DNA from: Armatimonadota bacterium
GTDB lineage: Bacteria > Armatimonadota > Fimbriimonadia > Fimbriimonadales > Fimbriimonadaceae
Direction: 5' to 3'
Length of the DNA stretch: 64,000 bases
Assembly (NCBI GenBank): GCA_016223145.1
Contig: JACRPN010000009.1
Span: forward strand, 62,001 to 126,000
Shown: positions 1 through 64,000 of the stretch, one piece after another
How positions within the stretch are numbered: the stretch's first letter is position 1
How the letters are laid out: every line of letters starts with the position of its first letter
The notes under the pieces: generated by a model
The model's input: only the letters and a program-made list of their open reading frames with translations
What the model was told of the DNA's origin: nothing
Databases searched by the model: none
Translations under genes and position numbers: made by a program

Positions 1-12
1 GCGTAAGCGGAC

Positions 13-717
13 TCAGGTCCCCCGGCGGTTCCCGTAGAGCTCCACGTGGAGCCTGGGCCCAAACCGAAATCCCTTCTCGACGCACACGGCAGCCACTGCC
101 GCGCCCGCAGTTCGCAATTGGCCGGCCGTCGTCGCCTCCGGCATGAGCAGAATCCTTTCCTTGGCTACTGGGGGAAGCCCAGATAGGACTTGGCCGATCT
201 CAGCCAAGTCTGCCTGAAGGCGTTCGGCTGACACAACGAACTTCAGTTGGCATTCGAATGCGTCCAGAAGTTGTCGCAATGGCTCCCTGTCGGACCGGGT
301 CCGTTCGTGCCGTTCCGTCCATCCCATTCCGGCCTCAGGGCCCGGGGTCGAGTTGGAGAGTTTCGGGCTGATCGACATCAGGTCGCAGTGCAGGTTGCGA
401 TAAACGGTGCCGGCGGTCTCGATCGTAACCGTGAAACCACTGGTCCATAACTGCCGGCAGAGTTCCTCGATCGGCTCAAAGAGCATCGGCTCGCCACCGG
501 TCAGCACCACATGCCCGAGCTCGGCCTCTTCCACGCGTCTGGTGATCTCTTCGACCGCCAAAACCTCTCCCTCAGGATTCCAACTGGCGTATTTGGTGTC
601 GCACCAGGAGCACCTTAGGTTGCATCCAGAAACGCGCACGAAAGTTGAGGGCGTTCCCGCCCAGATGCCCTCTCCCTGGATGCTGCGAAAGATCTCGGCG
701 ATGCGCAGGCTACCCAT
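13..717 (-). CDS. queE: 7-carboxy-7-deazaguanine synthase (QueE), radical SAM
   Basis: Radical-SAM enzyme that converts 6-carboxy-tetrahydropterin to 7-carboxy-7-deazaguanine on the path to preQ0 and queuosine; cytoplasmic. The protein (234 aa from the chosen start) opens with FRSIQGEGIWAGTPSTFVR, typical of QueE, then the cluster motif CNLRCSWC (CX3CX2C) for the 4Fe-4S centre, and VVLTGGEPML, a SAM-binding segment. I chose the ATG at 717 because the preceding frame lacks family similarity and this ATG overlaps the end of queC by 8 bases, which suggests translational coupling. Gene order queC-queE on the minus strand is a common queuosine arrangement. queD and queF are not in the window. The identification is firm; the exact start is inferred. 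Confidence 0.95.
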   Translation of the reverse strand: MGSLRIAEIFRSIQGEGIWAGTPSTFVRVSGCNLRCSWCDTKYASWNPEGEVLAVEEITRRVEEAELGHVVLTGGEPMLFEPIEELCRQLWTSGFTVTIETAGTVYRNLHCDLMSISPKLSNSTPGPEAGMGWTERHERTRSDREPLRQLLDAFECQLKFVVSAERLQADLAEIGQVLSGLPPVAKERILLMPEATTAGQLRTAGAAVAAVCVEKGFRFGPRLHVELYGNRRGT

Positions 718-1405
718 GCGCAACCCTTGCCAGAGCCGGGTCGGACAGGCCAACCTCGGCAAAGGCCCTGGAGCGGATGAGACACGCGTCGCAGCGCCCA
801 CAAGCCCGCCCGTCGGGGGTGGGGTCATAGCAGGTGAAGGTCAGCGAGTAGTCCACTCCAAGCTCCAGCCCCAAACGGATAATGTCGGGCTTGGCGAGGG
901 AGATCAGCGGCGCGCGGATGTGAAACTCTGCGCCTTCGACGCCAACCTTGGTCGCCACGTTGGCAAGCTGCTCAAAGGCCTGGATGAACTCGGGCCGGCA
1001 GTCTGGATAGCCGGAGTAGTCCACAGCGTTGACCCCCAGAAAGATGTCGCTTGCCCCGAGGCTTTCAGCGTAGGCCAAGGCCAGCGCCAGAAGCACGGTG
1101 TTGCGCGCCGGCACGTAGGTCGAAGGAATGCCTTGCTCGATCTCCTGGGACGCGCGCCCTTTCGGCACCGGGATGCGCTTGTCCGTCAGGGAAGAGCCCC
1201 CGAAAGCGTCGAGCGGCACGGAGATGACCTTGTGGTCCCTGGCGCCGAGCATGCGCACGACGTTCTTCGCGGCCCGGAGCTCCGTGTCGTGCCTCTGCCC
1301 ATAGGAAACCGTGAGCGCGTGGCATTCGAATCCTTCGCGGAGGGCCACCGCTAGCGTGGTCGAGGAGTCCAGCCCGCCAGACAGCAGAACGACGGCGTGC
1401 TTCAT
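710..1405 (-). CDS. queC: 7-cyano-7-deazaguanine synthase (QueC)
   Basis: ATP-dependent ligase that turns 7-carboxy-7-deazaguanine into preQ0; cytoplasmic. The 231-aa protein starts with MKHAVVLLSGGLDSSTTLAV, in which SGGLDS is the PP-loop ATP-binding motif. It carries YVPARNTVLL and SLTFTCYDP in the middle, and the C-terminal zinc site CGRCDAC, all QueC hallmarks, and has normal family length. The stop overlaps the queE start. Upstream (1406-1510) lies a tract of imperfect GTGAGTCG octamers and no recognisable preQ1 riboswitch, so regulation cannot be read from the sequence. Confidence 0.96.
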   Translation of the reverse strand: MKHAVVLLSGGLDSSTTLAVALREGFECHALTVSYGQRHDTELRAAKNVVRMLGARDHKVISVPLDAFGGSSLTDKRIPVPKGRASQEIEQGIPSTYVPARNTVLLALALAYAESLGASDIFLGVNAVDYSGYPDCRPEFIQAFEQLANVATKVGVEGAEFHIRAPLISLAKPDIIRLGLELGVDYSLTFTCYDPTPDGRACGRCDACLIRSRAFAEVGLSDPALARVAHG

Positions 1406-1439
1406 AGCATGAAGGTACCCCGCTAGGGAAAGGAGCTTG

Positions 1440-1506
1440 GGATGAGGGGGATGAGACGGAGAAGGGGAGGAATGGTGAGTCTGTGAGTGGGTGAGCGGGT
1501 GAGAAA
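1440..1506. repeat. Family A octamer tract (GTGAGTSG), copy 1
   Basis: Imperfect tandem units of about 8 bases of the type GTGAGTGG / GTGAGCGG. The same motif recurs in both orientations at about 9324, 10357, 11769, 15250, 16495, 18950 and 19118. This copy sits just upstream of queC, between its start and the next hairpin. Confidence 0.8.
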
Positions 1507-1516
1507 GTGCGCACGG

Positions 1517-1540
1517 AGGGCGGGGTTTACCCCGCCTTTT
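1517..1540 (+). terminator. GC hairpin with T-run
   Basis: GGCGGGG (1519-1525), loop TTTA, CCCCGCC (1530-1536), then TTTT: a 7-bp perfect stem shaped like an intrinsic terminator on the plus strand. Both flanking genes are on the minus strand, so it may instead be a REP-type hairpin. The remainder of 1541-1761 shows only further GC-rich repeat remnants, including a CGCAGGCTAAAGCCGCGGCT element near 1641 that resembles the repeats at 39.1 kb. Confidence 0.45.
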
Positions 1541-1761
1541 CAGGGTGAGCGGGCCTCAGCCCGCGCCCTGCACGCGCACACCACGCGGCTCAAGCCTGCG
1601 CAAGATGGTCCAGTGGGTTATGCCTTCGATGTTTGCCATGCGCAGGCTAAAGCCGCGGCTACTGGGCCAACTTGTCTTGCCAATGGCCATCTGCCTGCGG
1701 CCACGGATGCTAGCCTGTCCTGTCGGCGACCATTGCCCTTCCAGCCATCCCCATCACCGAC

Positions 1762-2736
1762 TCATCTCAGAACCGTCCACCGGACCCCAATCGTGAAATC
1801 AGGACCGATGCTCGCACCCTCGGGCCAGCGGCTGTTGAAGAGGTCCTTGTCCTCGGTGAAAAACGCCTCGAACGTCTCCGTCTTTGACACGGCCCTCCGC
1901 AGGCCGAACGTCACAAGCCTGTGCGTGGCATCCGAACCGCCGACCCCCAGCTTGAGCGCGGAGGCTTCACCCTGCCACTGCACGATCCAGGTGTCCCTCG
2001 AATTGGCTTGGTAGGCGAGCCAGAGAGCCTCTTGATGGACGAGGCCGCGCGATTCTGGCAAAGCAGCGGCCTTTCCCTGAACGACCAGCCCAAGCTGCGC
2101 GCCGACACCCCACCTGGGACCCCACGCGCCGGCCGTCTGGACGCTGGCGCCGAGATCGAACGCGCCGCTGCCAAGGAGCCTGTCCGGGTCGCCGGTCGGC
2201 GCTTTCGCGGCGAGGGTGAAGGTCGAAGACGGGCCAAGCCTCTGCGTTATGCCGATGGAGAGGTCGCCGAGCCCCGAGGCCGACCCATACGACTCCCCGT
2301 TCGGGAGCTTGATGGAGCACTGGTTCTGAGGCGTCGCGTCCCTGAGAGCGCTGGTCCAATGCAGGACGTTTCTGTGCCACCAATCGATGATGGGGTCCAT
2401 GAATCCCGGTCCACGCGAAACCAGCGGCAACTCGACAAACAGCTCTCGAATAGGACTTAGGCCCTGCCGGTATCCAACGCTGAGCCGCACCGTCTCGTAG
2501 TCCTCCGTGATCGTCCCGTCGTCGGCGTTCTTCTCAGAGCGCAGGTCATTGGCGATCGCGACGCCGAAACTCCAGGCCCGCTGGCCTTGGCCAAGGGTTG
2601 CGATCCTGGGCTGGAGGCGAAGGAACGACAGGGAGAGGGCTCGGTGATTTCGCGTTTCGATCGGGTCGAAACGCTGCGCAAACCCTTGAAACTGAAGGCC
2701 CGCAAGGCAAAGAGCGAGGGTAAGGGCACGACGCAT
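1762..2736 (-). CDS. DUF3187-like outer-membrane protein
   Basis: Predicted exported 324-aa protein of unknown function. From the chosen ATG (2736) the N-terminus MRRALTLALCLAGLQFQGFAQ is a signal peptide. An alternative start at 2781 would put 15 residues before it. The mature part alternates short polar and aromatic strands, for example FGVAIANDL, VRLSVGYR, LGDLSIGITQ, FTLAAKAPTGDP and TWIVQWQGEASAL, as expected of a beta-barrel, and ends FTIGVRWTVLR with a near-terminal aromatic residue. The pattern of 'NHRALSLSFLRLQP' near the N-terminus resembles DUF3187 proteins, recalled rather than searched. It stands alone, divergent from the efflux operon. Its 3' end lies in another CACCGACTCA repeat remnant. 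Confidence 0.65.
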   Translation of the reverse strand: MRRALTLALCLAGLQFQGFAQRFDPIETRNHRALSLSFLRLQPRIATLGQGQRAWSFGVAIANDLRSEKNADDGTITEDYETVRLSVGYRQGLSPIRELFVELPLVSRGPGFMDPIIDWWHRNVLHWTSALRDATPQNQCSIKLPNGESYGSASGLGDLSIGITQRLGPSSTFTLAAKAPTGDPDRLLGSGAFDLGASVQTAGAWGPRWGVGAQLGLVVQGKAAALPESRGLVHQEALWLAYQANSRDTWIVQWQGEASALKLGVGGSDATHRLVTFGLRRAVSKTETFEAFFTEDKDLFNSRWPEGASIGPDFTIGVRWTVLR

Positions 2737-2786
2737 GACGAGAAAGTACCCAGGACCCGCTGTAGGAGATGCTATACTCATCGGAA

Positions 2787-3056
2787 ATGAATGAAAAGTA
2801 TGAAAAGCACGGCGGGCTGTGTGGCGGGTTTGAATCCTGCTTTTACGGGACGTCCACTCTTGGTGAGCGCGGACAGGTCGTGATCCCTTCCGAGGCGCGT
2901 CACGAGCTGGGCCTTGAGGCCGGGGACAAGCTGCTGATCATGCGCCACCCGGTTCACAAGGGCTTGATGGTCTTCAAGCTGGAGGCCGTGCGTGAGTTCC
3001 TCGAGGACTTCGGCCGCGCGTTCACCGAACTCGAAAAACTGGAGGCGAATTCATGA
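2787..3056 (+). CDS. AbrB/SpoVT-type DNA-binding regulator
   Basis: Small (89 aa) swapped-hairpin transcription factor. After a variable 24-residue N-terminus, the segment GTSTLGERGQVVIPSEARHE followed by LGLEAGDKLLIM is the classic AbrB/MazE fold signature (G-QVVIP-R--LGL--GD-L). A C-terminal helix rich in E/F/L (EFLEDFGRAFTELEKLE) could dimerise. I prefer ATG 2787; an in-frame ATG lies at 2769. It overlaps the TolC gene by the four bases ATGA, so it is the first gene of the efflux operon and is likely its local, possibly autogenous, regulator. It is not paired with a toxin gene, so an antitoxin role is unlikely. AbrB-type control of an RND pump is less usual than TetR or MarR. Confidence 0.88.
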   Translation: MNEKYEKHGGLCGGFESCFYGTSTLGERGQVVIPSEARHELGLEAGDKLLIMRHPVHKGLMVFKLEAVREFLEDFGRAFTELEKLEANS

Positions 3057-4363
3057 TTCCCATTTGGACTGGACTTGCGGCATTGGCAGCGGGGGTGGCG
3101 CAGAGCCCTACCCTCACCCTCGACGAAGCGATGAAGATCGCGGAAAAGACGGCGTTTGGGGTGAAGATCGCTGAGACCGACCTGGAGAAGTCCCATCAGC
3201 GCGTCCGAGAGGCCGAAGCCCAGCGCGGTTTCAAGCTCACCGCCGGCGCAACCTACACGCGTTTCGATAGGGCACTCACCTCGAATTTTGGGGGCGGCGA
3301 TTCGGTGGTGGTACGAGCCATCGATTCGAAGAACGCCAACCTGGTTCTCAATGTCCCCCTTCTGTTCAGCAAAACGCTGGGTCTGGGGGTCGAGGGCGCC
3401 AAGCTGGCGGTGAGGGCGTCGCAGGCTTCGGTGGATGCTTCGAAGAACGAACTTCGGCTCAACGTGCGCCTTGCCTATTACCGCGCCGTCCAGGCCAAGT
3501 GGCAGAAGGGCGTCGCTGAGCAGGCTCTTCTGAACTCCAAGCAAAGGCTCGCCAATGCGGAGATCCGCGAGCGCGCCGGAGAGCTTGCCAAGATCGACGT
3601 GCTCCGATTCAAGACGGAAGTGGCCCAGCGCGAGGGCGATCTCATCGCCGCGAACAACGGTCTGGACCTTTCCAAAAACGCCCTGAACAACACCCTTGGC
3701 AGACCCGTCGAGACCCCCTTTGAGACCGAGGAGATCCCGGGCGTGAAGCCCGCCGTAGCTTCGGAGCTGGATTTGACGGCGCTTGCCCTCAAGAAGCGCC
3801 CCGATCTGGATGCGCTTAGGGTCACGACGGCCATTCAAGCCGTGCTCCGAAAGATCGAGAGCCACGGCACGGACCCTTCGCTCAGCCTTACCGTCACACA
3901 CACGCGCAACATCGACGCCATCGGCTTTGGAAGCACCGATGCGCAGACCAACGGGGTGCTCGCGCTTTCCGTTCCCATCGTGGACGCTGGCCTGGCCAAA
4001 GCCCGAACACGCCAGGCCGCACAAGCGGAAGAAGCCGCTAAGATACGTGTCCAGCAGGCAGAGCTAGGCGTGGCGCTGGGGGTTCGGCAGGCGGTGACGA
4101 GCCTTTCGAACGCGCTGGCGCAACTGGAAACGGCAACCAACCAAGAGGCCCTTGCCGCGGAAACTTATCGCCTCGCCACCGTCCGCTATGAAGCTGGCGA
4201 AGGCATCCAGCTTGAGATCATCGACGCGCAGACCCAACTGACGGCGGCCCAGACCGGGCTCGTCGCCGCTCGCTACAACGTGCTCATCGCTTACGCCAAT
4301 CTTCAGGCCGCCATCGGAATCGACGAAGTTCCCGCGGCTCCCCGTTCTGGAGGAACCCATTGA
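3053..4363 (+). CDS. TolC-family outer-membrane efflux protein
   Basis: Outer-membrane/periplasmic channel of the tripartite pump, 436 aa. A short N-terminal hydrophobic export signal (to about residue 17) precedes SPTLTLDEAMKIAEKT, the usual start of OEP family proteins. Two OEP repeats of long amphipathic helices follow (about residues 20-215 and 225-425), each with the A/L/Q/R-rich coiled-coil texture. The second ends with TYRLATVRYEAGEGIQLEI, a conserved TolC-family segment (Y--G---ELLDAQ). The start ATG overlaps the AbrB stop; the stop overlaps the adaptor's TTG start, so translation is coupled on both sides. Confidence 0.93.
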   Translation: MIPIWTGLAALAAGVAQSPTLTLDEAMKIAEKTAFGVKIAETDLEKSHQRVREAEAQRGFKLTAGATYTRFDRALTSNFGGGDSVVVRAIDSKNANLVLNVPLLFSKTLGLGVEGAKLAVRASQASVDASKNELRLNVRLAYYRAVQAKWQKGVAEQALLNSKQRLANAEIRERAGELAKIDVLRFKTEVAQREGDLIAANNGLDLSKNALNNTLGRPVETPFETEEIPGVKPAVASELDLTALALKKRPDLDALRVTTAIQAVLRKIESHGTDPSLSLTVTHTRNIDAIGFGSTDAQTNGVLALSVPIVDAGLAKARTRQAAQAEEAAKIRVQQAELGVALGVRQAVTSLSNALAQLETATNQEALAAETYRLATVRYEAGEGIQLEIIDAQTQLTAAQTGLVAARYNVLIAYANLQAAIGIDEVPAAPRSGGTH

Positions 4364-5838
4364 AAACGATCGCATCACTTAGCTTTGCCATCGCGCTCGC
4401 CCTGTGCTCTACCGGATGCGTGAATCGCGATGCCCAGCGGCAAGGCAAGCGCACGGAAGACCTGATTAAGGACCCGACGGTTTCGGTTACCGTGGAGCCC
4501 GTATCCGTTCAGTCCCTTTCGGAAACGCTGGAGATCACCGGCGAACTCGCGACTTCGAGCGACACCACCGTGGGATCGAAGGTGGCGGGCCGGCTGGTCA
4601 GCGTTTCGGTTCAGGACGGTAGCTCTGTGTCTGCCGGCCAGGTCGTGGCAGAGCTCGACGCCTCTCTTCAGAGGGCGCAAGTTCAGCAGGCGCAGCAGCA
4701 GGTGAACGGCGCTCGCTCAGCGCTGAACCAAGCGCTCACCAACGCCAGGATCGCGCCCCAGCGGTCGGCGGCGGCTGTGGCGACCGCAGAGGCCCAGCTT
4801 CGTTCGGCGAAGTCCCAGTTGGCCAAGGCCCGCAGTGGCGCGCGAACGGAAGAGATCAGCCAAGCTCAGGCGCAGGTCTCCTCGGCAAAGTCCTCGATGG
4901 AGACGGCAAAACGTGATCGCGATAGGGCCCGCACTCTCCATGAGCAGGGCGCCGTCAGCCAGCAGCGGGTCGATGCCGCTGAAAACGCCTATCAGGCCGC
5001 CCTCTCGAATTACGAGGCTGCCCTGGAAAACCTTCGCATGAAGCAGAACTGGACGCGGCCCGAGGACCTTTCCGCAGCCGAAGAAGCCGTTCGCCAGGCC
5101 GAAGAAGGGCTGCGCAGCGCCCAGGCCCAGAAGAGCTTGGACGCCCTGCTCAAAGACCAGGTGGACCAGGCTCGCGCCAACTTGAAGTCTGCGGAAGCAT
5201 CGCTCTCAATCGCTCAGCAGAACCTTGCAGACACCCAGATTCGTGCGCCGTTTTCGGGCAAGGTCTTCGGCAAACCCGCTCAGCCCGGTTCGGTGCTGAA
5301 CCCTGGTTCGCCGGTGTTTCGGCTCGTCGGCAAAGAGGGGCTCTTCTTTGAGGGGAGCGTTGCCGAGAAGAACGTCGGCCAGCTCAACCAGGGCGACACC
5401 GTCGCCGTCACGCTGGACGCCGTGGGCTCGGCGAGCATCACCGGACATATCGTCAGCGTCAGTGCCACCTCACAGGAGGTCGCACGCGTGTTCCGGGTGC
5501 GGGTCAGCATCGACGGAGCGCCCGACGCAGCCAAGCCGGGGATGTTCGCGAGGGGCATCGTAAGCCTCAAGACCATCGAGGGCGCTTCGGTGGTGCCCAG
5601 TTCGGCGGTCATCTCTGAGGGCGCCGACAGCTATGTCTTTACGGCTGAGAACAACGTCGCCAAGAAGGTCAAGGTGACGCTCGGGCTCAAGACCGACGGC
5701 ATGGTCCAGGTTACCGGCGTTCCCTCGGGGACCAAGGTCGTCGTGGAAGGCGCCGTGGGCCTGACGGACGGCAAGAAGCTCAAGGTCCAAGAACCCGCCA
5801 AGGAGACGGCTTCGGGAAACGAGGCCTCGCTGCCTTGA
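4360..5838 (+). CDS. RND efflux periplasmic adaptor (lipoprotein)
   Basis: Membrane-fusion protein linking the RND pump to TolC, 492 aa. The start is TTG at 4360, supported by GGAGG at 4350-4354 and a four-base overlap with the TolC stop. The N-terminus is a lipoprotein signal with lipobox LCSTGC (Cys about residue 20). Then come a biotinyl-lipoyl half (GSKVAGRLVSVSVQDGSSV), an unusually long alanine/glutamine-rich alpha-hairpin (about residues 105-285, several heptad runs), the second lipoyl half (IRAPFSGKVFGKPAQPGSVL), a beta-barrel domain, and the membrane-proximal domain. The long hairpin suggests direct contact with the TolC tip. A spacer of 85 bases follows before the permease. Confidence 0.93.
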   Translation: MKTIASLSFAIALALCSTGCVNRDAQRQGKRTEDLIKDPTVSVTVEPVSVQSLSETLEITGELATSSDTTVGSKVAGRLVSVSVQDGSSVSAGQVVAELDASLQRAQVQQAQQQVNGARSALNQALTNARIAPQRSAAAVATAEAQLRSAKSQLAKARSGARTEEISQAQAQVSSAKSSMETAKRDRDRARTLHEQGAVSQQRVDAAENAYQAALSNYEAALENLRMKQNWTRPEDLSAAEEAVRQAEEGLRSAQAQKSLDALLKDQVDQARANLKSAEASLSIAQQNLADTQIRAPFSGKVFGKPAQPGSVLNPGSPVFRLVGKEGLFFEGSVAEKNVGQLNQGDTVAVTLDAVGSASITGHIVSVSATSQEVARVFRVRVSIDGAPDAAKPGMFARGIVSLKTIEGASVVPSSAVISEGADSYVFTAENNVAKKVKVTLGLKTDGMVQVTGVPSGTKVVVEGAVGLTDGKKLKVQEPAKETASGNEASLP

Positions 5839-5923
5839 TTTCGTCTGAGTAACCTCGCTGTCCTTCGAAACGACCCCCAAGCCGTAACCGCAAGACGCTC
5901 GACCCAAACAACAGGATCCAACT

Positions 5924-8900
5924 ATGGGACTCACCAAACTTGCTCTCAGCCGCCCGGTCTTTATGCTTATGCTGATGCTGCTGGCCATCTTGATGGGCTT
6001 CATCAGCTACTTCAGCATGAGGCAGGAGGAAAACCCAGACGTGAATCTGGGCGTCGTCAACATCACGACGATCTATCCGGGCGCCGGGCCAGACGAGATC
6101 AACACGCTCGTCACGCGCAAGGTCGAGGAGGCGGTCAGCAGCGTCGAGGGCCTTCGCGAGGTCACCAGCATCTCGCAAGAGGGCGTGTCGGCGGTCACCT
6201 GCCAGTTTGAAATCGGCACGAACATGGACCGAGCGCTGAACGATTCACGCGCAAAGGTGGACGCGATCCTGAACCAGCTTCCGCAAGCGGTCCAGAAGCC
6301 CACGATCAGCAAGTTCGACTTCAACGCAGCGCCCGTGCTCACGATGGTGCTGCGGTCCGACCGCTACAACAACCGCGACCTGCGAAACCTGGTCGAAGAG
6401 AAGCTAAAGGACCGGTTCGCACGGGTTCCGGGCGTGGCCCAGGTGGACGTGAACGGCGGCGAGGAGCGCGAGATCCAGGTTCAGGTGAAGAAGGACCGGC
6501 TGTTGGCGCTGGGCGTCGGCATTTCCGATGTGCTCCGTGCGATCCAGTCGGCGAACTTGAACGTGCCGAGCGGCCACATGCAAGCCGGCGACCAAGAGTT
6601 TGCAGTCCGAGTGCTCGGCGATTACAAGTCGGTCGAGGACATCGGCAAGACCACGCTTTCGATCCGCAGCCAGAAGATGCAGGGGGGACGCTCGACCTCG
6701 GTGCGGCTCAGCGACGTGGCGGAGATCAAGGACACGAGCGCGGAGCGGCGGGTCTGGAGCCGCTTGGACGGTTCAGATACCGTCGTCATGTCGATCTCAA
6801 AGACGCGCGACGGGAACGCCGTCGAGATCACCGATGGCGCGGAACAGGCCATCAAGGGGATCGAGTCGGAATACGGGATCCACTTCGTCAAGACCAACGA
6901 GAGTGCCGAGCGCATCAAGGAGTCGCTATTCGACCTGAACATGGCGCTGATCATCGGCATCCTGCTGGTGTCGGCGATCGTTTATGTTTTCCTTCACAAC
7001 TTCCGCGGGATGCTGATCGTGGCGACGGCGATTCCCATCTGTCTGCTCACCTCGATCATCGCACTCAAGGCGCTGGGGTTCACCATCAACGTCATGTCGA
7101 TGCTCGCGCTCTCGCTGGCCATCGGCGTGCTTGTGGACGACGCCATCGTCGTGCTCGAGAACATCTATCGCCACCTCAAGATGGGGGAGGACCCCGTCAC
7201 GGCGGCGATCAATGGCCGAAGCGAGATCGGTTTGGCAGCCATCGCCATCACCATGGCCGACGTCGTGGTGTTCGTTCCGATCGCCACGATGGGCGGCATC
7301 ATCGGGCAGTTCTTCAAGCCGCTCGGCGTGGCGTTCGTCTGCGCAACGCTGCTCTCGCTGCTCGTTTCCTTCACGATAACCCCGATGCTTGCCGCTCGGT
7401 GGTACCGAGAAGGCGAAGACGTCGAGCATCCTCAGGGCTGGTTCCATGCCGGCATCGAACGGATCTTCGTTCGGTTGCAGGACGCCTATCGCCACACGCT
7501 TGCTTGGGCTCTGGAACACCGCTGGTTTGTGTTCATCTCGGGCTTCGTCGTCTTGCTTGCGGCGTTCATGTTCATCGGCGGCAGCTTCGCGCCCGACATG
7601 GCGACGGCGATCCAGACCGGTATGGGGCCGTTCGTCTTCGCGGTCATCGTCGGCGTGATCGTGATGGCAGCCAACTTCTTCCGTGGCTACCGCAGCTTCA
7701 AATACATCCCCCAGGCGGCAGCGTTTGGCGCGGTATTCATCTTGGGATCGGTGATGGGGTTTGAATACGCGCAGTGGAAAGGCGAGGCCGTGTTCAAGTT
7801 CGCCTTCATGCCTCCTCAAGATGGCGGCAGCGTCGGCGTCAGCCTCGTGTTGCCTCCCGGATCGACCTTGGCCGAAACCGAGCAGAGCGTCAAGAAGGTC
7901 GAGAGCATCGTCAAGACCCATCCCGATGTGAAGTACGTGCTCTCCTATGTGGGCACGCGCGGCGCTGGCAACTTCGCCGGCGGAGACGCCGGAACGAACT
8001 ACGGCCAGGTGAGCATTTCGCTCAACGACAAGGAATCCAAGCTGGAGAAGCTCCTGTTCTGGGTTCACCCCGAGGGCAAGCAGCGCAGTAAGGACGACAC
8101 CGCGGTGGCAGCCGAGATTCAAGAGAGGCTGGGGCGAATTGCAGGTGTCCAGATGACCGTTTCGACCGGAGGCGGGCAGGGGTTCGGCGCGCCAATCCAG
8201 ATGTCGTTCCGCTCAGACAATCGCGAAAGCCTCCTCAAAGCGGTCAAGGCGGTGGAACTGGGATTGCGTGAGGGCAAGATCAAGGGCGTTGTCAGCCCCG
8301 AGATCAGCGCGAAGCCCGGCAAGCCCGAAATCCGAGCGATCCCCGATCGTGCGAGACTTGCCGACGTGGGTCTGACCGCTGCGGACGTGGCTACCACGAT
8401 GCGCGTGCTCTATGAGGGCGACAACACCAACAAGCTGCGGATTCTTGGAACGGAATACGACATTCGGGTGATGATGAGCATGGAGGACCGGAATACTCCG
8501 AACATCCTGACTCAGCTTCCCATGAGCTTCGTCGAAGGCCAGCCTGTGTATCTGGGCCAAGTGGCCACCTTGGAAAATGGTGTGGGTCTGGACAAGGTTC
8601 GGCGTCGCGATCGGACGGAGGAAGTCACTTTGAGCGCGAACCTGCTGCCGGGCTTTGCCGCAGGAACGGTTCAGCGCGAAATCGACCAGTGGATGGCCAA
8701 GGAAAAGCTGGTGCCGTCCGATGTCATGATCAAGCCGCTTGGCCAAGCCGACATTCAGGCTCGAGAGTCGGGCTACCTCCTCGGAGCGCTCGTGATCGCC
8801 TTCATCTTGGTCTTCATGTTGCTGGCTTCCTTGTTCAACAACCTGCTGTATCCGTTCATCATCCAGCTTGCCCAGCCTCAGGCGATGGTGGGTGCCTTGC

Positions 8901-9364
8901 TCGCGCTCGTCTTGACAGACAAGACCTTGAACATCGTGGGCATGGTGGGCATCATCTGTCTGGTCGGCCTGGTGGGCAAGAACGCAATCTTGGTGGTGGA
9001 CTATACGAACACCCTTCGGGCCAGAGGCCGTTCGAGGAAGGAAGCGCTTTTGGAGGCGGGGCCGATTCGGTTGCGCCCGATCATGATGACGACGTTAGCC
9101 CTGCTCTTCGGCATGCTGCCGGTCGCGCTGGCGCTTGGGCGCGGATCGGAGTTCCGCGAGACAATTGGCATCACGATCATCGGCGGCATGATCTTGTCGT
9201 CGCTGTTGACGCTGCTGGTTATCCCGTGCTCCTACACGATCTTCGACGACATCTCTGAGGCGTTCAACCGCCGAAAGGGCAAGAAGTCCTCCGGCAAGCC
9301 GGATCGGACGATGGGAACGCGAGTGCTTGAGAGCGAGGGTGAGGGTGAGACGGTGAGTCGGTGA
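5924..9364 (+). CDS. RND-family efflux pump permease (AcrB/HAE1-like)
   Basis: Inner-membrane proton-driven exporter, 1146 aa. Layout: TM1 (about 11-30), porter domain, TM2-6 with GVLVDDAIVVLENIYRH, whose adjacent Asp residues (about 405-406) match the AcrB proton-relay pair, then a second porter domain and a final TM bundle with GLVGKNAILVVDY and IRLRPIMMTTLALLFGMLP. Unusually, between TM7 (about 533) and the second porter domain (FMPPQDGG, about 629) there are roughly 70 extra residues with two more hydrophobic stretches (about 560-580 and 590-607). The last 13 residues are encoded by a GTGAGTCG repeat tract. The substrate cannot be told; the length slightly exceeds the usual 1020-1060. Confidence 0.94.
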   Translation: MGLTKLALSRPVFMLMLMLLAILMGFISYFSMRQEENPDVNLGVVNITTIYPGAGPDEINTLVTRKVEEAVSSVEGLREVTSISQEGVSAVTCQFEIGTNMDRALNDSRAKVDAILNQLPQAVQKPTISKFDFNAAPVLTMVLRSDRYNNRDLRNLVEEKLKDRFARVPGVAQVDVNGGEEREIQVQVKKDRLLALGVGISDVLRAIQSANLNVPSGHMQAGDQEFAVRVLGDYKSVEDIGKTTLSIRSQKMQGGRSTSVRLSDVAEIKDTSAERRVWSRLDGSDTVVMSISKTRDGNAVEITDGAEQAIKGIESEYGIHFVKTNESAERIKESLFDLNMALIIGILLVSAIVYVFLHNFRGMLIVATAIPICLLTSIIALKALGFTINVMSMLALSLAIGVLVDDAIVVLENIYRHLKMGEDPVTAAINGRSEIGLAAIAITMADVVVFVPIATMGGIIGQFFKPLGVAFVCATLLSLLVSFTITPMLAARWYREGEDVEHPQGWFHAGIERIFVRLQDAYRHTLAWALEHRWFVFISGFVVLLAAFMFIGGSFAPDMATAIQTGMGPFVFAVIVGVIVMAANFFRGYRSFKYIPQAAAFGAVFILGSVMGFEYAQWKGEAVFKFAFMPPQDGGSVGVSLVLPPGSTLAETEQSVKKVESIVKTHPDVKYVLSYVGTRGAGNFAGGDAGTNYGQVSISLNDKESKLEKLLFWVHPEGKQRSKDDTAVAAEIQERLGRIAGVQMTVSTGGGQGFGAPIQMSFRSDNRESLLKAVKAVELGLREGKIKGVVSPEISAKPGKPEIRAIPDRARLADVGLTAADVATTMRVLYEGDNTNKLRILGTEYDIRVMMSMEDRNTPNILTQLPMSFVEGQPVYLGQVATLENGVGLDKVRRRDRTEEVTLSANLLPGFAAGTVQREIDQWMAKEKLVPSDVMIKPLGQADIQARESGYLLGALVIAFILVFMLLASLFNNLLYPFIIQLAQPQAMVGALLALVLTDKTLNIVGMVGIICLVGLVGKNAILVVDYTNTLRARGRSRKEALLEAGPIRLRPIMMTTLALLFGMLPVALALGRGSEFRETIGITIIGGMILSSLLTLLVIPCSYTIFDDISEAFNRRKGKKSSGKPDRTMGTRVLESEGEGETVSR

Positions 9365-9376
9365 ATGGGTGAGCGC
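9324..9376. repeat. Family A octamer tract, copy 2 (runs over the RND stop codon)
   Basis: GTGAGGGTGAGACGGTGAGT and neighbouring units run through the 3' end of the permease gene and past its TGA. The tail after VLESEGEGE is therefore probably repeat-derived rather than conserved. Confidence 0.75.
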
Positions 9377-9383
9377 GACTTCC

Positions 9384-9517
9384 GATGCCTCCGCCTCTTC
9401 TGAGGTGGAGGCCTTTCCATTCCTGAACTTCCAACACCTTCGCTTACAGTATAGAGGTTGCATTCGGCCCCCAGACATTCACCCAATAGCCTCCACCTCA
9501 GAAGAGGCGGAGGCATC
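9384..9517. repeat. Perfect 29-bp inverted repeat pair (BIME-like)
   Basis: Left arm 9384-9412 and right arm 9489-9517 are exact reverse complements, separated by 76 bases. Each arm is itself a hairpin: GCCTCCGCCTC, loop TTCT, GAGGTGGAGGC, an 11-bp stem with one G-T wobble. It sits between the convergent RND and ABC-permease genes, where it could also end transcription from both sides. No transposase is present. Confidence 0.9.
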
Positions 9518-9537
9518 TTCTGGTGGTCTTAGCCGGG

Positions 9538-10437
9538 TCACTTCCCGCCCGTCGTTGAGATGCCCTGAATGAAGGTCTTCTGCGCAAAGAAGAAGAGCAC
9601 GATAATCGGGAGCGTGAAGATAGTGGCGGCTGCCATGAGCTGGGCATAGAACCCGCCGTAGTGCGAGACGAACTGCTGAAGTCCGTAGCCGAGCGTGTAC
9701 TTTGCGGGGTCGTTGATGTAAAGCAGCGGGCCCAGAAAATCGTTCCACGTGCCGATGAACTGGAACAGCGCGCAGGTTGCCAGCGCCGGTTTGGATAACG
9801 GCAGGATCAACCGCCGGAAGATCGCCCACTCACCCGCTCCATCTACCCTTGCCGCCTCCGACATCTCATTCGGGATGGTCTTGTAAAACTGCGTCAGGAG
9901 AAACACGAAGTAAGCCGAGGCGGTGAAGGATGGCACGATCAGGGGAAGATAGCTGCCGTACCATCCCAGCGAGCGGAACATGCCGAACACCGGGATCATC
10001 GTGACCTGGCCCGGGAGCGCCATCGTGGCGATCATCACGGCGAAAAGTGCCTTCTGCCCGGCAAAGGGAATCTTGGCAAACCCGTAGGCCACCACCGCGC
10101 TGCTCGAAACCGCCCCCACAACGGTGCAAAGGCAGAGCAGCAGGGTGTTGCGCAGGTACATGAGAAACGGCATGTTCTGCAGGGCGGCGGGGTAGTTCTC
10201 GGTAACGAGCGGGGATGGGAAGAGGCTCTTTAGGCTGAGCTGGTTGTCGCCGAAGATCTGCGCGTTGCCCTTGAAAGAAGTAGCGACCATCCACACGAGG
10301 GGCAGCAGCGCGGGGAGCGAAAGGAGGACCAGCGCCAGGTAGATGCCGAGCTTCGAGGAGAGGGTGAGGCGGTGAGTGGGTGATGGGGATGAGTCGGTGA
10401 GTCGGTGAGGCGAGGAAGTGCGGCGGTTAGTCTTCAT
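9538..10437 (-). CDS. Carbohydrate ABC transporter permease (MalG-like)
   Basis: Inner-membrane subunit of a sugar importer, 299 aa with about six TM segments. The cytoplasmic EAA loop EAARVDGAGEWAIFRRLILP, followed by LSKPALATCALFQFIGTWND, is diagnostic for binding-protein-dependent permeases of the MalG type. The ATG at 10437 lies inside the last codons of the solute-binding gene (11-base overlap), so the start is well supported. Odd feature: residues about 6-27 are encoded by a family A octamer tract (10357-10419) and contain two similar peptides of the type HRLT / THRLT, giving a low-complexity cytoplasmic tail before TM1 (LGIYLALVLLSLPALLPLVW). It is the last gene of the importer operon. 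Confidence 0.92.
   Translation of the reverse strand: MKTNRRTSSPHRLTDSSPSPTHRLTLSSKLGIYLALVLLSLPALLPLVWMVATSFKGNAQIFGDNQLSLKSLFPSPLVTENYPAALQNMPFLMYLRNTLLLCLCTVVGAVSSSAVVAYGFAKIPFAGQKALFAVMIATMALPGQVTMIPVFGMFRSLGWYGSYLPLIVPSFTASAYFVFLLTQFYKTIPNEMSEAARVDGAGEWAIFRRLILPLSKPALATCALFQFIGTWNDFLGPLLYINDPAKYTLGYGLQQFVSHYGGFYAQLMAAATIFTLPIIVLFFFAQKTFIQGISTTGGK
10357..10419. repeat. Family A octamer tract, copy 3 (inside the MalG-like CDS)
   Basis: Consecutive units such as GTGAGTGG, GATGAGTCG, GTGAGTCG and GTGAGGCG lie wholly within the first 27 codons of the permease gene, after its translationally coupled ATG. They are translated as SPHRLTDS and SPTHRLTL. Confidence 0.85.
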
Positions 10438-11791
10438 AGCCTAGCGCCCTCCTTTTGGACCGCTCTTCCAGGAACTTGTCTTCTAGCTCCTTCAAAGCTC
10501 TCTCGGGCGACTTTGCCCCGAGAACAGCCTGATCTTCGGCCCGCGTGATGAGGTCCATCAGAAACCGCAGGTTGGGGATTTCGGGCGGCGCTTTGCAGTT
10601 CGGGCTGGCCAGGATATCGAGAAACGCCTGGAACTGGGAATTCTCTTTGAGCCACTTTTGGAAGGTCGGCGAGTTCGCCACGGCCGGGGAATAGGGCAGC
10701 CACCCTCCCATGTTGTAGAACTTGGCCGCCCGGTCGGGGTTGTCGAGGCCCGTCCAGAACTTGAGGAACTCCCAAGCGCCCTCCTTGCTCTTGGCCGAAG
10801 CCGGCACGAGCATGTAGTTGCCGCCGACCATCCCGCCCAGCGGTGTGCCGCCCTCCTTGGGCGGAGGCAAGGGAATCACGCGGTATTCGAGGTCCGGTTT
10901 GAACTTACGAAGCTCCTCAACGCGCCACTGCCCATCGAACGTGACCGAGAGATCACCGTGCATAAACGCCCAACTGGCTGCGCCTTCGATATCGTTCAGG
11001 CCGGCCTGGAACCGGACCACGTTGTCGAATCCGACCTTCCGGCGGTAGTCCACGATCGCCCTGAGCGCCCGCACGTTTTGGGGGGTATTGAGCTCCACTC
11101 TTCCGTCCTCGTGGACGTAGAATCCGCCGCCGAAATAATGGCTGATGTAGCTTAGGTCGCTGATGAGAAAGCCGAGCCGTGTCAGATTGCCCTTTTTGTC
11201 GTAGCGGTTCAGCTTCAGGCCCATGTCCTCAAGCTCTTCGAGGGTCTCTGGGAACTGATCCGGGTCAAAGCCCGCTTCCCGGAGCTGCTTCAAGTTGACG
11301 TAAAGGGCTGCGAGGTCCGCGCCGATGGTGATGCCGTAGCAGTGGCCGCGGTACATCCCGATATCGCGAATCGAAGGGTAGCTCTCTTGGAAAAAGCGCT
11401 TGTGCTCTTCGGGGGTCATGAAGTCGTCGAGTCGCGCCAGGAGGTTGTTGGCAGCGAGGTTGGCAACCGAGCCGCTGCCCATCGACACGATGTCGGGTGG
11501 GTCTCCGCCGATAGCGCCGAGGAAGAGCTTGGCGTCTGAGCCGGTCCCGGGAATGCTGACCGGCACCACCTCATATTGCGACTGGCTCTCGTTGAAGGCG
11601 TCGACGATCTTGTTGACCTGCTTTTCCCAGTCGCCCTGCCAACGGTGCCAGAAGGTGACGAGCTTGCGATCCGGGTACTTGCGCGGCGTGGACGGGCTGA
11701 CGCAGAAGACCACAGCGGCAAGTGCCGCCAGAAGACCCCAGATCAGGTAGCGACGAATGTCAATCCTCCTCAACGACTCACTCACTTTCAC
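10427..11791 (-). CDS. Extracellular sugar-binding protein of an ABC importer (family 1)
   Basis: Periplasmic or membrane-anchored solute receptor, about 450 aa. A hydrophobic segment (YLIWGLLAALAAVVFCVS, about 15-32) precedes the mature domain. That begins LVTFWHRWQGDWEKQVNKIV and contains GGDPPDIVSMGSGSVANLA and GAWEFLKFWTG, as in MalE/UgpB-type proteins. Cys30 could be a lipobox cysteine, but no good lipobox precedes it, so a signal anchor is as likely. The start is uncertain: the GTG at 11791 and the first eight codons come from a GTGAGT repeat tract and no clear ribosome site is visible. The gene lies between the two permease genes. The sugar is unknown, though a GH29 fucosidase and rhamnulose aldolase lie close by. 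Confidence 0.9.
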   Translation of the reverse strand: MKVSESLRRIDIRRYLIWGLLAALAAVVFCVSPSTPRKYPDRKLVTFWHRWQGDWEKQVNKIVDAFNESQSQYEVVPVSIPGTGSDAKLFLGAIGGDPPDIVSMGSGSVANLAANNLLARLDDFMTPEEHKRFFQESYPSIRDIGMYRGHCYGITIGADLAALYVNLKQLREAGFDPDQFPETLEELEDMGLKLNRYDKKGNLTRLGFLISDLSYISHYFGGGFYVHEDGRVELNTPQNVRALRAIVDYRRKVGFDNVVRFQAGLNDIEGAASWAFMHGDLSVTFDGQWRVEELRKFKPDLEYRVIPLPPPKEGGTPLGGMVGGNYMLVPASAKSKEGAWEFLKFWTGLDNPDRAAKFYNMGGWLPYSPAVANSPTFQKWLKENSQFQAFLDILASPNCKAPPEIPNLRFLMDLITRAEDQAVLGAKSPERALKELEDKFLEERSKRRALGYED

Positions 11792-11884
11792 TGTCTCACT
11801 GACTCATCCCAATCACCTTCTCAGCAACTCACCGACTCACCAACTCACCAACTCATCCCCAAGAAGGCCAGGCAAGGATGCCTG
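11769..11884. repeat. Family A tract, copy 4, joined to hairpin family B
   Basis: Minus-orientation octamers (CGACTCAC, CAACTCAC) run from 11769 to about 11855. They are followed by CAGGCAAGGATGCCTG (11869-11884), a perfect 6-bp stem with loop AGGA. The same pairing of a family A tract with this hairpin recurs at 16495-16567. The tract separates the MalF-like gene from the binding-protein gene. Confidence 0.8.
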
Positions 11885-11892
11885 CGCTCCGT

Positions 11893-12786
11893 TCATCCCC
11901 CATAATGCACCCACCGCTTTTGGGTTCGGAAAACGGCCGCCGTGAGGACCACGATAACGATGAACAGCATCCAGGCCATGGCGCTTGCATAGCCCATGTC
12001 CAGGTAGCGCCAGGCCCGGTTATAAAGATAGAGGCTGTAGAAGTAGGTGCTGTCCTCGGGGCCGCCGTTCGGCGTCATCACGTAGGCCTGGGTGAAGGTC
12101 TGGAACGCGCCGATGATGCCCATCACCAGGTTGAAGAAGATCACCGGCGTGAGCATGGGAAGGGTGATGTGGCGGAGCTTTCTCAGGCCGCTCGCCCCGT
12201 CGAGCGTGGCGGCCTCATAGAGGTGGACCGGGATATCCTTCAGCCCCGCCAGATAGATGATCATGCTGCCGCCAACCCCCCAAAGCGCCAGCATCACCAG
12301 ACTGTAGAAGGCCCACGGCGCGGTGTTCAGCCAACTCGGACCGTGGATTCCGAAGACCGCCAGAAGCCGGTTGATCAGGCCGATGGTCGGGTTAAGCAGC
12401 CAGATGAAAAGCACCGAAGTGGCGACGACCGGCACGATGGAAGGCAGATAGAAGATCGTACGGAAGACGGCGATGCCTTTGACGTTCGCGTTTAGGAGCA
12501 GGGCCAATCCCACTCCGAATACGATCCCGAGGGGTACCGAAAGAGCCGCGAACTTAACTGTGACCAAGGCCGATTTCCAGAAGAGCTCGTCCTGGGTCAG
12601 CAGCATCCTGTAGTTCGCGAGGCCCACCCACTTAGGCTCGGATACGATGTTGTAGCGCGTGAACGATAGGTAGATGCTCTGCAAGAAGGGCCACGCAGTG
12701 AACGCAAGGAACCCTATCAGCCAGGGACTGATGAACAGATAGCCGACCAGGTTGTGCTTTGCCCTTGGGTTCTTTTGCCGAGCCAT
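11893..12786 (-). CDS. Carbohydrate ABC transporter permease (MalF-like)
   Basis: Inner-membrane permease subunit, 297 aa, six predicted TM segments. It begins MARQKNPRAKHNLVGYLFIS, with a positively charged cytoplasmic N-terminus and then the first TM. The EAA loop YEAATLDGASGLRKLRHITL, then PMLTP, marks a MalF/UgpA-type subunit. It is the first gene of the operon MalF-like, binding protein, MalG-like. No ATPase gene is found in the window, so a shared MsmK/UgpC-type ATPase encoded elsewhere is assumed. Confidence 0.92.
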   Translation of the reverse strand: MARQKNPRAKHNLVGYLFISPWLIGFLAFTAWPFLQSIYLSFTRYNIVSEPKWVGLANYRMLLTQDELFWKSALVTVKFAALSVPLGIVFGVGLALLLNANVKGIAVFRTIFYLPSIVPVVATSVLFIWLLNPTIGLINRLLAVFGIHGPSWLNTAPWAFYSLVMLALWGVGGSMIIYLAGLKDIPVHLYEAATLDGASGLRKLRHITLPMLTPVIFFNLVMGIIGAFQTFTQAYVMTPNGGPEDSTYFYSLYLYNRAWRYLDMGYASAMAWMLFIVIVVLTAAVFRTQKRWVHYGG

Positions 12787-12839
12787 GGCCTAATGGCTAT
12801 GTTATCGAATCCTCGCCCCCGACGGTGAGAAGACGAACA

Positions 12840-12885
12840 GAAAACGGGCTGTCAAGGCGGAGGGAGCCCGCGATGTCAGCCCGTG
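12840..12885 (-). terminator. Intrinsic terminator after the cytochrome c gene
   Basis: On the minus strand ACGGGCTG (12884-12877) pairs with CAGCCCGT (12851-12844) around a GC-rich loop and is followed by TTTTC. It lies 16 bases past the cytochrome stop codon and upstream of the sugar importer operon. Confidence 0.65.
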
Positions 12886-12900
12886 TTTCTACAAAGCGAC

Positions 12901-13302
12901 TTACCAGTTCTTGGGGCCGGACTTGATCTTGCCGTCTGCCGAGTGGCAGTTCAGGCAGGCGCCCGCGGGCTTCTTACCAAACGCGTCGGCAGCAAGCCCA
13001 AACGGCTTGCCGTGGCGCTTGTGGATCGCGTCAGCAAGCTTGGGCGGCTTGGGGCCCTTCTTGTGGCACATGTTGCAGCTTGTGGGGACGATCTTCGTCA
13101 TCCCCGAGACGTTGGGATGACCCTTCACCTTACCCATGACGGTGTTCAGGCTCTTGTCCTTCACATGGCAGCTCACGCAGCCATTCGGATATTTGTCCTG
13201 CTTCGGGGCGCGCTTGGCCTGTGCGCCAATGGAAAACGCAAAAAGGGCCGCGACTGCCATCCCAAGCGGGATCGCACGCGCGATTTTCGGTAGATTCATC
13301 AT
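12901..13302 (-). CDS. Small tri-haem c-type cytochrome
   Basis: Exported electron-transfer protein, 133 aa. An N-terminal signal peptide (PLGMAVAALFAFSIGAQA) is followed by three CXXCH haem c sites: CVSCH, CNMCH and CLNCH. Extra histidines (GHPNVSG, HKRHGKPFG) could be distal ligands, so bis-His multihaem coordination like that of cytochrome c7 is plausible but not shown. Two ATGs are adjacent; GGGAGG lies 5 bases before the second (13299), so that may be the true start. It is monocistronic, followed by a hairpin terminator. No partner oxidoreductase is adjacent, so its redox partner is unknown. Confidence 0.85.
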   Translation of the reverse strand: MMNLPKIARAIPLGMAVAALFAFSIGAQAKRAPKQDKYPNGCVSCHVKDKSLNTVMGKVKGHPNVSGMTKIVPTSCNMCHKKGPKPPKLADAIHKRHGKPFGLAADAFGKKPAGACLNCHSADGKIKSGPKNW

Positions 13303-13420
13303 TGCCTCCCGCGGCCAAGATCCGAATGGACATTCGACCTTAGTGCCGCTCTATTTCGAGGATACCAACCTGAAAGTCCGATTCCAAGACCTTGACACTT
13401 TTGTCTTGAATACTTGGGGC

Positions 13421-15157
13421 TTATCTCCCCTGCTTTTCTGGACCGAAGACCTGGAACTCCCAAATCGTGGGCCCATCGGCTGCTTCCAGTATGTTCAGAC
13501 GGATGAACCGTGCCCGGGTGTTGGGAAACGACGCCTTGAAGTCTTTGCCGATCTCCTTGCCGCTGAAGACTGGAACCCACTCGTCCCCCCGCTTCACCTC
13601 GATGGCGAACTTCTTTACCCGGCGAAGCTCGGGGAACGCCTCGTCGATGAACACCTTTGAGATCGCCCGTTCCCGGCCGAGGTCGACCTCCAGCCAGGCT
13701 GCCTTGGTGCCCGAATCGGTCGCCCAGCGCGTTCCCGGATCATCGTCCAAGGCGCTTTGGGGTCCATATTGCATTTCGGTCTTGTAGACGTTCGAGGCCG
13801 AACACCTTGCGTGGTAGGCGAGCGACCCGGACCACGAACCGGGATCGATTGGCTTGATGCTTGAGGCCGGCCCATCGAGCGTTAGCTTGAAGAGGGCGCT
13901 ATCGGCTCGCCTGAGGGTTGCCGGGGCGTCGATTGTGAGCCCATCCGTGGTTTGCGTCAGCCTCGCCCCCAGGCCGGTCAGGCACTTCCAGCTCTTGACC
14001 TTCAAGGGCAAGGCGCCTAGCTTCAGCGGACCATCGGGCCAGCGAAGCACGTGCAGATAGACCGTGTTGCCCTTGCGCGTCGAAGCTCCCCAGGGGGCGG
14101 GCTTGTAGGGGCCGCCGCGCGTGCCGAAAATGGACTCGCCATATTTGGCAAGCCACTTGCCGACCCCCTTCAGCACTTCGACCTGGCGGGGCTCGATGCG
14201 CCCGTCCGGCATCGGCCCGACGTTCAGCAGGAGGTTGCCGTCGCCCCCGGCGCACCGGGCCAGGATGCCGACAACGTCCTTGACGGTCTTGATGTGATCG
14301 TTTGGCTTCCAGGACCACTGCGTTCCGAGGGTCATGCAGGTCTCCCAGGGCTGCTTGTCGTTGTAGACGCCGATCACTTGCTCGGGGGTCAAGTAGTCCG
14401 CATTTTCGCCGGTGTACTTGTCTGCGGTTGGCCCTCCGAAGAAGCACTCGAGCCGGTTGTTGATGATGATGTTCGGCTGAGCGCCTCGGACCAACCTGTA
14501 GGTGTTCGCTTGGTCCCAGGGCACCTCCATACCGTCCCAATCGAACCAGAGCAGGTCGAGCCGCCCGTAGTTCGTCGTCAGTTCCCTTAGCTGCCCCTGC
14601 ATCCGCTTGATGAAGACGTCGTTCGTGGCGGCACGGCAGTCCGGGTCTTTCCAGTCCATCGGCGAGAAATACCATCCAAGGCGCAGGTTGGCCTTGTGGA
14701 CGGCGTCGGCCAGTTCGCCGCAGACGTCGCGCTTGAACGGGGTGTTGGCGATGGTGTAATCGATGGTCTTGCTGGGCCAGAGGAGGAAGCCGTCGCAGTG
14801 CTTGGCCGTGAGCACCACATACTTGGTCCCCGCCGCCTTGGCGATGGAGGCCCACTCCTTCGCGTTGAACTGGACCGGGTTGAAGCGCTTGTAGAGGTTG
14901 TCGTATTCCTCGGCAGGGATCGGGCCGCGATTGGGGCTGCGCGGGTTGGTCTGCGCACGCGACCAGGAGATCTCGGTGCCCTTCAGGCTCACGGGTCCCC
15001 AGTGGATGAACAGGCCAAAGCGGCCCTCGAGGAACCACTTCATGCGCTCGGCCTTTTTTGCGGCGGTTTCTTTGGGCATGGAGAGAGCTCCGATGTTCGG
15101 TTCGAGAGCCGGGAACAGGCTAAGGCTCGATAGAATGACGGTCGCAGCGGACACCAT
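13421..15157 (-). CDS. Secreted alpha-L-fucosidase (GH29) with F5/8-type-C-like domain
   Basis: Retaining exo-fucosidase releasing L-fucose from glycans, 578 aa from the preferred ATG (an in-frame start at 15187 adds ten residues). An N-terminal export signal (MVSAATVILSSLSLFPAL) is followed by the GH29 barrel: WFLEGRFGLFIHWGPVS, YVVLTAKHCDGFLLWPS, and RLDLLWFDWDG, whose Asp (about residue 206) is the expected nucleophile. GDGNLLLNVGPMPDGRI is also conserved. From about residue 435 a discoidin/CBM32-like module carries ALDDDPGTRWATD and ARFIRLNILEA, suggesting carbohydrate binding. Fucose or other 6-deoxyhexose use fits the nearby importer and aldolase. Confidence 0.93.
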   Translation of the reverse strand: MVSAATVILSSLSLFPALEPNIGALSMPKETAAKKAERMKWFLEGRFGLFIHWGPVSLKGTEISWSRAQTNPRSPNRGPIPAEEYDNLYKRFNPVQFNAKEWASIAKAAGTKYVVLTAKHCDGFLLWPSKTIDYTIANTPFKRDVCGELADAVHKANLRLGWYFSPMDWKDPDCRAATNDVFIKRMQGQLRELTTNYGRLDLLWFDWDGMEVPWDQANTYRLVRGAQPNIIINNRLECFFGGPTADKYTGENADYLTPEQVIGVYNDKQPWETCMTLGTQWSWKPNDHIKTVKDVVGILARCAGGDGNLLLNVGPMPDGRIEPRQVEVLKGVGKWLAKYGESIFGTRGGPYKPAPWGASTRKGNTVYLHVLRWPDGPLKLGALPLKVKSWKCLTGLGARLTQTTDGLTIDAPATLRRADSALFKLTLDGPASSIKPIDPGSWSGSLAYHARCSASNVYKTEMQYGPQSALDDDPGTRWATDSGTKAAWLEVDLGRERAISKVFIDEAFPELRRVKKFAIEVKRGDEWVPVFSGKEIGKDFKASFPNTRARFIRLNILEAADGPTIWEFQVFGPEKQGR

Positions 15158-15249
15158 GAGGTTACGATATCTGGCCCGAACCTGCAATTCCCGGTTTGAA
15201 AGAACACTTCGGTGTACGGATTTGTTGGGATAGGCGCGCGAGTTTGGAG

Positions 15250-15305
15250 AAACGGAGAGACGGTGAGTGGGTGAGTGGGTGGGTGGGAGAGATTGTGAGA
15301 GGGCG
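15250..15305. repeat. Family A octamer tract, copy 5
   Basis: GGTGAGTGGGTGAGTGGGTG and related units lie between the fucosidase start and the end of the flavin oxidoreductase gene. Confidence 0.75.
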
Positions 15306-15333
15306 AGGGGCCGTATGGGAACTCGCCAACGAA

Positions 15334-16401
15334 CTAGTCGGATCGCTCAATCTTGAACCAACTTGGCGACGCGTGCATCCTCGACGCCAAACCGGCAGGC
15401 AGGGTGAGTTCCGTTGCAGCGTCCGTTTCGGGCGCCTCCCAACGAAGGCTTCGCTCTGCCTTGGCCAGCCTCGGCCACTCGGGATTCAGCAGCGCCATAC
15501 GCCCCACGGCCACTGAGTGTGCGCCAAGGGAAAGCGCGGCATCCCGGTCGGCCCAAGTCGTGACAGCCCCCGCGACCACCAGCGGCACGCGCCCATCCAG
15601 ATGCTGCACCAGAAGGCTTGTAATCGACGGCGCCGAGGGATCGTGGATCGGCGGCTGAGCGTAGTGCTTGAGCGAGGCGTGCACGTAGTCGAGGCCGAGC
15701 GGAGCCAGACGATCGAGCAGGCCGAACGTGTCGGCAAGCCGAAGGCCGGGCGTCTCAGGCTCTTCGGGCGAGAAGCGATAGCCGACGACGAGGCGGCCGC
15801 CAACGGCATCGAGGACGGCACGTGTGACCTCTTCAGAGAACCTCAAGCGGTCTTGGCCGTAGGCGTCCTCTCGGCGGTTCGAGTGCGGGCTCACGAACTG
15901 TTGAAGCAGGTAGGTGTTCGCTCCGTGGATCTCCACGCCGTCAAAACCGGCATCTTCCGCGAACTTTGCAGCTTGGGCAAACGCCTGAACGATCTCCTGG
16001 ATCTCGTGAATCTCGAGGGAGCGAGGGGTTTCCGCCCCTTTGCGCTCGGCGGCGACCGCCGACGCTGAAACCGGTCCGCCGCAAAGCGAGCTTGGTGCCT
16101 GCCGGCCGCCGTGATGGATTTGGAGGATGGCTCTCGATCCGCCCCGATGGATCGCCTCGGCGGCCAATCGAATGGAGGGCACGAACTCCGGCCCCGTGAT
16201 CAGCCACTGTCCTGGAAACGCCCATCCGGATGGGTGTACGCAGCACGCTCCGGTGACGATCCAGTCGAACCCACCCCGGGCGCGAAGTTCGAGATAAGGG
16301 ACTTCGTCGGGGCTGATGTGCCCGTCCGGCCGGCTCGCAAAGGTGACCATGGGAGCCATCAGGAGTTGAGGCTCTTCCGCGGGAAACATGCCTTGTGGCA
16401 T
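15334..16401 (-). CDS. Old-yellow-enzyme family NADH:flavin oxidoreductase
   Basis: FMN-dependent TIM-barrel oxidoreductase, 355 aa. The strongest signature is GFDGVEIHGANTYLLQQF, followed by SPHSNRREDAYG (family pattern GFDGVEIHGAHGYLL-QFLSP-N-R-D-YGG). LQIHHGGRQAPSS holds the FMN/substrate histidines, and the C-terminus has PLVVAGAVTTWADRDAALS and SVAVGRMALLNP for phosphate binding. No C-terminal 4Fe-4S or FAD domain is present, so it is a short OYE rather than a 2,4-dienoyl-CoA reductase. The substrate is unknown. It stands alone between two repeat tracts. Confidence 0.9.
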   Translation of the reverse strand: MPQGMFPAEEPQLLMAPMVTFASRPDGHISPDEVPYLELRARGGFDWIVTGACCVHPSGWAFPGQWLITGPEFVPSIRLAAEAIHRGGSRAILQIHHGGRQAPSSLCGGPVSASAVAAERKGAETPRSLEIHEIQEIVQAFAQAAKFAEDAGFDGVEIHGANTYLLQQFVSPHSNRREDAYGQDRLRFSEEVTRAVLDAVGGRLVVGYRFSPEEPETPGLRLADTFGLLDRLAPLGLDYVHASLKHYAQPPIHDPSAPSITSLLVQHLDGRVPLVVAGAVTTWADRDAALSLGAHSVAVGRMALLNPEWPRLAKAERSLRWEAPETDAATELTLPAGLASRMHASPSWFKIERSD

Positions 16402-16494
16402 ATAGGATCATTGTGTCGGATGCCAGAGATGGGACGCAGGATTCCCAATGGTTCCGGAGGCTGCGGACCCGCCCCACGGGATACAACGCATATC

Positions 16495-16625
16495 CGACTC
16501 ACCTCTTCCCCCTCGCTCTCTCACGCACTCACGGCCTCGTCCACGCAACGCCAGGCAAGGATGCCTGCTCTCCGTTCACCATCTCACGCCACTCACCGTC
16601 TCACCGACTCACCCTCACGCACCCT
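16495..16625. repeat. Family A tract, copy 6, with hairpin family B
   Basis: Units such as CGACTCAC, CGCACTCA, CGTCTCAC and CGACTCAC surround a second copy of CAGGCAAGGATGCCTG (16552-16567). The 3' flanks of the two hairpin copies also match: CGCTCCGTTCATC at 11885 and CTCTCCGTTCACC here. The span lies between the flavin oxidoreductase start and tRNA-Leu and contains no gene. Confidence 0.8.
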
Positions 16626-16681
16626 CATGCAGCACTTTGTGAGATGGGAGAACGCAAATGAAGTGGAGCCAGGAAAGATCC

Positions 16682-16767
16682 TGGTGCCGGGGGCGGGAAT
16701 CGAACCCGCATGAGGTTGCCCCCAACGGTTTTTGAGACCGCCGCGTCTACCGTTCCGCCACCCCGGC
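16682..16767 (-). tRNA. tRNA-Leu (anticodon CAA)
   Basis: Read on the minus strand, the acceptor GCCGGGG (16767 downward) pairs with CCCCGGC before A and an encoded CCA (16684-16682). The anticodon loop CTCAAAA sits on a GCGGT/ACCGT stem, giving anticodon CAA. A long variable arm (TTGGGGGCAAC region) fits a class II tRNA, and the T arm has GGTTCGATTCC. The length is 86 nt including CCA. Confidence 0.95.
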
Positions 16768-16790
16768 ATGGACCCGAAAGGATACCCCGA

Positions 16791-18905
16791 TTACCTGAGG
16801 AAGCCTTCCTTCACGCCGCCGTCCACCGTGATCGTGCAACCGGTTGTCCGGCTCGATCGAGCCTCCGAGAGCAGCCAGCAGGTGGCCTCGGCGCAGTCGT
16901 CCGCCGAGACGATCACACCGAGCAATGACCGCTTGCGATAGTGCTCCGGGAGCTCCTCGACCGAGATGCCCAGCGTCTTGGCGGTCTGCTGCTTCCAGGC
17001 GTCGTTCCAGATGCCCGAACCGATGAGCACCGCGTCAGGATTCACCGCGTTGCAGCGGATGCCGTGCTTGGCGAGGTCGCCTGCGGTGGTGCGCATGAGG
17101 TGCAGTTCGAACGCCTTTGCAGCCGAATACACCGCCGCGTTGCCGCCGACCGCCACGCCGTTCTTGCTGGCGATGACCACCAGGCTCCCGCCCGTGCCCT
17201 GCTGGATCATGGTCTGGGTCGCCGCGCGCATCGCCAGGAAGTAGCCCTTCATCAGAAGCTCGGCCTGGAAGTCGTAATCGGCGTCGGTGGTGTCGGCCAC
17301 CGTTCCGCGCCGCGCGTTGCCGGCGCTGACGGTGCAAAGGTCCACGCCGCCGAATTTGAGGATGGCCTCTTCAAAGGCGGCCGACACGTCAGACAAGTCG
17401 GTCACGTCAGCCCGAACGGCTACAACAGAGCCCTTGTTCGCCGCCACGGCTTCGATTTCGGGCACGGCCTCGGCGAGCTTCTCCTCATTGATGTCGAGGA
17501 TCACCACGCAAGCGCCGCCCTTGGCGAGCTTCTTGGCCGTGGCCAGACCGATGCCCTGGGCGCCGCCCGTGATGACCGCAATCTGGCGGCTGAACTCGCT
17601 TTCCGGGGGCTGACGCTTCAGCTTCGCTTCTTCGAGCAGCCAGTATTCGATGTCGAACGCCTCCTGTTCCGGCAGCGCCACGTATTTGCCGACCGTCTCC
17701 GCTCCGCGCATGACTTCGATGGCATTGCGATAAAACTGCCCGGTGACCTTGGCCTCCTGGGGGTTCTTCCCGAAAGAGATCATGCCCACACCCGGCACCA
17801 GCACGACGCTCGGGTTCGGGTTTCGCATCGCTGGAGAGTTGGGGCGTTTGCAGCGCTCGTAATAGGCGGCGTAGTTCTCGCGAAAGGTGGCGAGCTCCTT
17901 GTCCAGATAGTCCGACAGGTCTGACCTGTCCGACTTGTCGGACGAGGGTAGTGAGGACAGGACCAACGGCCGAATCTTGGTGCGCAGGAAGTGGTCCGGG
18001 CAGCTCGTACCCAGCGCCGCCAGAGCGTCCATCTTGGACCGCGCCATGAAATCGAGCGCCGCTTCGCTGCGGTCGACGCAGGCGATCAGGCGCTTGCCCT
18101 CGAAGGCGACCTTGCCGCGAAGGGTGGGCAAGAGGTTGAGCAAAGTGGTCCTGGCGTCCTCATCGGAGAGCTTCGGCCGGACGACTTGCCCAAAAGCGTG
18201 TGTGCTCGTCGTCTTTGAATTGATGTATTCCTGGGCCTTGTTGATCATATCGATCGTCAGCGCATAGCAGGACTTCCAGTCGTCCGCCCAACAGATGAAG
18301 CCGTGCGACGCCATGAGCGCGCCCTTGATGCCTGGGTTTTCGGCGATCAGGTCGCGGAGCATGAGGCCGAGGTCGAAGCCTGGCCGCTTCCAGGGCAAGT
18401 AGCCCATATCGCTGCCCCAAATCTCGGAGCAAAGCTGCTTGGCATTCTCGGAAGCCGCGATGGCAATCACCGCGTCGGCGTGCATGTGCGAAACGGCCTG
18501 GAACGGCACATACGAGTGCAGCGGCGTGTCGATGCTGCACGCGACCGGGTTCAGGTTGAAGTTGCAGTGGTTGTAGAGGGCGACAACCTGATCCTCGTGG
18601 AGCCCTTCCTGTTTGACCTTGGCCTCCAAAGCGAGCAACCGGCCCTGGTAGAGGCTGGCGAAATTGCCTCGCTTCGCTGAGCCGAGGTCTCCTCCCGAGC
18701 CTTTGACCCAAAGCACTTCGGTGGATTCACCGCTGAGCGGATCGGGCTGGAATATCTTGGAGCTGGTGTTGCCTCCGCCGAAGTTCGTGACCCGCAGGTC
18801 GGAGCCAAGGAGGTTGGAGGCGTAGATAAGCTGATCGACCGGATCGGTGGGGGCTTTGGCGTCATCCCAGAGGTTCGGCACGTGGGCGCTGAGTACGGAT
18901 GCCAT
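16791..18905 (-). CDS. rhaEW: Bifunctional rhamnulose-1-phosphate aldolase / L-lactaldehyde dehydrogenase
   Basis: Fusion enzyme of 704 aa. The N-terminal class II aldolase domain (about 1-430) holds FGGGNTSSKI, VKGSGGDLG and SHMHADAVIAIAASEN, whose histidines should bind the metal, plus ASHGFICW. It should split L-rhamnulose-1-phosphate to DHAP and L-lactaldehyde. The C-terminal SDR domain (about 438-704) has AVITGGAQGIGLATAKKLA for NAD and the catalytic YSAAK, to handle lactaldehyde. The architecture matches the RhaD_aldol-ADH/RhaEW family. Residues 322-333 (SDKSDRSDLSDY) come from a period-9 repeat that also occurs in the GH2 gene. A role in rhamnose or related deoxyhexose catabolism is inferred; isomerase and kinase are outside the window. 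Confidence 0.93.
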   Translation of the reverse strand: MASVLSAHVPNLWDDAKAPTDPVDQLIYASNLLGSDLRVTNFGGGNTSSKIFQPDPLSGESTEVLWVKGSGGDLGSAKRGNFASLYQGRLLALEAKVKQEGLHEDQVVALYNHCNFNLNPVACSIDTPLHSYVPFQAVSHMHADAVIAIAASENAKQLCSEIWGSDMGYLPWKRPGFDLGLMLRDLIAENPGIKGALMASHGFICWADDWKSCYALTIDMINKAQEYINSKTTSTHAFGQVVRPKLSDEDARTTLLNLLPTLRGKVAFEGKRLIACVDRSEAALDFMARSKMDALAALGTSCPDHFLRTKIRPLVLSSLPSSDKSDRSDLSDYLDKELATFRENYAAYYERCKRPNSPAMRNPNPSVVLVPGVGMISFGKNPQEAKVTGQFYRNAIEVMRGAETVGKYVALPEQEAFDIEYWLLEEAKLKRQPPESEFSRQIAVITGGAQGIGLATAKKLAKGGACVVILDINEEKLAEAVPEIEAVAANKGSVVAVRADVTDLSDVSAAFEEAILKFGGVDLCTVSAGNARRGTVADTTDADYDFQAELLMKGYFLAMRAATQTMIQQGTGGSLVVIASKNGVAVGGNAAVYSAAKAFELHLMRTTAGDLAKHGIRCNAVNPDAVLIGSGIWNDAWKQQTAKTLGISVEELPEHYRKRSLLGVIVSADDCAEATCWLLSEARSSRTTGCTITVDGGVKEGFLR
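17907..17942 (-). repeat. Family F period-9 repeat (TCNGACNNG) inside rhaEW
   Basis: Four units on the minus strand, TCCGACAAG, TCGGACAGG, TCAGACCTG and TCGGACTAT, encode SDK SDR SDL SDY. A sister array with the same unit and reading frame lies at 26372-26407 in the GH2 gene. Confidence 0.9.
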
Positions 18906-19159
18906 GCCTTAGTTGTATCCGTTTTGAGGGTTCCGTCGCTGACTGGATGGCCGGCTGAGTCGATGAACCGGTGAGTCGGTGAAACGGAGAGAAGGAGAAT
19001 CCGGGAGAGCCCCTCCCTTGGTTTTGCGAAGCGAAACTGAGGGAGGGGTTGGAGAGGGAGACAAAGAGGGCTCTCCTGAAACTCAGGCGTCATTTGGGCT
19101 GTTGCCAACGCCCCGGCTCACCGCCTCACCCACTCACCCCCTCCCCGCCGCGCCACAAC
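18906..19159. repeat. Gene-free repeat cluster (families A and E)
   Basis: No gene is visible. From about 18950 to 19000 there is family A copy 7 (GAACCGGTGAGTCGGTGAAA). At 19008-19062 lies family E copy 1: AGCCCCTCCCT, a short spacer, then AGGGAGGGG and GGGAGAC, an interrupted hairpin repeated inside the GH2 gene at 24876-24937. At about 19118-19145 lies family A copy 8 in the opposite orientation. Confidence 0.75.
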
Positions 19160-19475
19160 TAGCGTATGCTGGAGACGCAACTCATGCGCCTCGGCTCCCG
19201 CTTGTCGGGGGAACCGTGGGGGAAGTCCGGTGAGATTCCGGCGCTGTGCCGCAGCGGTAATTCGATTGCGGATTGGCGATTGCAGACTGCGGATCGAAGG
19301 CTTCTCACTTGAACCCAAGTGAAGCGTCCCAGAATCCGCAATCCGCGATCCGAAATCCGAAATCCGACGAGCCCGAATGCCCACTCGAAGCGCCTGTGTG
19401 CGGACCCTTCGAGCCAAAGGGGACGGGCACGCCGCCGGGCGAACCCCAACTCCAGAGCCGGGAGTCCCATATTGA
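19160..19475 (+). ncRNA. Cobalamin (B12) riboswitch aptamer
   Basis: The aptamer core is clear: ATGCGCCTCGGCTCCCGC (19184 on), GGGGAA, then GGAAGTCCGGTGAGATTCCG (19221-19240) and GCGCTGTGCCGCAGCGGTAA (19241-19260), matching the family pattern GGGAA-N-GGTGNGAATCC-N-GCTG-CCGCA-C-GTAA. The closing box AGAGCCGGGAGTCCC (19454-19468) corresponds to AGCCNGGAGACC. The 193-nt gap between these two parts is longer than usual because a period-7 inverted repeat (19264-19368) fills the peripheral region. The next downstream gene encodes an H-X9-DG pseudopilin, not a known B12 gene. Boundaries are approximate. Confidence 0.9.
19264..19368. repeat. Family G period-7 inverted repeat inside the riboswitch
   Basis: The right arm (19334-19368) is five units: ATCCGCA, ATCCGCG, ATCCGAA, ATCCGAA, ATCCGAC. 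The left arm (19264-19295) is the inverted form (ATTGCGG, ATTGGCG, ATTGCAG, ACTGCGG). Between them CACTTGAACCCAAGTG forms a small hairpin. Together they make one long imperfect stem. Confidence 0.85.
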
Positions 19476-19610
19476 GTGCGCGAAGCCTGCTTCGCGCTAT
19501 GGATCAGGCGAGCTTGCTCGCCGCGCGGGGTTGGGAGCCAGGAAGAACGGCTCTCGCCGAAAAGCGCGAAGCAAACTTCGCGCACTCAATACGGGACCCG
19601 ACCTCGGACG
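19470..19610. repeat. Family H inverted repeat after the B12 box
   Basis: TATTGAGTGCGCGAAG (19471-19486) is matched by its inverse CTTCGCGCACTCAATA near 19577-19592, with smaller hairpins inside (AAGCCTGCTT; GGCGAGCTTGCTCGCC). The arms could close the riboswitch's outer stem or act as the expression platform, or could be another REP insertion. Confidence 0.7.
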
Positions 19611-19682
19611 GAAAACGGTAAGCAAGCGGCCATGCAGTTCTCGCGGAATCCGAAGGTTTATCCACCTGTTTGGAGGAAAACC

Positions 19683-20426
19683 TTGAAGAAACGCGCCTTT
19701 ACACTCATCGAGCTTCTCGTCGTCATCGCGATCATCGCGATCCTCGCCGCCATCCTCTTCCCGGTCTTTGCCCGCGCCAAAGAGGCCGCCAAGAAGATCT
19801 CCTGCCTCAGCAACATCATGCAGCTTGGGCTGGCGACGCTCATGTACACCCCCGATTACGACGGCGTGTATCCCATCGCCATGTATGGACTACCCGGCGG
19901 GGAGATTCAGACCTGGTTCGGCCGCCAAGCCGCCTCCGGATCATGGAGCAAGGAGAGTGGGCTCCTGCAGCCTTACATCAAGTCCGGCGCGCTGCAGAAG
20001 TGCCCCAGTTCGAACCTGCGCCCTCGGTTCGGCGATGGCAACGGCTATGGCTACAACTACGGCTATCTGGGCTCCGACGTGAACATCACGTTCGACTGGT
20101 CGAACTGGCCCAACCTCACCAACCCCGCCTCGGAGACCTCGCTCTCGACGCCCGCAACCAAATGCGCCTTTGCCGATTCAGGGTTCTTGAACCCAAGTTG
20201 GTACGGCGGCGACGACCAAATGTACGAAACCGGGTTCATCGACCCGCCGATGTTCTGGTACGGCAACCCGAGCGTGGACTTCCGGCATGTGGACCCTCAC
20301 AAGCGCATCGACGCCTCAACGCAGACGGTCACACACTTTGGCCGGGCGAACTTCCTGTGGGCCGACGGCCACGCCACGGCTCTCGCACCGGGTCAGGTGA
20401 CGGACGCGATGTTCACGAGGGATTGA
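19683..20426 (+). CDS. Type II pseudopilin-like protein with H-X9-DG motif
   Basis: Single-pass exported protein of 247 aa with a prepilin peptidase site. From TTG 19683 it begins [18 protein letters not shown], with the FTLIE signature and processing before Phe, then [18 protein letters not shown]. The start is supported by TGGAGG six bases upstream; an ATG at 19632 would give a 17-residue leader. The C-terminus has [14 protein letters not shown], the H-X9-DG motif that marks this pseudopilin-like family. The middle is Gly/Tyr/Trp-rich, with [19 protein letters not shown], suggesting an extracellular beta domain. It is the first gene after the cobalamin riboswitch. Its function is unknown, and many such paralogues usually occur per genome. 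Confidence 0.92.
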
Positions 20427-20495
20427 AGCGAATGGAGGCTCGCCTCCACAAAACGGTTTCTTGCCAGGTCCGTTTACATTCATAGGAGTGGCGGG

Positions 20496-21455
20496 ATGAA
20501 AGCCTATAGAAGTTGCATTTTCTGTGTAGTAATTTCCGTCTGGTCATTTGCGGTGTCCCAAACCCGTGACATCCGGCCCGAGGATCCTGCTGAGAGCCTA
20601 AAATCGATTCAGGTTAGTAGCCTCATCGAGAGAGCCCGTGTTAAGGTTCGTGACAATCAAGTTGAGGCCGCTACCGCACTCTATCAGCAGGCTGCTTCGA
20701 TTCAAGCTACGATGATCGGTTTCAAGTCCGGAGCGTGGTGGGAGCTGGGAAGGCTTTACGCCTCGAAAGGACGGACCGAACTTGCGCTTGAGGCGTACGC
20801 CAAGGTCTTTCGGTGGGATGGATCGAAGTGGGACATAGTCCCAGGTGCGGGCGATCACATAATTGTGGCCATGGAATACGCCATCTTACTCGCGAAAGCC
20901 GGCCGCGAGGAGGATGCGAAGGCTATGTACTATTATGGCCTGCGTAACTTGAACCCCGGGCAGACTCGATCTGTCGAGCCCTCCCCGTTCCTCATGGTCT
21001 TCGATCCCGAGCCTGAAGGCGCAGTGTGGGAATACACCCGAGAGCGGCTAGAGGCTGCGGCGTTGGTCGTGCAGGCGATGTGTGGGGGGACGATGGTCCT
21101 TGCTACCCGCAAGCAGATCTTGCCAGAAGAACTTGCGATCAAGGCAAACCGACTTGCTCCCGAGTGGTATTACCCCTTGCTTTTCAAGGCAGCTCGTTCC
21201 TGGCTAGCCAATTGGGCGCCAGCATTGCTTGGTGAAGCGGAATCACTTGCAAAGCCGGGCTTGGAGAGCCAACTGGTCGCCCGCTATCGTCAGGAGCTTG
21301 CCGAGCACAAGGCCTACATCGAGGCGGAAGAGATGTTCGGGGCCAAAGACACACGGCCCATGCGGGAAGGTAATGATCGCCGAGCGCGGATGCGGTGCCT
21401 GAAGCCCAATGAACAAGTGCTCAAGAGGCTATCGGTCCAGTTTCCAGGCAAGTAG
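20496..21455 (+). CDS. Secreted TPR-like protein of unknown function
   Basis: 319-aa protein that I do not recognise. The N-terminus MKAYRSCIFCVVISVWSFAV is a signal peptide. Helical repeats resembling TPRs follow: ATALYQQAASIQATMIGF, WWELGRLYASKGRTELALEA, AMEYAILLAKAGREEDAKAM, then a longer helical part to the C-terminus. A ribosome site GGAGTGGCGGG precedes the ATG. Base composition is visibly less GC-rich than its neighbours (many AT-rich codons in the first 200 bases), which may reflect later acquisition. It follows the pseudopilin by 69 bases on the same strand, so co-transcription is possible. Confidence 0.7.
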   Translation: MKAYRSCIFCVVISVWSFAVSQTRDIRPEDPAESLKSIQVSSLIERARVKVRDNQVEAATALYQQAASIQATMIGFKSGAWWELGRLYASKGRTELALEAYAKVFRWDGSKWDIVPGAGDHIIVAMEYAILLAKAGREEDAKAMYYYGLRNLNPGQTRSVEPSPFLMVFDPEPEGAVWEYTRERLEAAALVVQAMCGGTMVLATRKQILPEELAIKANRLAPEWYYPLLFKAARSWLANWAPALLGEAESLAKPGLESQLVARYRQELAEHKAYIEAEEMFGAKDTRPMREGNDRRARMRCLKPNEQVLKRLSVQFPGK

Positions 21456-21519
21456 GCATTCTTCGAAACTCCCTTTCTGAGACTTTGGCTGCGGGAAATC
21501 CCTCGCCAGCACATTCGGC

Positions 21520-22602
21520 TTAATGCCAATGTCCTGCTCTCCCCAGGAACCTCTCCGCCTCTTCACGCGAGCATGACTCTTCGATCGTGAGCCACACACC
21601 CTCGGGTTTCAACTCCTTCATGACGGCTCTGGCGTCGTCCAGGTCCTCGCAGATCACCTGGATGCTCTTGCCGGCGGCTTGAGCCTTCTGATACACCCAC
21701 AGCCACCGCGAGGCGGGGCCATTGCCCGCGCCCCACACCCACTGCAGCGCATCAACCCGTGGGCACTCCAGCACCAGGTCCAGGTGCTGCAGGGCGGAAG
21801 GCCCGTCCAAGTGGAAGATGGACCGGTCGCAGTGGGCGACTTCTTCGAGGACCGAGGGCCAGATCGCCTCCTCGAACATCGGCCGAGAGATCAGCGCCGA
21901 AAAATCGCAGTTAGGCACGAGCATGCGCCCCCAATGGGGGCAATGCAACCAGGTGATCGTGGGTTGCCCAGCCTGGATTAGGCGCTGCACCAAGTCTTCG
22001 TAGGCTGCCAGAAAGGCTGGGGTCAGCACGTCGCAAGCTGTCCGCACCGCGCCGGGATCGTCCACCATCTCCAGACAGAGCTCCTGCGGATCGCGCAGCG
22101 CGGCCAGAAGGTCGCCGTTCGAATGGAAGTCCGTGTAGCCGGTGAGCCACTTGCCTCGGCCCCGCTCCAGCGAGCGATCCGTGAGCTCGCGAATCTTCGT
22201 CCAATACGGGTTGTCGAAGTCAGGTGCGATCCCAATCAGGTCTCGGCACGAGGCTGAAATGGGGTGCGACCAAGTGGTGTCCTCGCCAAACTCGAGTTCC
22301 GCGCCAAAGAGCGTGGCGAGAACTTCCGGGCCGAGTTCGGGTTGAAACACAGGCAGCGAGTCGCCCACCCACTCGCGCTGCTGAAAGATCGCTTCTGCGA
22401 CGTCGATGCGGTGCTCGACGTCCCACCAGCGGTCCTTGTGGGTGGCGTGATGCTTCTGTGGAAGGACGTAAGGCTCCTCGCGAACCACCGACAGCGTGAC
22501 CGGGGGACGGTCGAGCACCTCGCCCCGCCACCATGCCTCGAACCGTTCGACGATTCTTCCTGCATCGGGGCGGTATTCCAGTTCGAGGTTTGGTGTGTTC
22601 AA
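21520..22602 (-). CDS. Uroporphyrinogen decarboxylase (URO-D) superfamily protein
   Basis: 360-aa cytoplasmic TIM-barrel protein of the URO-D/MtaA/CmuA superfamily. Supporting segments are LTGYTDFHSNGDLLAALRDP, MVDDPGAVRTACDVLTPAFL, TITWLHCPHWGRMLVPNCDF, SALISRPMFEEAIWPSV and FHLDGPSALQHLDLVLEC, which match the 'H-DG-----l--l---gvd--q' core of these proteins. It is not the haem-pathway HemE: the HemE N-terminal RQAGRYLPEY is absent. Relatives are corrinoid-linked methyltransferases or proteins of unknown function often found near carbohydrate genes; a cobalamin riboswitch lies 2 kb away but on the other strand. Confidence 0.82.
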   Translation of the reverse strand: MNTPNLELEYRPDAGRIVERFEAWWRGEVLDRPPVTLSVVREEPYVLPQKHHATHKDRWWDVEHRIDVAEAIFQQREWVGDSLPVFQPELGPEVLATLFGAELEFGEDTTWSHPISASCRDLIGIAPDFDNPYWTKIRELTDRSLERGRGKWLTGYTDFHSNGDLLAALRDPQELCLEMVDDPGAVRTACDVLTPAFLAAYEDLVQRLIQAGQPTITWLHCPHWGRMLVPNCDFSALISRPMFEEAIWPSVLEEVAHCDRSIFHLDGPSALQHLDLVLECPRVDALQWVWGAGNGPASRWLWVYQKAQAAGKSIQVICEDLDDARAVMKELKPEGVWLTIEESCSREEAERFLGRAGHWH

Positions 22603-22650
22603 GGCGTCTCAGGCTACCTCGGCGCCCAGGGTTGCGTCGGCCCTGGCGAC

Positions 22651-22753
22651 CCCCTCACCCGATTCACTTCGTTCACCGCCTCTCCCCGTGGGGGCGAGGT
22701 GGGTCTGGACCTCGGACGCCAGACCCCAGACCCCAGACCCCAGACCCCAGACC
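22651..22753. repeat. Family D element plus five CCAGACC heptamers
   Basis: CCCCTCACCCGATTCACTTC, then GTTCACCGCCTCTCCCC (22651-22687), is a copy of an element also found at 35702 and, inverted, at 35911. It is followed by five exact CCAGACC units (22719-22753). The span sits between the URO-D gene start and the end of the MFS gene; no gene is present. Confidence 0.8.
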
Positions 22754-22757
22754 CGTC

Positions 22758-24020
22758 CTACCCCGCCGGTTCTGACTTGGGGGCCTTTAGCGCCAGCGTC
22801 AGGAGGGCGGCCGCGATCAGGAGCGCAATCGAGCAGGTGTAGGCGAAGCTGAAGCTCTTTGTCGCGTCATAGACGGCTCCAGCGACCAGGGACAGCGAGA
22901 ACCCGCCCACGCCCCAGGCCGTGAAGACCAGGCCGTAATTCACGCCGAAGTGCTTCAGACCATAGAAGTCCTTGGTCAGCGATGGAAACAAGGAGAGATT
23001 GGCCCCATAGTTGGCGCCGATCCCAGCCGAGAGCGCCACGAGCGCCGCCGTCGAAGCCAGCGACGAGCCTTTCGAGGCCATCGAGAGCGCGTAGATCAGG
23101 CCGGCCTGAACCAGGAAGCAGATCACGAGCTGCGCCTTGCGGCCGAACTTGTCCGAGAAGAGGCCTGCAGCCACCCTTCCGCTGCCATTGCCGATGGCGA
23201 GTACCGCCACCAGCAGGAACCCGAGCGCCAGCCCAGCCTGAACCTCGACGACCTTCGCCAATTTGGAGATGATCATCAGGCCCGCTCCCGCGCCGCAGGC
23301 ATAAAGGAACCAGAGCAGATAGAACTGCCACGTTCTGAGCATTTCCTTCGAGGTGTAGTCCCGAACGACCGCCTTGGCGGCCGCTACCGGTGTGGCCGAC
23401 GGGGGCACATAGCCAGCCGGAGGCGGCGTCAGGAGCCGGGCCAGCGAGACCACTACGATCAGGAAGGCGATGCCCAGGATGAGAGCGGTGGTCGAAACGC
23501 CGTAGCTGCCGATGAGCCAGTTGGCGAGCGGCGCCACATAGACGCTCGCGAATCCGAAACCGGCAACCACGATCCCGGCGATCACCCCGGTACGGGCGGC
23601 GGGGAACCACTTGACGGCGGGCGGCGTGGCGGCGGCATAGCCGAAGCCGAACCCCGACCCGGCGAGCACGCCGAACCCGAAGATATAGCCGAGCGTTGTG
23701 GTGGTCAGGCTGCAGACGATGAACCCGGCACCGACCAAAATGCCGCCGATGGTTGCGGCGAGCCTGGGGCCGAGCCTATCCTGAAGGCTCCCGGCGGGAA
23801 CCATGACGAGCGAAAAGACAAGGCACGCAATGGAATAGGGAAGCGATTTGCCGGCTTCGGTCCAGCCCCATTCGGCAGGAATCGCCTTGCTGACGACGCT
23901 CCAGGAATAGAGTACGCCAAGCGCGAGGTTGATTCCCATGCCGGCAAGGGCGACGGTCCAGCCTGGGTTGCGGGTGGTAATTTGGGCATGTGTTTCGAGA
24001 TTCGGTGTGGCAGCTGCCAT
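22758..24020 (-). CDS. Major facilitator transporter, OxlT-like
   Basis: Inner-membrane carrier of 420 aa and about 12 TM segments. The ATG at 24020 (MAAATPNLETHAQITTRNPG) is preferred because the 83 codons before it are not membrane-like or conserved. TM1 (ALAGMGINLALGVLYSWSVV) and the loop-2 motif GSLQDRLGPR fit the oxalate/formate antiporter branch of the MFS. TM4-5 has GFGFGYAAATPPAVKWFPA, followed by RTGVIAGIVVAGFGFASV, and the central loop has RDYTSKEMLRTWQFYLLW, both typical of OxlT/monocarboxylate relatives. The substrate is probably a small organic anion, but the sequence does not say which. Confidence 0.9.
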   Translation of the reverse strand: MAAATPNLETHAQITTRNPGWTVALAGMGINLALGVLYSWSVVSKAIPAEWGWTEAGKSLPYSIACLVFSLVMVPAGSLQDRLGPRLAATIGGILVGAGFIVCSLTTTTLGYIFGFGVLAGSGFGFGYAAATPPAVKWFPAARTGVIAGIVVAGFGFASVYVAPLANWLIGSYGVSTTALILGIAFLIVVVSLARLLTPPPAGYVPPSATPVAAAKAVVRDYTSKEMLRTWQFYLLWFLYACGAGAGLMIISKLAKVVEVQAGLALGFLLVAVLAIGNGSGRVAAGLFSDKFGRKAQLVICFLVQAGLIYALSMASKGSSLASTAALVALSAGIGANYGANLSLFPSLTKDFYGLKHFGVNYGLVFTAWGVGGFSLSLVAGAVYDATKSFSFAYTCSIALLIAAALLTLALKAPKSEPAG

Positions 24021-24349
24021 AGATCGGTCCTCCGAACCGGCCTTAGGCAAGTGCCGCGGCCCCGCAAGTGCGTCCGTCAGTTGTGGCCTTTGGGGTAGGC
24101 GCAAGTTCGCGATGGGCGTTTCAGCCCTCGCGCGGAAGATTCGCGGGTCCAACGCTGCTCCGCCAGGATTGAGATGTGCGGTTGGGACTCCCTCGTTGGA
24201 GCCTTTGCAGCGTTTCCGGCCGGGAGTTCCCGGCCACACAGCTTTTGAGCTTTCATGGTCACCTCGCACGGGGCGCGGTTCATTTTCAGTTTGGCATCAA
24301 GGGAACCTAAAATGCAGGACCGGCAACCTTGCGTGGCGAACCAGGAAAC
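24021..24349. other. Intergenic region between divergent MFS and GH2 genes
   Basis: About 330 bases with no convincing gene. It should hold the promoters of both flanking genes, but no well-spaced sigma-70 pair is visible. A small hairpin GGCCGGGAGTTCCCGGCC lies near 24218. Confidence 0.4.
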
Positions 24350-26824
24350 GTGATCTGTCTGCTTGCTACGAGCATGTTCCTTACCCTGCCTGCACCCGAT
24401 AGCCGCCCAGCCGATCTCGCCGAGCCACAGTGGTCCCAGAAGAAGGCGCCGATTATGACTCGCTGGGCCAAGGAGGTCTCGCCCCAAAACGCCCTGCCCG
24501 AGTACCCCCGGCCGCAGATGGTCCGCAAGGACTGGCTGAACCTGAACGGGCTGTGGGATTTGGAGATCCTAAAGGGACAGAGGGACAAGGGGACCAAGGG
24601 ACAGGGGACGCCCAGCTATTCCGGCAAGATTCTCGTTCCTTACCCCGTTGAGTCGGCCCTCTCGGGGGTCATGCAGCGGGTGGAGCCAAACGACCTCCTG
24701 GTGTACCGCAGAACGTTCCGGGTCCCTGAAAAGTGGAAGGGCAAACGGACCTTGCTGCATTTCGGCGCGGTGGATTTTGATGCCACGGTGCTGGTGAACG
24801 GCAAGGTGGTGGGCACCCACCGAGGCGGCTACGACGGGTTCACGTTTGATGTGACCGACTTCCTGAAATCCGGAAAGCCCCTCCCTCGTCTTTCGCGCTC
24901 CGGCGCGGAAAATGAGGGAGGGGTTGGGGTGGGAGACAATGAGCTTGAAGTCCGAGTCTGGGACCCTTCTGAGACGGGCACGCAGCCTCACGGCAAGCAG
25001 TACCTCAGGAACGAGGGGATCTGGTACACCCCGACGTCGGGCATCTGGCAGACGGTCTGGCTGGAGCCGGTTGGGCAGACATTTGTTGCGACCCAGAGGG
25101 TCTCCTCCACTAGCAATTCGGTAGAAATCGAACTCACCTACGGCGGCAAGAGAATGCCGCTCCCAGACGTGCAGCTCTTCATTTCGGCTCCCAAGGCCAC
25201 AGCAGATTGGAGCAAAGCCCCGCCAAACTCCGCGACAAGTTCTTATACCGGTCAATCCGACATCGCTTCTTCGGATTCCGCCCGTCTGTCGTTCAACCAG
25301 AGCGACCCGATACTTTGGAGCCCTGAAAGGCCCATCCTCTATCGTTACAGAATAGAGCTTTGGAATCGGTCCGTGCTGGGACCCAAAGACGTGCGTCGCG
25401 TATTGTTGGACACGTTTGAGGGCTACTTCGCCTTCCGCTCCGTCACTCTCGGCAAAGACGCAAACGGGCGCACCCGTTTTCTCCTGAACGGCAAGCCTTG
25501 CTTCATGGTCGGGCCGCTCGACCAGGGCTTCTGGCCGGACGGGCTCTACACCGCCCCCTCCGACGCAGCGCTGAAGTACGACCTCGAAATCACCAAGAGA
25601 CTCGGCTTCAATTTCATCCGAAAGCACGTGAAGGTCGAGCCCGACCGATGGTACTACCACTGCGACAAGATGGGCATTCTGGTCTTTCAAGACATGCCTT
25701 CCGGCGACAAATACATCGGCGGTAACGACCCCGATATCGCCCGAACCCCGGAGTCGGCGCGGCAGTTCGAGACCGAGCTCAAGGCGATGATCGAGGAACG
25801 CGGCAATCACCCCTGCATCGTCGGCTGGGTGCCTTACAACGAGGGCTGGGGCCAGTGGGACACGCCGCGCATCGCGAGCTGGATCAAGAAGCTGGACCCC
25901 ACGCGGCTCGTGGACTCTGCGAGCGGCTGGACCGATCGAGGTGTCGGCGACATGCACGACATTCACGTCTATCCGGGCCCCGGCGCCCCTCGCCCCGAGC
26001 CCAAGCGGGCAGCGTTTCTTGGCGAGTTTGGCGGGCTGGGGCTTCCCGTGCCCGGGCACATGTGGAAGGCCACGGGCTGGGGCTACCGCACCTATACGAA
26101 CAAGGAAGAACTCACGGCGGGGCTGGAGACTTTGTTTGCGAACCTCCGGCTGATGCAGGACGGTGGGCTTTCCGGCGCGGTTTACACCCAAACCACCGAC
26201 GTCGAAACCGAGTTGAACGGCCTAATGACCTATGACCGCGAGCTGATCAAGCCGGATGCCGATCGCGTCGCCAAGGCCGTCAAGAAGCTCTTTCTGCCGC
26301 CGCCGAAGGTGTCGGTGCTCGTTCCCACGAGCGAGGCGAGAGCTCAGGAGTGGGCTTACACCACCAGTAGGTCCGACCTGTCCGACCCGTCAGACACGTC
26401 CGACTTGGCCTGGGCCAAACCCGCTTTCAACGATAGCTCGTGGAAGAAGGGCAAAGGCGGCTTCGGGACCGAGATAACCCCTGGCGCGATCGTCGGGACC
26501 GTCTGGAACACCCCAGCCGTCTGGATGAGGCGCACCATCGAAATCAAGGCGCCGGCTCCGCCACCCTCGGGCAAGCCAGCAGGAAAGGAGGCTCGCGTCA
26601 GGCCGTTCCGAAACCCGCACCTTCGCATCCACCACGACGAGGACGCCGAGGTGTATCTGGACGGCAAACTGATCGCGAAGCTGTCGGGCTACACCACGGG
26701 CTACGTGCTGGCGCCAATTCCTGGGGTTGACCTTACGCCCGGCAAGCATGTGCTGGCGGTCAAGTGCCTTCAGACCGGTGGCGGGCAGTTCATCGACGTC
26801 GGCATCGTGGACGTGTTGGACTAA
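24350..26824 (+). CDS. Secreted glycoside hydrolase family 2 protein
   Basis: About 824 aa from a GTG start giving MICLLATSMFLTLPAPDSRP as signal peptide (a TTG at 24329 is possible). Domain order: sugar-binding jelly roll (RKDWLNLNGLWDLEI, VPYPVESALSGV, LVYRRTFRVP), Ig-like sandwich, TIM barrel with GFNFIRKHVKVEPDRWYY and WVPYNEGWGQW (acid/base Glu about 498) and FLGEFGGLG (candidate nucleophile Glu about 559), then a C-terminal jelly roll with HHDEDAEVYLDGK. The exact specificity (beta-galactosidase, glucuronidase or other) is unknown. Three low-complexity insertions lie in the frame: KGQRDKGTKGQG (about 76-87), a hairpin repeat (176-196) and SDLSDPSDTSDL (675-686). Confidence 0.9.
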   Translation: MICLLATSMFLTLPAPDSRPADLAEPQWSQKKAPIMTRWAKEVSPQNALPEYPRPQMVRKDWLNLNGLWDLEILKGQRDKGTKGQGTPSYSGKILVPYPVESALSGVMQRVEPNDLLVYRRTFRVPEKWKGKRTLLHFGAVDFDATVLVNGKVVGTHRGGYDGFTFDVTDFLKSGKPLPRLSRSGAENEGGVGVGDNELEVRVWDPSETGTQPHGKQYLRNEGIWYTPTSGIWQTVWLEPVGQTFVATQRVSSTSNSVEIELTYGGKRMPLPDVQLFISAPKATADWSKAPPNSATSSYTGQSDIASSDSARLSFNQSDPILWSPERPILYRYRIELWNRSVLGPKDVRRVLLDTFEGYFAFRSVTLGKDANGRTRFLLNGKPCFMVGPLDQGFWPDGLYTAPSDAALKYDLEITKRLGFNFIRKHVKVEPDRWYYHCDKMGILVFQDMPSGDKYIGGNDPDIARTPESARQFETELKAMIEERGNHPCIVGWVPYNEGWGQWDTPRIASWIKKLDPTRLVDSASGWTDRGVGDMHDIHVYPGPGAPRPEPKRAAFLGEFGGLGLPVPGHMWKATGWGYRTYTNKEELTAGLETLFANLRLMQDGGLSGAVYTQTTDVETELNGLMTYDRELIKPDADRVAKAVKKLFLPPPKVSVLVPTSEARAQEWAYTTSRSDLSDPSDTSDLAWAKPAFNDSSWKKGKGGFGTEITPGAIVGTVWNTPAVWMRRTIEIKAPAPPPSGKPAGKEARVRPFRNPHLRIHHDEDAEVYLDGKLIAKLSGYTTGYVLAPIPGVDLTPGKHVLAVKCLQTGGGQFIDVGIVDVLD
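24574..24605 (+). repeat. Period-8 repeat in the GH2 gene
   Basis: Four units, GGGACAGA, GGGACAAG, GGGACCAA and GGGACAGG, lie inside the first jelly-roll domain. Eight is not a multiple of three, so the frame rotates through the units and the encoded peptide is not periodic. Confidence 0.8.
24876..24937. repeat. Family E hairpin repeat, copy 2, inside the GH2 gene
   Basis: AGCCCCTCCCTCG, a short interior and TGAGGGAGGGGTTGGGGTGG then GAGAC match the intergenic copy at 19008-19062. The insertion keeps the reading frame and adds about 20 residues (PLPRLSRSGAENEGGVGVGD) between a conserved strand (TFDVTDFL) and the next (NELEVRVWDP). Confidence 0.88.
26372..26407 (+). repeat. Family F period-9 repeat inside the GH2 gene
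   Basis: TCCGACCTG, TCCGACCCG, TCAGACACG, TCCGACTTG encode SDL SDP SDT SDL, in a linker before the C-terminal jelly roll. It is the sister of the array in rhaEW (17907-17942). Confidence 0.9.
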
Positions 26825-26831
26825 GCTCGCG

Positions 26832-27695
26832 TCAGCGAAGCTCGGCGGCTGAAACGGCGTTGCTGAGGAGGCTGGCGACCGTCATCGGCCCGACACCGCC
26901 GGGCACCGGTGTGATCCACGACGCGCGCCCGGCCGCGCCTTCAAACTCCACGTCGCCCACGTCGTGGCTCCGGCCCTCGACCTTGTTGTAGCCCGCATCG
27001 ACGACCACTGCGCCGGGTTTCACCCAGTCGCCCTTCACAAATTCAGGGCGGCCGACGGCGGCGACCAGGATGTCGGCGGTCCGGCAGAGGTCTGGAAGGT
27101 TCTTGGTCTTGCTGTGGGCCACCGTGACGGTCGCGTTCTTCTGCAAGAGCATCAGAGCGGCGGGTTTGCCCAGGATGACGCTTCGGCCGATGACGACGGC
27201 GTTCTTGCCCGCGCACTCGATGCCGTAATGGTCCAGCATCGTCATGATGCCGAGGGGCGTGGCACAGCGAAAACCGGGCAGATCGGCGACCAGCCGGCCA
27301 AGAGATGCCGGCGTGATGCCGTCCACGTCCTTCTCCGGGCCAAGGGTTAGGAGCGCTTCCTTTTCGTCCAGGTGGGCGGGAAGCGGGTGCTGGATGAGTA
27401 CGCCGTGCACCGCCGGGTTCTCATTCAGTTCATGGATCGTCTCGATGAACTGCGCCTGGCTCCAGGTGGCGTCTACGGAGGTGCTGTTCGACACGATCCC
27501 CGCCTTGGCGCACCATGCGCGCTTCATCTTGACATAGGCCAAGCTCGCCTCATCCTGCGCGGCCACCAGCACGTCGAGTCGGGGCTGAATGCCGCGCGCC
27601 AACAGCTTGTCGACTCGCTTTTTCACGTCTTCGCGGACGAGGGTCGAGAGAGCTTTGCCGTCGAGAATCCGGGCGTTCATGGTCGCGCTTTCCAT
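26832..27695 (-). CDS. folD: Methylenetetrahydrofolate dehydrogenase/cyclohydrolase (FolD)
   Basis: Bifunctional one-carbon enzyme interconverting 5,10-methylene- and 10-formyl-tetrahydrofolate; cytoplasmic, 287 aa. Key segments are SLAYVKMKRAWCAKAGI with the catalytic Tyr/Lys pair, GVLIQHPLPAHLDEKE, KDVDGITPASLGRL, the NADP loop VVIGRSVILGKPAALMLL and the C-terminal TPVPGGVGPMT. All are canonical. The ATG at 27695 directly follows the nusB stop (TGAATG); an ATG five codons later is an alternative. It is the last gene of the acc-nusB-folD operon. Confidence 0.97.
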   Translation of the reverse strand: MESATMNARILDGKALSTLVREDVKKRVDKLLARGIQPRLDVLVAAQDEASLAYVKMKRAWCAKAGIVSNSTSVDATWSQAQFIETIHELNENPAVHGVLIQHPLPAHLDEKEALLTLGPEKDVDGITPASLGRLVADLPGFRCATPLGIMTMLDHYGIECAGKNAVVIGRSVILGKPAALMLLQKNATVTVAHSKTKNLPDLCRTADILVAAVGRPEFVKGDWVKPGAVVVDAGYNKVEGRSHDVGDVEFEGAAGRASWITPVPGGVGPMTVASLLSNAVSAAELR

Positions 27696-28259
27696 TCAGG
27701 GGGCATCCTTGCGGAGGGGCTTCATCGCGCCGCTGGCCTCCAGGGCTTCCCACTCACCGCTACCCTGTTCTACGAGTTCCTCGGGGACATGCTCGTCGGT
27801 TTCAGGCGCGGGTTCTTCGGTCTCTTGTGTGGCAGCGCGCGGGAAGTCGGCCATCACCCGGGCAAGAACTCCATTGACGAACTTGCCGCTTTCGGCGGTG
27901 CTGTATTTCTTGGCAAGCTCCACAGCCTCATTCAGCACCACGACCGGTGGCACTTCGGGCACGTGAAGAAGCTCATAGACCCCGACTCGAAGGATCGTTC
28001 TGTCCACAGCGGCCAGACGGTCGTAGTCCCAGCCGGTCAGACGCGTTTCGATCACGTCACGGATCGCTGAGGACTCTGTTGCGACGCCGCGCACAAGTCG
28101 CTCGGCGTATTCGACGAGTTCGGCGTCCATCTCCGACTCCTCTCGAATCTGCTGGATCGCATCGTCGGCGCGGACCCGCGCGATGCCCATTTGATACAGG
28201 GCGCGAAGCGCTGCGACCCGCGCGGGCCTTCGGCTCTTAACCGGCATAGGCCCCTTCAT
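27696..28259 (-). CDS. nusB: Transcription antitermination factor NusB
   Basis: RNA-binding all-helical protein that, with S10/NusE, supports rRNA antitermination; 187 aa. ARVAALRALYQMGIA matches the N-terminal helix, and AAVDRTILRVGVYELLH with VVLNEAVELAKKYSTAESGK, FVNGVLARV, is the classic NusB C-terminal signature. A tail of about 45 Glu/Pro-rich residues extends beyond the usual end. The start overlaps the accC stop by 23 bases; a second ATG lies four codons in. Confidence 0.96.
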   Translation of the reverse strand: MKGPMPVKSRRPARVAALRALYQMGIARVRADDAIQQIREESEMDAELVEYAERLVRGVATESSAIRDVIETRLTGWDYDRLAAVDRTILRVGVYELLHVPEVPPVVVLNEAVELAKKYSTAESGKFVNGVLARVMADFPRAATQETEEPAPETDEHVPEELVEQGSGEWEALEASGAMKPLRKDAP

Positions 28260-29598
28260 TCAAGAACGAGGGCACAAAGGCGGTGGACAGGTTGCCGGAG
28301 ACATAGTCCGGGTGCGCGACCAGCCGCTGAAGGAAGCCGATGTTGGTGGCGATGCCGTCCACGTGGAACTCGTAGAGGGCCGATTGCAGCCGGCGCACGG
28401 CCTCAGCGCGGTCCTTTCCGCTGACGATCAGCTTGGCGAGCAGGGGGTCGTAGTAGGGGCTCACCGAGAGGCCCGCATAGCAGTGGGTCTCCATGCGGAT
28501 GCCATGGCCGCCGGGATCGCGCCAGCCGGTGATGAGCCCGGTACTGGGGTGGAAGTCTTTATCGGGGTCCTGGGCCGTGATCCGCGCCTCAATGGCATGG
28601 CCCGTGAGTTTGATGTCGTCCTGCTTGAAGGGAAGCCGCTCGCCGGCCGCCACCTTGAGCATCGTCTGAACGATGTCGATGCCGGTCACTTCCTCGGTGA
28701 CCGGATGCTCCACCTGAAGGCGCGTGTTCATCTCCAGGAAGTAAAAGTTGCCCCCCGCATCCACCAGAAACTCCACCGTGCCGGCGTTCTGATAGCCGAC
28801 CGACCACGCCACTTTGACCGCTGCTTCACCCATCTTCCGGCGTAGCTGGTCGGGCAGGTCCGCGAAGGGCGCCTCTTCCAGGAGCTTCTGGTGCCGCAGG
28901 TTCTGAACAGAGCACTCGCGCTCGCCGAGGTGCACCATGTTCCCATGCGTGTCGCCGATGACCTGGATTTCGACGTGCCTCGGCTCGACCACACACTTTT
29001 CGACCAGCATCTCGCCGCTTCCGAAGCTGGCCAAGGCCTCGCCCGAGGCTTGGGGCCAGGCTGCGATGAGTTCGTCTGGGGTGTCCACCCGCCGAATGCC
29101 GCGCCCACCCCCTCCGGCGACGGCCTTGAGGAGCACCGGAAAGCCTATCTGCTCGGCGATTTTTAGGGCCTCCGTTTCGTTCGGGACCGCGCCCTCGCTT
29201 CCAGGGACCACGGGGCATCCCGATTCGATTGCGGCGTGTTTGGCGCGGGCTTTGTCGCCCATCGCCTCGATGGCTTTGACCGGCGGGCCGATGAACTTGA
29301 CCCCCAGCGATTCGAGGGCCTCGGCAAAGGAAGACCGCTCGCTGAAATAGCCGTAGCCGGGATGGACCGCCTCCGCCTTGGAGATCTGGGTGGCCATCAG
29401 CACGTTGGCCAGGTTCAGATAACTTTCCGAGTTGGTGCCGGCGCCCACGCAGACCGACTCGTCGGCGAGCTTGACGTGGAGGCTCTCGGCGTCCGCCTGA
29501 GAGTAAATGGCGACGCTCTGCACACCCATCTCACGGCAGGCGCGGATGACCCTGCAGGCGATCTCTCCTCGATTGGCAATCAGGACTTTCTTGAACAT
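28237..29598 (-). CDS. accC: Acetyl-CoA carboxylase biotin carboxylase subunit (AccC)
   Basis: ATP-grasp enzyme that carboxylates biotin on BCCP, the first step of fatty acid synthesis; cytoplasmic, 453 aa, normal length. The N-terminus is MFKKVLIANRGEIACRVIRA, followed by the glycine loop KAVAGGGGRGIRRV, the active-site strand FLEMNTRLQVEHPVTE and the C-terminal VSPYYDPLLAKLIV. No key residue is missing. Its neighbour, 42 bases upstream, is a pilin-like gene, and beyond that a BCCP-like gene lacking the biotin lysine. Confidence 0.97.
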   Translation of the reverse strand: MFKKVLIANRGEIACRVIRACREMGVQSVAIYSQADAESLHVKLADESVCVGAGTNSESYLNLANVLMATQISKAEAVHPGYGYFSERSSFAEALESLGVKFIGPPVKAIEAMGDKARAKHAAIESGCPVVPGSEGAVPNETEALKIAEQIGFPVLLKAVAGGGGRGIRRVDTPDELIAAWPQASGEALASFGSGEMLVEKCVVEPRHVEIQVIGDTHGNMVHLGERECSVQNLRHQKLLEEAPFADLPDQLRRKMGEAAVKVAWSVGYQNAGTVEFLVDAGGNFYFLEMNTRLQVEHPVTEEVTGIDIVQTMLKVAAGERLPFKQDDIKLTGHAIEARITAQDPDKDFHPSTGLITGWRDPGGHGIRMETHCYAGLSVSPYYDPLLAKLIVSGKDRAEAVRRLQSALYEFHVDGIATNIGFLQRLVAHPDYVSGNLSTAFVPSFLNEGAYAG

Positions 29599-29639
29599 GG
29601 GCTATCGGGATTTTGGAAAGCGACGCGCGGGGGTCAGGC

Positions 29640-30008
29640 TCAGAACTTCTCGTGTCCGGGGTGCTTACAGTGCACCTCGCCGGTCTGGGGATTGTAGTCG
29701 TAAGGCTCCTTGCCGAGCGGGCACTTGTAGAAGTCTTCGCCGAGGCGGGTCTCCTGGATCGTCGACGGATACGCCTCGCCGGCGGTCCAAGCGATCTGTA
29801 GCGACTGGCGGAGCTGATTGATGTTGCTCCGGCAGACCTCGTCCCGCGCTTTATAGATGGCTTGCCCGACCAAAGTCTGCCCTTTGCCGTCTGGGCGGGC
29901 GCTCTTGGTGGAGCTGCCCGTGCCGACGAAGTACACGCCGGCGAGAATGCAGATGATCACCAGCGCGATCATCGTCGCTACAAGCGTCTGTCCTGCGTTT
30001 TTCTTCAT
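29640..30008 (-). CDS. Small pilin-like single-pass protein
   Basis: 122 aa. The N-terminus MKKNAGQTLVATMIALVIIC looks like a class III or degenerate type IV prepilin: basic leader, short polar stretch and about 20 hydrophobic residues, but QTLVAT replaces the usual FTLIE, with no Glu at +5. The remainder is soluble, with two conserved-looking motifs, CRSNINQLRQSLQIAW and FYKCPLGKEPYDYNPQTGEV, the latter like the Cys-containing C-terminal part of pseudopilins. The ATG overlaps the stop of the BCCP-like gene (ATGA) and accC follows after 41 bases, so it is embedded in the acetyl-CoA carboxylase operon. Function unknown. Confidence 0.7.
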   Translation of the reverse strand: MKKNAGQTLVATMIALVIICILAGVYFVGTGSSTKSARPDGKGQTLVGQAIYKARDEVCRSNINQLRQSLQIAWTAGEAYPSTIQETRLGEDFYKCPLGKEPYDYNPQTGEVHCKHPGHEKF

Positions 30009-30421
30009 GCTTCCACCTTCAGGAGGGCGATCGGCTGGCCGAATTGGACCGGGTCTCCGGCTCGAACCAGTATCTCCATGACCTCGCCGCCCTCGGGAGC
30101 GACCACGTCGTTGGCGATGCCGAGGGCTTGAACGGTCGCCACGATTTCACCCGCCTGGATCGTGCAGCCCTGGGAGAGGGAGTCGTTGGCGGATTGAAAA
30201 AACCCGACACACGGCGCCGAGATGGCCACTTCGCGCGGGCCGGCGTCGACCAAAGCTGATGCCTGGCCCTGAGCGCCGACAGCGGGTCGCGGAGCGGGCG
30301 CGCCGGGAACCAGCTTGGCTTTGAACTTGACGCCGTCGGCTTCGAGTTCGACCTCGCTGAAGCCGTGCTTGCGGGCCGTCGTCAGCGCCGCCACGATGGC
30401 GTCTCCCGCGTGATCCGTCAT
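30005..30421 (-). CDS. BCCP-like protein lacking the biotinylation lysine
   Basis: 138 aa from ATG 30421 with AccB-like architecture: a short N-terminal helical part, a Pro/Ala linker (about 39-60) and a C-terminal biotinyl domain that aligns end to end with AccB (APCVGFF for APMVGTF, the thumb region, then GEIVATVQALGIANDVVAPE for GDTLCIVEAMKMMNEIEAD). At the biotin site the tetrapeptide AMKM is ALGI, so the accepting lysine is glycine (residue 101). It therefore cannot be biotinylated there. It sits at the head of the accC operon. Plant BADC proteins, which regulate plastid acetyl-CoA carboxylase, have the same defect. A true BCCP must be encoded elsewhere, or this protein has a different role. 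Confidence 0.88.
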   Translation of the reverse strand: MTDHAGDAIVAALTTARKHGFSEVELEADGVKFKAKLVPGAPAPRPAVGAQGQASALVDAGPREVAISAPCVGFFQSANDSLSQGCTIQAGEIVATVQALGIANDVVAPEGGEVMEILVRAGDPVQFGQPIALLKVEA

Positions 30422-30567
30422 GCGCGACAGTGTACCGGGACCGGCACCTTGCCCTATCGCGGCCCGCGCAACCGGCAACGTTACCGGGTCGCCACTCTAT
30501 TGCCGCGTGGAATGGCTTTCCTGGAGACCCGGCGGCGATTGCCGCGACGGGTTCCCCGGGGGCATTC

Positions 30568-31128
30568 ATGAGGGGATTGAACGGACAAGGCGGACTCTTC
30601 GAGTACGCCGCCATTCGCCGGGCGGCAGAGCGGGCGTCTGCTTCGGCATCCGAGATCTACGCCGCCATCTTTGGGGGCGAGTGGGAGCTGAGCTTTAGCT
30701 CCGCGAAGGCAGTTGGCTCCGAGGAGCTTCCATGCCTTCTCGGGCGCGTAGCCTCAGAAGGGCCCTGCCTTTGCGCTATCATCGGCGGTGAACTTGAGGG
30801 ACGGTGCGTGGTGTGGCCGCCTCAAGGCCTCAAAAACGCCCCGGAAATCCCCCTGTTGCGCTACGAACTGGTCGCCGAGGCCTTGTCGAACTGCTTCATC
30901 ACGGCGCTTGCCGATCTCTCCCAAATCCCGTTCTGGGGATCCCAGATGCGCCTCAAGGAAGGCCCATGCTGCCTGCCCGAGGATTGGGCAGACCCCGCAG
31001 CGGCATGGAGCTTTGAGGCCGTCTTGAGCCACGGACCGCACCCCTATCGAATCAGCGTCGCGCTCCTGGCGCCCTCCTCCGACCTCTTCATGCTTCAGCA
31101 AGGCCTTTGCTTGGAAGCCGCCGCCTGA
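30568..31128 (+). CDS. Possible CheC/FliY-fold signalling protein
   Basis: 186 aa from ATG 30568, cytoplasmic, no signal or TM. Two features suggest a CheC/CheX/FliY-like fold: the helix LVAEALSNCFITALADLSQI recalls the CheC active-site helix (E--N---s---alad), and the C-terminal LSHGPHPYRISVALLAPSSD strand pair recalls FliM/FliY. The first CheC-type E--N pair is present (E-A-L-S-N), the second is not evident. The next gene, 61 bases downstream, encodes an HDOD signalling protein, which fits. This is a tentative assignment from pattern only; the protein may be an uncharacterised family. Confidence 0.5.
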   Translation: MRGLNGQGGLFEYAAIRRAAERASASASEIYAAIFGGEWELSFSSAKAVGSEELPCLLGRVASEGPCLCAIIGGELEGRCVVWPPQGLKNAPEIPLLRYELVAEALSNCFITALADLSQIPFWGSQMRLKEGPCCLPEDWADPAAAWSFEAVLSHGPHPYRISVALLAPSSDLFMLQQGLCLEAAA

Positions 31129-31189
31129 CCAAAACTTCAGACGCTTTCTGAAGTTCTCTCAAAAACGCACCGAGAATCGGAGTGAGCGC

Positions 31190-32071
31190 ATGAACACGAC
31201 TGCACCGACCATCGAACGGCTTGTTGCCGACATTTCGGACTTGCCCACCATGCCGGCAGCCGCCCTGGCGGTCATTCGGGAAACGGACTCCGCCGTGGCC
31301 AACGCGAGGTCCATTTCGAAGTATTTGGTGCAGGACCAGTCCCTGGCGACGCGTGTCCTGCGGCTCTCTAACAGCGCCTACTATGGCCTCACGCGACAGG
31401 TCAGTGATATCAACGAGGCCGTGATCATCCTCGGGAACCGAACGGTCAGGAACCTGGCAGTGATCGCTTCCTCGTTCCCTTGGCTTTCCAGGTCGTTCCC
31501 CGGCTACGGCATTGGTCCCGCCGAAATGTGGAAGCACGCCTTTGGCACCGGTGTTGCCGCAAAGGTTGTCGCAAAGCTGAACGGCGAAGTGGACCCCGAG
31601 GCAGCGTTCACGGCCGGCCTCATCCACAATCTGGGCCTCGTCGCGCTGAGCGCACGGCTCGAGGGCAGAAGCGGCGTCTTGGTCACCCACGCCAAGCAAT
31701 CCAAAGCCACCTTTAGTGAGATCGAGAGGGCCACATTCGGTTTTGACCACTGCGAAGTCGGTAGCTATCTTGCCGAACAATGGAACCTTCCCGCGGGCTT
31801 GACGGCTTGCATCCGCTTTCATCACGCTCCGAACGAGGCGACGGCCCACCAAAACTTGGTGGATTGTGTTCACGTTGGCGAGCAGTTGGTCTTCGCGATG
31901 GATCTTGGGATCCCAGAGCTTGGGATGCTGCATCCCTCGAGCCCAGACAGCCTTCGACGGTTGGGCATTCAGCCGGATGCCTACGAGCAGTTGGTCGAGG
32001 AGTGCGCCTCGGCCTTTGCCGATGCCGAGCATGCGTATGGCATCAGCGCAGGCCAGCAGCGCGCCGCTTAG
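31190..32071 (+). CDS. HDOD-domain signalling protein
   Basis: 293 aa, cytoplasmic. The HDOD domain runs from about residue 10 to 210: LPTMPAAALAVI, VQDQSLATRVLRLSNSAYYG, INEAVIILGNRTVRNLAVIA, AFTAGLIHNLGLVAL and CEVGSYLAEQWNLPAGLTACIR. The catalytic HD of true HD domains is HN here (LIHNLG), as is usual for HDOD proteins, which lack phosphodiesterase activity and act as signalling scaffolds. The C-terminus is a helical extension. It pairs with the upstream CheC-like gene. Confidence 0.92.
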   Translation: MNTTAPTIERLVADISDLPTMPAAALAVIRETDSAVANARSISKYLVQDQSLATRVLRLSNSAYYGLTRQVSDINEAVIILGNRTVRNLAVIASSFPWLSRSFPGYGIGPAEMWKHAFGTGVAAKVVAKLNGEVDPEAAFTAGLIHNLGLVALSARLEGRSGVLVTHAKQSKATFSEIERATFGFDHCEVGSYLAEQWNLPAGLTACIRFHHAPNEATAHQNLVDCVHVGEQLVFAMDLGIPELGMLHPSSPDSLRRLGIQPDAYEQLVEECASAFADAEHAYGISAGQQRAA

Positions 32072-32133
32072 CGACGCTTCACAATAGTCGCATCGACGCG
32101 CGCAGCATTCTGCCTCCAACCTCGAAATCCATC

Positions 32134-32775
32134 TTGGGGCCTTTCGGCTCGCGGGTCGTCGTCGTGGCCGGAACACCCAACGTATCGCATCATGAGTGCG
32201 AGGCGCTGCGCGCACGCTTGCTCCAAGCAGCGAGGGTGGTGGGTGAAGAAAGGCAACGCGCTGATGGCGGAAAGCTCTGGGATCGATTCGTGCGGCTCCC
32301 TGAGGAATCGCACGTGAGCCGCCTGGCGGGTTGGGCCCTGTCTCGGATGGCCCTGCTGCAGCTTCTTGAGGGCTGCATACCAGCCTCAACGAAGGAGCAG
32401 AGCATCCAAGCGAGCTTGGCACATACCCAGGGCGCAGGTGCGGCCGCAATTCTCCAGGCAGGTCTCCCGTTGCGGTTCGACGGCATTGGGATCGATATCG
32501 AACCCTCGTTGCGAGCAACATCAACGAAGCTGGACGCCCGGGTACGCCATCAAGAGGACCCGCCGAGCCTGGAGACATTGGACCTTTGGACGCTCAAAGA
32601 GGCATGCCACAAGGCCGACGGGCTTGAGGGCGACACGGCGTTCGCGGAGTATCGCGTCGGGCCGTTTGAGTCGAGGTCCCACATCGGGATCGACTCTCCA
32701 ACCCGCCGATACGCGTCAAGGCTTTGGGAAATCGAGGGCTTTCGAGTCGCGGTCGCCTTGCGCAGGCACGGGTGA
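32134..32775 (+). CDS. 4'-phosphopantetheinyl transferase-like protein
   Basis: About 213 aa if started at TTG 32134; no ATG or GTG is available nearby, so the start is uncertain and it could begin slightly upstream. It carries the PPTase core: SLAHTQGAGAAA (family SLSHS...AA), then FDGIGIDIEP (metal-binding Asp and Glu, about 121 and 123) and LWTLKEACHKADG (family W--KEA--KA-G). Such enzymes transfer phosphopantetheine from CoA to acyl or peptidyl carrier proteins. The N-terminal FGSRVVVVAGTPNV and ALSRMALLQL also fit. No polyketide or NRPS genes are in the window, so it may serve fatty acid ACP or a remote cluster. Confidence 0.78.
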   Translation: MGPFGSRVVVVAGTPNVSHHECEALRARLLQAARVVGEERQRADGGKLWDRFVRLPEESHVSRLAGWALSRMALLQLLEGCIPASTKEQSIQASLAHTQGAGAAAILQAGLPLRFDGIGIDIEPSLRATSTKLDARVRHQEDPPSLETLDLWTLKEACHKADGLEGDTAFAEYRVGPFESRSHIGIDSPTRRYASRLWEIEGFRVAVALRRHG

Positions 32776-32784
32776 AGCCTTGAA

Positions 32785-33420
32785 CTAGAGCTTCATCGCC
32801 ACGATCAGCCCGTCCCGGATTGGAACGATCGACACGTCCCACGCCGGATCGTGGACCAGGAGCCGGGTCGCGGTGCGAATGCCCTCCGTCGCCTCGGACT
32901 TATCCGAAGGGTCGAAGATGCGCCCGGACCACAGCATGTTGTCCATGAGCAGTACGCCGCCTGGCCTCAGTTTCTCGGCGATCACGGGCAGGGAAGCCGG
33001 GTATCCGGCCTTGTCGATGTCGTTGAAGATGACGTCGAACGGACCCTCCGCCTTCTTGAGCGCTGCGACGGCCTCGCCCACGGTGTAGCGCACCATCTCG
33101 CTGTAGCCCAGGTTCGCCAGATGCTCGCGGGCCATCGCCGAGAGGTCCTTGTCCCAGACCACGTGGTCGACCGTTCCGCCGCCGTTCTCCTCGACCGCCT
33201 TGCAGAACCAGGCCGTGGAGTAGCCATAGCCCGAACCCAGCTCAAAGACCCTCTTGGCGCCCACCATACGCGCAACCTGGTAGCAGAAGTGGCCTGCGGC
33301 TGGGCCGATGATCGGAAAGCCGTGCTCCTGGGCATAGGCCTCCATGCGCTGCATCTCGGCGGGGCGGCCGGGAGTCATGGCGTCAAGATAGGGCTTGAGT
33401 TCCGGGCAATAGAGGTCCAT
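32785..33420 (-). CDS. Class I SAM-dependent O-methyltransferase
   Basis: 211 aa from ATG 33420, preceded by CGGCGG. It has the COMT-like O-methyltransferase family 3 pattern: RVFELGSGYGYSTAWFCKAV for SAM binding, DHVVWDKDLSAMAREHL, PFDVIFNDIDKAGYPASLPV with the metal-binding acidic residues, and GGVLLMDNMLWSGRIFDP. These enzymes methylate catechol-like or other hydroxyl groups using Mg2+; the substrate is unknown. It is convergent with the PPTase gene, ten bases apart. Confidence 0.9.
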   Translation of the reverse strand: MDLYCPELKPYLDAMTPGRPAEMQRMEAYAQEHGFPIIGPAAGHFCYQVARMVGAKRVFELGSGYGYSTAWFCKAVEENGGGTVDHVVWDKDLSAMAREHLANLGYSEMVRYTVGEAVAALKKAEGPFDVIFNDIDKAGYPASLPVIAEKLRPGGVLLMDNMLWSGRIFDPSDKSEATEGIRTATRLLVHDPAWDVSIVPIRDGLIVAMKL

Positions 33421-33524
33421 CCGCCGGAATCTACCCTGAACCCACCGTGAACAATCGGCGCAATGAACCGTTTGAGCCACGTAAGTGTTCTAGTGTCTGA
33501 TTGGACCTCACGGAGCGAATAGCA

Positions 33525-34304
33525 ATGAAAATCATGCGAATTTTAGCGGCCGGCGTGTTGGCGTTGGCAATCTCGTCGATCTATGCCCAAGGCGGCGGCG
33601 CAGCCGGCGCCAGGGGCCAAGGCGGACCCGGAGGAGCGGGCGGTGCGCGAATGGGCGGACCCGGCGGCCAAGGCGGCATGCGCATGGGCGGCATGGGTCG
33701 CGCTGGCGGCGGACGCCTTCTTCTCAACGCCTCGGTTCAGAAAGAGCTCAAGATGACCAAAGCCCAGATCGACAAGGCTCAGAAGACCTTTGGTGAGGGC
33801 GCCGGCGGGGGAGCGGGGCGCGGACCCGGAGGCGGCGGACCTGGTGGCGGTGGAGCTGCCGGTGGTAGGGGCCAAGGCGGACCCGGAGGCGGCGGAATGA
33901 CTGACGCTCAGCGCGAGCAGCGACGTCTCGACATGGAGAAGCAGATCAAGAGCGTGATCAATGCGACCCAGTTCGCGCGTTATCAGCAGATCACGTTGCA
34001 GATCGGGGGTGCAGGGGCGCTCACGCGGCCCGACATCGCCAAGCAGGTCGGCATCACCGACAAGCAGGTCAAGCAGATTCGCGACATCCAGCAGAAGCAG
34101 TTTGAGTCCATGCGCGGCCAGATGGGCGGGCCTGGCGGAGGCGGCAGGGGCCCCGGTGGCCCTCCGGCTGGAGGCGGCAACATGATGGCGCAGTTCCAGA
34201 AGATGCGCGAGGAAACCAACAAGAAGGTCATGGCGGTCCTCACGCCTCAGCAGAAGAAGAAATGGGAGTCCATGCTCGGATCCCCTTTCAAGCTGCAGAT
34301 GTAG
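33525..34304 (+). CDS. Secreted Gly-rich protein with LTxxQ-like repeats (paralogue 1)
   Basis: 259 aa from ATG 33525. The signal peptide (MKIMRILAAGVLALAISSIYA) is followed by glycine-rich linkers (about 23-62, 92-128 and 200-220) that separate three helical segments. These carry related motifs: LLLNASVQKELKMTKAQIDK, ALTRPDIAKQVGITDKQVKQ and VMAVLTPQQKKKWESMLG. The LTPQQ/MTKAQ/ITDKQ pattern resembles Spy/CpxP-type LTxxQ proteins, periplasmic chaperones or metal sensors, so that is the best guess. A clear paralogue lies 635 bases downstream of its stop. Confidence 0.75.
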   Translation: MKIMRILAAGVLALAISSIYAQGGGAAGARGQGGPGGAGGARMGGPGGQGGMRMGGMGRAGGGRLLLNASVQKELKMTKAQIDKAQKTFGEGAGGGAGRGPGGGGPGGGGAAGGRGQGGPGGGGMTDAQREQRRLDMEKQIKSVINATQFARYQQITLQIGGAGALTRPDIAKQVGITDKQVKQIRDIQQKQFESMRGQMGGPGGGGRGPGGPPAGGGNMMAQFQKMREETNKKVMAVLTPQQKKKWESMLGSPFKLQM

Positions 34305-34328
34305 TTCTCGTCAACTGACCTCCAGAAA

Positions 34329-34359
34329 GGGCCGTGCGGATTCACCGCGCGGCCTTTTT
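34329..34359 (+). terminator. Rho-independent terminator
   Basis: GGCCGTGCGG (34330-34339), loop ATTCA, CCGCGCGGCC (34345-34354), then TTTTT: a 10-bp stem with one wobble, 25 bases past the stop of the Gly-rich gene. Confidence 0.9.
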
Positions 34360-34487
34360 CCAATTGGGATGGAGTTTTCTTGAGCTTGTTGGCGGCTCGG
34401 GTGGCTTGGCCCGCGCCGAAATGATCTCGAACCCCTCCGACAACATATTCGCAGGGAATTCTCCACCGGCGTCGAACAAGCAGAACC

Positions 34488-34832
34488 ATGGCAGACATCC
34501 ACCAATGGGTCACCACATCCAATGCGTTCGACGGCTATCGGGTTGTGCGGGGCTTTGGGGTCGTCCGAGGCATCACGGTCCGAAGCCGATCGGTCATCGG
34601 CAGCTTCGGCGCGGGAATCCAGACGCTCTTTGGAGGCAACATCACGCTCTACACGGAGCTCGCCGAAACGGCCCGCGCCGAGGCCTATGAGCTGATGATC
34701 CAGCATGCGGCCGCCATTGGCGCCAACGCGATCATCGCGATGCGGTACGACGCGAATGAGATTACGTCGGGCGTCACCGAGGTTATCGCCTACGGTACTG
34801 CCTGCTACATCGAGCCGATCCCTCAGCCCTGA
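34488..34832 (+). CDS. YbjQ/UPF0145-type protein
   Basis: 114-aa cytoplasmic protein of the YbjQ (heavy-metal-binding-like) family. Supporting segments are [40 protein letters not shown] and [13 protein letters not shown], matching the family's 'G-v-G-----s' and 'A-----A---GANAVI-v-yd' pattern. The biochemical role of the family is unclear. It has its own space between the terminator and the second LTxxQ paralogue. Confidence 0.88.
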
Positions 34833-34938
34833 CATCCCATCCATCGGTGGGCGCGCCCTGGGACCAATGAACCCTCAAACCCAGGCGTCGTCTTGGCTTG
34901 ATAGATCTCGCCCTGAGCTGGGCGACAAAGGAGATCGA

Positions 34939-35694
34939 ATGATGAACACACGAACTTGGATGACGATTGGAGCGGTTGCCGTATCGCTCACGACCGCCCT
35001 GGCCCAAGGCGCAGGCACGACCAGCACCACTCAAGGCAACGATCAGAAGGGTGGCGCCCAGCAAAGGCAGCAGCGCCAACAGCGCCAAGGCTTTCAGGGA
35101 CAGCTTCAGATGGCCGGACCAGGCCTTCTGCTCAACGAAGCCGTGCAGAAAGAACTCAAGATGACGCCTGAACAGGTCGAGAAAGCGAAGACGGCGTTTG
35201 GCGCCAACCGCCAACAAGCTAGGGGCGCAGCCCAAGGCCAGAGGCGCCAGGGTGCCGGGGGCGGTGCTGGACAAGACGTGCGCCAACTCCTCGGAAACCG
35301 TCAGCAGGAAGTCGAGAAGCAGGTCAAGGAGATCCTGGACGAAAAGCAGTTCGCCCGGTTCCAGCAACTGCAACTTCAGCAGCAGGGCGCTGCGGCGCTC
35401 GTGCGGCCGGACGTCGCCGACAGGGTCGGCCTGAGCCAGGAGCAGAAGGACAAGATCCGTCAGATCCAGCAAGAAAGCTTCGCCTCGCTGCGCGAGGCCA
35501 TGCAAGCCGCGCGGACCGGCCAGGGCGCCGATCGTCAGGGCGCGATGGCCCAGATTCGCGAGAAGATGATGAAAGCCCGCGAAGAGTCGAATGCGAAGAT
35601 CATCGGCATGCTCTCCGCCGAGCAGAAGAAGAAGTGGGACGACCTCCTCGGCCCGGCCTTCAACTTCGAGCAGATCAGGATCGGGAAGAAGTAG
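34939..35694 (+). CDS. Secreted Gln-rich LTxxQ-like protein (paralogue 2)
   Basis: 251 aa from ATG 34939 (AAAGGAGA at 34927-34934; a second ATG at 34942). After a signal peptide (WMTIGAVAVSLTTALAQ) comes a Gln/Arg-rich linker in place of the Gly-rich one in paralogue 1. The same three helical blocks then follow: GLLLNEAVQKELKMTPEQVE, ALVRPDVADRVGLSQEQKDK and IIGMLSAEQKKKWDDLLGPA. The blocks align with the paralogue over their whole length while the linkers differ, so the helices are the conserved working part. A periplasmic Spy/CpxP-like role is inferred. Confidence 0.75.
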   Translation: MMNTRTWMTIGAVAVSLTTALAQGAGTTSTTQGNDQKGGAQQRQQRQQRQGFQGQLQMAGPGLLLNEAVQKELKMTPEQVEKAKTAFGANRQQARGAAQGQRRQGAGGGAGQDVRQLLGNRQQEVEKQVKEILDEKQFARFQQLQLQQQGAAALVRPDVADRVGLSQEQKDKIRQIQQESFASLREAMQAARTGQGADRQGAMAQIREKMMKAREESNAKIIGMLSAEQKKKWDDLLGPAFNFEQIRIGKK

Positions 35695-35701
35695 GGGATT
35701 T

Positions 35702-35955
35702 CCCCCTCACCCGGTTCGCTTCGCTCACCGGCCTCTCCCACGGGTGGAGAGGCGGTTTGTCTCTCACATGAGCAGAGGCGATCCCCCTCCCCTTGTCCCG
35801 ATCTTCGGGATAGGGGGGGCGAAGATCCCGCGCCTCACGGGAGGGTAAGGGGGTGGAGGTTCCGGGCCCGAAATCCACCTCGCCCCTTGCTTCCGAGTCC
35901 CGACGGGTCGGGAAGGGAGAGGTCGGTGAACGAAGTGAACCGAGTGAGGGGTCAC
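35702..35955. repeat. Family D composite inverted element (MITE-like)
   Basis: The left part (35702-35755: CCCCCTCACCCGGTTCGCTT and on) and the right part (35911-35951, inverted: GGTCGGTGAACGAAGTGAAC, CGAGTGAGGGG) are two copies of the element seen at 22651, facing each other. Between them lies a long hairpin around TCCCGATCTTCGGGA (35797-35811) with flanking CCCCCT/AGGGGG. About 250 bases without a gene; to 36023 nothing else is visible. Confidence 0.8.
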
Positions 35956-36023
35956 TTGCCCGATATGTTCCGAATGCCGGGTGAGAGGGGGGGCTTGGTG
36001 GTCAAGGAATATTGAGCCCGGCC

Positions 36024-36884
36024 CTACTTCGAGAGCCCCTCCATCCTCGCCAACCGCTCTTGCTCGTTGGCGACGAGCCACGGGTCCGCCGAGAGCAGCT
36101 CATAGGCCCGCGCGAAGTACGGTTTCGCCTCCTCCGCCCTGCATAGCGCCAACAGGCACTCGGCAATCTCCTCCTGGCCGTAGCCATCCTGCTGGCCGGC
36201 GATTTCCTGACTCAGGGCGCGCTGCTCTTCAAGGGCCTCCTCGATTCGTCCAAGCGAGCGCTTGCACCGCGCGACGCACCACTTGGCGATGCGCACCGGG
36301 TCGGGTTTGCCTTGCTCGATGCGGAAGGCCAGCGCCTCTTCAAACAGCGCAAGCGCTTCGTCGTAGCGGTTTTGCCCATGATAGGTCCAGCCCAGGTTGT
36401 TCAGGAGCGAACCCCGCCAGTTCCGCGCGGCGGGATCCTGCGCCGCTCGCGCCAATTCCAACGCTTTCAGGTTCCAATTGACGCTTTCCTCGCCCGAGGT
36501 CACGATCCCCATCATGTGTGCGGCATCCACGCCGAGGAACTCCTCGCCCGCGGCCTGCGCCACGAGGAACGCCTCCTGAAAGAGCGGGGATGCGGCCGCC
36601 GGGTCTCCCGAAGAGTTGAGCACCCGCCCCCGCTCCAGCAGGTACCGGACTTTAACCTTCGGGCTCAAGTCCACGTGCGGCCGTACTTCTTCCAGTGCGG
36701 CATGAGCCTCTTCGAACCGCCGCTGGAGGCCCAGGGCCCGCGCCACCTGGGTCTTGGCTTCCCAGGCATAGGCTTCCTCGCCTTTTGTCCGCGCCTGGGC
36801 TTCAGCCTCCACGAACCGGGCTTCGCTGGCTGCGGGATCGTTGAAGTCCCAGAGGTCAAGGAGTCGGGGAAGGGCAGGTTCCAT
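36024..36884 (-). CDS. Cytoplasmic TPR-repeat protein
   Basis: 286 aa, no signal peptide or TM. Several TPR-like helical pairs are visible: ALGLQRRFEEAHAALEEV, GSLLNNLGWTYHGQNRYDEA and then LALFEEALAFR, GRIEEALEEQRALSQEI, and CLLALCRAEEAKPYFARAYE. The central NNLGWTYHGQNRYDEALALF is a near-perfect TPR. A protein-interaction role is all that can be inferred. It lies 42 bases upstream of the DprE1-like stop on the same strand's far side and is probably a separate unit. Confidence 0.82.
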   Translation of the reverse strand: MEPALPRLLDLWDFNDPAASEARFVEAEAQARTKGEEAYAWEAKTQVARALGLQRRFEEAHAALEEVRPHVDLSPKVKVRYLLERGRVLNSSGDPAAASPLFQEAFLVAQAAGEEFLGVDAAHMMGIVTSGEESVNWNLKALELARAAQDPAARNWRGSLLNNLGWTYHGQNRYDEALALFEEALAFRIEQGKPDPVRIAKWCVARCKRSLGRIEEALEEQRALSQEIAGQQDGYGQEEIAECLLALCRAEEAKPYFARAYELLSADPWLVANEQERLARMEGLSK

Positions 36885-36926
36885 TGGGAGACTCTTTTAC
36901 CTGAACGCACTGTTTGCGGTGCGTAG

Positions 36927-38369
36927 CTATCGAGCCTTGCCACCAAGCCCAAGCCTCTCCGCCAATGCACTCGACAGAACCCCATCTGGGTCAAGTTCCG
37001 ACTTGAAAGATCGCAGTGAGGCCAGAGCCTCGGCTCCCAGATACCTCTCCACATCCGAGGGACGCAGCGTCGAGTCCTTTGCCAGATAGAACCGCCCTTT
37101 CGACTCCAGCACCAGGTCGTTCATCCGGTGGCAGAGGTCCCAGAGCCGCTCCCGGTTCGCCTGCGTGACCTTGAAGTCCATCGCCAGCGAGTAGCCGTCT
37201 ACCCCGTGCGAAAGCAAAAACGGATCCGGCCGGTGACGCTTCATGACCACCAGGAAACTCTCAAGCCTCGCCTCCCTCTGCATCTGAAGCTGCCGCCCGA
37301 ACACGTAGCGTGCGTGCTCCTTCGGGACGAAGCTCTGGTACTGGATGAACCCATCCGGCAGGTAGGCCCAACGCCAGTTCGGCACGTAATCCAACAGAAA
37401 CGAGAAGCCCACCAGAGTATCGCTATAGGGCTTGCCGTCGCCCACCTTTCGTCCGGCAAAGCTCTTGGCGGCGTTGATCAGCCGCATCCCAAAGCGCCGG
37501 TTGAACCAGCGCAGCTTGCGCCAGACCGCCGACTTGGGGAAGATGCCCATGACCGTGTCGGGCAGGTCCTGATGGCTTGGGCGCAGGGTCATGCGCGCAC
37601 TCTCGGCCTTCGTGTACCAGGCCGCGTGGATGAGCCCCCGGCCCGCCGACTTGCCGTGCCCGAAGGCGTCGATCCAGCTCACCAAGTAGTCGGCTTCGGA
37701 CTCGTATTGCTCGAACGCCGCGAACTGCTCCTCCCAGTTGGCGCAGCTCACGGGCAACACTTGCAGCTCGCCGCATTCGACCTTCTTCAGCTGGAGCTTC
37801 ACCCGCACGATCGCGCCCAGCAGCCCTGCGCCCGAGATGGCCGCGAAGAACAGCGGGTCTGTGGGCGTCAGCGTGCGCAGCTTGCCATCGGGCGAAAGCA
37901 GATCTAACTCCAACACGTGCTCGCCGAGTGTGCCTTCCCTGAAGTTGTTCTTGCCGTGAATGTTCATGGCAAGCGCGCCGCCGAGGGTCGGGAACATGGT
38001 GCCGCTGACCACCGGGAGCCACCAGCCGTCTTCGAGCGTGTGGCGCCAGACCTCCTCGATCGTCACGCCGCCTTCTCCTTCAAAGATCCCGGTCTCGGGG
38101 TCCCATCCAAGGATGCGGTTCATCCGACAGAGGTCGATCAAGATGGATTCGGGAAGGTAGTTGGCATCGCCGTAGCTTCGGCCAGCGCCCCGAAGGCAGA
38201 CTTTCCGGCCGGTGTCCCTCGCCAGGTTGAAAAGGGCGGCGATCTCCTCGGCCCGGGTTGGCCGGAACACAAACGCGTCGGCGCCGCCGAGCATCCCAAA
38301 CCCTGCGACATGTTCGACTCGGTCGGGCGTGACGCCCAGACCCATCCCCATCGGAGCCTCGACCTTCAC
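36927..38369 (-). CDS. dprE1: DprE1-like FAD-dependent decaprenylphosphoryl-ribose 2'-oxidase
   Basis: 480-aa FAD oxidoreductase of the VAO/PCMH type. The start GTG 38369 overlaps the SDR stop (GTGA) with GGAGG eight bases before it; an in-frame ATG at 38429 would overlap that gene by 64 bases. It has KVCLRGAGRSYGDANYLPES (FAD binding), MFPTLGGALAMNIHGKNNFR, SGAGLLGAIVRVKLQLKKV and a C-terminal cap with RFYLAKDSTLRPSDVERYLG, as in DprE1/ALO-family proteins. DprE1 oxidises polyprenyl-phospho-ribose to the 2'-keto form, which DprE2 reduces to the arabinose epimer. Directly coupled to a DprE2-like gene and near a DPPR synthase-like gene, which makes this assignment strong. Confidence 0.85.
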   Translation of the reverse strand: MKVEAPMGMGLGVTPDRVEHVAGFGMLGGADAFVFRPTRAEEIAALFNLARDTGRKVCLRGAGRSYGDANYLPESILIDLCRMNRILGWDPETGIFEGEGGVTIEEVWRHTLEDGWWLPVVSGTMFPTLGGALAMNIHGKNNFREGTLGEHVLELDLLSPDGKLRTLTPTDPLFFAAISGAGLLGAIVRVKLQLKKVECGELQVLPVSCANWEEQFAAFEQYESEADYLVSWIDAFGHGKSAGRGLIHAAWYTKAESARMTLRPSHQDLPDTVMGIFPKSAVWRKLRWFNRRFGMRLINAAKSFAGRKVGDGKPYSDTLVGFSFLLDYVPNWRWAYLPDGFIQYQSFVPKEHARYVFGRQLQMQREARLESFLVVMKRHRPDPFLLSHGVDGYSLAMDFKVTQANRERLWDLCHRMNDLVLESKGRFYLAKDSTLRPSDVERYLGAEALASLRSFKSELDPDGVLSSALAERLGLGGKAR

Positions 38370-39091
38370 AGTTTCAACCTCCGGAAGATGAAGCTCGGAA
38401 TGCGCTTGATGATCGCGAAGATCAGCCAATGCTTGAAGCTCAAGTAGTGCTCCCCTGTCCGAGAGGCTTTCCTCAGAATGATCTCTGCCGCTTTGCGCGT
38501 GGGCATGAGAGAAGAGGCAGGCAGATGGTCGGTCATCTCGGAGGCTGTGGGTCCGGGCTTGACGGTCACCACCGTCACCCCTTGCCTTGCCAATCGGTTT
38601 CTGAGGGCCTCCATATAGGTGGCGACAGCGGCTTTACTGGTGTTATAGACCGGCTGGCCGCTGCGCCCCCGGTCGCCGGCGACGCTTCCGAGCGCGACCA
38701 TCGTGCCGCGTTTGGCGCCTTCGAAGCGGATGGCGGCCTGATTCATCCAGGCGATGCAGCCGAGCAGGTTCACGTCGACGATCTCGCGGTCCTTGGCGAA
38801 GGCGTATTCGTGCGCGCCGACATCAGGCATGACCCCAGCGGCGTAGATGATGAGATCCAGCCCGCCAAGCTGTTTGGTGGCCTCCTGAAAGAGATCCGGC
38901 ACGGCGTCGGTGTCGTGGACGTCGTGGACAAAAGTGATGACGCGGTCAGGGAGTTCGGCGCGAAGTTTCTCGAGGCGGTCTTCCCTACGTGCAATGGCGG
39001 CGACCTTGCAGCCGCGTTCGGCCAGCAGGCGCGTCAGCGCCTCCCCGATCCCTGAGGACGCTCCCACCACGATCGCCGTGTTCCAGTTCAT
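38366..39091 (-). CDS. dprE2: DprE2-like short-chain dehydrogenase
   Basis: 241-aa SDR from ATG 39091. TAIVVGASSGIGEALTRLLA is the NAD(P) loop, DLIIYAAGVMP the NAAG-type strand, and VYNTSKAAVATYMEALRN the catalytic YxxxK region (Y-N-T-S-K). PSFIFRRLKL at the C-terminus resembles the membrane-associated tail of DprE2. It is translationally coupled to the DprE1-like gene, with which it would epimerise polyprenyl-phospho-ribose to polyprenyl-phospho-arabinose. The open frame upstream of 39091 consists of repeat family C and is not part of the protein. Confidence 0.83.
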   Translation of the reverse strand: MNWNTAIVVGASSGIGEALTRLLAERGCKVAAIARREDRLEKLRAELPDRVITFVHDVHDTDAVPDLFQEATKQLGGLDLIIYAAGVMPDVGAHEYAFAKDREIVDVNLLGCIAWMNQAAIRFEGAKRGTMVALGSVAGDRGRSGQPVYNTSKAAVATYMEALRNRLARQGVTVVTVKPGPTASEMTDHLPASSLMPTRKAAEIILRKASRTGEHYLSFKHWLIFAIIKRIPSFIFRRLKL

Positions 39092-39103
39092 CGGCCCGTT
39101 ATC

Positions 39104-39276
39104 TGTAGCCGCAGGTTCCGTGCCTGCGCACTCCTTCCGTCCTCGCAATCCCGTAGGGCTCCTGTAGCCGCAGGTTCCGTGCCTGCGCACGAGTCCCTTG
39201 TACCCCTGCCAAAGCCTGCGGCTACCCTTAACTACCCCTATCAAAACGATACGCAGGCAAGGAACCTGCGGCTACA
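39104..39276. repeat. Family C repeats: two direct and one inverted copy
   Basis: TGTAGCCGCAGGTTCCGTGC, CTGCGCAC occurs at 39104-39131 and 39163-39190; an inverted copy (GCAGGCAAGGAACCTGCGGC, TACA) lies at 39253-39276. A shorter relative, AAAGCCTGCGGCTAC, is at 39211-39225. Each has an internal dyad (GCAGG/CCTGC). They fill the space between the DprE2-like start and the UbiA-family gene end. Confidence 0.9.
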
Positions 39277-39284
39277 GATTCACC

Positions 39285-40208
39285 TTACCGGTCCAGCAGC
39301 GGCACCTGCACGCCGCTGAGCGCAAAGACCGCCGACGCCACAAAGAGCACAACGCTCGCAAGGACGTGCGGGTCCCTCAGCAGGATGTCCGCCGGCTCGC
39401 CGCCCTCCTCCTTCGTGAAAACGAGCAAAAGGTAGCGGGCGATTCCATAGGCCACAAAGAGCGTGCTCAGGATCAGGGCAGGGAACTTACGGGCGGTCTC
39501 GCTCTCGATGGCGTAAATGCCATAGCAAAGGGTGCTGGCGGTCGCCGTGGCGATGACCAGCGCATCGAGTGCTCCCTTCGAATAGCCTCCCAGACTCTCA
39601 CGACTCGCGAGCTTGGAGTCGCCCTGCAGCAAGAACTCGTGCCGTCGCTTGGCAAAGCCCAGCATGAGCGCCAGGGAACCGGTACAGAAGAGCAGCCAGC
39701 CCGAAATCGGCACCCAGATCGCCGCCGCGCCGAGCACGGCGCGAAACACGAACCCGGTGCTGATCAGGAACACGTCCGCGACCGGCACGGCCTTGAACGC
39801 GGCGTTGTAGAGCGACTGAAGCAGGAGGTAAGCGCAGAGGATGGAGAGGCTCGAGGTGTTCAGCAAGAAGCCTCCCATCGCGAGGCCGCCCACCAGACAG
39901 ATCGCGGCGATGATCCAGGCGGATCCGGTCGTAAGGGCGCCTGAGGCCAAAGGGCGGTTCTTGCGCTCCGGGTGTTCGCGGTCGCGGTTGACGTCCAGGA
40001 TGTCGTTGACGGCGTACGTCCCCGAGCTCACCAGGCACATCGCGCCAAAGGCGATGATCGCCAGGCGCACGGCCTCAGGGTCGCGGAACTTGCCGGCAAA
40101 GAGGAAGGCGGCGAACACGAGCAGGTTCTTGGTCCACTGCCTGACGCGCAGCAGCCTGATCACCGGCCCGAGTCGCATAGCTGGATTATGGACGTTCCTG
40201 GAACTCAT
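39285..40208 (-). CDS. Polyprenyl-phosphate phosphoribosyltransferase (DPPR synthase-like, UbiA family)
   Basis: Integral membrane UbiA-superfamily enzyme, about 307 aa and eight to nine TMs. Start chosen at ATG 40208 (GAGGCG upstream); ATG 40178 is possible. It has RVRQWTKNLLVFAAFLFAGK, then the diagnostic NDILDVNRDREHPERKNRPL, and later YNAAFKAVPVADVFLISTGF with VFRAVLGAAA, which match mycobacterial Rv3806c-type DPPR synthase far better than menaquinone or haem prenyltransferases. It would transfer 5-phosphoribose from PRPP to polyprenyl phosphate, the step before DprE1/DprE2. A phosphatase for the 5-phosphate is not seen nearby. Confidence 0.85.
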   Translation of the reverse strand: MSSRNVHNPAMRLGPVIRLLRVRQWTKNLLVFAAFLFAGKFRDPEAVRLAIIAFGAMCLVSSGTYAVNDILDVNRDREHPERKNRPLASGALTTGSAWIIAAICLVGGLAMGGFLLNTSSLSILCAYLLLQSLYNAAFKAVPVADVFLISTGFVFRAVLGAAAIWVPISGWLLFCTGSLALMLGFAKRRHEFLLQGDSKLASRESLGGYSKGALDALVIATATASTLCYGIYAIESETARKFPALILSTLFVAYGIARYLLLVFTKEEGGEPADILLRDPHVLASVVLFVASAVFALSGVQVPLLDR

Positions 40209-40511
40209 GACGCGCCTCGCGTGGTCCTTAAAGTTAACCGGGCCACGATGAGCCCTAGCCCTTGAAACGAGAGCTGAAATCAACTTGGAATCAGCATTCT
40301 TGCTGGTTAATGGAGCAGAGATGTGGCAGTCGCGGCAGAAAACCTATGCGCTTCGCCCCAGCTAGCCACCCGGCAAATAGACCGTTTCCCGTTTTGAGGC
40401 TGGAATAGGTACAAAACGTGTTATCATGGAGCAGCAAGGATGCAGCCTGGCGCTTGCCGCGAGCACGGGTGTTTTGGCTATTAAGGATGCGGCGAAATAA
40501 GGAGAGTTCTG
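40209..40511. other. Divergent promoter region of the polysaccharide locus
   Basis: About 300 bases without a gene between the DPPR-synthase-like gene (minus) and the sugar-phosphate transferase (plus). It becomes AT-richer from 40380 to 40500, as expected of a promoter, and AAGGAGAG (40498-40505) is the ribosome site for the TTG at 40512. I see no clear -35/-10 pair. Confidence 0.4.
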
Positions 40512-41213
40512 TTGATCAGCGAGGGTCTCACCGAGAAGAGAAGCCTTGACCTTGGCAAGAAGCAGGAGCGCGACACCGTTTTGAGCCTGCCGAACGTTCC
40601 CATCAAGGTCATTCATTACCGCAAGCGAAAGCGTGGCCTGGACGTATTGGGCTCGCTTCTACTGCTTGTCCTATTTTCGCCACTCATGGCGATCATCGCC
40701 CTTTTGGTCAAGCTCTCCAGCCCAGGACCTGTCCTTTACGCCTCGACCCGCGTCGGCCGCGGCGGCAAACCGTTTGCCTTCCTCAAGTTCCGATCCATGT
40801 ACACGGACGCCGATCGCAGGCTCGCCGAGCTCAAAACGAGCAACGAGAAAGACGGCCCCATCTTCAAGATGAAGAACGACCCGCGCATCACGCCGGTCGG
40901 CCGCTTCCTGCGCAAGTACAGCCTCGACGAGCTTCCCCAGCTTTTCAACGTTTTCAAGGGCGACATGAGCCTCGTCGGCCCCCGCCCGCCGATTCCTCAC
41001 GAGGTCATTCAGTACGACGAGTATTGCCAGGAGCGCCTGAGCGTTCGCCCGGGGCTCACCTGCTATTGGCAAATCCAGGGCCGCAGCAATCTGAGCTTCG
41101 ACGAGTGGATGGAGCTGGACCACAAGTACCTTCGCGAGATGGGGCTTTGGACGGACCTGATGATTCTCATCAAGACGCCACTCGCAGTCCTCAAAGGCGA
41201 CGGCGCGTACTAG
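40512..41213 (+). CDS. Undecaprenyl-phosphate sugar phosphotransferase (short PGT)
   Basis: Monotopic phosphoglycosyl transferase that primes polysaccharide synthesis by putting a sugar-1-phosphate on undecaprenyl phosphate; 233 aa. TTG start with AAGGAGAG seven bases upstream. After a basic stretch (HYRKRKRGLDVLGSLL) and the re-entrant membrane helix (LLLVLFSPLMAIIALLVKL) come ASTRVGRGGKPFAFLKFRSM, the catalytic acidic region SLDELPQLFNVFKGDMSLVG, PRPP, and VRPGLTCYWQIQGRSNLSFD. All are canonical. It lacks the four extra N-terminal TMs of WbaP-type proteins. Confidence 0.95.
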   Translation: MISEGLTEKRSLDLGKKQERDTVLSLPNVPIKVIHYRKRKRGLDVLGSLLLLVLFSPLMAIIALLVKLSSPGPVLYASTRVGRGGKPFAFLKFRSMYTDADRRLAELKTSNEKDGPIFKMKNDPRITPVGRFLRKYSLDELPQLFNVFKGDMSLVGPRPPIPHEVIQYDEYCQERLSVRPGLTCYWQIQGRSNLSFDEWMELDHKYLREMGLWTDLMILIKTPLAVLKGDGAY

Positions 41214-41236
41214 GGCTGGCCTGAACACGGGCCTGT

Positions 41237-42058
41237 TTGAACCCGACAATGGTATTACCGCTGCGCATGCAGCCAGGTACCCTCGAACTCATGGCAGCCG
41301 TTTCCCATCCAGGCCGGGCCTTCCCGGAGGGCACCGTCATGGGCTTTCCCGTGGCGGCATGCACCCGCGAACAGATGGCCGAGCAGGTCTGTAAGTGGGC
41401 TGTAGAAGGAACCCCCCGATCGGTGTTCGCCTCCGCCGTACACTTCGCCATGGAGGCGCGCGACCATGCCAAGTACCTGGAGATCGCCAAGCGCGCCGAT
41501 GCCATCGTGCCTGATGGCGTACCGCTGGTCTGGGCGCTCCGCAAGCAGGGTTTTACCGAGCAGCCGAGGGTCGCAGGGCCGGATCTCTTGCCGGCGGTCT
41601 GCGAAGCCGCTGCCAAGCACGGCATTCCCGTCGGCTTCTATGGGGGCACCGAAGAGATGGTCGAGACGTTGGCCAAGAACATGGCGAAGAGCTATCCGAA
41701 GCTGAAGGTGGCCTATGTGGTCTCTCCTCCCTTCCGAAAGCTGACCGAGGACGAGGACAGGCAGGTCCGCGCCGACATCGTGGCCTCCGGAGCCAAGATC
41801 CTGTTTGTCGGCTTGGGCTGTCCGACTCAAGAGGCCTGGATCGACGAGCATCGCGACCTGCCGGTGGTCAAACTCGGTCTTGGAGCGGCTTTTGCCTTTC
41901 ACGCCGGAATGCTCAAGCGCGCGCCAAAGTGGATGCAGAAGACGGGCACCGAATGGGTGTACCGGCTCGTGATGGAGCCCCGGCGGCTTTTTATGCGCTA
42001 CTTCCGGCACAACCCCCGGTTCCTGGTGTCCCTCCTGCTGCGCAAGGGCGTTCGGTAG
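41237..42058 (+). CDS. WecG/TagA/CpsF-family glycosyltransferase (GT26)
   Basis: 273 aa, cytoplasmic face of the membrane. It has the GT26 signature: ADAIVPDGVPLVWALR, VGFYGGTEEMVETLAKN, AKILFVGLGCPTQEAWIDEH and KLGLGAAFAFHAGMLKRAPK. Family members add the second sugar (for example ManNAc) to the lipid-linked primer made by the preceding enzyme, which fits the 23-base spacing. The start is uncertain (TTG 41237, or ATGs at 41249, 41267 and 41291). Confidence 0.93.
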   Translation: MNPTMVLPLRMQPGTLELMAAVSHPGRAFPEGTVMGFPVAACTREQMAEQVCKWAVEGTPRSVFASAVHFAMEARDHAKYLEIAKRADAIVPDGVPLVWALRKQGFTEQPRVAGPDLLPAVCEAAAKHGIPVGFYGGTEEMVETLAKNMAKSYPKLKVAYVVSPPFRKLTEDEDRQVRADIVASGAKILFVGLGCPTQEAWIDEHRDLPVVKLGLGAAFAFHAGMLKRAPKWMQKTGTEWVYRLVMEPRRLFMRYFRHNPRFLVSLLLRKGVR

Positions 42059-42063
42059 TCTCC

Positions 42064-42105
42064 GAACAAAGAACGAGCCGCCCGACCTATGCCGAACGGC
42101 TCGTC
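42064..42105 (-). terminator. Hairpin terminator between convergent genes
   Basis: On the minus strand ACGAGCCG (42104-42097) pairs with CGGCTCGT (42080-42073) and is followed by TCTTTGTT. It lies 15 bases beyond the epimerase stop codon. The plus-strand side lacks a T-run. Confidence 0.6.
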
Positions 42106-42119
42106 CACTCACGCCCCAA

Positions 42120-43103
42120 TTACTTCAGCGAATCTTCCGCAGCCAAGCCTGCATTGGCCCGATACCACGGGATCGTCTTGGCGAGGCCCTCGGCGAGACC
42201 GTATTTCGGCGTGTAGCCCAAACCTGCGACCTTGGCGATGTCGGGGCAGCGGCGCGGCGTGGCTCCCGGTGGCTCCTCGCCGGGGAAGATTTGAGGTTCC
42301 CTTCCAAACTGCCGCACCACCTCTTCGGCGACTTCGCGGATGGTGGCCTCCTCTTGGGTGCCCACGTGATAGATGTTCAGGTGCTTGCCCTTGGTGAACG
42401 CCAAATAGCAGCCCTCGGTGAAGTCGTCGATGTAGCAAAAAGCGCGCGTCTGGCTCCCGTCGCCCTGAATCGGGAAGGGAAGCGAACCGCTCGGATGGGT
42501 CTTGATGGCGTCCTCGGCCCTCAGCACGAACTGAGGCACCACATGCTCCCAACCCATGTCGGGCCCATAGGCGTTATGCGGGCGCACCACCACCACGTTG
42601 TCAAAGCATTCGCGTCCGTAGTTGATCGCCAGTAATTCGGAGATCAGCTTCCCGCCCCCATAGGAGTAGCGGGGGTTCAGGGGATCGGGGATGAAGAACG
42701 GCGCGGATTCGTCGGTCGGCACGCTCGGAGGCGTCTGGTAGACCTCTGAAGAGGACATCAGCCAGTAGTTCGGAACGCCGTGCTTGATCGCGCTGTCGAG
42801 CGTGTGAATGGCGCCCTTGACCCCAACTTCGAGCACCAGCTTCGGCTTTTTGTAGAAGAACTCTGTGCCGTTGACGAAGGCGAGGTGAGCCACCGCATCC
42901 ACGCCGGCCGTGGCTTTGTCGACGGAGTCGGGATCGCGAATATCGCCGACGATGAACTCGATGTCGCTCATCACGTCTTCGAGCCGCCGCGCGCGTCCCC
43001 GAGAATTGTTGTCAAAGACGCGGACCTTGTGGCCGTCGCGCAAGAAACGCTTGACGAGCGCTGCGCCAATGAAGCCACTGCCTCCCGTTACGAGGACATG
43101 CAT
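42120..43103 (-). CDS. NAD-dependent nucleotide-sugar epimerase/dehydratase
   Basis: Extended SDR of 327 aa from ATG 43103 (MHVLVTGGSGFIGAALVKRF). Other segments: GVDAVAHLAF, SSSEVYQTPPSVPTDES, SYGGGKLISELLAINYGREC with the catalytic YxxxK (Y-G-G-G-K), and VVRPHNAYGPDMGWEHVVPQ. The SSSEVY and RPHNAYGPDM blocks are close to UDP-sugar 4-epimerases or UDP-glucuronate decarboxylases; which sugar is changed cannot be told. It overlaps the end of the upstream dehydrogenase gene by 16 bases, so the two likely act in sequence. Confidence 0.9.
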   Translation of the reverse strand: MHVLVTGGSGFIGAALVKRFLRDGHKVRVFDNNSRGRARRLEDVMSDIEFIVGDIRDPDSVDKATAGVDAVAHLAFVNGTEFFYKKPKLVLEVGVKGAIHTLDSAIKHGVPNYWLMSSSEVYQTPPSVPTDESAPFFIPDPLNPRYSYGGGKLISELLAINYGRECFDNVVVVRPHNAYGPDMGWEHVVPQFVLRAEDAIKTHPSGSLPFPIQGDGSQTRAFCYIDDFTEGCYLAFTKGKHLNIYHVGTQEEATIREVAEEVVRQFGREPQIFPGEEPPGATPRRCPDIAKVAGLGYTPKYGLAEGLAKTIPWYRANAGLAAEDSLK

Positions 43104-44443
43104 GGCTTCTTCTCCTTGGCCGTCCAAGCGTTCACGGACCCAAGCCGAACGTAACGAATGCCCTCCGGTGTGTCGCCGGCCTTGAGCTGCAGCACGTTCC
43201 AGCAATCGTAGATCACGGCAGGGCGGGCCATCGTCGCCATCAGGCGATCGAGGTCCAGCCACTCGTACTTGGCGTTGTTGTTTGCGATGACGACGGCGTG
43301 GGCGTTCTCAAAAGCTTGGTCGATCGTGGCGGCTGTGAGGCCCAACTCCTCGATCGCGCCGTGCGCCACCGCGAAGTCTTGGCCCACAATCTCTGCGCCC
43401 GGAAACGTCTTGCGCATGGCGTCGGCGAGGAGCGTCGCTGGGGTGCCGCGAAGGTCGTCGGTCTCAGGACGTCCCTTGAAGGCCAGGCCGCAGAGCGCGA
43501 TCTTGGGCTTGCCGGAAACGCCTTTCATGAGGTCGCCGAGCGATGCGGCCACCCATCCGGGAAGCTCCTCGTTGAGGCGCCGTCCGGTGCAGATGAGCTC
43601 CGGCTTGAAGCCGAAGTCCTTCATGGCGTGCTCCAGGATGTGCGGGTCCTTTTCCAGACACGGCCCGCCGACGAAGCCTGGCAGCGCGATGTTGGTGCGG
43701 GTGTATCCCAGCTTTCCAGAGGCGATCACCTCGTGGGCGTCGAGGCCCGCCGCCTCGCAAAGAAGCGCCACTTCATTGCCAAAAGCGAAGAATAGATCAC
43801 GATAGGAATTATCAAGAAGTTTTATCAATTCGGCAGTTTCCAGCGTCGAGACTCGCACCGTGGTGGGGGTCATGTGCTGGAAGACTGCGGCCGCTCGCCA
43901 AGCTGCCTCAGGGTCGAGGCCACCCACGATCTGCGGCAATGACCGAAGTTCCGCCAATGCGTTGCCTTCGATGGTTCGTTCTGGACAATACGCAAGTTGG
44001 TAGGGTTTACCAGATCGCTCCAATATCGGCTGGACGACCTTTCGCGTCGTGCCCAGTCGGACCGTCGAGCGCAAAACCACGAGGCTATTCGGCTGCATCG
44101 CCCCGGCAACTTCCGTCGCCGCGCGCTCGACCATGTCCATCCTGGGGCTGTGCTCGCTGTTGAGCGGGGTCCCAACGGTCAGGATAAACAGGGAGCAGCC
44201 CTTGACGCTTTCAGCCGAGATGTGCTGAACGAAGCGGAGGTTTCCCGCCTCGAATTGCCGCTTGAGCCTCGAGGTCAAGCCCACTTCGTAAAAGTGTGCG
44301 TGGCCCGATTCGAGCTTCTTGATCGTGTCTGGGTTGATTTCGACGCCAACTACTTTGAATCCACATTCCGCCATAACGACGGCAAGGGTTAACCGAACAA
44401 ATCCCATGCCGAGGATGCAGAATTCCTGATCCTGCGCAACCAT
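43088..44443 (-). CDS. Nucleotide-sugar dehydrogenase with atypical Rossmann loop
   Basis: About 451 aa from ATG 44443 (TTG 44455 also in frame), in the UDP-glucose/UDP-ManNAc dehydrogenase family. The catalytic cysteine is in NIALPGFVGGPCLEKDPHIL (about Cys262), with the substrate-loop AYCPERTIEGNALAELRSLP (WecC-like) and CGLAFKGRPETDDLRGTPA. Oddly, the NAD loop reads GMGFVRLTLA where almost all relatives have GxGYVGLPLA: the third glycine position is arginine. This may change cofactor binding or preference. It is coupled to the epimerase gene downstream. Confidence 0.88.
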   Translation of the reverse strand: MVAQDQEFCILGMGFVRLTLAVVMAECGFKVVGVEINPDTIKKLESGHAHFYEVGLTSRLKRQFEAGNLRFVQHISAESVKGCSLFILTVGTPLNSEHSPRMDMVERAATEVAGAMQPNSLVVLRSTVRLGTTRKVVQPILERSGKPYQLAYCPERTIEGNALAELRSLPQIVGGLDPEAAWRAAAVFQHMTPTTVRVSTLETAELIKLLDNSYRDLFFAFGNEVALLCEAAGLDAHEVIASGKLGYTRTNIALPGFVGGPCLEKDPHILEHAMKDFGFKPELICTGRRLNEELPGWVAASLGDLMKGVSGKPKIALCGLAFKGRPETDDLRGTPATLLADAMRKTFPGAEIVGQDFAVAHGAIEELGLTAATIDQAFENAHAVVIANNNAKYEWLDLDRLMATMARPAVIYDCWNVLQLKAGDTPEGIRYVRLGSVNAWTAKEKKPCMSS

Positions 44444-44592
44444 CACTGAATTCAATTATGGCAAGACTGCGTTGGTTCCCCAGACCCGCGGGAACCCAAT
44501 CCGCACCCGAAAAACGGAGGGCGGCAGGTTCATCGAGCCTTCGTGCCTGCCCTTTTCGAAATGCGCCCGGATTCCATGAACAGAAGTATGGT

Positions 44593-45510
44593 TTAGCTTT
44601 CGCGATGCTCCAGATACCAGGCAAGAGTCTTGCGAAGACCATCCTCAAGGCGGGTTTCCGCTTGGAAACCCATGATCTCCGACGCACGCGTGCCATCGAG
44701 CGCTCGTCTCGGGGCGCCTCCGGGCTTGTCCACGTCCCACACCAGCCGTCCTTCATACCCAACGGTGCTGCAGATGGTCTCGGCAAGCTCCTTGATGGAA
44801 GTTTCGCGGCCCGAGCTCAGGTTAAAAACCTCTCCGTTCAGCCCGCGATCCGTCGCGAGCAGCACACCCTTGGCCGCGTCCTGAACATAGAGCAAGTCGC
44901 GGGTCTGCGACCCGTCTCCCCAAACGACGATCTCCTCTGCGCCGGCTTCTTTCGCTTCGAGGGCTCGCCGGAGAAGGGCGGGCACCACGTGGGATTTGGC
45001 CTCGTCGAAGTGGTCGCCGGGGCCATAGAGGTTGGTCGGGATGATGTAGGTGTAGGAGAGGCCATATTCGCGGCGCAGCCCCTCGGCGAGCGAGAGCAGC
45101 TCGCGCTTGGCAAGGCCATAGAAGGAGGTTACTTCTGATGGGAAACCTTCATAAATCTGGGACTCATTGGTAGGAACCGAGGCGTCCTCCGGGTACACGC
45201 AGATCGTGGAGACGATCACCACGTGCATTCCGCCGGCCCTGGCGGCGGCTTCCAGCACGTTGAGCCCCATTCGCAGGTTGTCGGCCGCCATGCGTCCGGG
45301 GTGGTCCTTGTTTAGCCCGATACCCCCGACAAAGCCCGCGGCATGGATGATCGTGTCGATCCGGTTCTGAGCGAGCCATTCTGCCAAACCTTCGAACCGG
45401 AGCAAGTTCAGTTCGGAGCTCGATGGCGCCAAGTGCGCTCTCTCTGCGGCCTGTCGAACGAGATGCCTTCCGAAGAACCCCGAAGCGCCAGTTATGAGGA
45501 GATTTCCCAT
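44593..45510 (-). CDS. fcl: GDP-L-fucose synthase-like reductase/epimerase
   Basis: 305-aa extended SDR. MGNLLITGASGFFGRHLVRQ binds NADP; HAAGFVGGIGLNKDHPGRMA, then ADNLRMGLNVLEAA, and VSTICVYPEDASVPTNES with FYGLAKRELL (catalytic Tyr/Lys) closely follow Fcl/WcaG, including the Ser-x-Cys in front of YP. YIIPTNLYGPGDHFD is also typical. It would turn GDP-4-keto-6-deoxymannose into GDP-L-fucose for the polysaccharide. The partner GDP-mannose dehydratase is not in the window. The 137 bases between it and the dehydrogenase gene hold nothing recognisable. Confidence 0.85.
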   Translation of the reverse strand: MGNLLITGASGFFGRHLVRQAAERAHLAPSSSELNLLRFEGLAEWLAQNRIDTIIHAAGFVGGIGLNKDHPGRMAADNLRMGLNVLEAAARAGGMHVVIVSTICVYPEDASVPTNESQIYEGFPSEVTSFYGLAKRELLSLAEGLRREYGLSYTYIIPTNLYGPGDHFDEAKSHVVPALLRRALEAKEAGAEEIVVWGDGSQTRDLLYVQDAAKGVLLATDRGLNGEVFNLSSGRETSIKELAETICSTVGYEGRLVWDVDKPGGAPRRALDGTRASEIMGFQAETRLEDGLRKTLAWYLEHRES

Positions 45511-45568
45511 GGTGGTATCGGGCCCGACATGGGCCCGATACCTATTCTGGCCAAACGCGCCGCCAGGA

Positions 45569-47677
45569 CTAGTTGCCGCGGAGGTTCGGGACGCTCAGTC
45601 GATAGGAGTCAATCTGAAGTCCCATCGTGTTCAGGTTCACTGGTGTGAATCCGATTTGGGCCGCCGGTGTGCCGCTGAGGATCGAAAAATCCCAATGAAG
45701 CGGATCGCGCAGACAAGCCACCGTGTCTACCGCATTATTCGTCACCGAGTTCAGAGTCAGCGAGAAGGCATTGGCCGAATTGATGATGACGCCGCTGTCG
45801 AGCAGCACGTTGGTCGATACCAAGTTGCGCTTGGCGTAGCGAAGGTCCTCGGTCGGATAGAGGGGCAGCTTGGGGTATTTGGTCCACGGAGCCTTGGTGA
45901 CGTCATAGGTGTACAGCCGGTTGTACACGATACCGCCCGGAAGGACCGAGGCTGCGGCCCAGAGCAGCCCGCGAGAGTCCAGCACCATCGAATAGGTGCA
46001 TCGGAGCATCATGTTGTTCTTGATGACGTTGTCGTTTCCGCCACCATTCTGAACGCCGTTGTAGCAGTCGACCATCACGTTGCCAGTGATCGATGTACCG
46101 CTGACGAAGTCGTCCAAATACACGGCGGTGACTCGGTTTACGCTCGCGGAGAGGTCCTGAAGGGCCGGAAGCTTGCGGAACAGGTTGTCCCGCACGACGT
46201 TGCCTTGATAGGTTAGGTCGCGCCCAACGTAGACGGCGCCGGTGTCGCCGGTCTCCTTGCAGACGTCAAAGATCTCGTTGCGCTCGACGAGGTGGTCATT
46301 GCCGCTGAAGATGACGCCGTATTCCGGCTGATCGTAGATGGCGTTGTTCGCGATGCGCGCGCCGACGCCCTCGACCTGGATACCAGCATCTCCGGTCTGG
46401 ACGAGCCGCCCGCCCCGGTAGATCTGGTTGTTGAGGATCTGGTTGTTGCTGCTCGTGAGCGTGGCTCGGCTTCCCCCTGAGAGGAAGATGCCGCCATAGC
46501 CGGTGTCCCGAATGTCGCAAGCCTGCACCTTTAGATCATTGCCGGTCATCGTGATGGCCCGGTGGCCCAGGTTCTGCATTGCGCAGTTCAGGAACTTGAG
46601 GTTCGAGCAGGTGTAGCCGACGATGCCTCCTGCCCGGCTGTTCTTGAAAACAAACCCCTCAAGCGTGATGTTCGAAGCTTGGACGAACTGAACGAAGACC
46701 CCTTCGAGCAGGGTCACTTCGGTGTTCTTCGGTGTCCCCGAGTCTTGCGACCAGAAGTACATCTTCCCACCTGCGCGGTCCACATAGTATTCGCCAGGCG
46801 CGTCCAGTTCCTCAGGAATGTTGACGAATCGATAGCGCATCTTCGCCTTGATGTTGTAAGGGGGTGCGCTTGCCAGCGTTACCACGCCCAAGGCCCTGTC
46901 ATAGCCTGCAAGGGCGATCGTATGGTCGGCCCAGTGGTTGCCAAAGTAGCCCTGCACCCAAACGTCGGAGAGCGACCTCCACGAGGCGGGCCTTGCCGCG
47001 TCGCTCTGAAAGACCGCAGAACCCACCTTGGCGTTGACTTTTGCCCAGCCCGTGTTCGGCCAGGCGGCAAGCCGTGTCGGGGAGCCGTTCTGAACCAGCT
47101 CAAGAGGGGCGGGGCCCATGGTTTGCCAGGCGCCGCGCGGCTTAAGGGTGCCGGCATTCGGCACCCCGGCAGCTGAGAGGCTCAGCTCGTAGATGTAGGG
47201 CGCTGCGGCGGGACTGAAGCGGCTCATCATCCCCGGGTCGGACGCCTTTGCCCAGCCGGAAACCGGCATGCCCCCGTCGAAGACGGCCCCACGAGGTGTT
47301 TGGGAGCGAAAGATGATCGGTCCCGTGGAAGTCCCCGAGTCGGTGTTTCCGAGGGTCAGGGTTGAGGACATTGCGTAGCGCCCGGGCAAGAACTGTACGA
47401 CTGCTCCCTGCGAGGAGAGCAAGTTCTGGGACCGCAGCAGCCTAAGGCGCGCCTTGGCGCCCTCAAAAGTTCGGAGGGGCCCGTTGGTGTTTGTGCTATT
47501 CGGGCTGGAGAGCGTCCCAGCCCAGGAGTCGTTGCCGTTGGTCGCGACATAGAGGGTCGTGGGCGCACCGAGGGCGCCGGCAGACAGTACGAAGGTCAGC
47601 AGTCCCAGAAGGACGCGGACGGGAGAGCGAAGCAGGGGTTTGGGGGTCCCCTTTCGGAAAGAACAGAACTGAATCAT
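45569..47677 (-). CDS. Secreted right-handed beta-helix protein (paralogue 1)
   Basis: About 702 aa from ATG 47677. A signal peptide with hydrophobic core VRVLLGLLTFVLSAGALGA precedes TTLYVATNGNDSWAGTLSSP, the start common to many beta-helix proteins. A small beta-sandwich region (about 150-290) is followed by the coil region (about 300-560): YTCSNLKFLNCAMQNLG, DLKVQACDIRDTGYGGIFLS, NQILNNQIYRGGRLV, ARIANNAIYDQPEYGVIFSG, NHLVERNEIFDVCKETGDTG. These N-rich rungs suggest a polysaccharide lyase, hydrolase or epimerase-like fold, but no catalytic site can be assigned. It shares its whole layout with the upstream neighbour. Confidence 0.85.
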   Translation of the reverse strand: MIQFCSFRKGTPKPLLRSPVRVLLGLLTFVLSAGALGAPTTLYVATNGNDSWAGTLSSPNSTNTNGPLRTFEGAKARLRLLRSQNLLSSQGAVVQFLPGRYAMSSTLTLGNTDSGTSTGPIIFRSQTPRGAVFDGGMPVSGWAKASDPGMMSRFSPAAAPYIYELSLSAAGVPNAGTLKPRGAWQTMGPAPLELVQNGSPTRLAAWPNTGWAKVNAKVGSAVFQSDAARPASWRSLSDVWVQGYFGNHWADHTIALAGYDRALGVVTLASAPPYNIKAKMRYRFVNIPEELDAPGEYYVDRAGGKMYFWSQDSGTPKNTEVTLLEGVFVQFVQASNITLEGFVFKNSRAGGIVGYTCSNLKFLNCAMQNLGHRAITMTGNDLKVQACDIRDTGYGGIFLSGGSRATLTSSNNQILNNQIYRGGRLVQTGDAGIQVEGVGARIANNAIYDQPEYGVIFSGNDHLVERNEIFDVCKETGDTGAVYVGRDLTYQGNVVRDNLFRKLPALQDLSASVNRVTAVYLDDFVSGTSITGNVMVDCYNGVQNGGGNDNVIKNNMMLRCTYSMVLDSRGLLWAAASVLPGGIVYNRLYTYDVTKAPWTKYPKLPLYPTEDLRYAKRNLVSTNVLLDSGVIINSANAFSLTLNSVTNNAVDTVACLRDPLHWDFSILSGTPAAQIGFTPVNLNTMGLQIDSYRLSVPNLRGN

Positions 47678-47792
47678 GGTCACCTTTGCCAAGCAAATGA
47701 GCGCTCGTCGCGAGGGCGCGCGACGGCAGCTGCAACGGTGCAGCAAAGCAAGAAGCCATCAGCCAGTCCATCCGATACGCCAGTGGAGATTG

Positions 47793-47838
47793 CTTGGCCC
47801 CGACGGCGTTGTCGAGGCCAAGCGCTTTGCGTTTTTTT
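47793..47838 (+). terminator. Hairpin with T7 run between the beta-helix genes
   Basis: GCTTGGCC (47793-47800) pairs with GGCCAAGC (47815-47822), extended by CGAC/GTCG, and TTTTTTT follows at 47831-47837. On the plus strand this is terminator-like although both neighbours are on the minus strand, so it may stop antisense transcription or serve as a minus-strand 5'-leader structure. Confidence 0.5.
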
Positions 47839-47875
47839 GGCCAGGACCTGGTTGCAGGTTCTGTCCCAAAGAGGG

Positions 47876-49999
47876 TCAGGGCAATCCTTGGATGGACTGC
47901 GTTCGAAGGTCGGGCACGGTCAGGCGATAGCTGTCCGCGACCAGACCCATCGTCGAGGGAAGGATGTCGGTGAACGGAATCGTCGAGGCATTGGACCCAT
48001 TGACGACCTTGAAGTCGTAGTTCGCCGGATTCATGAGCGCGGCCTTGCCGTCAGACACATTGCTCGCGACCGTGTTCGGCGACACCAGAAAGACGCTGTC
48101 TGAGACGATCTGGCCAGAGTCGATGTAGAGGTTGTACCGAAGCAGGTTGCGCTCCGGAACGCGCAGGTCGCTGGACAAATAGCCGGACAGAAAGGCGTAT
48201 TTGGTCCAAGGCGGCGTGTTCAGATTGAACGCTTGCAGGCGCGTGTAAACCGTGCCGCCAGGTTGGACGGCAGCCGAGGCCCAAGTCATGCCACGTCCGT
48301 CGGCGACGATGCTCTCCGACGTGTCGATGAACATGTTGTTCGTGGCCTTGTTGTCCTTGCCGCCACCGATAAGGAGGCCCGACGAGCAGCGCACGAACGC
48401 GTTGCCCGTGACGGTAACGCCGCTCATAAAGTCGTCGAGATAGACCCCGACCACGCGGCAGATCTCGGAGTTGGCCTGCTTGGCGACGACATCCCGAATC
48501 AGGTTGTTTCGAACGATGTTGCCCTGCATGGTCATGTCGCGGCCGATGTAGATCGCGCCAGTGTCGCCCGTCTCCAGGCACACTCGAAAGATCTCGTTGT
48601 TCTCGATGACGATGTCATTCCCGGAGAAAAGAACCCCGTACTCGGGGATGTCGTAGATCGCGTTGTTTGCGACCCTGGTGCCCACGCCCAAAACCTGGAT
48701 GCCCGCTTCGGAGCTTGGCACCAGTCGGCAAGTGTCATGAACCTGGTTATTGGTGATGACGTTGTTGTCGGGTGTCAACGTGGCGCGATCGCCGCCGGAG
48801 ACGTAGATGCCTCCGTAACCGGTGTTGCGGATGTCGTTGGCGTGGATGAGGCACCCGTTGCCGATCATGTAGAGCGCGCGGTTGCCGAGGTTCTTGAACT
48901 CGCAGTTGACAACGTCGATGTCGTTGCTCGAATACGCCACGAGGCCGTGCCCTCGCCCGTTCTTGAATACAAACCCTTCAAACCTCATGTTGGATGCTGA
49001 GGCAAACTGCACGAGCGGGCCCTCTAGGAGGGTCACTTCGGTCTTGGCGGACCCGATCGGGCCGATGGGCCAGTAGTAGATTCGACTCAGGGTTCGATCG
49101 ACGAAGTACTCGCCAGGTCGGTCGAGTTCCTCTAGGGCGTTGATAAGCCGATACCGCATGCCTTCCTTGATCCCGTAGCTGGGGCTAAGGGCGAGCGAGA
49201 TCGCGCCGGTGGCTCGGTTGTAGGAGCTGATGGGAAAGGTGTAGTCAGCCCAGTTGTTGCCGAAGAAGCCCTGGCACCAGGTGTCGGAAAGGGACTGCCA
49301 GGCTCTTGAGCGCTGGGAGCCCGCTTTGAACGAATTGGAGCTTGTGGCCTGCCCGATGGTGGCCCAGCCATACTGCGGCCAGGAGGCGAGATTGGCTGGA
49401 GAGTCATCGACGAGCAACTCCAGCGGCGCGGGGGTCACCGACATCCAGGCGCCTCTTGCTTTAAGCGTCCCCAAGTTCGAGACTCCCTGTCCCGCGAGGT
49501 CGGCGCAGAGCACGCGCTTGGCGGCAGACGCCGGCAGACGCTTGAGAACGGTCTTGTCCTTGACCATGAACCAGGCGCTGATCGTCTTCCCCGCATCCAG
49601 GATCGCGCCGCGCGGGACGACCGACTTGTAGACGATCGGGGCGGCAGCCGTTCCGGAATCAGCGGCGCCAAAACCAAGCGTCGCAGACAGCTTGTAGGTG
49701 CCCGGCATCACGAGAACTTGGGCACCTTCTGCGGAAAGCGAGTTCGACTGCTTGAGCTGGCGGATGCGTGTCTTCGCGCCCTCGAGCGTGGCCTTAGGGC
49801 CGTCGGTCTGCTGCGCGTTTGGCGCGCTCAAGGAGCCCGACCAGGTGTCCTTGCCGTTAGGCGACACATAGATCGTTGTCGGCGTGGCCAGGCCAATCGC
49901 TGCCAATGCGCCGATCAGTGCCGTCAGTGCAGTCTTCGAGTTTGTGCGCCGGTGAGAGCCACCCCATCGCGGCACATGAGTTCGCAGTACCCAAGCCAT
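47876..49999 (-). CDS. Secreted right-handed beta-helix protein (paralogue 2)
   Basis: 707 aa from ATG 49999, with signal peptide (TALTALIGALAAIGLAT) and then PTTIYVSPNGKDTWSGSLSA. The domain order and most rungs match paralogue 1: FKNGRGHGLVAYSSNDID, CLIHANDIRNTGYGGIYVSG, TRVANNAIYDIPEYGVLFSG, IENNEIFRVCLETGDTGAIY, and both end SYRLTVPDLR. A tandem duplication is the simple explanation. Export and location inside the polysaccharide locus suggest that the pair modifies or cleaves the product. The 198 bases between the two genes hold a hairpin with a T-run on the plus strand (about 47793-47838). Confidence 0.85.
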   Translation of the reverse strand: MAWVLRTHVPRWGGSHRRTNSKTALTALIGALAAIGLATPTTIYVSPNGKDTWSGSLSAPNAQQTDGPKATLEGAKTRIRQLKQSNSLSAEGAQVLVMPGTYKLSATLGFGAADSGTAAAPIVYKSVVPRGAILDAGKTISAWFMVKDKTVLKRLPASAAKRVLCADLAGQGVSNLGTLKARGAWMSVTPAPLELLVDDSPANLASWPQYGWATIGQATSSNSFKAGSQRSRAWQSLSDTWCQGFFGNNWADYTFPISSYNRATGAISLALSPSYGIKEGMRYRLINALEELDRPGEYFVDRTLSRIYYWPIGPIGSAKTEVTLLEGPLVQFASASNMRFEGFVFKNGRGHGLVAYSSNDIDVVNCEFKNLGNRALYMIGNGCLIHANDIRNTGYGGIYVSGGDRATLTPDNNVITNNQVHDTCRLVPSSEAGIQVLGVGTRVANNAIYDIPEYGVLFSGNDIVIENNEIFRVCLETGDTGAIYIGRDMTMQGNIVRNNLIRDVVAKQANSEICRVVGVYLDDFMSGVTVTGNAFVRCSSGLLIGGGKDNKATNNMFIDTSESIVADGRGMTWASAAVQPGGTVYTRLQAFNLNTPPWTKYAFLSGYLSSDLRVPERNLLRYNLYIDSGQIVSDSVFLVSPNTVASNVSDGKAALMNPANYDFKVVNGSNASTIPFTDILPSTMGLVADSYRLTVPDLRTQSIQGLP

Positions 50000-50204
50000 G
50001 CTTTCTGTATTCCGTTGCAGGCTCAAATGGACGCCCGTACATATGCCATTCCAACGAAATGAAGGGGCCGTCTCAACGTGCCACCGTCGCACTCAACGTG
50101 CGAGCACGCCCCGGGGGCTGCCCGGCAAGACTGCCGGTATGCTACGCGAGCAAAGCTGGAGCGGCAGCCAGAGCGGGCTCGCGTCGGTATTCAGAAGGCG
50201 ATCA

Positions 50205-51494
50205 ATGAGAGTTGCGGTAGTTGGGGCGGGTTATGTGGGTCTAGTCACGGCGGTTGTGCTGGCGGATATGGGGAACGATGTCATTTGTGTGGACAACGAC
50301 CCAGAGAAAGTCGCGAAGCTGAGGAACGGAGTTTCTCCCATCTTCGAGCCCGGGGTCGAGGAACTGCTGAAGCGCGGACTCGCCGAGGGGTTCCTTTCGA
50401 TTTCCGATTCTGTCGAGGATGCGACGCGCAAGAGCGATATCGTATTCATCGCGGTCGGCACGCCTCCGGGCGTGGATGGCTATCCCGACCTCAGCGCCGT
50501 GCGCAGCGTGGCCGCCCAGATCGGCCGCAGCATCGACAAGAGGACCGTTGTCGTGAACAAGTCCACCGTCCCGGTGGGCAGCGGGAGCCTGGTGGAAGAC
50601 GTGATCCTGGAGCAGGGCGCGGACGGGGGTCTGTTCGACGTCGTCAGCAACCCAGAATTCCTGCGGGAAGGCTCGGCGGTCAACGACACGCGCTTCCCGG
50701 ATCGCATCGTCATTGGGGCAAAGTGCAAGGATGCGGCGGTCCGTCTGGTTGAGCTCTATGCCCCACTCGAAAAGCCCTTCATCGTCACCGATCTCGTCAG
50801 CGCCGAGATGATCAAGTACGCCAGCAACAGCTTTCTGGCGATGAAGATCAGCTATATCAATGCCATCAGCCGGCTTTGCGAGGCCTGCGGCGGCAACGTG
50901 GACGACGTCGCCCGTGGTATGGGAACCGATGCCCGGATCGGCCCACAGTTCTTAAACGCCGGCCTCGGCTGGGGTGGGAGCTGCTTCCCAAAGGACCTTC
51001 TTGGCCTTTACAAGATCGCCCAGCACCATGGTTACGACTTCCACCTCTTGAAGTCTGTGATGGACATCAACGAAGACCAAACCCTGCACGCGCTCGGCCG
51101 GCTGGAAGAGAAGCTCGGGACCTTCGAAGGGAAGACCATCGGCCTGATGGGGCTCTCATTCAAGCCCAACACCGACGACATCCGCGACGCGAAGTCGCTG
51201 GTCATTATCGACGAGGTGCTCAAGCGCGGCGGCCGCGTCCAGGCCTTTGATCCAATCGCCTCTTCTAAGGTCGAGAAGCTCTTTCCCGACGCGCACTATG
51301 TGAAGTCAGTCTTCGATGTGTCGAAAGACGCAGACGCGCTCATCCTCGTGACCGAGTGGAACGAGTTCCGCCAGATCGATCTGGCGCGGCTGGCGGCTCC
51401 AATGCGCAACAGAGTGCTCTTCGACGGCCGACGCATCTACAAGAAGGCTGCTGTCGAAAAGGCGGGCTTTGAGTACATGAGCGTCGGCAGTTGA
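50205..51494 (+). CDS. ugd: UDP-glucose 6-dehydrogenase
   Basis: Makes UDP-glucuronate from UDP-glucose; cytoplasmic, 429 aa from ATG 50205. MRVAVVGAGYVGLVTAVVLA is the NAD loop; VVSNPEFLREGSAVNDTRFP, EMIKYASNSFLAMKISYINA, LGWGGSCFPKDLLGL with Cys260 (the family nucleophile position) and LMGLSFKPNTDDIRDAKSL are all canonical. It starts a plus-strand pair with the next dehydrogenase, divergent from beta-helix paralogue 2. Confidence 0.96.
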   Translation: MRVAVVGAGYVGLVTAVVLADMGNDVICVDNDPEKVAKLRNGVSPIFEPGVEELLKRGLAEGFLSISDSVEDATRKSDIVFIAVGTPPGVDGYPDLSAVRSVAAQIGRSIDKRTVVVNKSTVPVGSGSLVEDVILEQGADGGLFDVVSNPEFLREGSAVNDTRFPDRIVIGAKCKDAAVRLVELYAPLEKPFIVTDLVSAEMIKYASNSFLAMKISYINAISRLCEACGGNVDDVARGMGTDARIGPQFLNAGLGWGGSCFPKDLLGLYKIAQHHGYDFHLLKSVMDINEDQTLHALGRLEEKLGTFEGKTIGLMGLSFKPNTDDIRDAKSLVIIDEVLKRGGRVQAFDPIASSKVEKLFPDAHYVKSVFDVSKDADALILVTEWNEFRQIDLARLAAPMRNRVLFDGRRIYKKAAVEKAGFEYMSVGS

Positions 51495-51731
51495 CGCGAG
51501 CCAGCGCCAGCGGTTTGATGGCCAACCCTATGAGAAGATGCCCCCAAAGCGGCCCTCTGGTATCAGCCGGTAATATTGCCTTAGTTCGCCAGAGCCTCGA
51601 CCTGTTATCGCTGGTGAAAGCGCTCCGTCAGGCCGAGTATCAGATGGGTGCGTCGAGATCACGACGCCATCGCGGGGGAATCACCTATGCCTCGCGCAGG
51701 CCATCGTCAATGGCGCCTTGGAGTTCCAGAA

Positions 51732-53039
51732 TTGAAACGACAGATTCTTGAGAGAATTAGCAACAAAACTGCAAAAATCGGCATAGTCGGCCTAGGGTAT
51801 GTGGGCCTGCCGCTCGGGCTCCGCTACGTTGAATCCGGCTTTGAAGTCCTTGGTTTCGACATAGACCCGAAGAAGATCGAAGCTCTTGGCAAGGGCGAGA
51901 GCTATATCCGTCATATCGGGGAAGACAGAGTTCGAGACGCTGCGCAATCAGGCAAGTTGGCGGCAACCACCGACTTTTCGCGTATTGGCGAAGTTGACAC
52001 GGTCATTTTGTGCGTCCCGACCCCCCTGGGCCAGCACCTAGAGCCCGACATGACGTACATCGTCAGCTCCCTAGATAGGGTCCAGCCTTTTCTGCGGCCG
52101 GGCCAAATGATGTCCTTGGAATCGACCACCTACCCGGGGACCACGAGGGAGCTTGTCGCGCCTTGTGCCGAAAGGGCCGGGTTGAAGATCGGCGAAGACA
52201 TCTTCATCGTGTTCTCACCCGAGCGTGAAGACCCGGGCAACCAGAAGTTCTCGACAGGAAACACGCCCAAAGTGGTTGGCGGCATGACTCCGGCTTGTGT
52301 TGAAGTGGGTGTAGCAGTCTATGAGGCAGCCATCGACAAGGTGGTCCCGGTTTCGTCGCCCGACGTTGCCGAAATGACGAAGCTCCTCGAGAATATCTAT
52401 CGCGCGGTAAACATCGGGTTGGTGAATGAACTCAAGATCTGCTGCGATCGGATGAACATCGACGTGTGGGAGGTCATCGATGCTGCCTCCTCGAAGCCGT
52501 TCGGCTTCACTCCCTTCTACCCGGGTCCCGGGCTTGGAGGCCACTGCATCCCGATCGACCCGTTCTATCTGACTTGGAAAGCGAAGGAATACAACTTCGA
52601 GACTCGATTCATCAGCTTGGCCGGCGAGATCAATCGAGCGATGCCCGAGTTCGTGATTGAAAAGGTGAAAGATGCATTGAACGCCCGCGAGAAGTCCGTG
52701 AGAGGCTCCAAGGTCCTTGTGCTTGGGCTTGCCTACAAGAAGAACATTGACGATGTTCGGGAGTCACCTTCCGTTGAACTGATGACGATGCTCCTGGACC
52801 TTGGCGCCAAGGTCTCCTACGCTGATCCGCTCATGCCGGAGACGCCAAAAATGCGAAGGTACGACTTGGGCCTGAAGAGCGTTGATGTGACACCGGAATC
52901 CGTAAAGGAGTTTGACGTTGTGTTGATTGCCACCGACCATGACATCTTTGACTACGCGATGATTCAGAAGTCGGCAAAGCTCATCATCGATACTCGTGGC
53001 CGGTACCGGGGCGAATTCCCCAACGTGGTCAAGGCCTAG
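51732..53039 (+). CDS. UDP-N-acetylglucosamine/mannosamine 6-dehydrogenase-like (WbpA type)
   Basis: About 435 aa from TTG 51732 (GGAG eight bases upstream; in-frame ATGs at 51648 and 51687 give leaders that look non-conserved). AKIGIVGLGYVGLPLGLRYV binds NAD. FIVFSPEREDPGNQKFSTGN, with TPKVVGG, is the WbpA/TviB-type loop. GPGLGGHCIPIDPFYLTWKA holds the catalytic cysteine (about 272), and LVLGLAYKKNIDDVRESPSV is the C-terminal signature. It likely makes a UDP-N-acetylhexosaminuronate for the polymer. The 237 bases between ugd and this gene contain nothing recognisable. Confidence 0.9.
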   Translation: MKRQILERISNKTAKIGIVGLGYVGLPLGLRYVESGFEVLGFDIDPKKIEALGKGESYIRHIGEDRVRDAAQSGKLAATTDFSRIGEVDTVILCVPTPLGQHLEPDMTYIVSSLDRVQPFLRPGQMMSLESTTYPGTTRELVAPCAERAGLKIGEDIFIVFSPEREDPGNQKFSTGNTPKVVGGMTPACVEVGVAVYEAAIDKVVPVSSPDVAEMTKLLENIYRAVNIGLVNELKICCDRMNIDVWEVIDAASSKPFGFTPFYPGPGLGGHCIPIDPFYLTWKAKEYNFETRFISLAGEINRAMPEFVIEKVKDALNAREKSVRGSKVLVLGLAYKKNIDDVRESPSVELMTMLLDLGAKVSYADPLMPETPKMRRYDLGLKSVDVTPESVKEFDVVLIATDHDIFDYAMIQKSAKLIIDTRGRYRGEFPNVVKA

Positions 53040-53050
53040 GGGTGGGCCAA

Positions 53051-54175
53051 TCAGCGCTTTGAGGAAGACCTAAGAGCTTGCGCGATATGCGAGGCAACGC
53101 GCTTTGGAGTCCAGAGAACCGTTGTGGGAGTTGGGGGAAAGCCACCCGTGAGGCCTTTGCGAAGGACCGCACAAAACTCATCAGGGTTCGTCGGATCGAA
53201 AATCTGACCCGACGGGAGTAGTTCTTCCGCGCAGCCGGCAAATTTCGATGCGATGACGGGTGTTCCGGTAAATATCGCCTCATTGACGACCAATCCCCAA
53301 ACGTCGTCCAAGGTAGGCAGAACCATCAGGTCTGCGCGGCGATAGAGTGCCGGCATCTCTTCAAGAGGCACCTCGTTCAGAAAGAGGAGATCCTCAAGCC
53401 CGGATTCTTGAGCCTGCCGCTGCAAGTTTTCTCGCTCCGGTCCATCCCCTGCCAGCACAAGGCGAAACCTCGTTCCCTCTTTGCGGATCGTCGCACAAGC
53501 TCGGAGGAGAAGGTCTATTCCTTTGAGCCGCACCAATCTGCCCACATAGAGCAGAACCGTGCCGTCGAATCCAACGTCTGCCTTCGGCCCATCCAGTGTG
53601 AAGATGCCCGGGCTGACGCAGTTCTGGATCTGGCAAATCCGGTCCGGCTTCACGCCGAGCTGAAGCAAGTAGTCAGTGGAAGTCTTCCCATAACTAACAT
53701 ACCGGGCTCCCGCCAGCACGAAGCACTTGCGAATAACCTTCTTCGCGAAGCCCACATCCCGCTCGCTGTGGGGTGTGCCGCCCCACCAAATCCAAAAGGG
53801 CTTTCGCGCGATCTTTGAATAGGCCATGCAGAGCGCGGACCGGACTCCCATCTCGATCGAGAGGACGAAGTCTGGACGCGCTTTGCGCAGCTGCTTGAGC
53901 AGGTCGAGCTGTACTTGGAAATAGCGTTGGTCCCTTGCCCCGAGCTTGTTTCGCTTGGTCCATGGAATCGTGATCGAGTGATCGATAACGACACGATACG
54001 GGGCTGCACCTTCCTCGTATTTCTTCCAGGAGGCCCTGTTGGCATGCCCGCCCGAAACGAGGAGCGTCACATCAAGTTCTTCGGCGAGCGCTTCGTAAAC
54101 GGGAACGCGATATGGGGCAACCACGTTCGTTGCGATCAGCAGCCGGGGTTTGGCTTTCGAATCCGGGGAGTTCAT
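53051..54175 (-). CDS. Glycosyltransferase family 4
   Basis: GT-B fold transferase of 374 aa from ATG 54175. The N-terminal domain has LLIATNVVAPYRVPVYEALA; the C-terminal domain has GTVLLYVGRLVRLKGIDLLL, LVLAGDGPERENLQRQA and ADLMVLPTLDDVWGLVVNEA, the E-x7-E nucleotide-sugar site of GT4. It ends with a short basic tail. The donor is unknown. It is convergent with the WbpA-like gene, 11 bases apart. Confidence 0.92.
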   Translation of the reverse strand: MNSPDSKAKPRLLIATNVVAPYRVPVYEALAEELDVTLLVSGGHANRASWKKYEEGAAPYRVVIDHSITIPWTKRNKLGARDQRYFQVQLDLLKQLRKARPDFVLSIEMGVRSALCMAYSKIARKPFWIWWGGTPHSERDVGFAKKVIRKCFVLAGARYVSYGKTSTDYLLQLGVKPDRICQIQNCVSPGIFTLDGPKADVGFDGTVLLYVGRLVRLKGIDLLLRACATIRKEGTRFRLVLAGDGPERENLQRQAQESGLEDLLFLNEVPLEEMPALYRRADLMVLPTLDDVWGLVVNEAIFTGTPVIASKFAGCAEELLPSGQIFDPTNPDEFCAVLRKGLTGGFPPTPTTVLWTPKRVASHIAQALRSSSKR

Positions 54176-54453
54176 GGAGCTTGGGGAACGATGAAGTATG
54201 GCACGGCAAGTCGATCGTGCTTCAGCCCGGGGGGTTGGACGGGCCGTGTCAGACTCATGGCAGGAAAGAGGCCCAATGGAACAAGAGCTGGCGATGGATG
54301 GGGAACTGCGGGGCAAGGCGGTGCGTTGGAGCACACGGGCGCAAGGATTACGGTAATTCGTGTTCTCCAGGCGTTGCCAACTGTCCGTGTTTGATCCGTT
54401 GGTATCCTCAGGGACTGTAAATGCCTCAGGATGTGAAAGGAAGATGCCGAGAA

Positions 54454-54481
54454 TTGGCCTAAACAGGGTCAAAGGTATAAT
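54454..54481 (+). promoter_or_regulatory. Sigma-70-type promoter for the export/polymerase operon
   Basis: TTGGCC (54454-54459), 16-base spacer, perfect TATAAT (54476-54481), about 100 bases before the start codon at 54590. It lies in a 414-base gene-free stretch (54176-54589) that otherwise shows no feature I recognise. Confidence 0.7.
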
Positions 54482-54589
54482 CCACCCCGTTCCTCACCGG
54501 TCACCGGTCGGAGCAGGGCCATGTTGCCTTTGGGCCGACGCCGAACGACAGGGCACAAAACACAGTCCCATTGATCAGGTTCTCTTGCG

Positions 54590-56665
54590 ATGTATAAGGT
54601 TCACTTTCGTCGAATAGCCTTCTTCGGGGTTCTAGGTCTGATTGCAGGACTCGTCCTGTCTGTACTAAGCCCCAAAATCTATGAAGCTCAGACGGGCTTG
54701 ATCGTCGGGACGTCCATGAGGGTAGGGGCATCGAGCGTTCCGGACGACGTGGCCAACATCCTGTATCCTGGCGTGGCCCAGGACCCCATGAGCGAATCGG
54801 ACCTCCTTCGGGGGCAGGGCGTGTTCTTCCGGGCGCTTCAAAACGTCGCGGACCGTCGCGGAGACCCCGGCTTGGTGAACAAGTTCCAGGAGCTCTATGC
54901 GACCTACGACGTCCAGAACCAGCGACAGGTCAACCTGATTTCCAACATTGCGATTTTGTCGGTCAAATACACCGATCCCCAGCTTGCGGCGGACATCGCC
55001 AACGAGATCGCCGTGGTCTATAACGAGACCCGGCGTCGAACCATGAACGAGCGCGTGGCAAAAGCCGTGGATTACGTCAACGGCAACGTGTCGGCGCTGC
55101 AAATCAAGCTGAAAGAAGCTGACAAGGCCCTCGAGGACTATCGTCTCAAGAACAGAGTCGCCCAGTGGGAGACCGCGCAGGGTGCCGTAACGAACGCAAC
55201 GTTCGCCTTCGCCAAAGAGGTCAGCGACACGATGGCGGGCATCGGCCAGCTTGAAGGTGAGCTCCAATCCGACAAGAGGCTCCTAAAGGACCTCTCGGCG
55301 CGCCACAAGAGCCAAGTCCAGACCACCCGCAACCCGGTGGTCCAGCAACTGGAGGGCTATCTCACCGACCTTCAGAAGAGGCGCGCCGAACTAGCGGGAC
55401 GCTATATGGACGATGCTCCAGCGGTGCGGGAACTGGACGCAGCCATTCAAGACATACAGGGGCGGCTGACGCGCGAGCGGACCAACAACCCTGACGTGAT
55501 CGCCGGTTCGCTTGACAATTTGGACACCGTGACGGAGCAGGTGCGCTTGAGGGTCGCCACCAACGAATCGCGCCTCAAGGGCCTTAAGCGGGCTTTGACC
55601 CAGCAGCAGCAGGCGGCCCAGGTCAATGAAAACCAGAAGAACTCGATCATCCTAGACAGCTCTGCGATCCGTGAGCTCGAGCGCGAGCGAGCCATCTTGG
55701 AGGGCAGCTACTCCCGCTATAAGAGCGTCGCCGAAGAGCTTGTGACGCGAGAGAACACTGCGGCAGCCGCGGCGGAGGTGTTCTTCGACGCCGTTCCTCC
55801 TCGAGAACCTGTCGCGCCAGACGCAGTGAAGCTGACCTTGATCTGCCTGGTCGCAGGGATTTGCCTTGGAACGGTCTACAGCTTCAGCCTGGAAACGATG
55901 AAGGTCCGAATCCATACGGCCTCCCAGCTTCACGATCTTACGGGACTGCCGGTGGTCGCCTCCATGCCCATTCTGACTCGAGGTACGCCGAGGCAGCGAA
56001 CGATGGCCCTCGCGCAAGGAAACAAGGGTCCGAGCGAGGCCTTTCGATACCTGGCGATCTCGTTGCTGGCCTCGGAAAGCTCCGACCTTGGCTCCGCCGT
56101 ATTCACGAGCGTTACCGGAGTCAATCGGGCCCAGCCGGCGACTGAGTTTGCGATTGCATCGGCGAAGATGGGCAAGCGCGTGCTGCTCGTGGACTGCGAT
56201 TTCGGCGACAGCCTGATCTCGTCCGCATTCGAAATGTCGGACAAGTCCGGTGTGGCTGAAATGCTCTCCAAAGCGGCTCTGCCTTCCGGAGATTCGGATG
56301 CCATCGGATATGCGACCAAGCACAGCGGGCTTTCCGTCTTGCCAGTTGGCGAAACCGGCGGCTCCGTGGTCTCCGACTTCGGCCTGACAACACTGGCCAC
56401 GCTCGCAGCCGGGCTTCAAGAGAGGTTCGACTTGGTCGTGTACGTGGTCCCAGCTTGCGACGGATCGTCTGACGCGGCATTGATCGGTTCTCAGGTGGAC
56501 CAAGTGTTCCTGGTGGTGTCTGCACGAAGGACGCCATTCCGGAACATCCCGATGGCTTGTGAACTGATGAAGCGCGCCGGAGCCAAGGAAGTCGGCGTCG
56601 TGCTGGCTGAAGCGACGCCGGGCGAGGAGCCGTTCACCGGCCAAGCCGGACGATCGGCGGCTTAG
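54590..56665 (+). CDS. Wzz/BY-kinase-like chain-length protein with inactive P-loop
   Basis: 691-aa inner-membrane protein. TM1 (FFGVLGLIAGLVLSVLS) is followed by a Wzz domain, long coiled-coil region (about 150-390), GNVR-like segment (RELERERAILEGSYSRYKSV), TM2 (LTLICLVAGICLGTVYSFSL) and a cytoplasmic BY-kinase-like domain (about 455-680). In that domain the Walker A that should read PGEGKS is TGVNRAQPATEF, so the catalytic Lys/Ser are gone, while Walker A' (GKRVLLVDCDF) survives. No C-terminal tyrosine cluster exists. It probably acts as a chain-length/export scaffold without kinase activity. First gene of a Wzz-Wzy-Wzx set behind a good promoter. Confidence 0.9.
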   Translation: MYKVHFRRIAFFGVLGLIAGLVLSVLSPKIYEAQTGLIVGTSMRVGASSVPDDVANILYPGVAQDPMSESDLLRGQGVFFRALQNVADRRGDPGLVNKFQELYATYDVQNQRQVNLISNIAILSVKYTDPQLAADIANEIAVVYNETRRRTMNERVAKAVDYVNGNVSALQIKLKEADKALEDYRLKNRVAQWETAQGAVTNATFAFAKEVSDTMAGIGQLEGELQSDKRLLKDLSARHKSQVQTTRNPVVQQLEGYLTDLQKRRAELAGRYMDDAPAVRELDAAIQDIQGRLTRERTNNPDVIAGSLDNLDTVTEQVRLRVATNESRLKGLKRALTQQQQAAQVNENQKNSIILDSSAIRELERERAILEGSYSRYKSVAEELVTRENTAAAAAEVFFDAVPPREPVAPDAVKLTLICLVAGICLGTVYSFSLETMKVRIHTASQLHDLTGLPVVASMPILTRGTPRQRTMALAQGNKGPSEAFRYLAISLLASESSDLGSAVFTSVTGVNRAQPATEFAIASAKMGKRVLLVDCDFGDSLISSAFEMSDKSGVAEMLSKAALPSGDSDAIGYATKHSGLSVLPVGETGGSVVSDFGLTTLATLAAGLQERFDLVVYVVPACDGSSDAALIGSQVDQVFLVVSARRTPFRNIPMACELMKRAGAKEVGVVLAEATPGEEPFTGQAGRSAA

Positions 56666-56679
56666 GAACTCCGTACAGC

Positions 56680-58026
56680 ATGGCGATCACCGCAGCCCCA
56701 ACACGACCTGTACTCGGCCAAAAGGCCGGACAGGACGTGAACGTCGGGTTCATCTGGTGGGCGCACATTTTGGTGGTTCTGCCATTCGCGGGCTCGTATG
56801 TGTTCGCCAACTTTCTTCAGGCCGTCACGATTATCCGAAACGGATCGGTCGTCCTTGGTGCCCTGTGGCTGGTTATCGCGTTTGTGCGATACCGCGTTCA
56901 AGCGCGGTGGTGTCTCCCCGTTGCGCTTCTCCTGTTTCTTCAGATTTGGGGAACGTTCAGCTCGGCGTTCGTATCGGCGACGTTTGGGCGCAGCATCCCG
57001 TTCAACTATGCGGACCTGCTGTTCCTGCGCTACATCTATATGTTCTTCGTGGCCTCGATTCTGATCCAGATTCAGCCGAGCCAACGACTTCACCTGATGC
57101 GCACGATCATCGTCGTGTGCGGCGCAAACGCCCTCGTCCAGTACCTGCAGTTCGTTCACTTCGCACCGGCGTTTGCCCTATCTCAGGCCGACACTCTAGG
57201 TTACGACCTGCAGAACTGGGACCAGCGCGCCGGAACGCGGGCGGCAGGTTTCTACACATTTAGCGGCAACAGCGCGTTACCGGATGCGCTGGTGGCCGCG
57301 TGGTTCGTGGGCCAGCTCGCGGTGCGAAAGCTCTCGGCCTGGGAGCATTTCGGCTTCTTCTTCTTTGTGGGCGGCTCGTTCATTGCGCAAGCCCGCACCC
57401 ACCTTCCGGGGCTCCTACTGGTCTTTGCCTTTTATCTCTTCTTCCTCATTCGCAGTGAACGCGAGAGGGCGCCTGCGATCATCTCGGGGATCTTCGCAGG
57501 CATTGGAGTGCTCCTCGCCGTAGCATACAACCGACTTGCCTACATTTTTGGCGAGAGCTTCCTCAGTGCGGCGAACCTGAGATACCGCTCCTCGGTCGCC
57601 TGGAACCAAGCCAACGCGATCCTCAAGGACTTCCCTTGGACGGGTGTGGGCCCAGACCCGTCCGTCATCTCGAACCGTTCGATCTTCGCGGACAAGTATT
57701 CCTTGGAGCGCGCTCTGGAGCAAGGCTGGTTGGCACTTCAGGCGCAATTCGGCGTCGTCGGTCTCCTCCTTGGCATGATCGCCATTGGAGCCACGATCTT
57801 CTCGCCGATGCTCATCCTCCCCAAACCGCAGGAAAGCGCGCAGCGGAAGGGACTCGTGATCTCCCTGGCTCTGATGGCGACGTGCATCGCCCTGGGGATG
57901 ATGGGCAACACGGTGCTGCACTGGGAGACCTCGTTCTATGTCTTCCTGCTGACTGCAGGACTCTTCATGCGCACCACTCAAGAGCAAAGCGACTTCACGC
58001 AGGCCAGCTACGGCCTCAAGGCGTAA
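56680..58026 (+). CDS. O-antigen polymerase/ligase-type membrane protein (Wzy/WaaL family)
   Basis: 448 aa with about 11-12 TM segments (for example WWAHILVVLPFAGSYVFANF, GSVVLGALWLVIAFV, GLVISLALMATCIALGMM). The large periplasmic loop has LRYRSSVAWNQANAILKDFP, then WTGVGPDPSVI, matching the Wzy_C pattern (R---W--a------P--GvG). It would polymerise or ligate lipid-linked repeat units on the periplasmic side. It begins 14 bases after the Wzz-like gene. Confidence 0.88.
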   Translation: MAITAAPTRPVLGQKAGQDVNVGFIWWAHILVVLPFAGSYVFANFLQAVTIIRNGSVVLGALWLVIAFVRYRVQARWCLPVALLLFLQIWGTFSSAFVSATFGRSIPFNYADLLFLRYIYMFFVASILIQIQPSQRLHLMRTIIVVCGANALVQYLQFVHFAPAFALSQADTLGYDLQNWDQRAGTRAAGFYTFSGNSALPDALVAAWFVGQLAVRKLSAWEHFGFFFFVGGSFIAQARTHLPGLLLVFAFYLFFLIRSERERAPAIISGIFAGIGVLLAVAYNRLAYIFGESFLSAANLRYRSSVAWNQANAILKDFPWTGVGPDPSVISNRSIFADKYSLERALEQGWLALQAQFGVVGLLLGMIAIGATIFSPMLILPKPQESAQRKGLVISLALMATCIALGMMGNTVLHWETSFYVFLLTAGLFMRTTQEQSDFTQASYGLKA

Positions 58027-58056
58027 TACGCAAGAAACGGCAGCGAACCAACCACT

Positions 58057-59580
58057 GTGAGCCGAATCAAAGACGCCGCCATCCTCACTTCCGCCAAGGT
58101 CGTGGCAATGGTGATGCAGGTCCTCGCCATTGGGACTTATGTCAGAGTCCTTGGAAACAGCTCTTTTGGCGTTTTCGACTACTTTACGGTCGTCATGGCG
58201 TACGTGGCCCTCATCGAGCTGGGCGTGATCAATGCCTTTCAGCGCGAAGTTCTTGACTGCATGGCCACCGAGCGCCGACGCGAGGTTCCCTCGGTCTGCA
58301 AGTTGGTTTCCAAGCTGCTGTTGTTGGCGGCTCTGGCCGGCGTTCCGATTTATGCCGCCGTGTCGAAGTGGCTCCCCTTCGGGTTTCAAGGCGTACACAG
58401 CGGCGATCTCAGGCTCTTTGCCACGGTGGCCTGGTTCCACCTTGCCGGAACGCTGGCCCTCATGGCCCTAAACGCGCTGCTCACCGGCGCCTCGGCTTTC
58501 ACGAGGCTCGGGATTCTGACGGCGTCGAACGGTCTGGCCGTGCCAGGACTCGGGATGGTTGGCGCGGTGGTCTCCAGGACTCCGGAGGGCGTGCTGATCG
58601 GCATGGCCTCCGGCTTAGTGTTCAGTGTGGGACTTGGGCTCGTGCTGACGAGGCCGTTTTGGGGAATTCCAGACTCCGTTCCCATCAGTACACCCGAGGT
58701 CGCGAAACGGCTCTTCGGTGTAGGTATCCGCGCTTACCCGGCACGTCTCAGCGCCTCGCTGGCAGGCTCCTTGGACCGCGTGATCATTGCAAACGTGATG
58801 CCAGGCGTGCTTACGACCTATGCCCTGTGCTTCCGGGTGGCCCAGTTCTTCCAGGAGCTGCTCGTCCCGATCTACCAGATGATGTTTCCGCCGATCTCGG
58901 CAGCCGTCGTTCGGCAAGAGGCCGATCGTGCTCGAACGATCGAACGGAACATCCTGGCGGGCGCGGCGCTTGGCACCTCGTGCGCCCTTGTCGGGGGAGG
59001 CTACGGTCTTTCGATCGTCAGGATTTGGAGTGGCAGCGACGTGCTTCCGGGAGTGGCGGCAGCCACCTTCTGGCTTGGACTATGCAAAGCCTCCGACCTG
59101 GTAGCCAACATCACGGGGATCGCACACTTTGCCCAAGGCAGGATGGACCGTTTGATCCCCTTCTTCGCCACCAACATGACCCTGACCGCCCTGCTGACGG
59201 CTCCAATGGTTCGATGGTTCGGGATCGGCGGCGTCGGCGCGATGAACGCGTGCCTTTCTGTGGCTCTATTGATTCCACTGGTCTTCACGGTGAGGAACCG
59301 AGTCGCACCAGATCTGCGGGTTTGGCGGGTGCTCCTTACGTTCTTCTGCACGCTAGCCTGTGGGGCATCGATTTCACTGGTTGCGGCGTGGGGCGCGTCT
59401 CAAATGTCCGGCACGTGGGCTCATGTGGGTTGGCTGCTGACGGCGCCGCTTGCCGTGGGGCTCTGCTTCGCCCTCGAGATCAAGCTGCTGCGTATCCCTG
59501 TTCCTTCCGCCTTACGGAGGCGTTTGCCCCGTATTGCCGCATGGCTTGGATCGAACGATCCATCCGTCCCGGAGCCCTAG
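58057..59580 (+). CDS. Wzx-type polysaccharide flippase
   Basis: 507 aa, about 14 TM segments, MOP superfamily. GTG start. The N-terminal SRIKDAAILTSAKVVAMVMQ, then VLAIGTYVRVLGNSSFGVFD, is the family signature (a--yl-r-lG---fG-y), and DRVIIANVMPGVLTTYALCF lies in the central substrate path. It should flip the undecaprenyl-linked unit to the periplasm for the polymerase encoded just upstream. The stop overlaps the convergent acyltransferase stop by four bases. Confidence 0.9.
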   Translation: MSRIKDAAILTSAKVVAMVMQVLAIGTYVRVLGNSSFGVFDYFTVVMAYVALIELGVINAFQREVLDCMATERRREVPSVCKLVSKLLLLAALAGVPIYAAVSKWLPFGFQGVHSGDLRLFATVAWFHLAGTLALMALNALLTGASAFTRLGILTASNGLAVPGLGMVGAVVSRTPEGVLIGMASGLVFSVGLGLVLTRPFWGIPDSVPISTPEVAKRLFGVGIRAYPARLSASLAGSLDRVIIANVMPGVLTTYALCFRVAQFFQELLVPIYQMMFPPISAAVVRQEADRARTIERNILAGAALGTSCALVGGGYGLSIVRIWSGSDVLPGVAAATFWLGLCKASDLVANITGIAHFAQGRMDRLIPFFATNMTLTALLTAPMVRWFGIGGVGAMNACLSVALLIPLVFTVRNRVAPDLRVWRVLLTFFCTLACGASISLVAAWGASQMSGTWAHVGWLLTAPLAVGLCFALEIKLLRIPVPSALRRRLPRIAAWLGSNDPSVPEP

Positions 59581-60620
59581 ATCGTTCGCCGCAGCACCGG
59601 GACTTTGGAGATACCAATTGCCATGACCAGGGCCAAGAGGAAGGCCCCTGCCGACGCGAGAGGGATCGATGCCCCAGCCAGGAAGCGGCTCGGGCTGAGC
59701 GGCGATTGCCCGATCACTCCCAGGATCGCTGCGTGGATCAAATAGACGCCAAACGTGAGTCCTGCGGTCGACTTTGCGAAGTTGGCGGCCCGCCCGGGCA
59801 AGGTCCAGTCTTTGAGCAAGTACATCATCGCGATCGAGCATGGGATGACCGTCACGCTGAAGTAGCCATAGAAGTAGTCGTAGTTCGTCTGCCCACGTTG
59901 AGACAGCACGGCGAAGTAGCCACCGGCGGTCGCGCAGCAGAAGAGCAGCCAGGCGGCGGCGAGCATGGCCTTTGAGGGTTTCCTTTTGTCGGTTCGCACC
60001 AAGTAGCCCATGAGGAAATAGGGGAGGTACGAAAGGAACCAGAGTGGAAAGGGTCCCGAGCCTATCTGGTTGTATTCTCGATACCCTTGTACGCCCGCCG
60101 CGTAGACGAACAACACGGCCGTTAAGATCGACAGCTCACTCCGGCTGCATCCTGCCACGACTTTTCGCAGGTACGGCGTGAACAGGTATAGGAACACCAG
60201 CATGAACATGAACCACATGTGATAGTAAGGAGCCCCGTCCAGCAGGCTCCCCAGGAGTTCTTGTGGACTCACGGGATGGCCCTTCGCCCGCTCGCGGAGG
60301 GCGGTCCAGCCCAGATAGAATGCCGACCAGAAGAGCGTCGGGACAAGGATCCTCGACATTCTCTTGCCATAGAAGGTGCTGAGCGACTCTTGTTTGGAGG
60401 GGTCCAGGAGGAGTGCGCCGCTGATCATCACCAGCACGGGCACGCACCACCGGCTGAGGGCGTCCCAAGCGTTCGCAAACCACCAGGCCATCGATCCGAT
60501 CGCGTGGTCTTCCATCACGGGCGCTGAAGCATGGATGACCACAACGGCAAACAGCGCAACGATGCGCGCGCTATCAAGCCAAGCGATGGATGCCTTGGGT
60601 TCTTGGGAGGGTGTGGCCAT
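59577..60620 (-). CDS. Acyltransferase family 3 membrane protein
   Basis: 347 aa with about 10 TM helices. SIAWLDSARIVALFAVVVIH carries the conserved N-terminal histidine (V-V-I-H-A-S) of acyltransferase-3 proteins, and FYGKRMSRILVPTLFWSAFY the R-x10-type arginine motif. Members O-acetylate or succinylate extracellular polysaccharide (OafA/ExoZ-like). Given its place it likely acetylates the polymer. It is the only minus-strand gene between the flippase and the next transferase. Confidence 0.9.
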   Translation of the reverse strand: MATPSQEPKASIAWLDSARIVALFAVVVIHASAPVMEDHAIGSMAWWFANAWDALSRWCVPVLVMISGALLLDPSKQESLSTFYGKRMSRILVPTLFWSAFYLGWTALRERAKGHPVSPQELLGSLLDGAPYYHMWFMFMLVFLYLFTPYLRKVVAGCSRSELSILTAVLFVYAAGVQGYREYNQIGSGPFPLWFLSYLPYFLMGYLVRTDKRKPSKAMLAAAWLLFCCATAGGYFAVLSQRGQTNYDYFYGYFSVTVIPCSIAMMYLLKDWTLPGRAANFAKSTAGLTFGVYLIHAAILGVIGQSPLSPSRFLAGASIPLASAGAFLLALVMAIGISKVPVLRRTI

Positions 60621-60749
60621 GATACGGAATGTGTCGAGATTCTTTTCAGTCTATCAAGTCAAAGGTGTAGCAGGGCTCCTGATAGGGACGAAGCAACCGC
60701 CTTCCTTTGTCGCAATCGGCGGCCAGAGAACGCAGGTACATTCCTTTTC

Positions 60750-61895
60750 ATGCCCAACAGCCCCAAGGCCACGCCCCTTTGCATCCTGACCCCTGTTATC
60801 GGGCAAGCCTCGGAGACCTTCGTTCGCGGGCACGTCGAGGAGGTCTTGTCTGGCGGGACCAGCGTGGTATGCCTCAGAAGGCAGACCGCGAGCAAGAGGG
60901 CCTGGGACGCGTCGGGTCCGGTTCTTGAGCTTGAGGGCGACGCTCCCAAATGGGTGCGCCTGTGGCGGCGGATCTACCGCCTCACGCTTGGCAAGGCCGC
61001 CGAGGCCAAGAAGATTGCGCGCTTTCTGAAGGAGCACCAGGTCGAAGCGGTGATGGTGGAGTATCTCGACGTCACCTGGAGATACCTCCCCGCGCTCAAG
61101 GCGGCGGGCGTCCGCGTCTACGGCAGGGGGCTTGGCTACGACGTCAGTTCGTACCTCAAGGACCCCAAGTGGGTGGAACGGTATCAGGCACTGAATGCGA
61201 TTGACGGTATTTTCGTCGTATCTTCGCACCTGAAGGACCGTCTGGTGAAAGTCGGGATCAAGGATTCGATCATCGAGACCATCCCGTGCGGCAGCCACTA
61301 TAGGGCTGAATGGAGGGAGCGAACGCGCGGCCCCGAGTTTCGGCTGGTCGCCGTGGGTCGTTTGGTAGGCAAGAAAGCTCCCCACTTGACGATCGAGGCC
61401 GTTTCGATGGCACTCAAGACCTGCCCCAACATGCGGCTCGACCTGGTGGGCTACGGCGCCCTGATGTCCGAGTGCCTGGCGGCCGTAGAGCGGTTGGGGG
61501 TCGGCTCGCAAGTCACCCTTCACGGGGCCAAGCCGCACACCTTTGTGGGTGAACTCATGGCCAAGGCGGACCTGTTCGTCCAGCACAGCCGCGTCGACCC
61601 CGAAACGGGCGACGAAGAGGGTCTTCCGGTCGCCGTGCTGGAAGCGATGTCCATGGGTTTGCCGGTGGTTTCAACTCGCCATGCGGGCATCATGGACGCC
61701 GTCGTCGAGGGCAAGACGGGAATCCTGGTGGATGAGGGGGACCTGTCTGGAATGGCGGCGGCGATCGAGCGGCTTTACAACTCGCAACAAGAATGCCTCA
61801 CGATGGGAAAGGCCGGATATGAGAGGGTGCAAGCGGGGTTTTCGTTCGAGGTCGAGCGCCGCAGGCTTTTGGAGTGCATGGGGCTCGATAGCTGA
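60750..61895 (+). CDS. Glycosyltransferase family 4
   Basis: 381 aa from ATG 60750. ILTPVIGQASETFVRGHVEE resembles the N-terminus of WcaL/colanic-acid-type transferases. Then come FRLVAVGRLVGKKAPHLTIE, RLDLVGYGALMSECLAAV and the GT4 site DEEGLPVAVLEAMSMGLPVV, STRHAG. No signal or TM. The acceptor and donor are unknown. Transcribed divergently from the acyltransferase. Confidence 0.93.
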   Translation: MPNSPKATPLCILTPVIGQASETFVRGHVEEVLSGGTSVVCLRRQTASKRAWDASGPVLELEGDAPKWVRLWRRIYRLTLGKAAEAKKIARFLKEHQVEAVMVEYLDVTWRYLPALKAAGVRVYGRGLGYDVSSYLKDPKWVERYQALNAIDGIFVVSSHLKDRLVKVGIKDSIIETIPCGSHYRAEWRERTRGPEFRLVAVGRLVGKKAPHLTIEAVSMALKTCPNMRLDLVGYGALMSECLAAVERLGVGSQVTLHGAKPHTFVGELMAKADLFVQHSRVDPETGDEEGLPVAVLEAMSMGLPVVSTRHAGIMDAVVEGKTGILVDEGDLSGMAAAIERLYNSQQECLTMGKAGYERVQAGFSFEVERRRLLECMGLDS

Positions 61896-61903
61896 GGGGC
61901 GCT

Positions 61904-63091
61904 TCACCGCTCCTTTCGCCGCTCGGCGAGCGCCTTTTGGTACACCGCCTCCATCTGCCGGATGTTGCTGGGAGCTGAGTATTCCTCGATGAAATCGCTC
62001 CTGCAGCGCTTCTGTACGGCCTCCAGCGCCTTTTCATCTTGCATGACGTTCTGAACCACTTCCGCCAGGTTCTGCGAGCTGGAGGGGATGAACTTATAGC
62101 CGTTTTCGCCGGACTTGACGATCACGCCCATCCCACCGTGATCGGGAACGATGACCGGAAGCGCGCAGGCGAACGCCTCGGTGACCGAGAGCGGAAAGCC
62201 CTCGTAGCACTGGGAAGGCATGATGAGCACCTTGGCGCTCTTCATGGCTTCGCGAACTTCTTCCGGCCCTTTCTGTCCCAGCCACTCGATGTTAGGCCGT
62301 CGGCGTGCCGCGTCGGCCACGACGTCCTCCATCGGCCCGCCCCCGATGATCTTCAATTGGAGCGAATCCGGAACGATCGCCCATGCGGTGAGCAGGCGCT
62401 GGATGCCCTTTTCGTGGGACAGCCGCCCAACAAAGAGGGCATAGCCGCCCTTGTGGCTCCCCACACCAGGGTCGGGGTCCACAAAGTTGGGTTTGATCGA
62501 GATCTTCTCGGCTGGCAGGCCCGCCTGGGTGTACTTGGCCTTGGCAAAGGCGGTCAGAGCGATGTACTGGTCCACTTGCGTGGCCCAGGTCCGCCGCTTT
62601 CGGTGATACCAAATCATCGCGGCAACGATCGCCGAAGCTGTCCGGCTCTCCCGATAGCAGGAGTGCATGACGCCGGGCCACGCAAAGGACTTGCCGACGC
62701 AGGCCTCACAGACGTGTCCATCGCGGAACAAAAGCCCGTTGACGCATGTGACGCGAAAATTGTGGAGCGTCTGAACGGTGGCGGCTCCGGCCCGCCTGGC
62801 CGCGTAGTAGCCTGCGGGAGAAATGAGCGGCAGCGTGTTGTGAAAGTGGACGATGTCGGCGCGATGCTCTTTGACAAGCGCATAGAGCTCTCGATACGAC
62901 TTCCGGCTCCAGAAGGTGTTTTGGAGCAGTTCGAGGCGGCTGATATCCTCCACCTGACGGTTGTGCACATCGTAGGTCGTGACCAAATGGCCCGCGCCTT
63001 TCAGCATGGCCACTTCAGCCTCAAAGACCCCATCCTCTCCACCACGCAGCTTATAGCGGTTGTGGGCTACCACGATTCTAAGGGGATCCAT
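61904..63091 (-). CDS. Glycosyltransferase family 4
   Basis: 395 aa. RIVVAHNRYKLRGGEDGVFE is a frequent GT4 opening (YY-P--GG-e), HADIVHFHNTLPLISP-like text is seen as ADIVHFHNTLPLISPAGYYA, and CVNGLLFRDGHVCEACVGK with a later Cys (HSCYRES) forms the three-to-four-cysteine cluster seen in a subset of GT4 enzymes. The C-terminal domain has YALFVGRLSHEKGIQRLLTA and CYEGFPLSVTEAFACALPVI. It is convergent with the previous transferase, eight bases apart. Confidence 0.93.
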   Translation of the reverse strand: MDPLRIVVAHNRYKLRGGEDGVFEAEVAMLKGAGHLVTTYDVHNRQVEDISRLELLQNTFWSRKSYRELYALVKEHRADIVHFHNTLPLISPAGYYAARRAGAATVQTLHNFRVTCVNGLLFRDGHVCEACVGKSFAWPGVMHSCYRESRTASAIVAAMIWYHRKRRTWATQVDQYIALTAFAKAKYTQAGLPAEKISIKPNFVDPDPGVGSHKGGYALFVGRLSHEKGIQRLLTAWAIVPDSLQLKIIGGGPMEDVVADAARRRPNIEWLGQKGPEEVREAMKSAKVLIMPSQCYEGFPLSVTEAFACALPVIVPDHGGMGVIVKSGENGYKFIPSSSQNLAEVVQNVMQDEKALEAVQKRCRSDFIEEYSAPSNIRQMEAVYQKALAERRKER

Positions 63092-63293
63092 GCGACAGTG
63101 TCTATCCTACCCACCGCTGCCGTAAAGTATCCTTACGCTTGGATAGCATGAAGTGGATCGCGGGTCTGGGGGCAGTTGATTCCGGTCCGAGCGGCAGGGC
63201 TCTTCCTGCGCGTTCCTCGCCGCTTCGCAAGGGAGCGAGCCGGCGCTCTGTGACGATCTTCAGGCTGGCAGCGTCCATTGCAGGGGAGTTCTG

Positions 63294-64000
63294 ATGGCTA
63301 GAAGGCTGGCGTTTATCGATCATTCTTTCCATCAGAAGACCCGTTCGAGCGACTTCTTTCTTGAACTGCTAGGTACCCAGTACGAGATCGTCCGGCTGTG
63401 GGACCACGGCTGGCGGGGTGGCCGCCGCGTCACGTCTGAGGAGATTCTGCAGCATTCGCCCGACGTGATCCTCTTCTGGCAGGCGGTCGGCACGATCCCG
63501 GAGCTGCGAAAGCTCAATCGGCCGTTCATCTGGATTCCGATGTACGACTCGGCGATCAACAAGACCGCATCGTTTTGGGCTTTGATGCGTACGCTCCCCG
63601 TGGGGATCGTGTCCTTCTGCGAGCGGATGACCAAAGACTTGGGGAGGCTGGAATTTGACGTCCTGCCGGTTCAGTACTACCCCGAGACTTCGATTCAAGG
63701 CCCTCCGCAGAGGGTCGGCGCCAGAAACCTGATGATCTGGCAGAGAACGGGGATTGGCATCGACACCGCGGCCAAGCTGATCGGCGGCCAAAAGCTCGAT
63801 CGCGTCGTGCTCAAGGTGGATCCGGACCCCGGATATCGGGCACAGGCCGCCAAATTGCCCAAGGTGGGCAGCGTCGAGGTCGAGGTGGTTTGGGGGCACC
63901 TCAGCAAGGAGGAATACATGGACCTCACGTCCCTCAGCACCATCTACCTCGCGCCCAGAAAGGTCGAAGGTATCGGAATGTCTTTCCTGGAGGCGATGGC
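63294..64000 (+). CDS. Glycosyltransferase (GT4-like), truncated by the window end
   Basis: Partial: about 235 codons from ATG 63294, running off the right edge without a stop. GGGGAG precedes the start by six bases. Translation begins MARRLAFIDHSFHQKTRSSD and includes DVILFWQAVGTIPELRKLNR, PFIWIPMYDSAINKTASFW and RVVLKVDPDPGYRAQAAKLP. It ends LAPRKVEGIGMSFLEAMA, the E-G-x-G-x-x-x-x-E-A-M-A site of GT-B transferases. The C-terminal end is missing here. It is divergent from the previous gene, with a 202-base intergenic region. Confidence 0.85.
   Translation, partial: MARRLAFIDHSFHQKTRSSDFFLELLGTQYEIVRLWDHGWRGGRRVTSEEILQHSPDVILFWQAVGTIPELRKLNRPFIWIPMYDSAINKTASFWALMRTLPVGIVSFCERMTKDLGRLEFDVLPVQYYPETSIQGPPQRVGARNLMIWQRTGIGIDTAAKLIGGQKLDRVVLKVDPDPGYRAQAAKLPKVGSVEVEVVWGHLSKEEYMDLTSLSTIYLAPRKVEGIGMSFLEAM

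Follow-up and report, generated by a model that had tools for sequence, protein, structure and literature searches.

A divergent DprE1/DprE2-like enzyme pair and a UbiA-family partner predicted to make a lipid-linked pentofuranose in Fimbriimonadaceae

D-Arabinofuranose is a rare sugar, most familiar as a constituent of the cell wall in tuberculosis bacteria. A run of three genes in a didermic member of the Fimbriimonadaceae (Armatimonadota) raises the question of whether a lipid-linked donor of this sugar may also be made there. An earlier note on the window (the whole 64-kb stretch of DNA analysed) had read the three genes as a complete route to polyprenyl-phospho-arabinofuranose. The genes are real and correctly read, and they lie, as the note had described, in the order UbiA, short-chain dehydrogenase/reductase (SDR) and FAD oxidase on one strand, the minus strand:

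39285-40208, minus strand: UbiA-family polyprenyl-phosphate phosphoribosyltransferase (PPPRS / DPPR synthase-like), predicted from profile, fold and residues
38366-39091, minus strand: DprE2-like SDR, predicted 2-keto reductase, from NCBIfam matches and signatures
36927-38369, minus strand: DprE1-like FAD oxidase, class A, assigned from NF053785, model fold and active-site residues
39105-39127, 39164-39186 and 39253-39275 (span 39105-39275): three copies of a palindromic repeat in the UbiA-SDR gap (0 expected by chance)

The UbiA gene starts with ATG at 40208 or, alternatively, at 40178, and its product contains the motif NDILDVNRDREHP that had been pointed out. The SDR starts with ATG at 39091. 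The oxidase starts with GTG at 38369 and shares GTGA with the TGA stop of the SDR, so the proposed translational coupling of these two genes is real. UbiA and the SDR are uncoupled at this locus, being separated by the repeat-bearing gap of about 190 bp; in relatives, unlike here, they are adjacent or overlapping.

Three observations identify UbiA as a predicted polyprenyl-phosphate phosphoribosyltransferase. First, it scores 234.7 bits on NF008977, narrowly above the curated cut-off of 234, and quinone-type UbiA models score far lower. Second, it matches the M. tuberculosis DPPRS structure (PDB 8j8j) with E 1e-34, and the same entry is its top Foldseek match (E 6.7e-12), other UbiA folds following at 2e-6 or worse. 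Third, PPPRS activity has been tied to N, D, D and D in loop II and R and E in loop IV (PMC11127046); all six are present, as N93, D94, D97, D101, R213 and E216, and are invariant among 8 aligned homologues.

The oxidase is clearly related to DprE1. It matches NF053785 over its full length (E 2.5e-79) and the DprE1 structure 4aut (E 7e-48), and the top 49 PDB matches of its model (pLDDT 85.6) are all DprE1. On the same NF053785 equivalog, however, it reaches 267.6 bits against a curated cut-off of 500. The subfamily to which it belongs, which we call class A, scores 258-289 bits, canonical Armatimonadota copies 434-489 and rhizobial DprE1-like proteins (Rhizobiaceae) 401-410, the last likewise under the cut-off. 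Identity is about 30% to canonical DprE1 and about 28% to the mycobacterial enzyme, and class A falls outside the canonical DprE1 clade in the tree (support 1.0, midpoint rooting). By sequence, the oxidase is thus a sister-subfamily protein outside the membership of the DprE1 equivalog. The SDR presents a similar picture. The best of its 219 NCBIfam matches is PRK07102 (171 bits), the model that also names Gram-negative DprE2s (274-362 bits). It has the SDR catalytic motifs and shares with DprE2 the SVAG[DE]R signature (SVAG[DE]R...YxxxK) and a C terminus, IPxxIFRRL, of the signature IPxxIF[RK]R. Its 102 bits on the DprE2 equivalog NF053786 lie under the cut-off of 250, which canonical Gram-negative DprE2s also fail (165-192 bits). 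Among 115 class A loci, 105 have the SDR directly upstream of the oxidase, and contig ends account for most of the others. We therefore place the two proteins, as judged from their sequences, with DprE2 and DprE1 but as a divergent sister subfamily, because of the approximately 30% identity, the reversed gene order, the sub-equivalog scores and the replacement of Cys387 by Ala. Of the identities first proposed, UbiA and the kinship to DprE1 and DprE2 stand, but the oxidase and SDR are divergent sisters (267.6 versus 500 and 102 versus 250 bits).

The reading that we prefer, with a probability of about 70%, is that the three enzymes together build a pentofuranose carried on polyprenyl phosphate, which is most likely D-arabinofuranose and would be used beyond the cytoplasmic membrane. 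UbiA would first transfer ribose-5-phosphate from PRPP to the polyprenyl phosphate. By homology and genomic context, the class A oxidase would oxidise the 2'-OH of the lipid-linked ribose, and the SDR would reduce the ketone with inversion to give lipid-phosphate-arabinofuranose. Like the predicted enzyme identities, the idea of a lipid-linked donor holds up. It is very improbable, and already disfavoured, that a generic FAD oxidase, SDR and ubiquinone- or menaquinone-type UbiA prenyltransferase merely happen to lie together. The SDR superfamily is large and the DprE2 model score is under its cut-off, as such a chance assembly would allow, but UbiA passes the PPPRS cut-off with quinone-type models far behind, the oxidase and UbiA folds best match DprE1 and DPPRS, and the synteny is conserved.

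The active site of the oxidase allows a closer comparison. Equivalents of Y60, H132, K134, W230, Q334, Q336, K367 and K418 are invariant in 115 class A proteins, and the catalytic and flavin-side residues are unchanged. All class A proteins have His for Phe369 and Ser for Asn385 at the active site, and the loop region that covers it carries an insertion. Alanine takes the place of Cys387, the covalent target of benzothiazinones (BTZ), in this oxidase and in 114 of 115 class A proteins. Since this change has been tied to resistance (PMC4608729), a BTZ sensitivity test would probably be negative for this oxidase.

The class A-specific His, Ser and loop insertion could also point to another product. 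The same lipid-linked ribose might be turned by the class A pair into another epimer, for example the 3-epimer xylofuranose, or into a different sugar, leaving the envelope free of D-arabinofuranose. Citrobacter O2 makes xylofuranose from the same precursor, though via a single GalE-like SDR (PMC11127046). Against this, xylofuranose needs just one SDR, the catalytic and flavin-side residues are unchanged, the SDR bears DprE2 signatures, and class A alternates strictly with canonical DprE1/DprE2 inside one family. Exactly one DprE1 lineage occurs in 81 of 85 Fimbriimonadaceae genomes: class A in 67 and the canonical one in 14, never both. The canonical Armatimonadota pairs ("class B", for example L048, L049 and L068) resemble class A in occurring once per genome and replace it in those 14 genomes; unlike class A, they have the oxidase before the SDR (E1 then E2 in the 14), score 434-489 bits on NF053785 and have no adjacent UbiA. 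As the two lineages never share a genome, it is suggested that they do the same job, and we regard a different epimer as unlikely.

The conserved neighbourhood speaks to whether UbiA belongs with the pair at all. Coordinates were listed for 62 Fimbriimonadaceae genomes that carry class A, and 55 of these have the UbiA-SDR-oxidase arrangement, with UbiA directly upstream. Like the profile and structure matches of UbiA and the oxidase, this conserved order is far above chance. In another family (L066) the genes form an operon of independent arrangement, SDR-oxidase-UbiA, in which they overlap by 4 bp. Class A is found in at least seven phyla, and UbiA of this kind is present in 47 of the 50 class A genomes from other phyla. 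In Chloroflexota it accompanies class A in 17 of 18 genomes, versus a baseline of 79/121 (one-sided p about 0.005). Co-occurrence is nevertheless weak evidence, because UbiA is near-universal in Armatimonadota, also without any DprE1 (269 of 291). The reduced genomes G133 and G134 are without UbiA, the oxidase, the GtrA half and both GT-C candidates discussed below, a co-loss that is confounded by the reduction itself. These genome-wide statements are based on family searches. One may then ask whether the SDR and oxidase act on a different substrate unrelated to UbiA, their adjacency in Fimbriimonadaceae being incidental. Outside this family the pair is mostly found without an adjoining UbiA, and in the phylum UbiA is near-universal whether or not the pair is present, as this would predict. 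The linkage in 55 of 62 genomes, the separately arranged operon, the replacement of the pair by canonical DprE1/E2 and the absence of any PDB fold nearer than DprE1 argue otherwise, and we consider such a substrate still less likely than another epimer.

If the trio does make a lipid-linked pentofuranose, further steps are needed, and "complete route" was an overstatement: the window is without a 5'-phosphatase, a flippase and an arabinofuranosyltransferase. The best candidate for removal of the 5'-phosphate is the HAD half of a protein encoded on another contig (C4), in which the only GtrA of the genome (PF04138, 66.7 bits) is fused to a YqeG-type HAD phosphatase (TIGR01668, above cut-off). 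The GtrA half may in turn flip the donor, a specificity inferred from the proximity of UbiA and GtrA in relatives. The HAD-GtrA fusion occurs in Fimbriimonadaceae; in the sister family f2, each of the 7 genomes with a match has HAD, UbiA and GtrA as neighbours (one set being divided by contigs), and UbiA and GtrA are adjacent in at least 12 genomes of the sister families f3 and f4. The HAD half may be an ordinary PGP phosphatase, since it is kept in genomes without UbiA. In three-component pentofuranose systems a phosphatase of the HAD PRP or PAP2 type would be expected; three PAP2 proteins in the genome are further candidates but show no link to the trio.

For the transferase, the earlier note saw no obvious one in view, and no GT-C or Emb/Aft-like enzyme was found in the window. 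The note had also suggested that a membrane protein nearby or outside the window might be a new one. In the polysaccharide region, the proteins with several transmembrane segments resemble Wzy, Wzx and acyltransferases. A PMT_2 search gave four GT-C candidates, on other contigs and none linked to the trio. Transfer to an envelope acceptor might be carried out by one of them, perhaps an ArnT-like 492-aa protein (C23) or a 570-aa PMT_2 protein (C8), whose order-wide profiles are close to that of UbiA. Neither was chosen, as many envelope genes would match the UbiA profile likewise. A search of solved structures with the 570-aa protein gave no match.

The surface-polysaccharide genes beside the trio were considered as the acceptor pathway:

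40512-41213, plus strand: polyprenyl glycosylphosphotransferase (Bac_transf; PF02397 E 5.9e-68, TIGR03025 above cut-off), context only
41237-42058, plus strand: WecG/TagA/CpsF glycosyltransferase (PF03808 E 1.8e-57), context only
56680-58026: Wzy-like protein
58057-59580: Wzx call, from a sub-threshold Pfam match

These genes are real, but the Wzx call is sub-threshold and the link is weak, because in several relatives and other genera the trio adjoins unrelated housekeeping genes. The Wzx/Wzy cluster is therefore not supported as the acceptor pathway.

Comparison with known systems shows what is familiar here. The mycobacterial decaprenylphosphoryl-arabinose pathway comprises Rv3806c (DPPRS), Rv3807c (phosphatase), DprE1, DprE2 and Rv3789 (flippase). 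Homologous UbiA, DprE1-like and DprE2-like enzymes, active-site residues and the DprE1 fold are shared; here, in contrast, the SDR precedes the oxidase, Cys387 is Ala, oxidase identity is about 28%, and the candidate HAD-type phosphatase and GtrA-type flippase are in one fused protein. Mycobacteria were presented as the best-known setting, but Gram-negatives that make D-arabinofuranose in this way have already been described (PMC11127046, PMC12369383), so what we predict is an established pathway in a divergent and near-universal form. The three-component extracytoplasmic pentofuranose systems (Kelly et al. 2024, PMC11127046) and the P. paraeruginosa pilin D-Araf system (PMC12369383) have the same logic of PPPRS, dephosphorylation, epimerase pair, flippase and GT-C in didermic hosts. 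In the present case the genes do not cluster with those for a flippase or transferase, the epimerase pair is of a different lineage, and nearly all members of a bacterial family have the system, which elsewhere is specific to strains or serotypes. Rhizobial/alphaproteobacterial loci (Agrobacterium pusense IRBL74_p nod region, L082; Sinorhizobium alkalisoli, L226) have UbiA, GtrA, FAD oxidase and SDR as partners too, and their SDRs match the same PRK07102. They differ in the order UbiA-GtrA-DprE1-DprE2-membrane protein, with GtrA between UbiA and DprE1, DprE1 before DprE2 and a membrane transferase candidate in the operon, and in having a DprE1 of the canonical clade. Searches of the open-access literature gave no account of arabinose in the envelopes of Armatimonadota, which is a weak negative.

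More tentatively, and at somewhat less than even odds, class A may represent a previously unrecognised polyprenyl-phosphate-ribose epimerase lineage in mostly uncultured bacteria of at least seven phyla. It would provide entire didermic families with a core sugar of their envelope, either D-arabinofuranose or a related pentofuranose, the fused HAD-GtrA protein serving as phosphatase and flippase in Fimbriimonadaceae. If the prediction is true, DprE1 homologues that naturally have Ala for Cys387, and whose active-site loops are altered, would be useful for understanding the drug target, and attention is drawn to one fused protein as candidate phosphatase and flippase and to a few candidate transferases. 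D-Arabinofuranose would then be a basic envelope part of a whole didermic family, and probably also of many Chloroflexota, Planctomycetota and Myxococcota, and no longer a sugar special to mycobacteria that a few Gram-negatives happen to share.

The UbiA, short-chain dehydrogenase (SDR) and FAD oxidase genes lie in this order on the minus strand from 40208 to 36927 of the window, which spans G000:C9:62001-126000 of a 3.87-Mb source genome that is 97% complete. Together they would make a lipid-linked arabinofuranose donor. They and their neighbours in the window are:

39285-40208, minus strand: UbiA protein
39105-39127, 39164-39186 and 39253-39275: REP-like palindromic repeats, GCAGGCACGGAACCTGCGGCTAC
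38366-39091, minus strand: SDR
36927-38369, minus strand: FAD oxidase, with a GTG start at 38369 that overlaps the SDR stop codon as GTGA
33501-34304 and 34705-35694, plus strand: two related glycine/glutamine-rich proteins, in tandem close to the trio
45569-47746 and 47876-50092, minus strand: paralogous pair of right-handed beta-helix proteins, within the polysaccharide region
54590-56665, plus strand: 691-aa protein directly upstream of the Wzy-like gene

The best-supported step of the pathway is the PRPP-dependent formation of polyprenyl-P-ribose-5-P by the UbiA protein. Its score of 234.7 lies just above the cut-off (234) of the curated decaprenyl-phosphate phosphoribosyltransferase model in NCBIfam, and it matches the solved M. 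tuberculosis enzyme (E 1e-34), which is also the nearest solved structure to its predicted fold. All six residues reported as important in the Citrobacter enzyme (N247, D248, D251, D255, R366 and E369; PMC11127046) are found in it, as NDILDVNRD and KRRHE.

The oxidase and the SDR belong to a divergent sister subfamily (class A), which is separate from canonical DprE1 and DprE2 in both trees. The oxidase aligns with DprE1 over its full length, scoring about half the curated cut-off, and the first 49 PDB places for its structure model (pLDDT 85.6) are taken by DprE1 structures only. Among the DprE1 contact residues (PMC6128881), Tyr60, His132, Lys134, Trp230, Gln334, Gln336, Lys367 and Lys418 are kept across 115 class A oxidases; Asn385 is changed to Ser, Phe369 to His and, in 114 of the 115, Cys387 to Ala. 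The SDR carries GASSGIG, YxxxK, the SVAG[DE]R stretch and an IPxxIFRRL C terminus, as in DprE2. Its top NCBIfam family is PRK07102, from which SDRs in rhizobial nod loci and other Gram-negative loci also take their name.

Judged by entry names, class A occurs in Armatimonadota, Chloroflexota, Planctomycetota, Myxococcota, Acidobacteriota, Sumerlaeota and the Ignavibacteria/Bacteroidota area. The SDR is immediately upstream of the oxidase in 105/115 class A loci; the first six canonical Armatimonadota loci to be examined all show the reverse order. A DprE1-like gene is present in 81 of 85 Fimbriimonadaceae genomes; two of the other four are of low completeness and two (G133 and G134) are reduced, at 1.5 Mb. 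Fourteen genomes have the canonical pair and lack class A (for example, loci L048 and L049), and the remaining carriers have class A only. Such replacement is the pattern expected of two enzymes with the same job.

Of the 62 Fimbriimonadaceae genomes with listed coordinates, 55 have UbiA one gene upstream of the class A oxidase. An independent arrangement, SDR-oxidase-UbiA with 4-bp overlaps, is found in another family (L066). In other phyla UbiA seldom adjoins the pair; it is present in 47/50 class A genomes there. In Chloroflexota the baseline is 79/121. PPPRS-type UbiA (polyprenyl-phosphate phosphoribosyltransferase) occurs in 269/291 Armatimonadota genomes, with or without the pair, so its mere presence says little. 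The argument is carried by the linkage and the replacement pattern.

In relatives the UbiA and SDR genes overlap or almost touch, in contrast to the spacer of about 190 bp in the window, which holds the three palindromic repeats. Related copies occur on another contig of this genome (L199, 6755-6777 and 12934-13115), with paired stem changes GCAGG/CCTGC, GCGGG/CCCGC and GCCGG/CCGGC. Since both sides of the stem vary together, the repeats may represent a dispersed hairpin element. The beta-helix paralogues are possibly polysaccharide-active enzymes; that at 47876-50092 has a weak GH141-domain match. The 691-aa protein has no Pfam match.

Candidates for the missing steps lie outside the window:

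G000:C4:154536-155636 (L199:9534-10637, minus strand): HAD-GtrA fusion
C23:46104-47579: ArnT-like GT-C candidate (PDB ArnT, E 2.7e-16)
C8:320822-322531: PMT_2 protein, GT-C candidate

The source genome encodes a single GtrA, which is fused to a YqeG-type HAD phosphatase in a 367-aa protein, HAD forming the N-terminal and GtrA the C-terminal half. Nearly all Fimbriimonadaceae genomes have the full-length fusion. Sister families have separate genes, HAD-UbiA-GtrA in f2 and UbiA-GtrA in f3 and f4, in f3 often within an exopolysaccharide cluster that appears exosortase-type on sequence inspection. GtrA would flip the UbiA-derived donor. The HAD half could plausibly act as the 5'-phosphatase; this is less certain, because HAD is also kept where UbiA is absent, and YqeG-type enzymes are similar to PGP phosphatases. 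G134 retains HAD and has lost the GtrA half. Both G133 and G134, which are near-complete, lack UbiA, DprE1, both GT-C candidates named here and the GtrA half; they may form a reduced lineage that depends on a host or partner and has a simpler envelope. The source genome encodes further GT-C candidates, and none of the candidates is linked to the trio. Sequence and structure comparison establishes the family placement, the conserved residues, the order of the genes, the replacement pattern and the HAD-GtrA fusion, whereas the reactions, the arabino configuration, the flipping and the envelope acceptor are inferred.

PPPRS-type UbiA is near-universal in Armatimonadota, also in genomes that have no DprE1, and GtrA often follows it within an exosortase-like exopolysaccharide cluster (L174-L177, L187). 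This points to ribose or another pentose as a core lipid-linked sugar.

The logic of the pathway is already known: it is shared with mycobacterial DPA synthesis and the three-component systems of Kelly et al. 2024 (PMC11127046), who had listed DprE1/E2 homologues for Araf-containing glycans, and D-Araf is carried by P. paraeruginosa pilins (PMC12369383). What distinguishes Fimbriimonadaceae from those systems is a divergent epimerase lineage that is near-universal in one family, with dispersed genes and a HAD-GtrA fusion.
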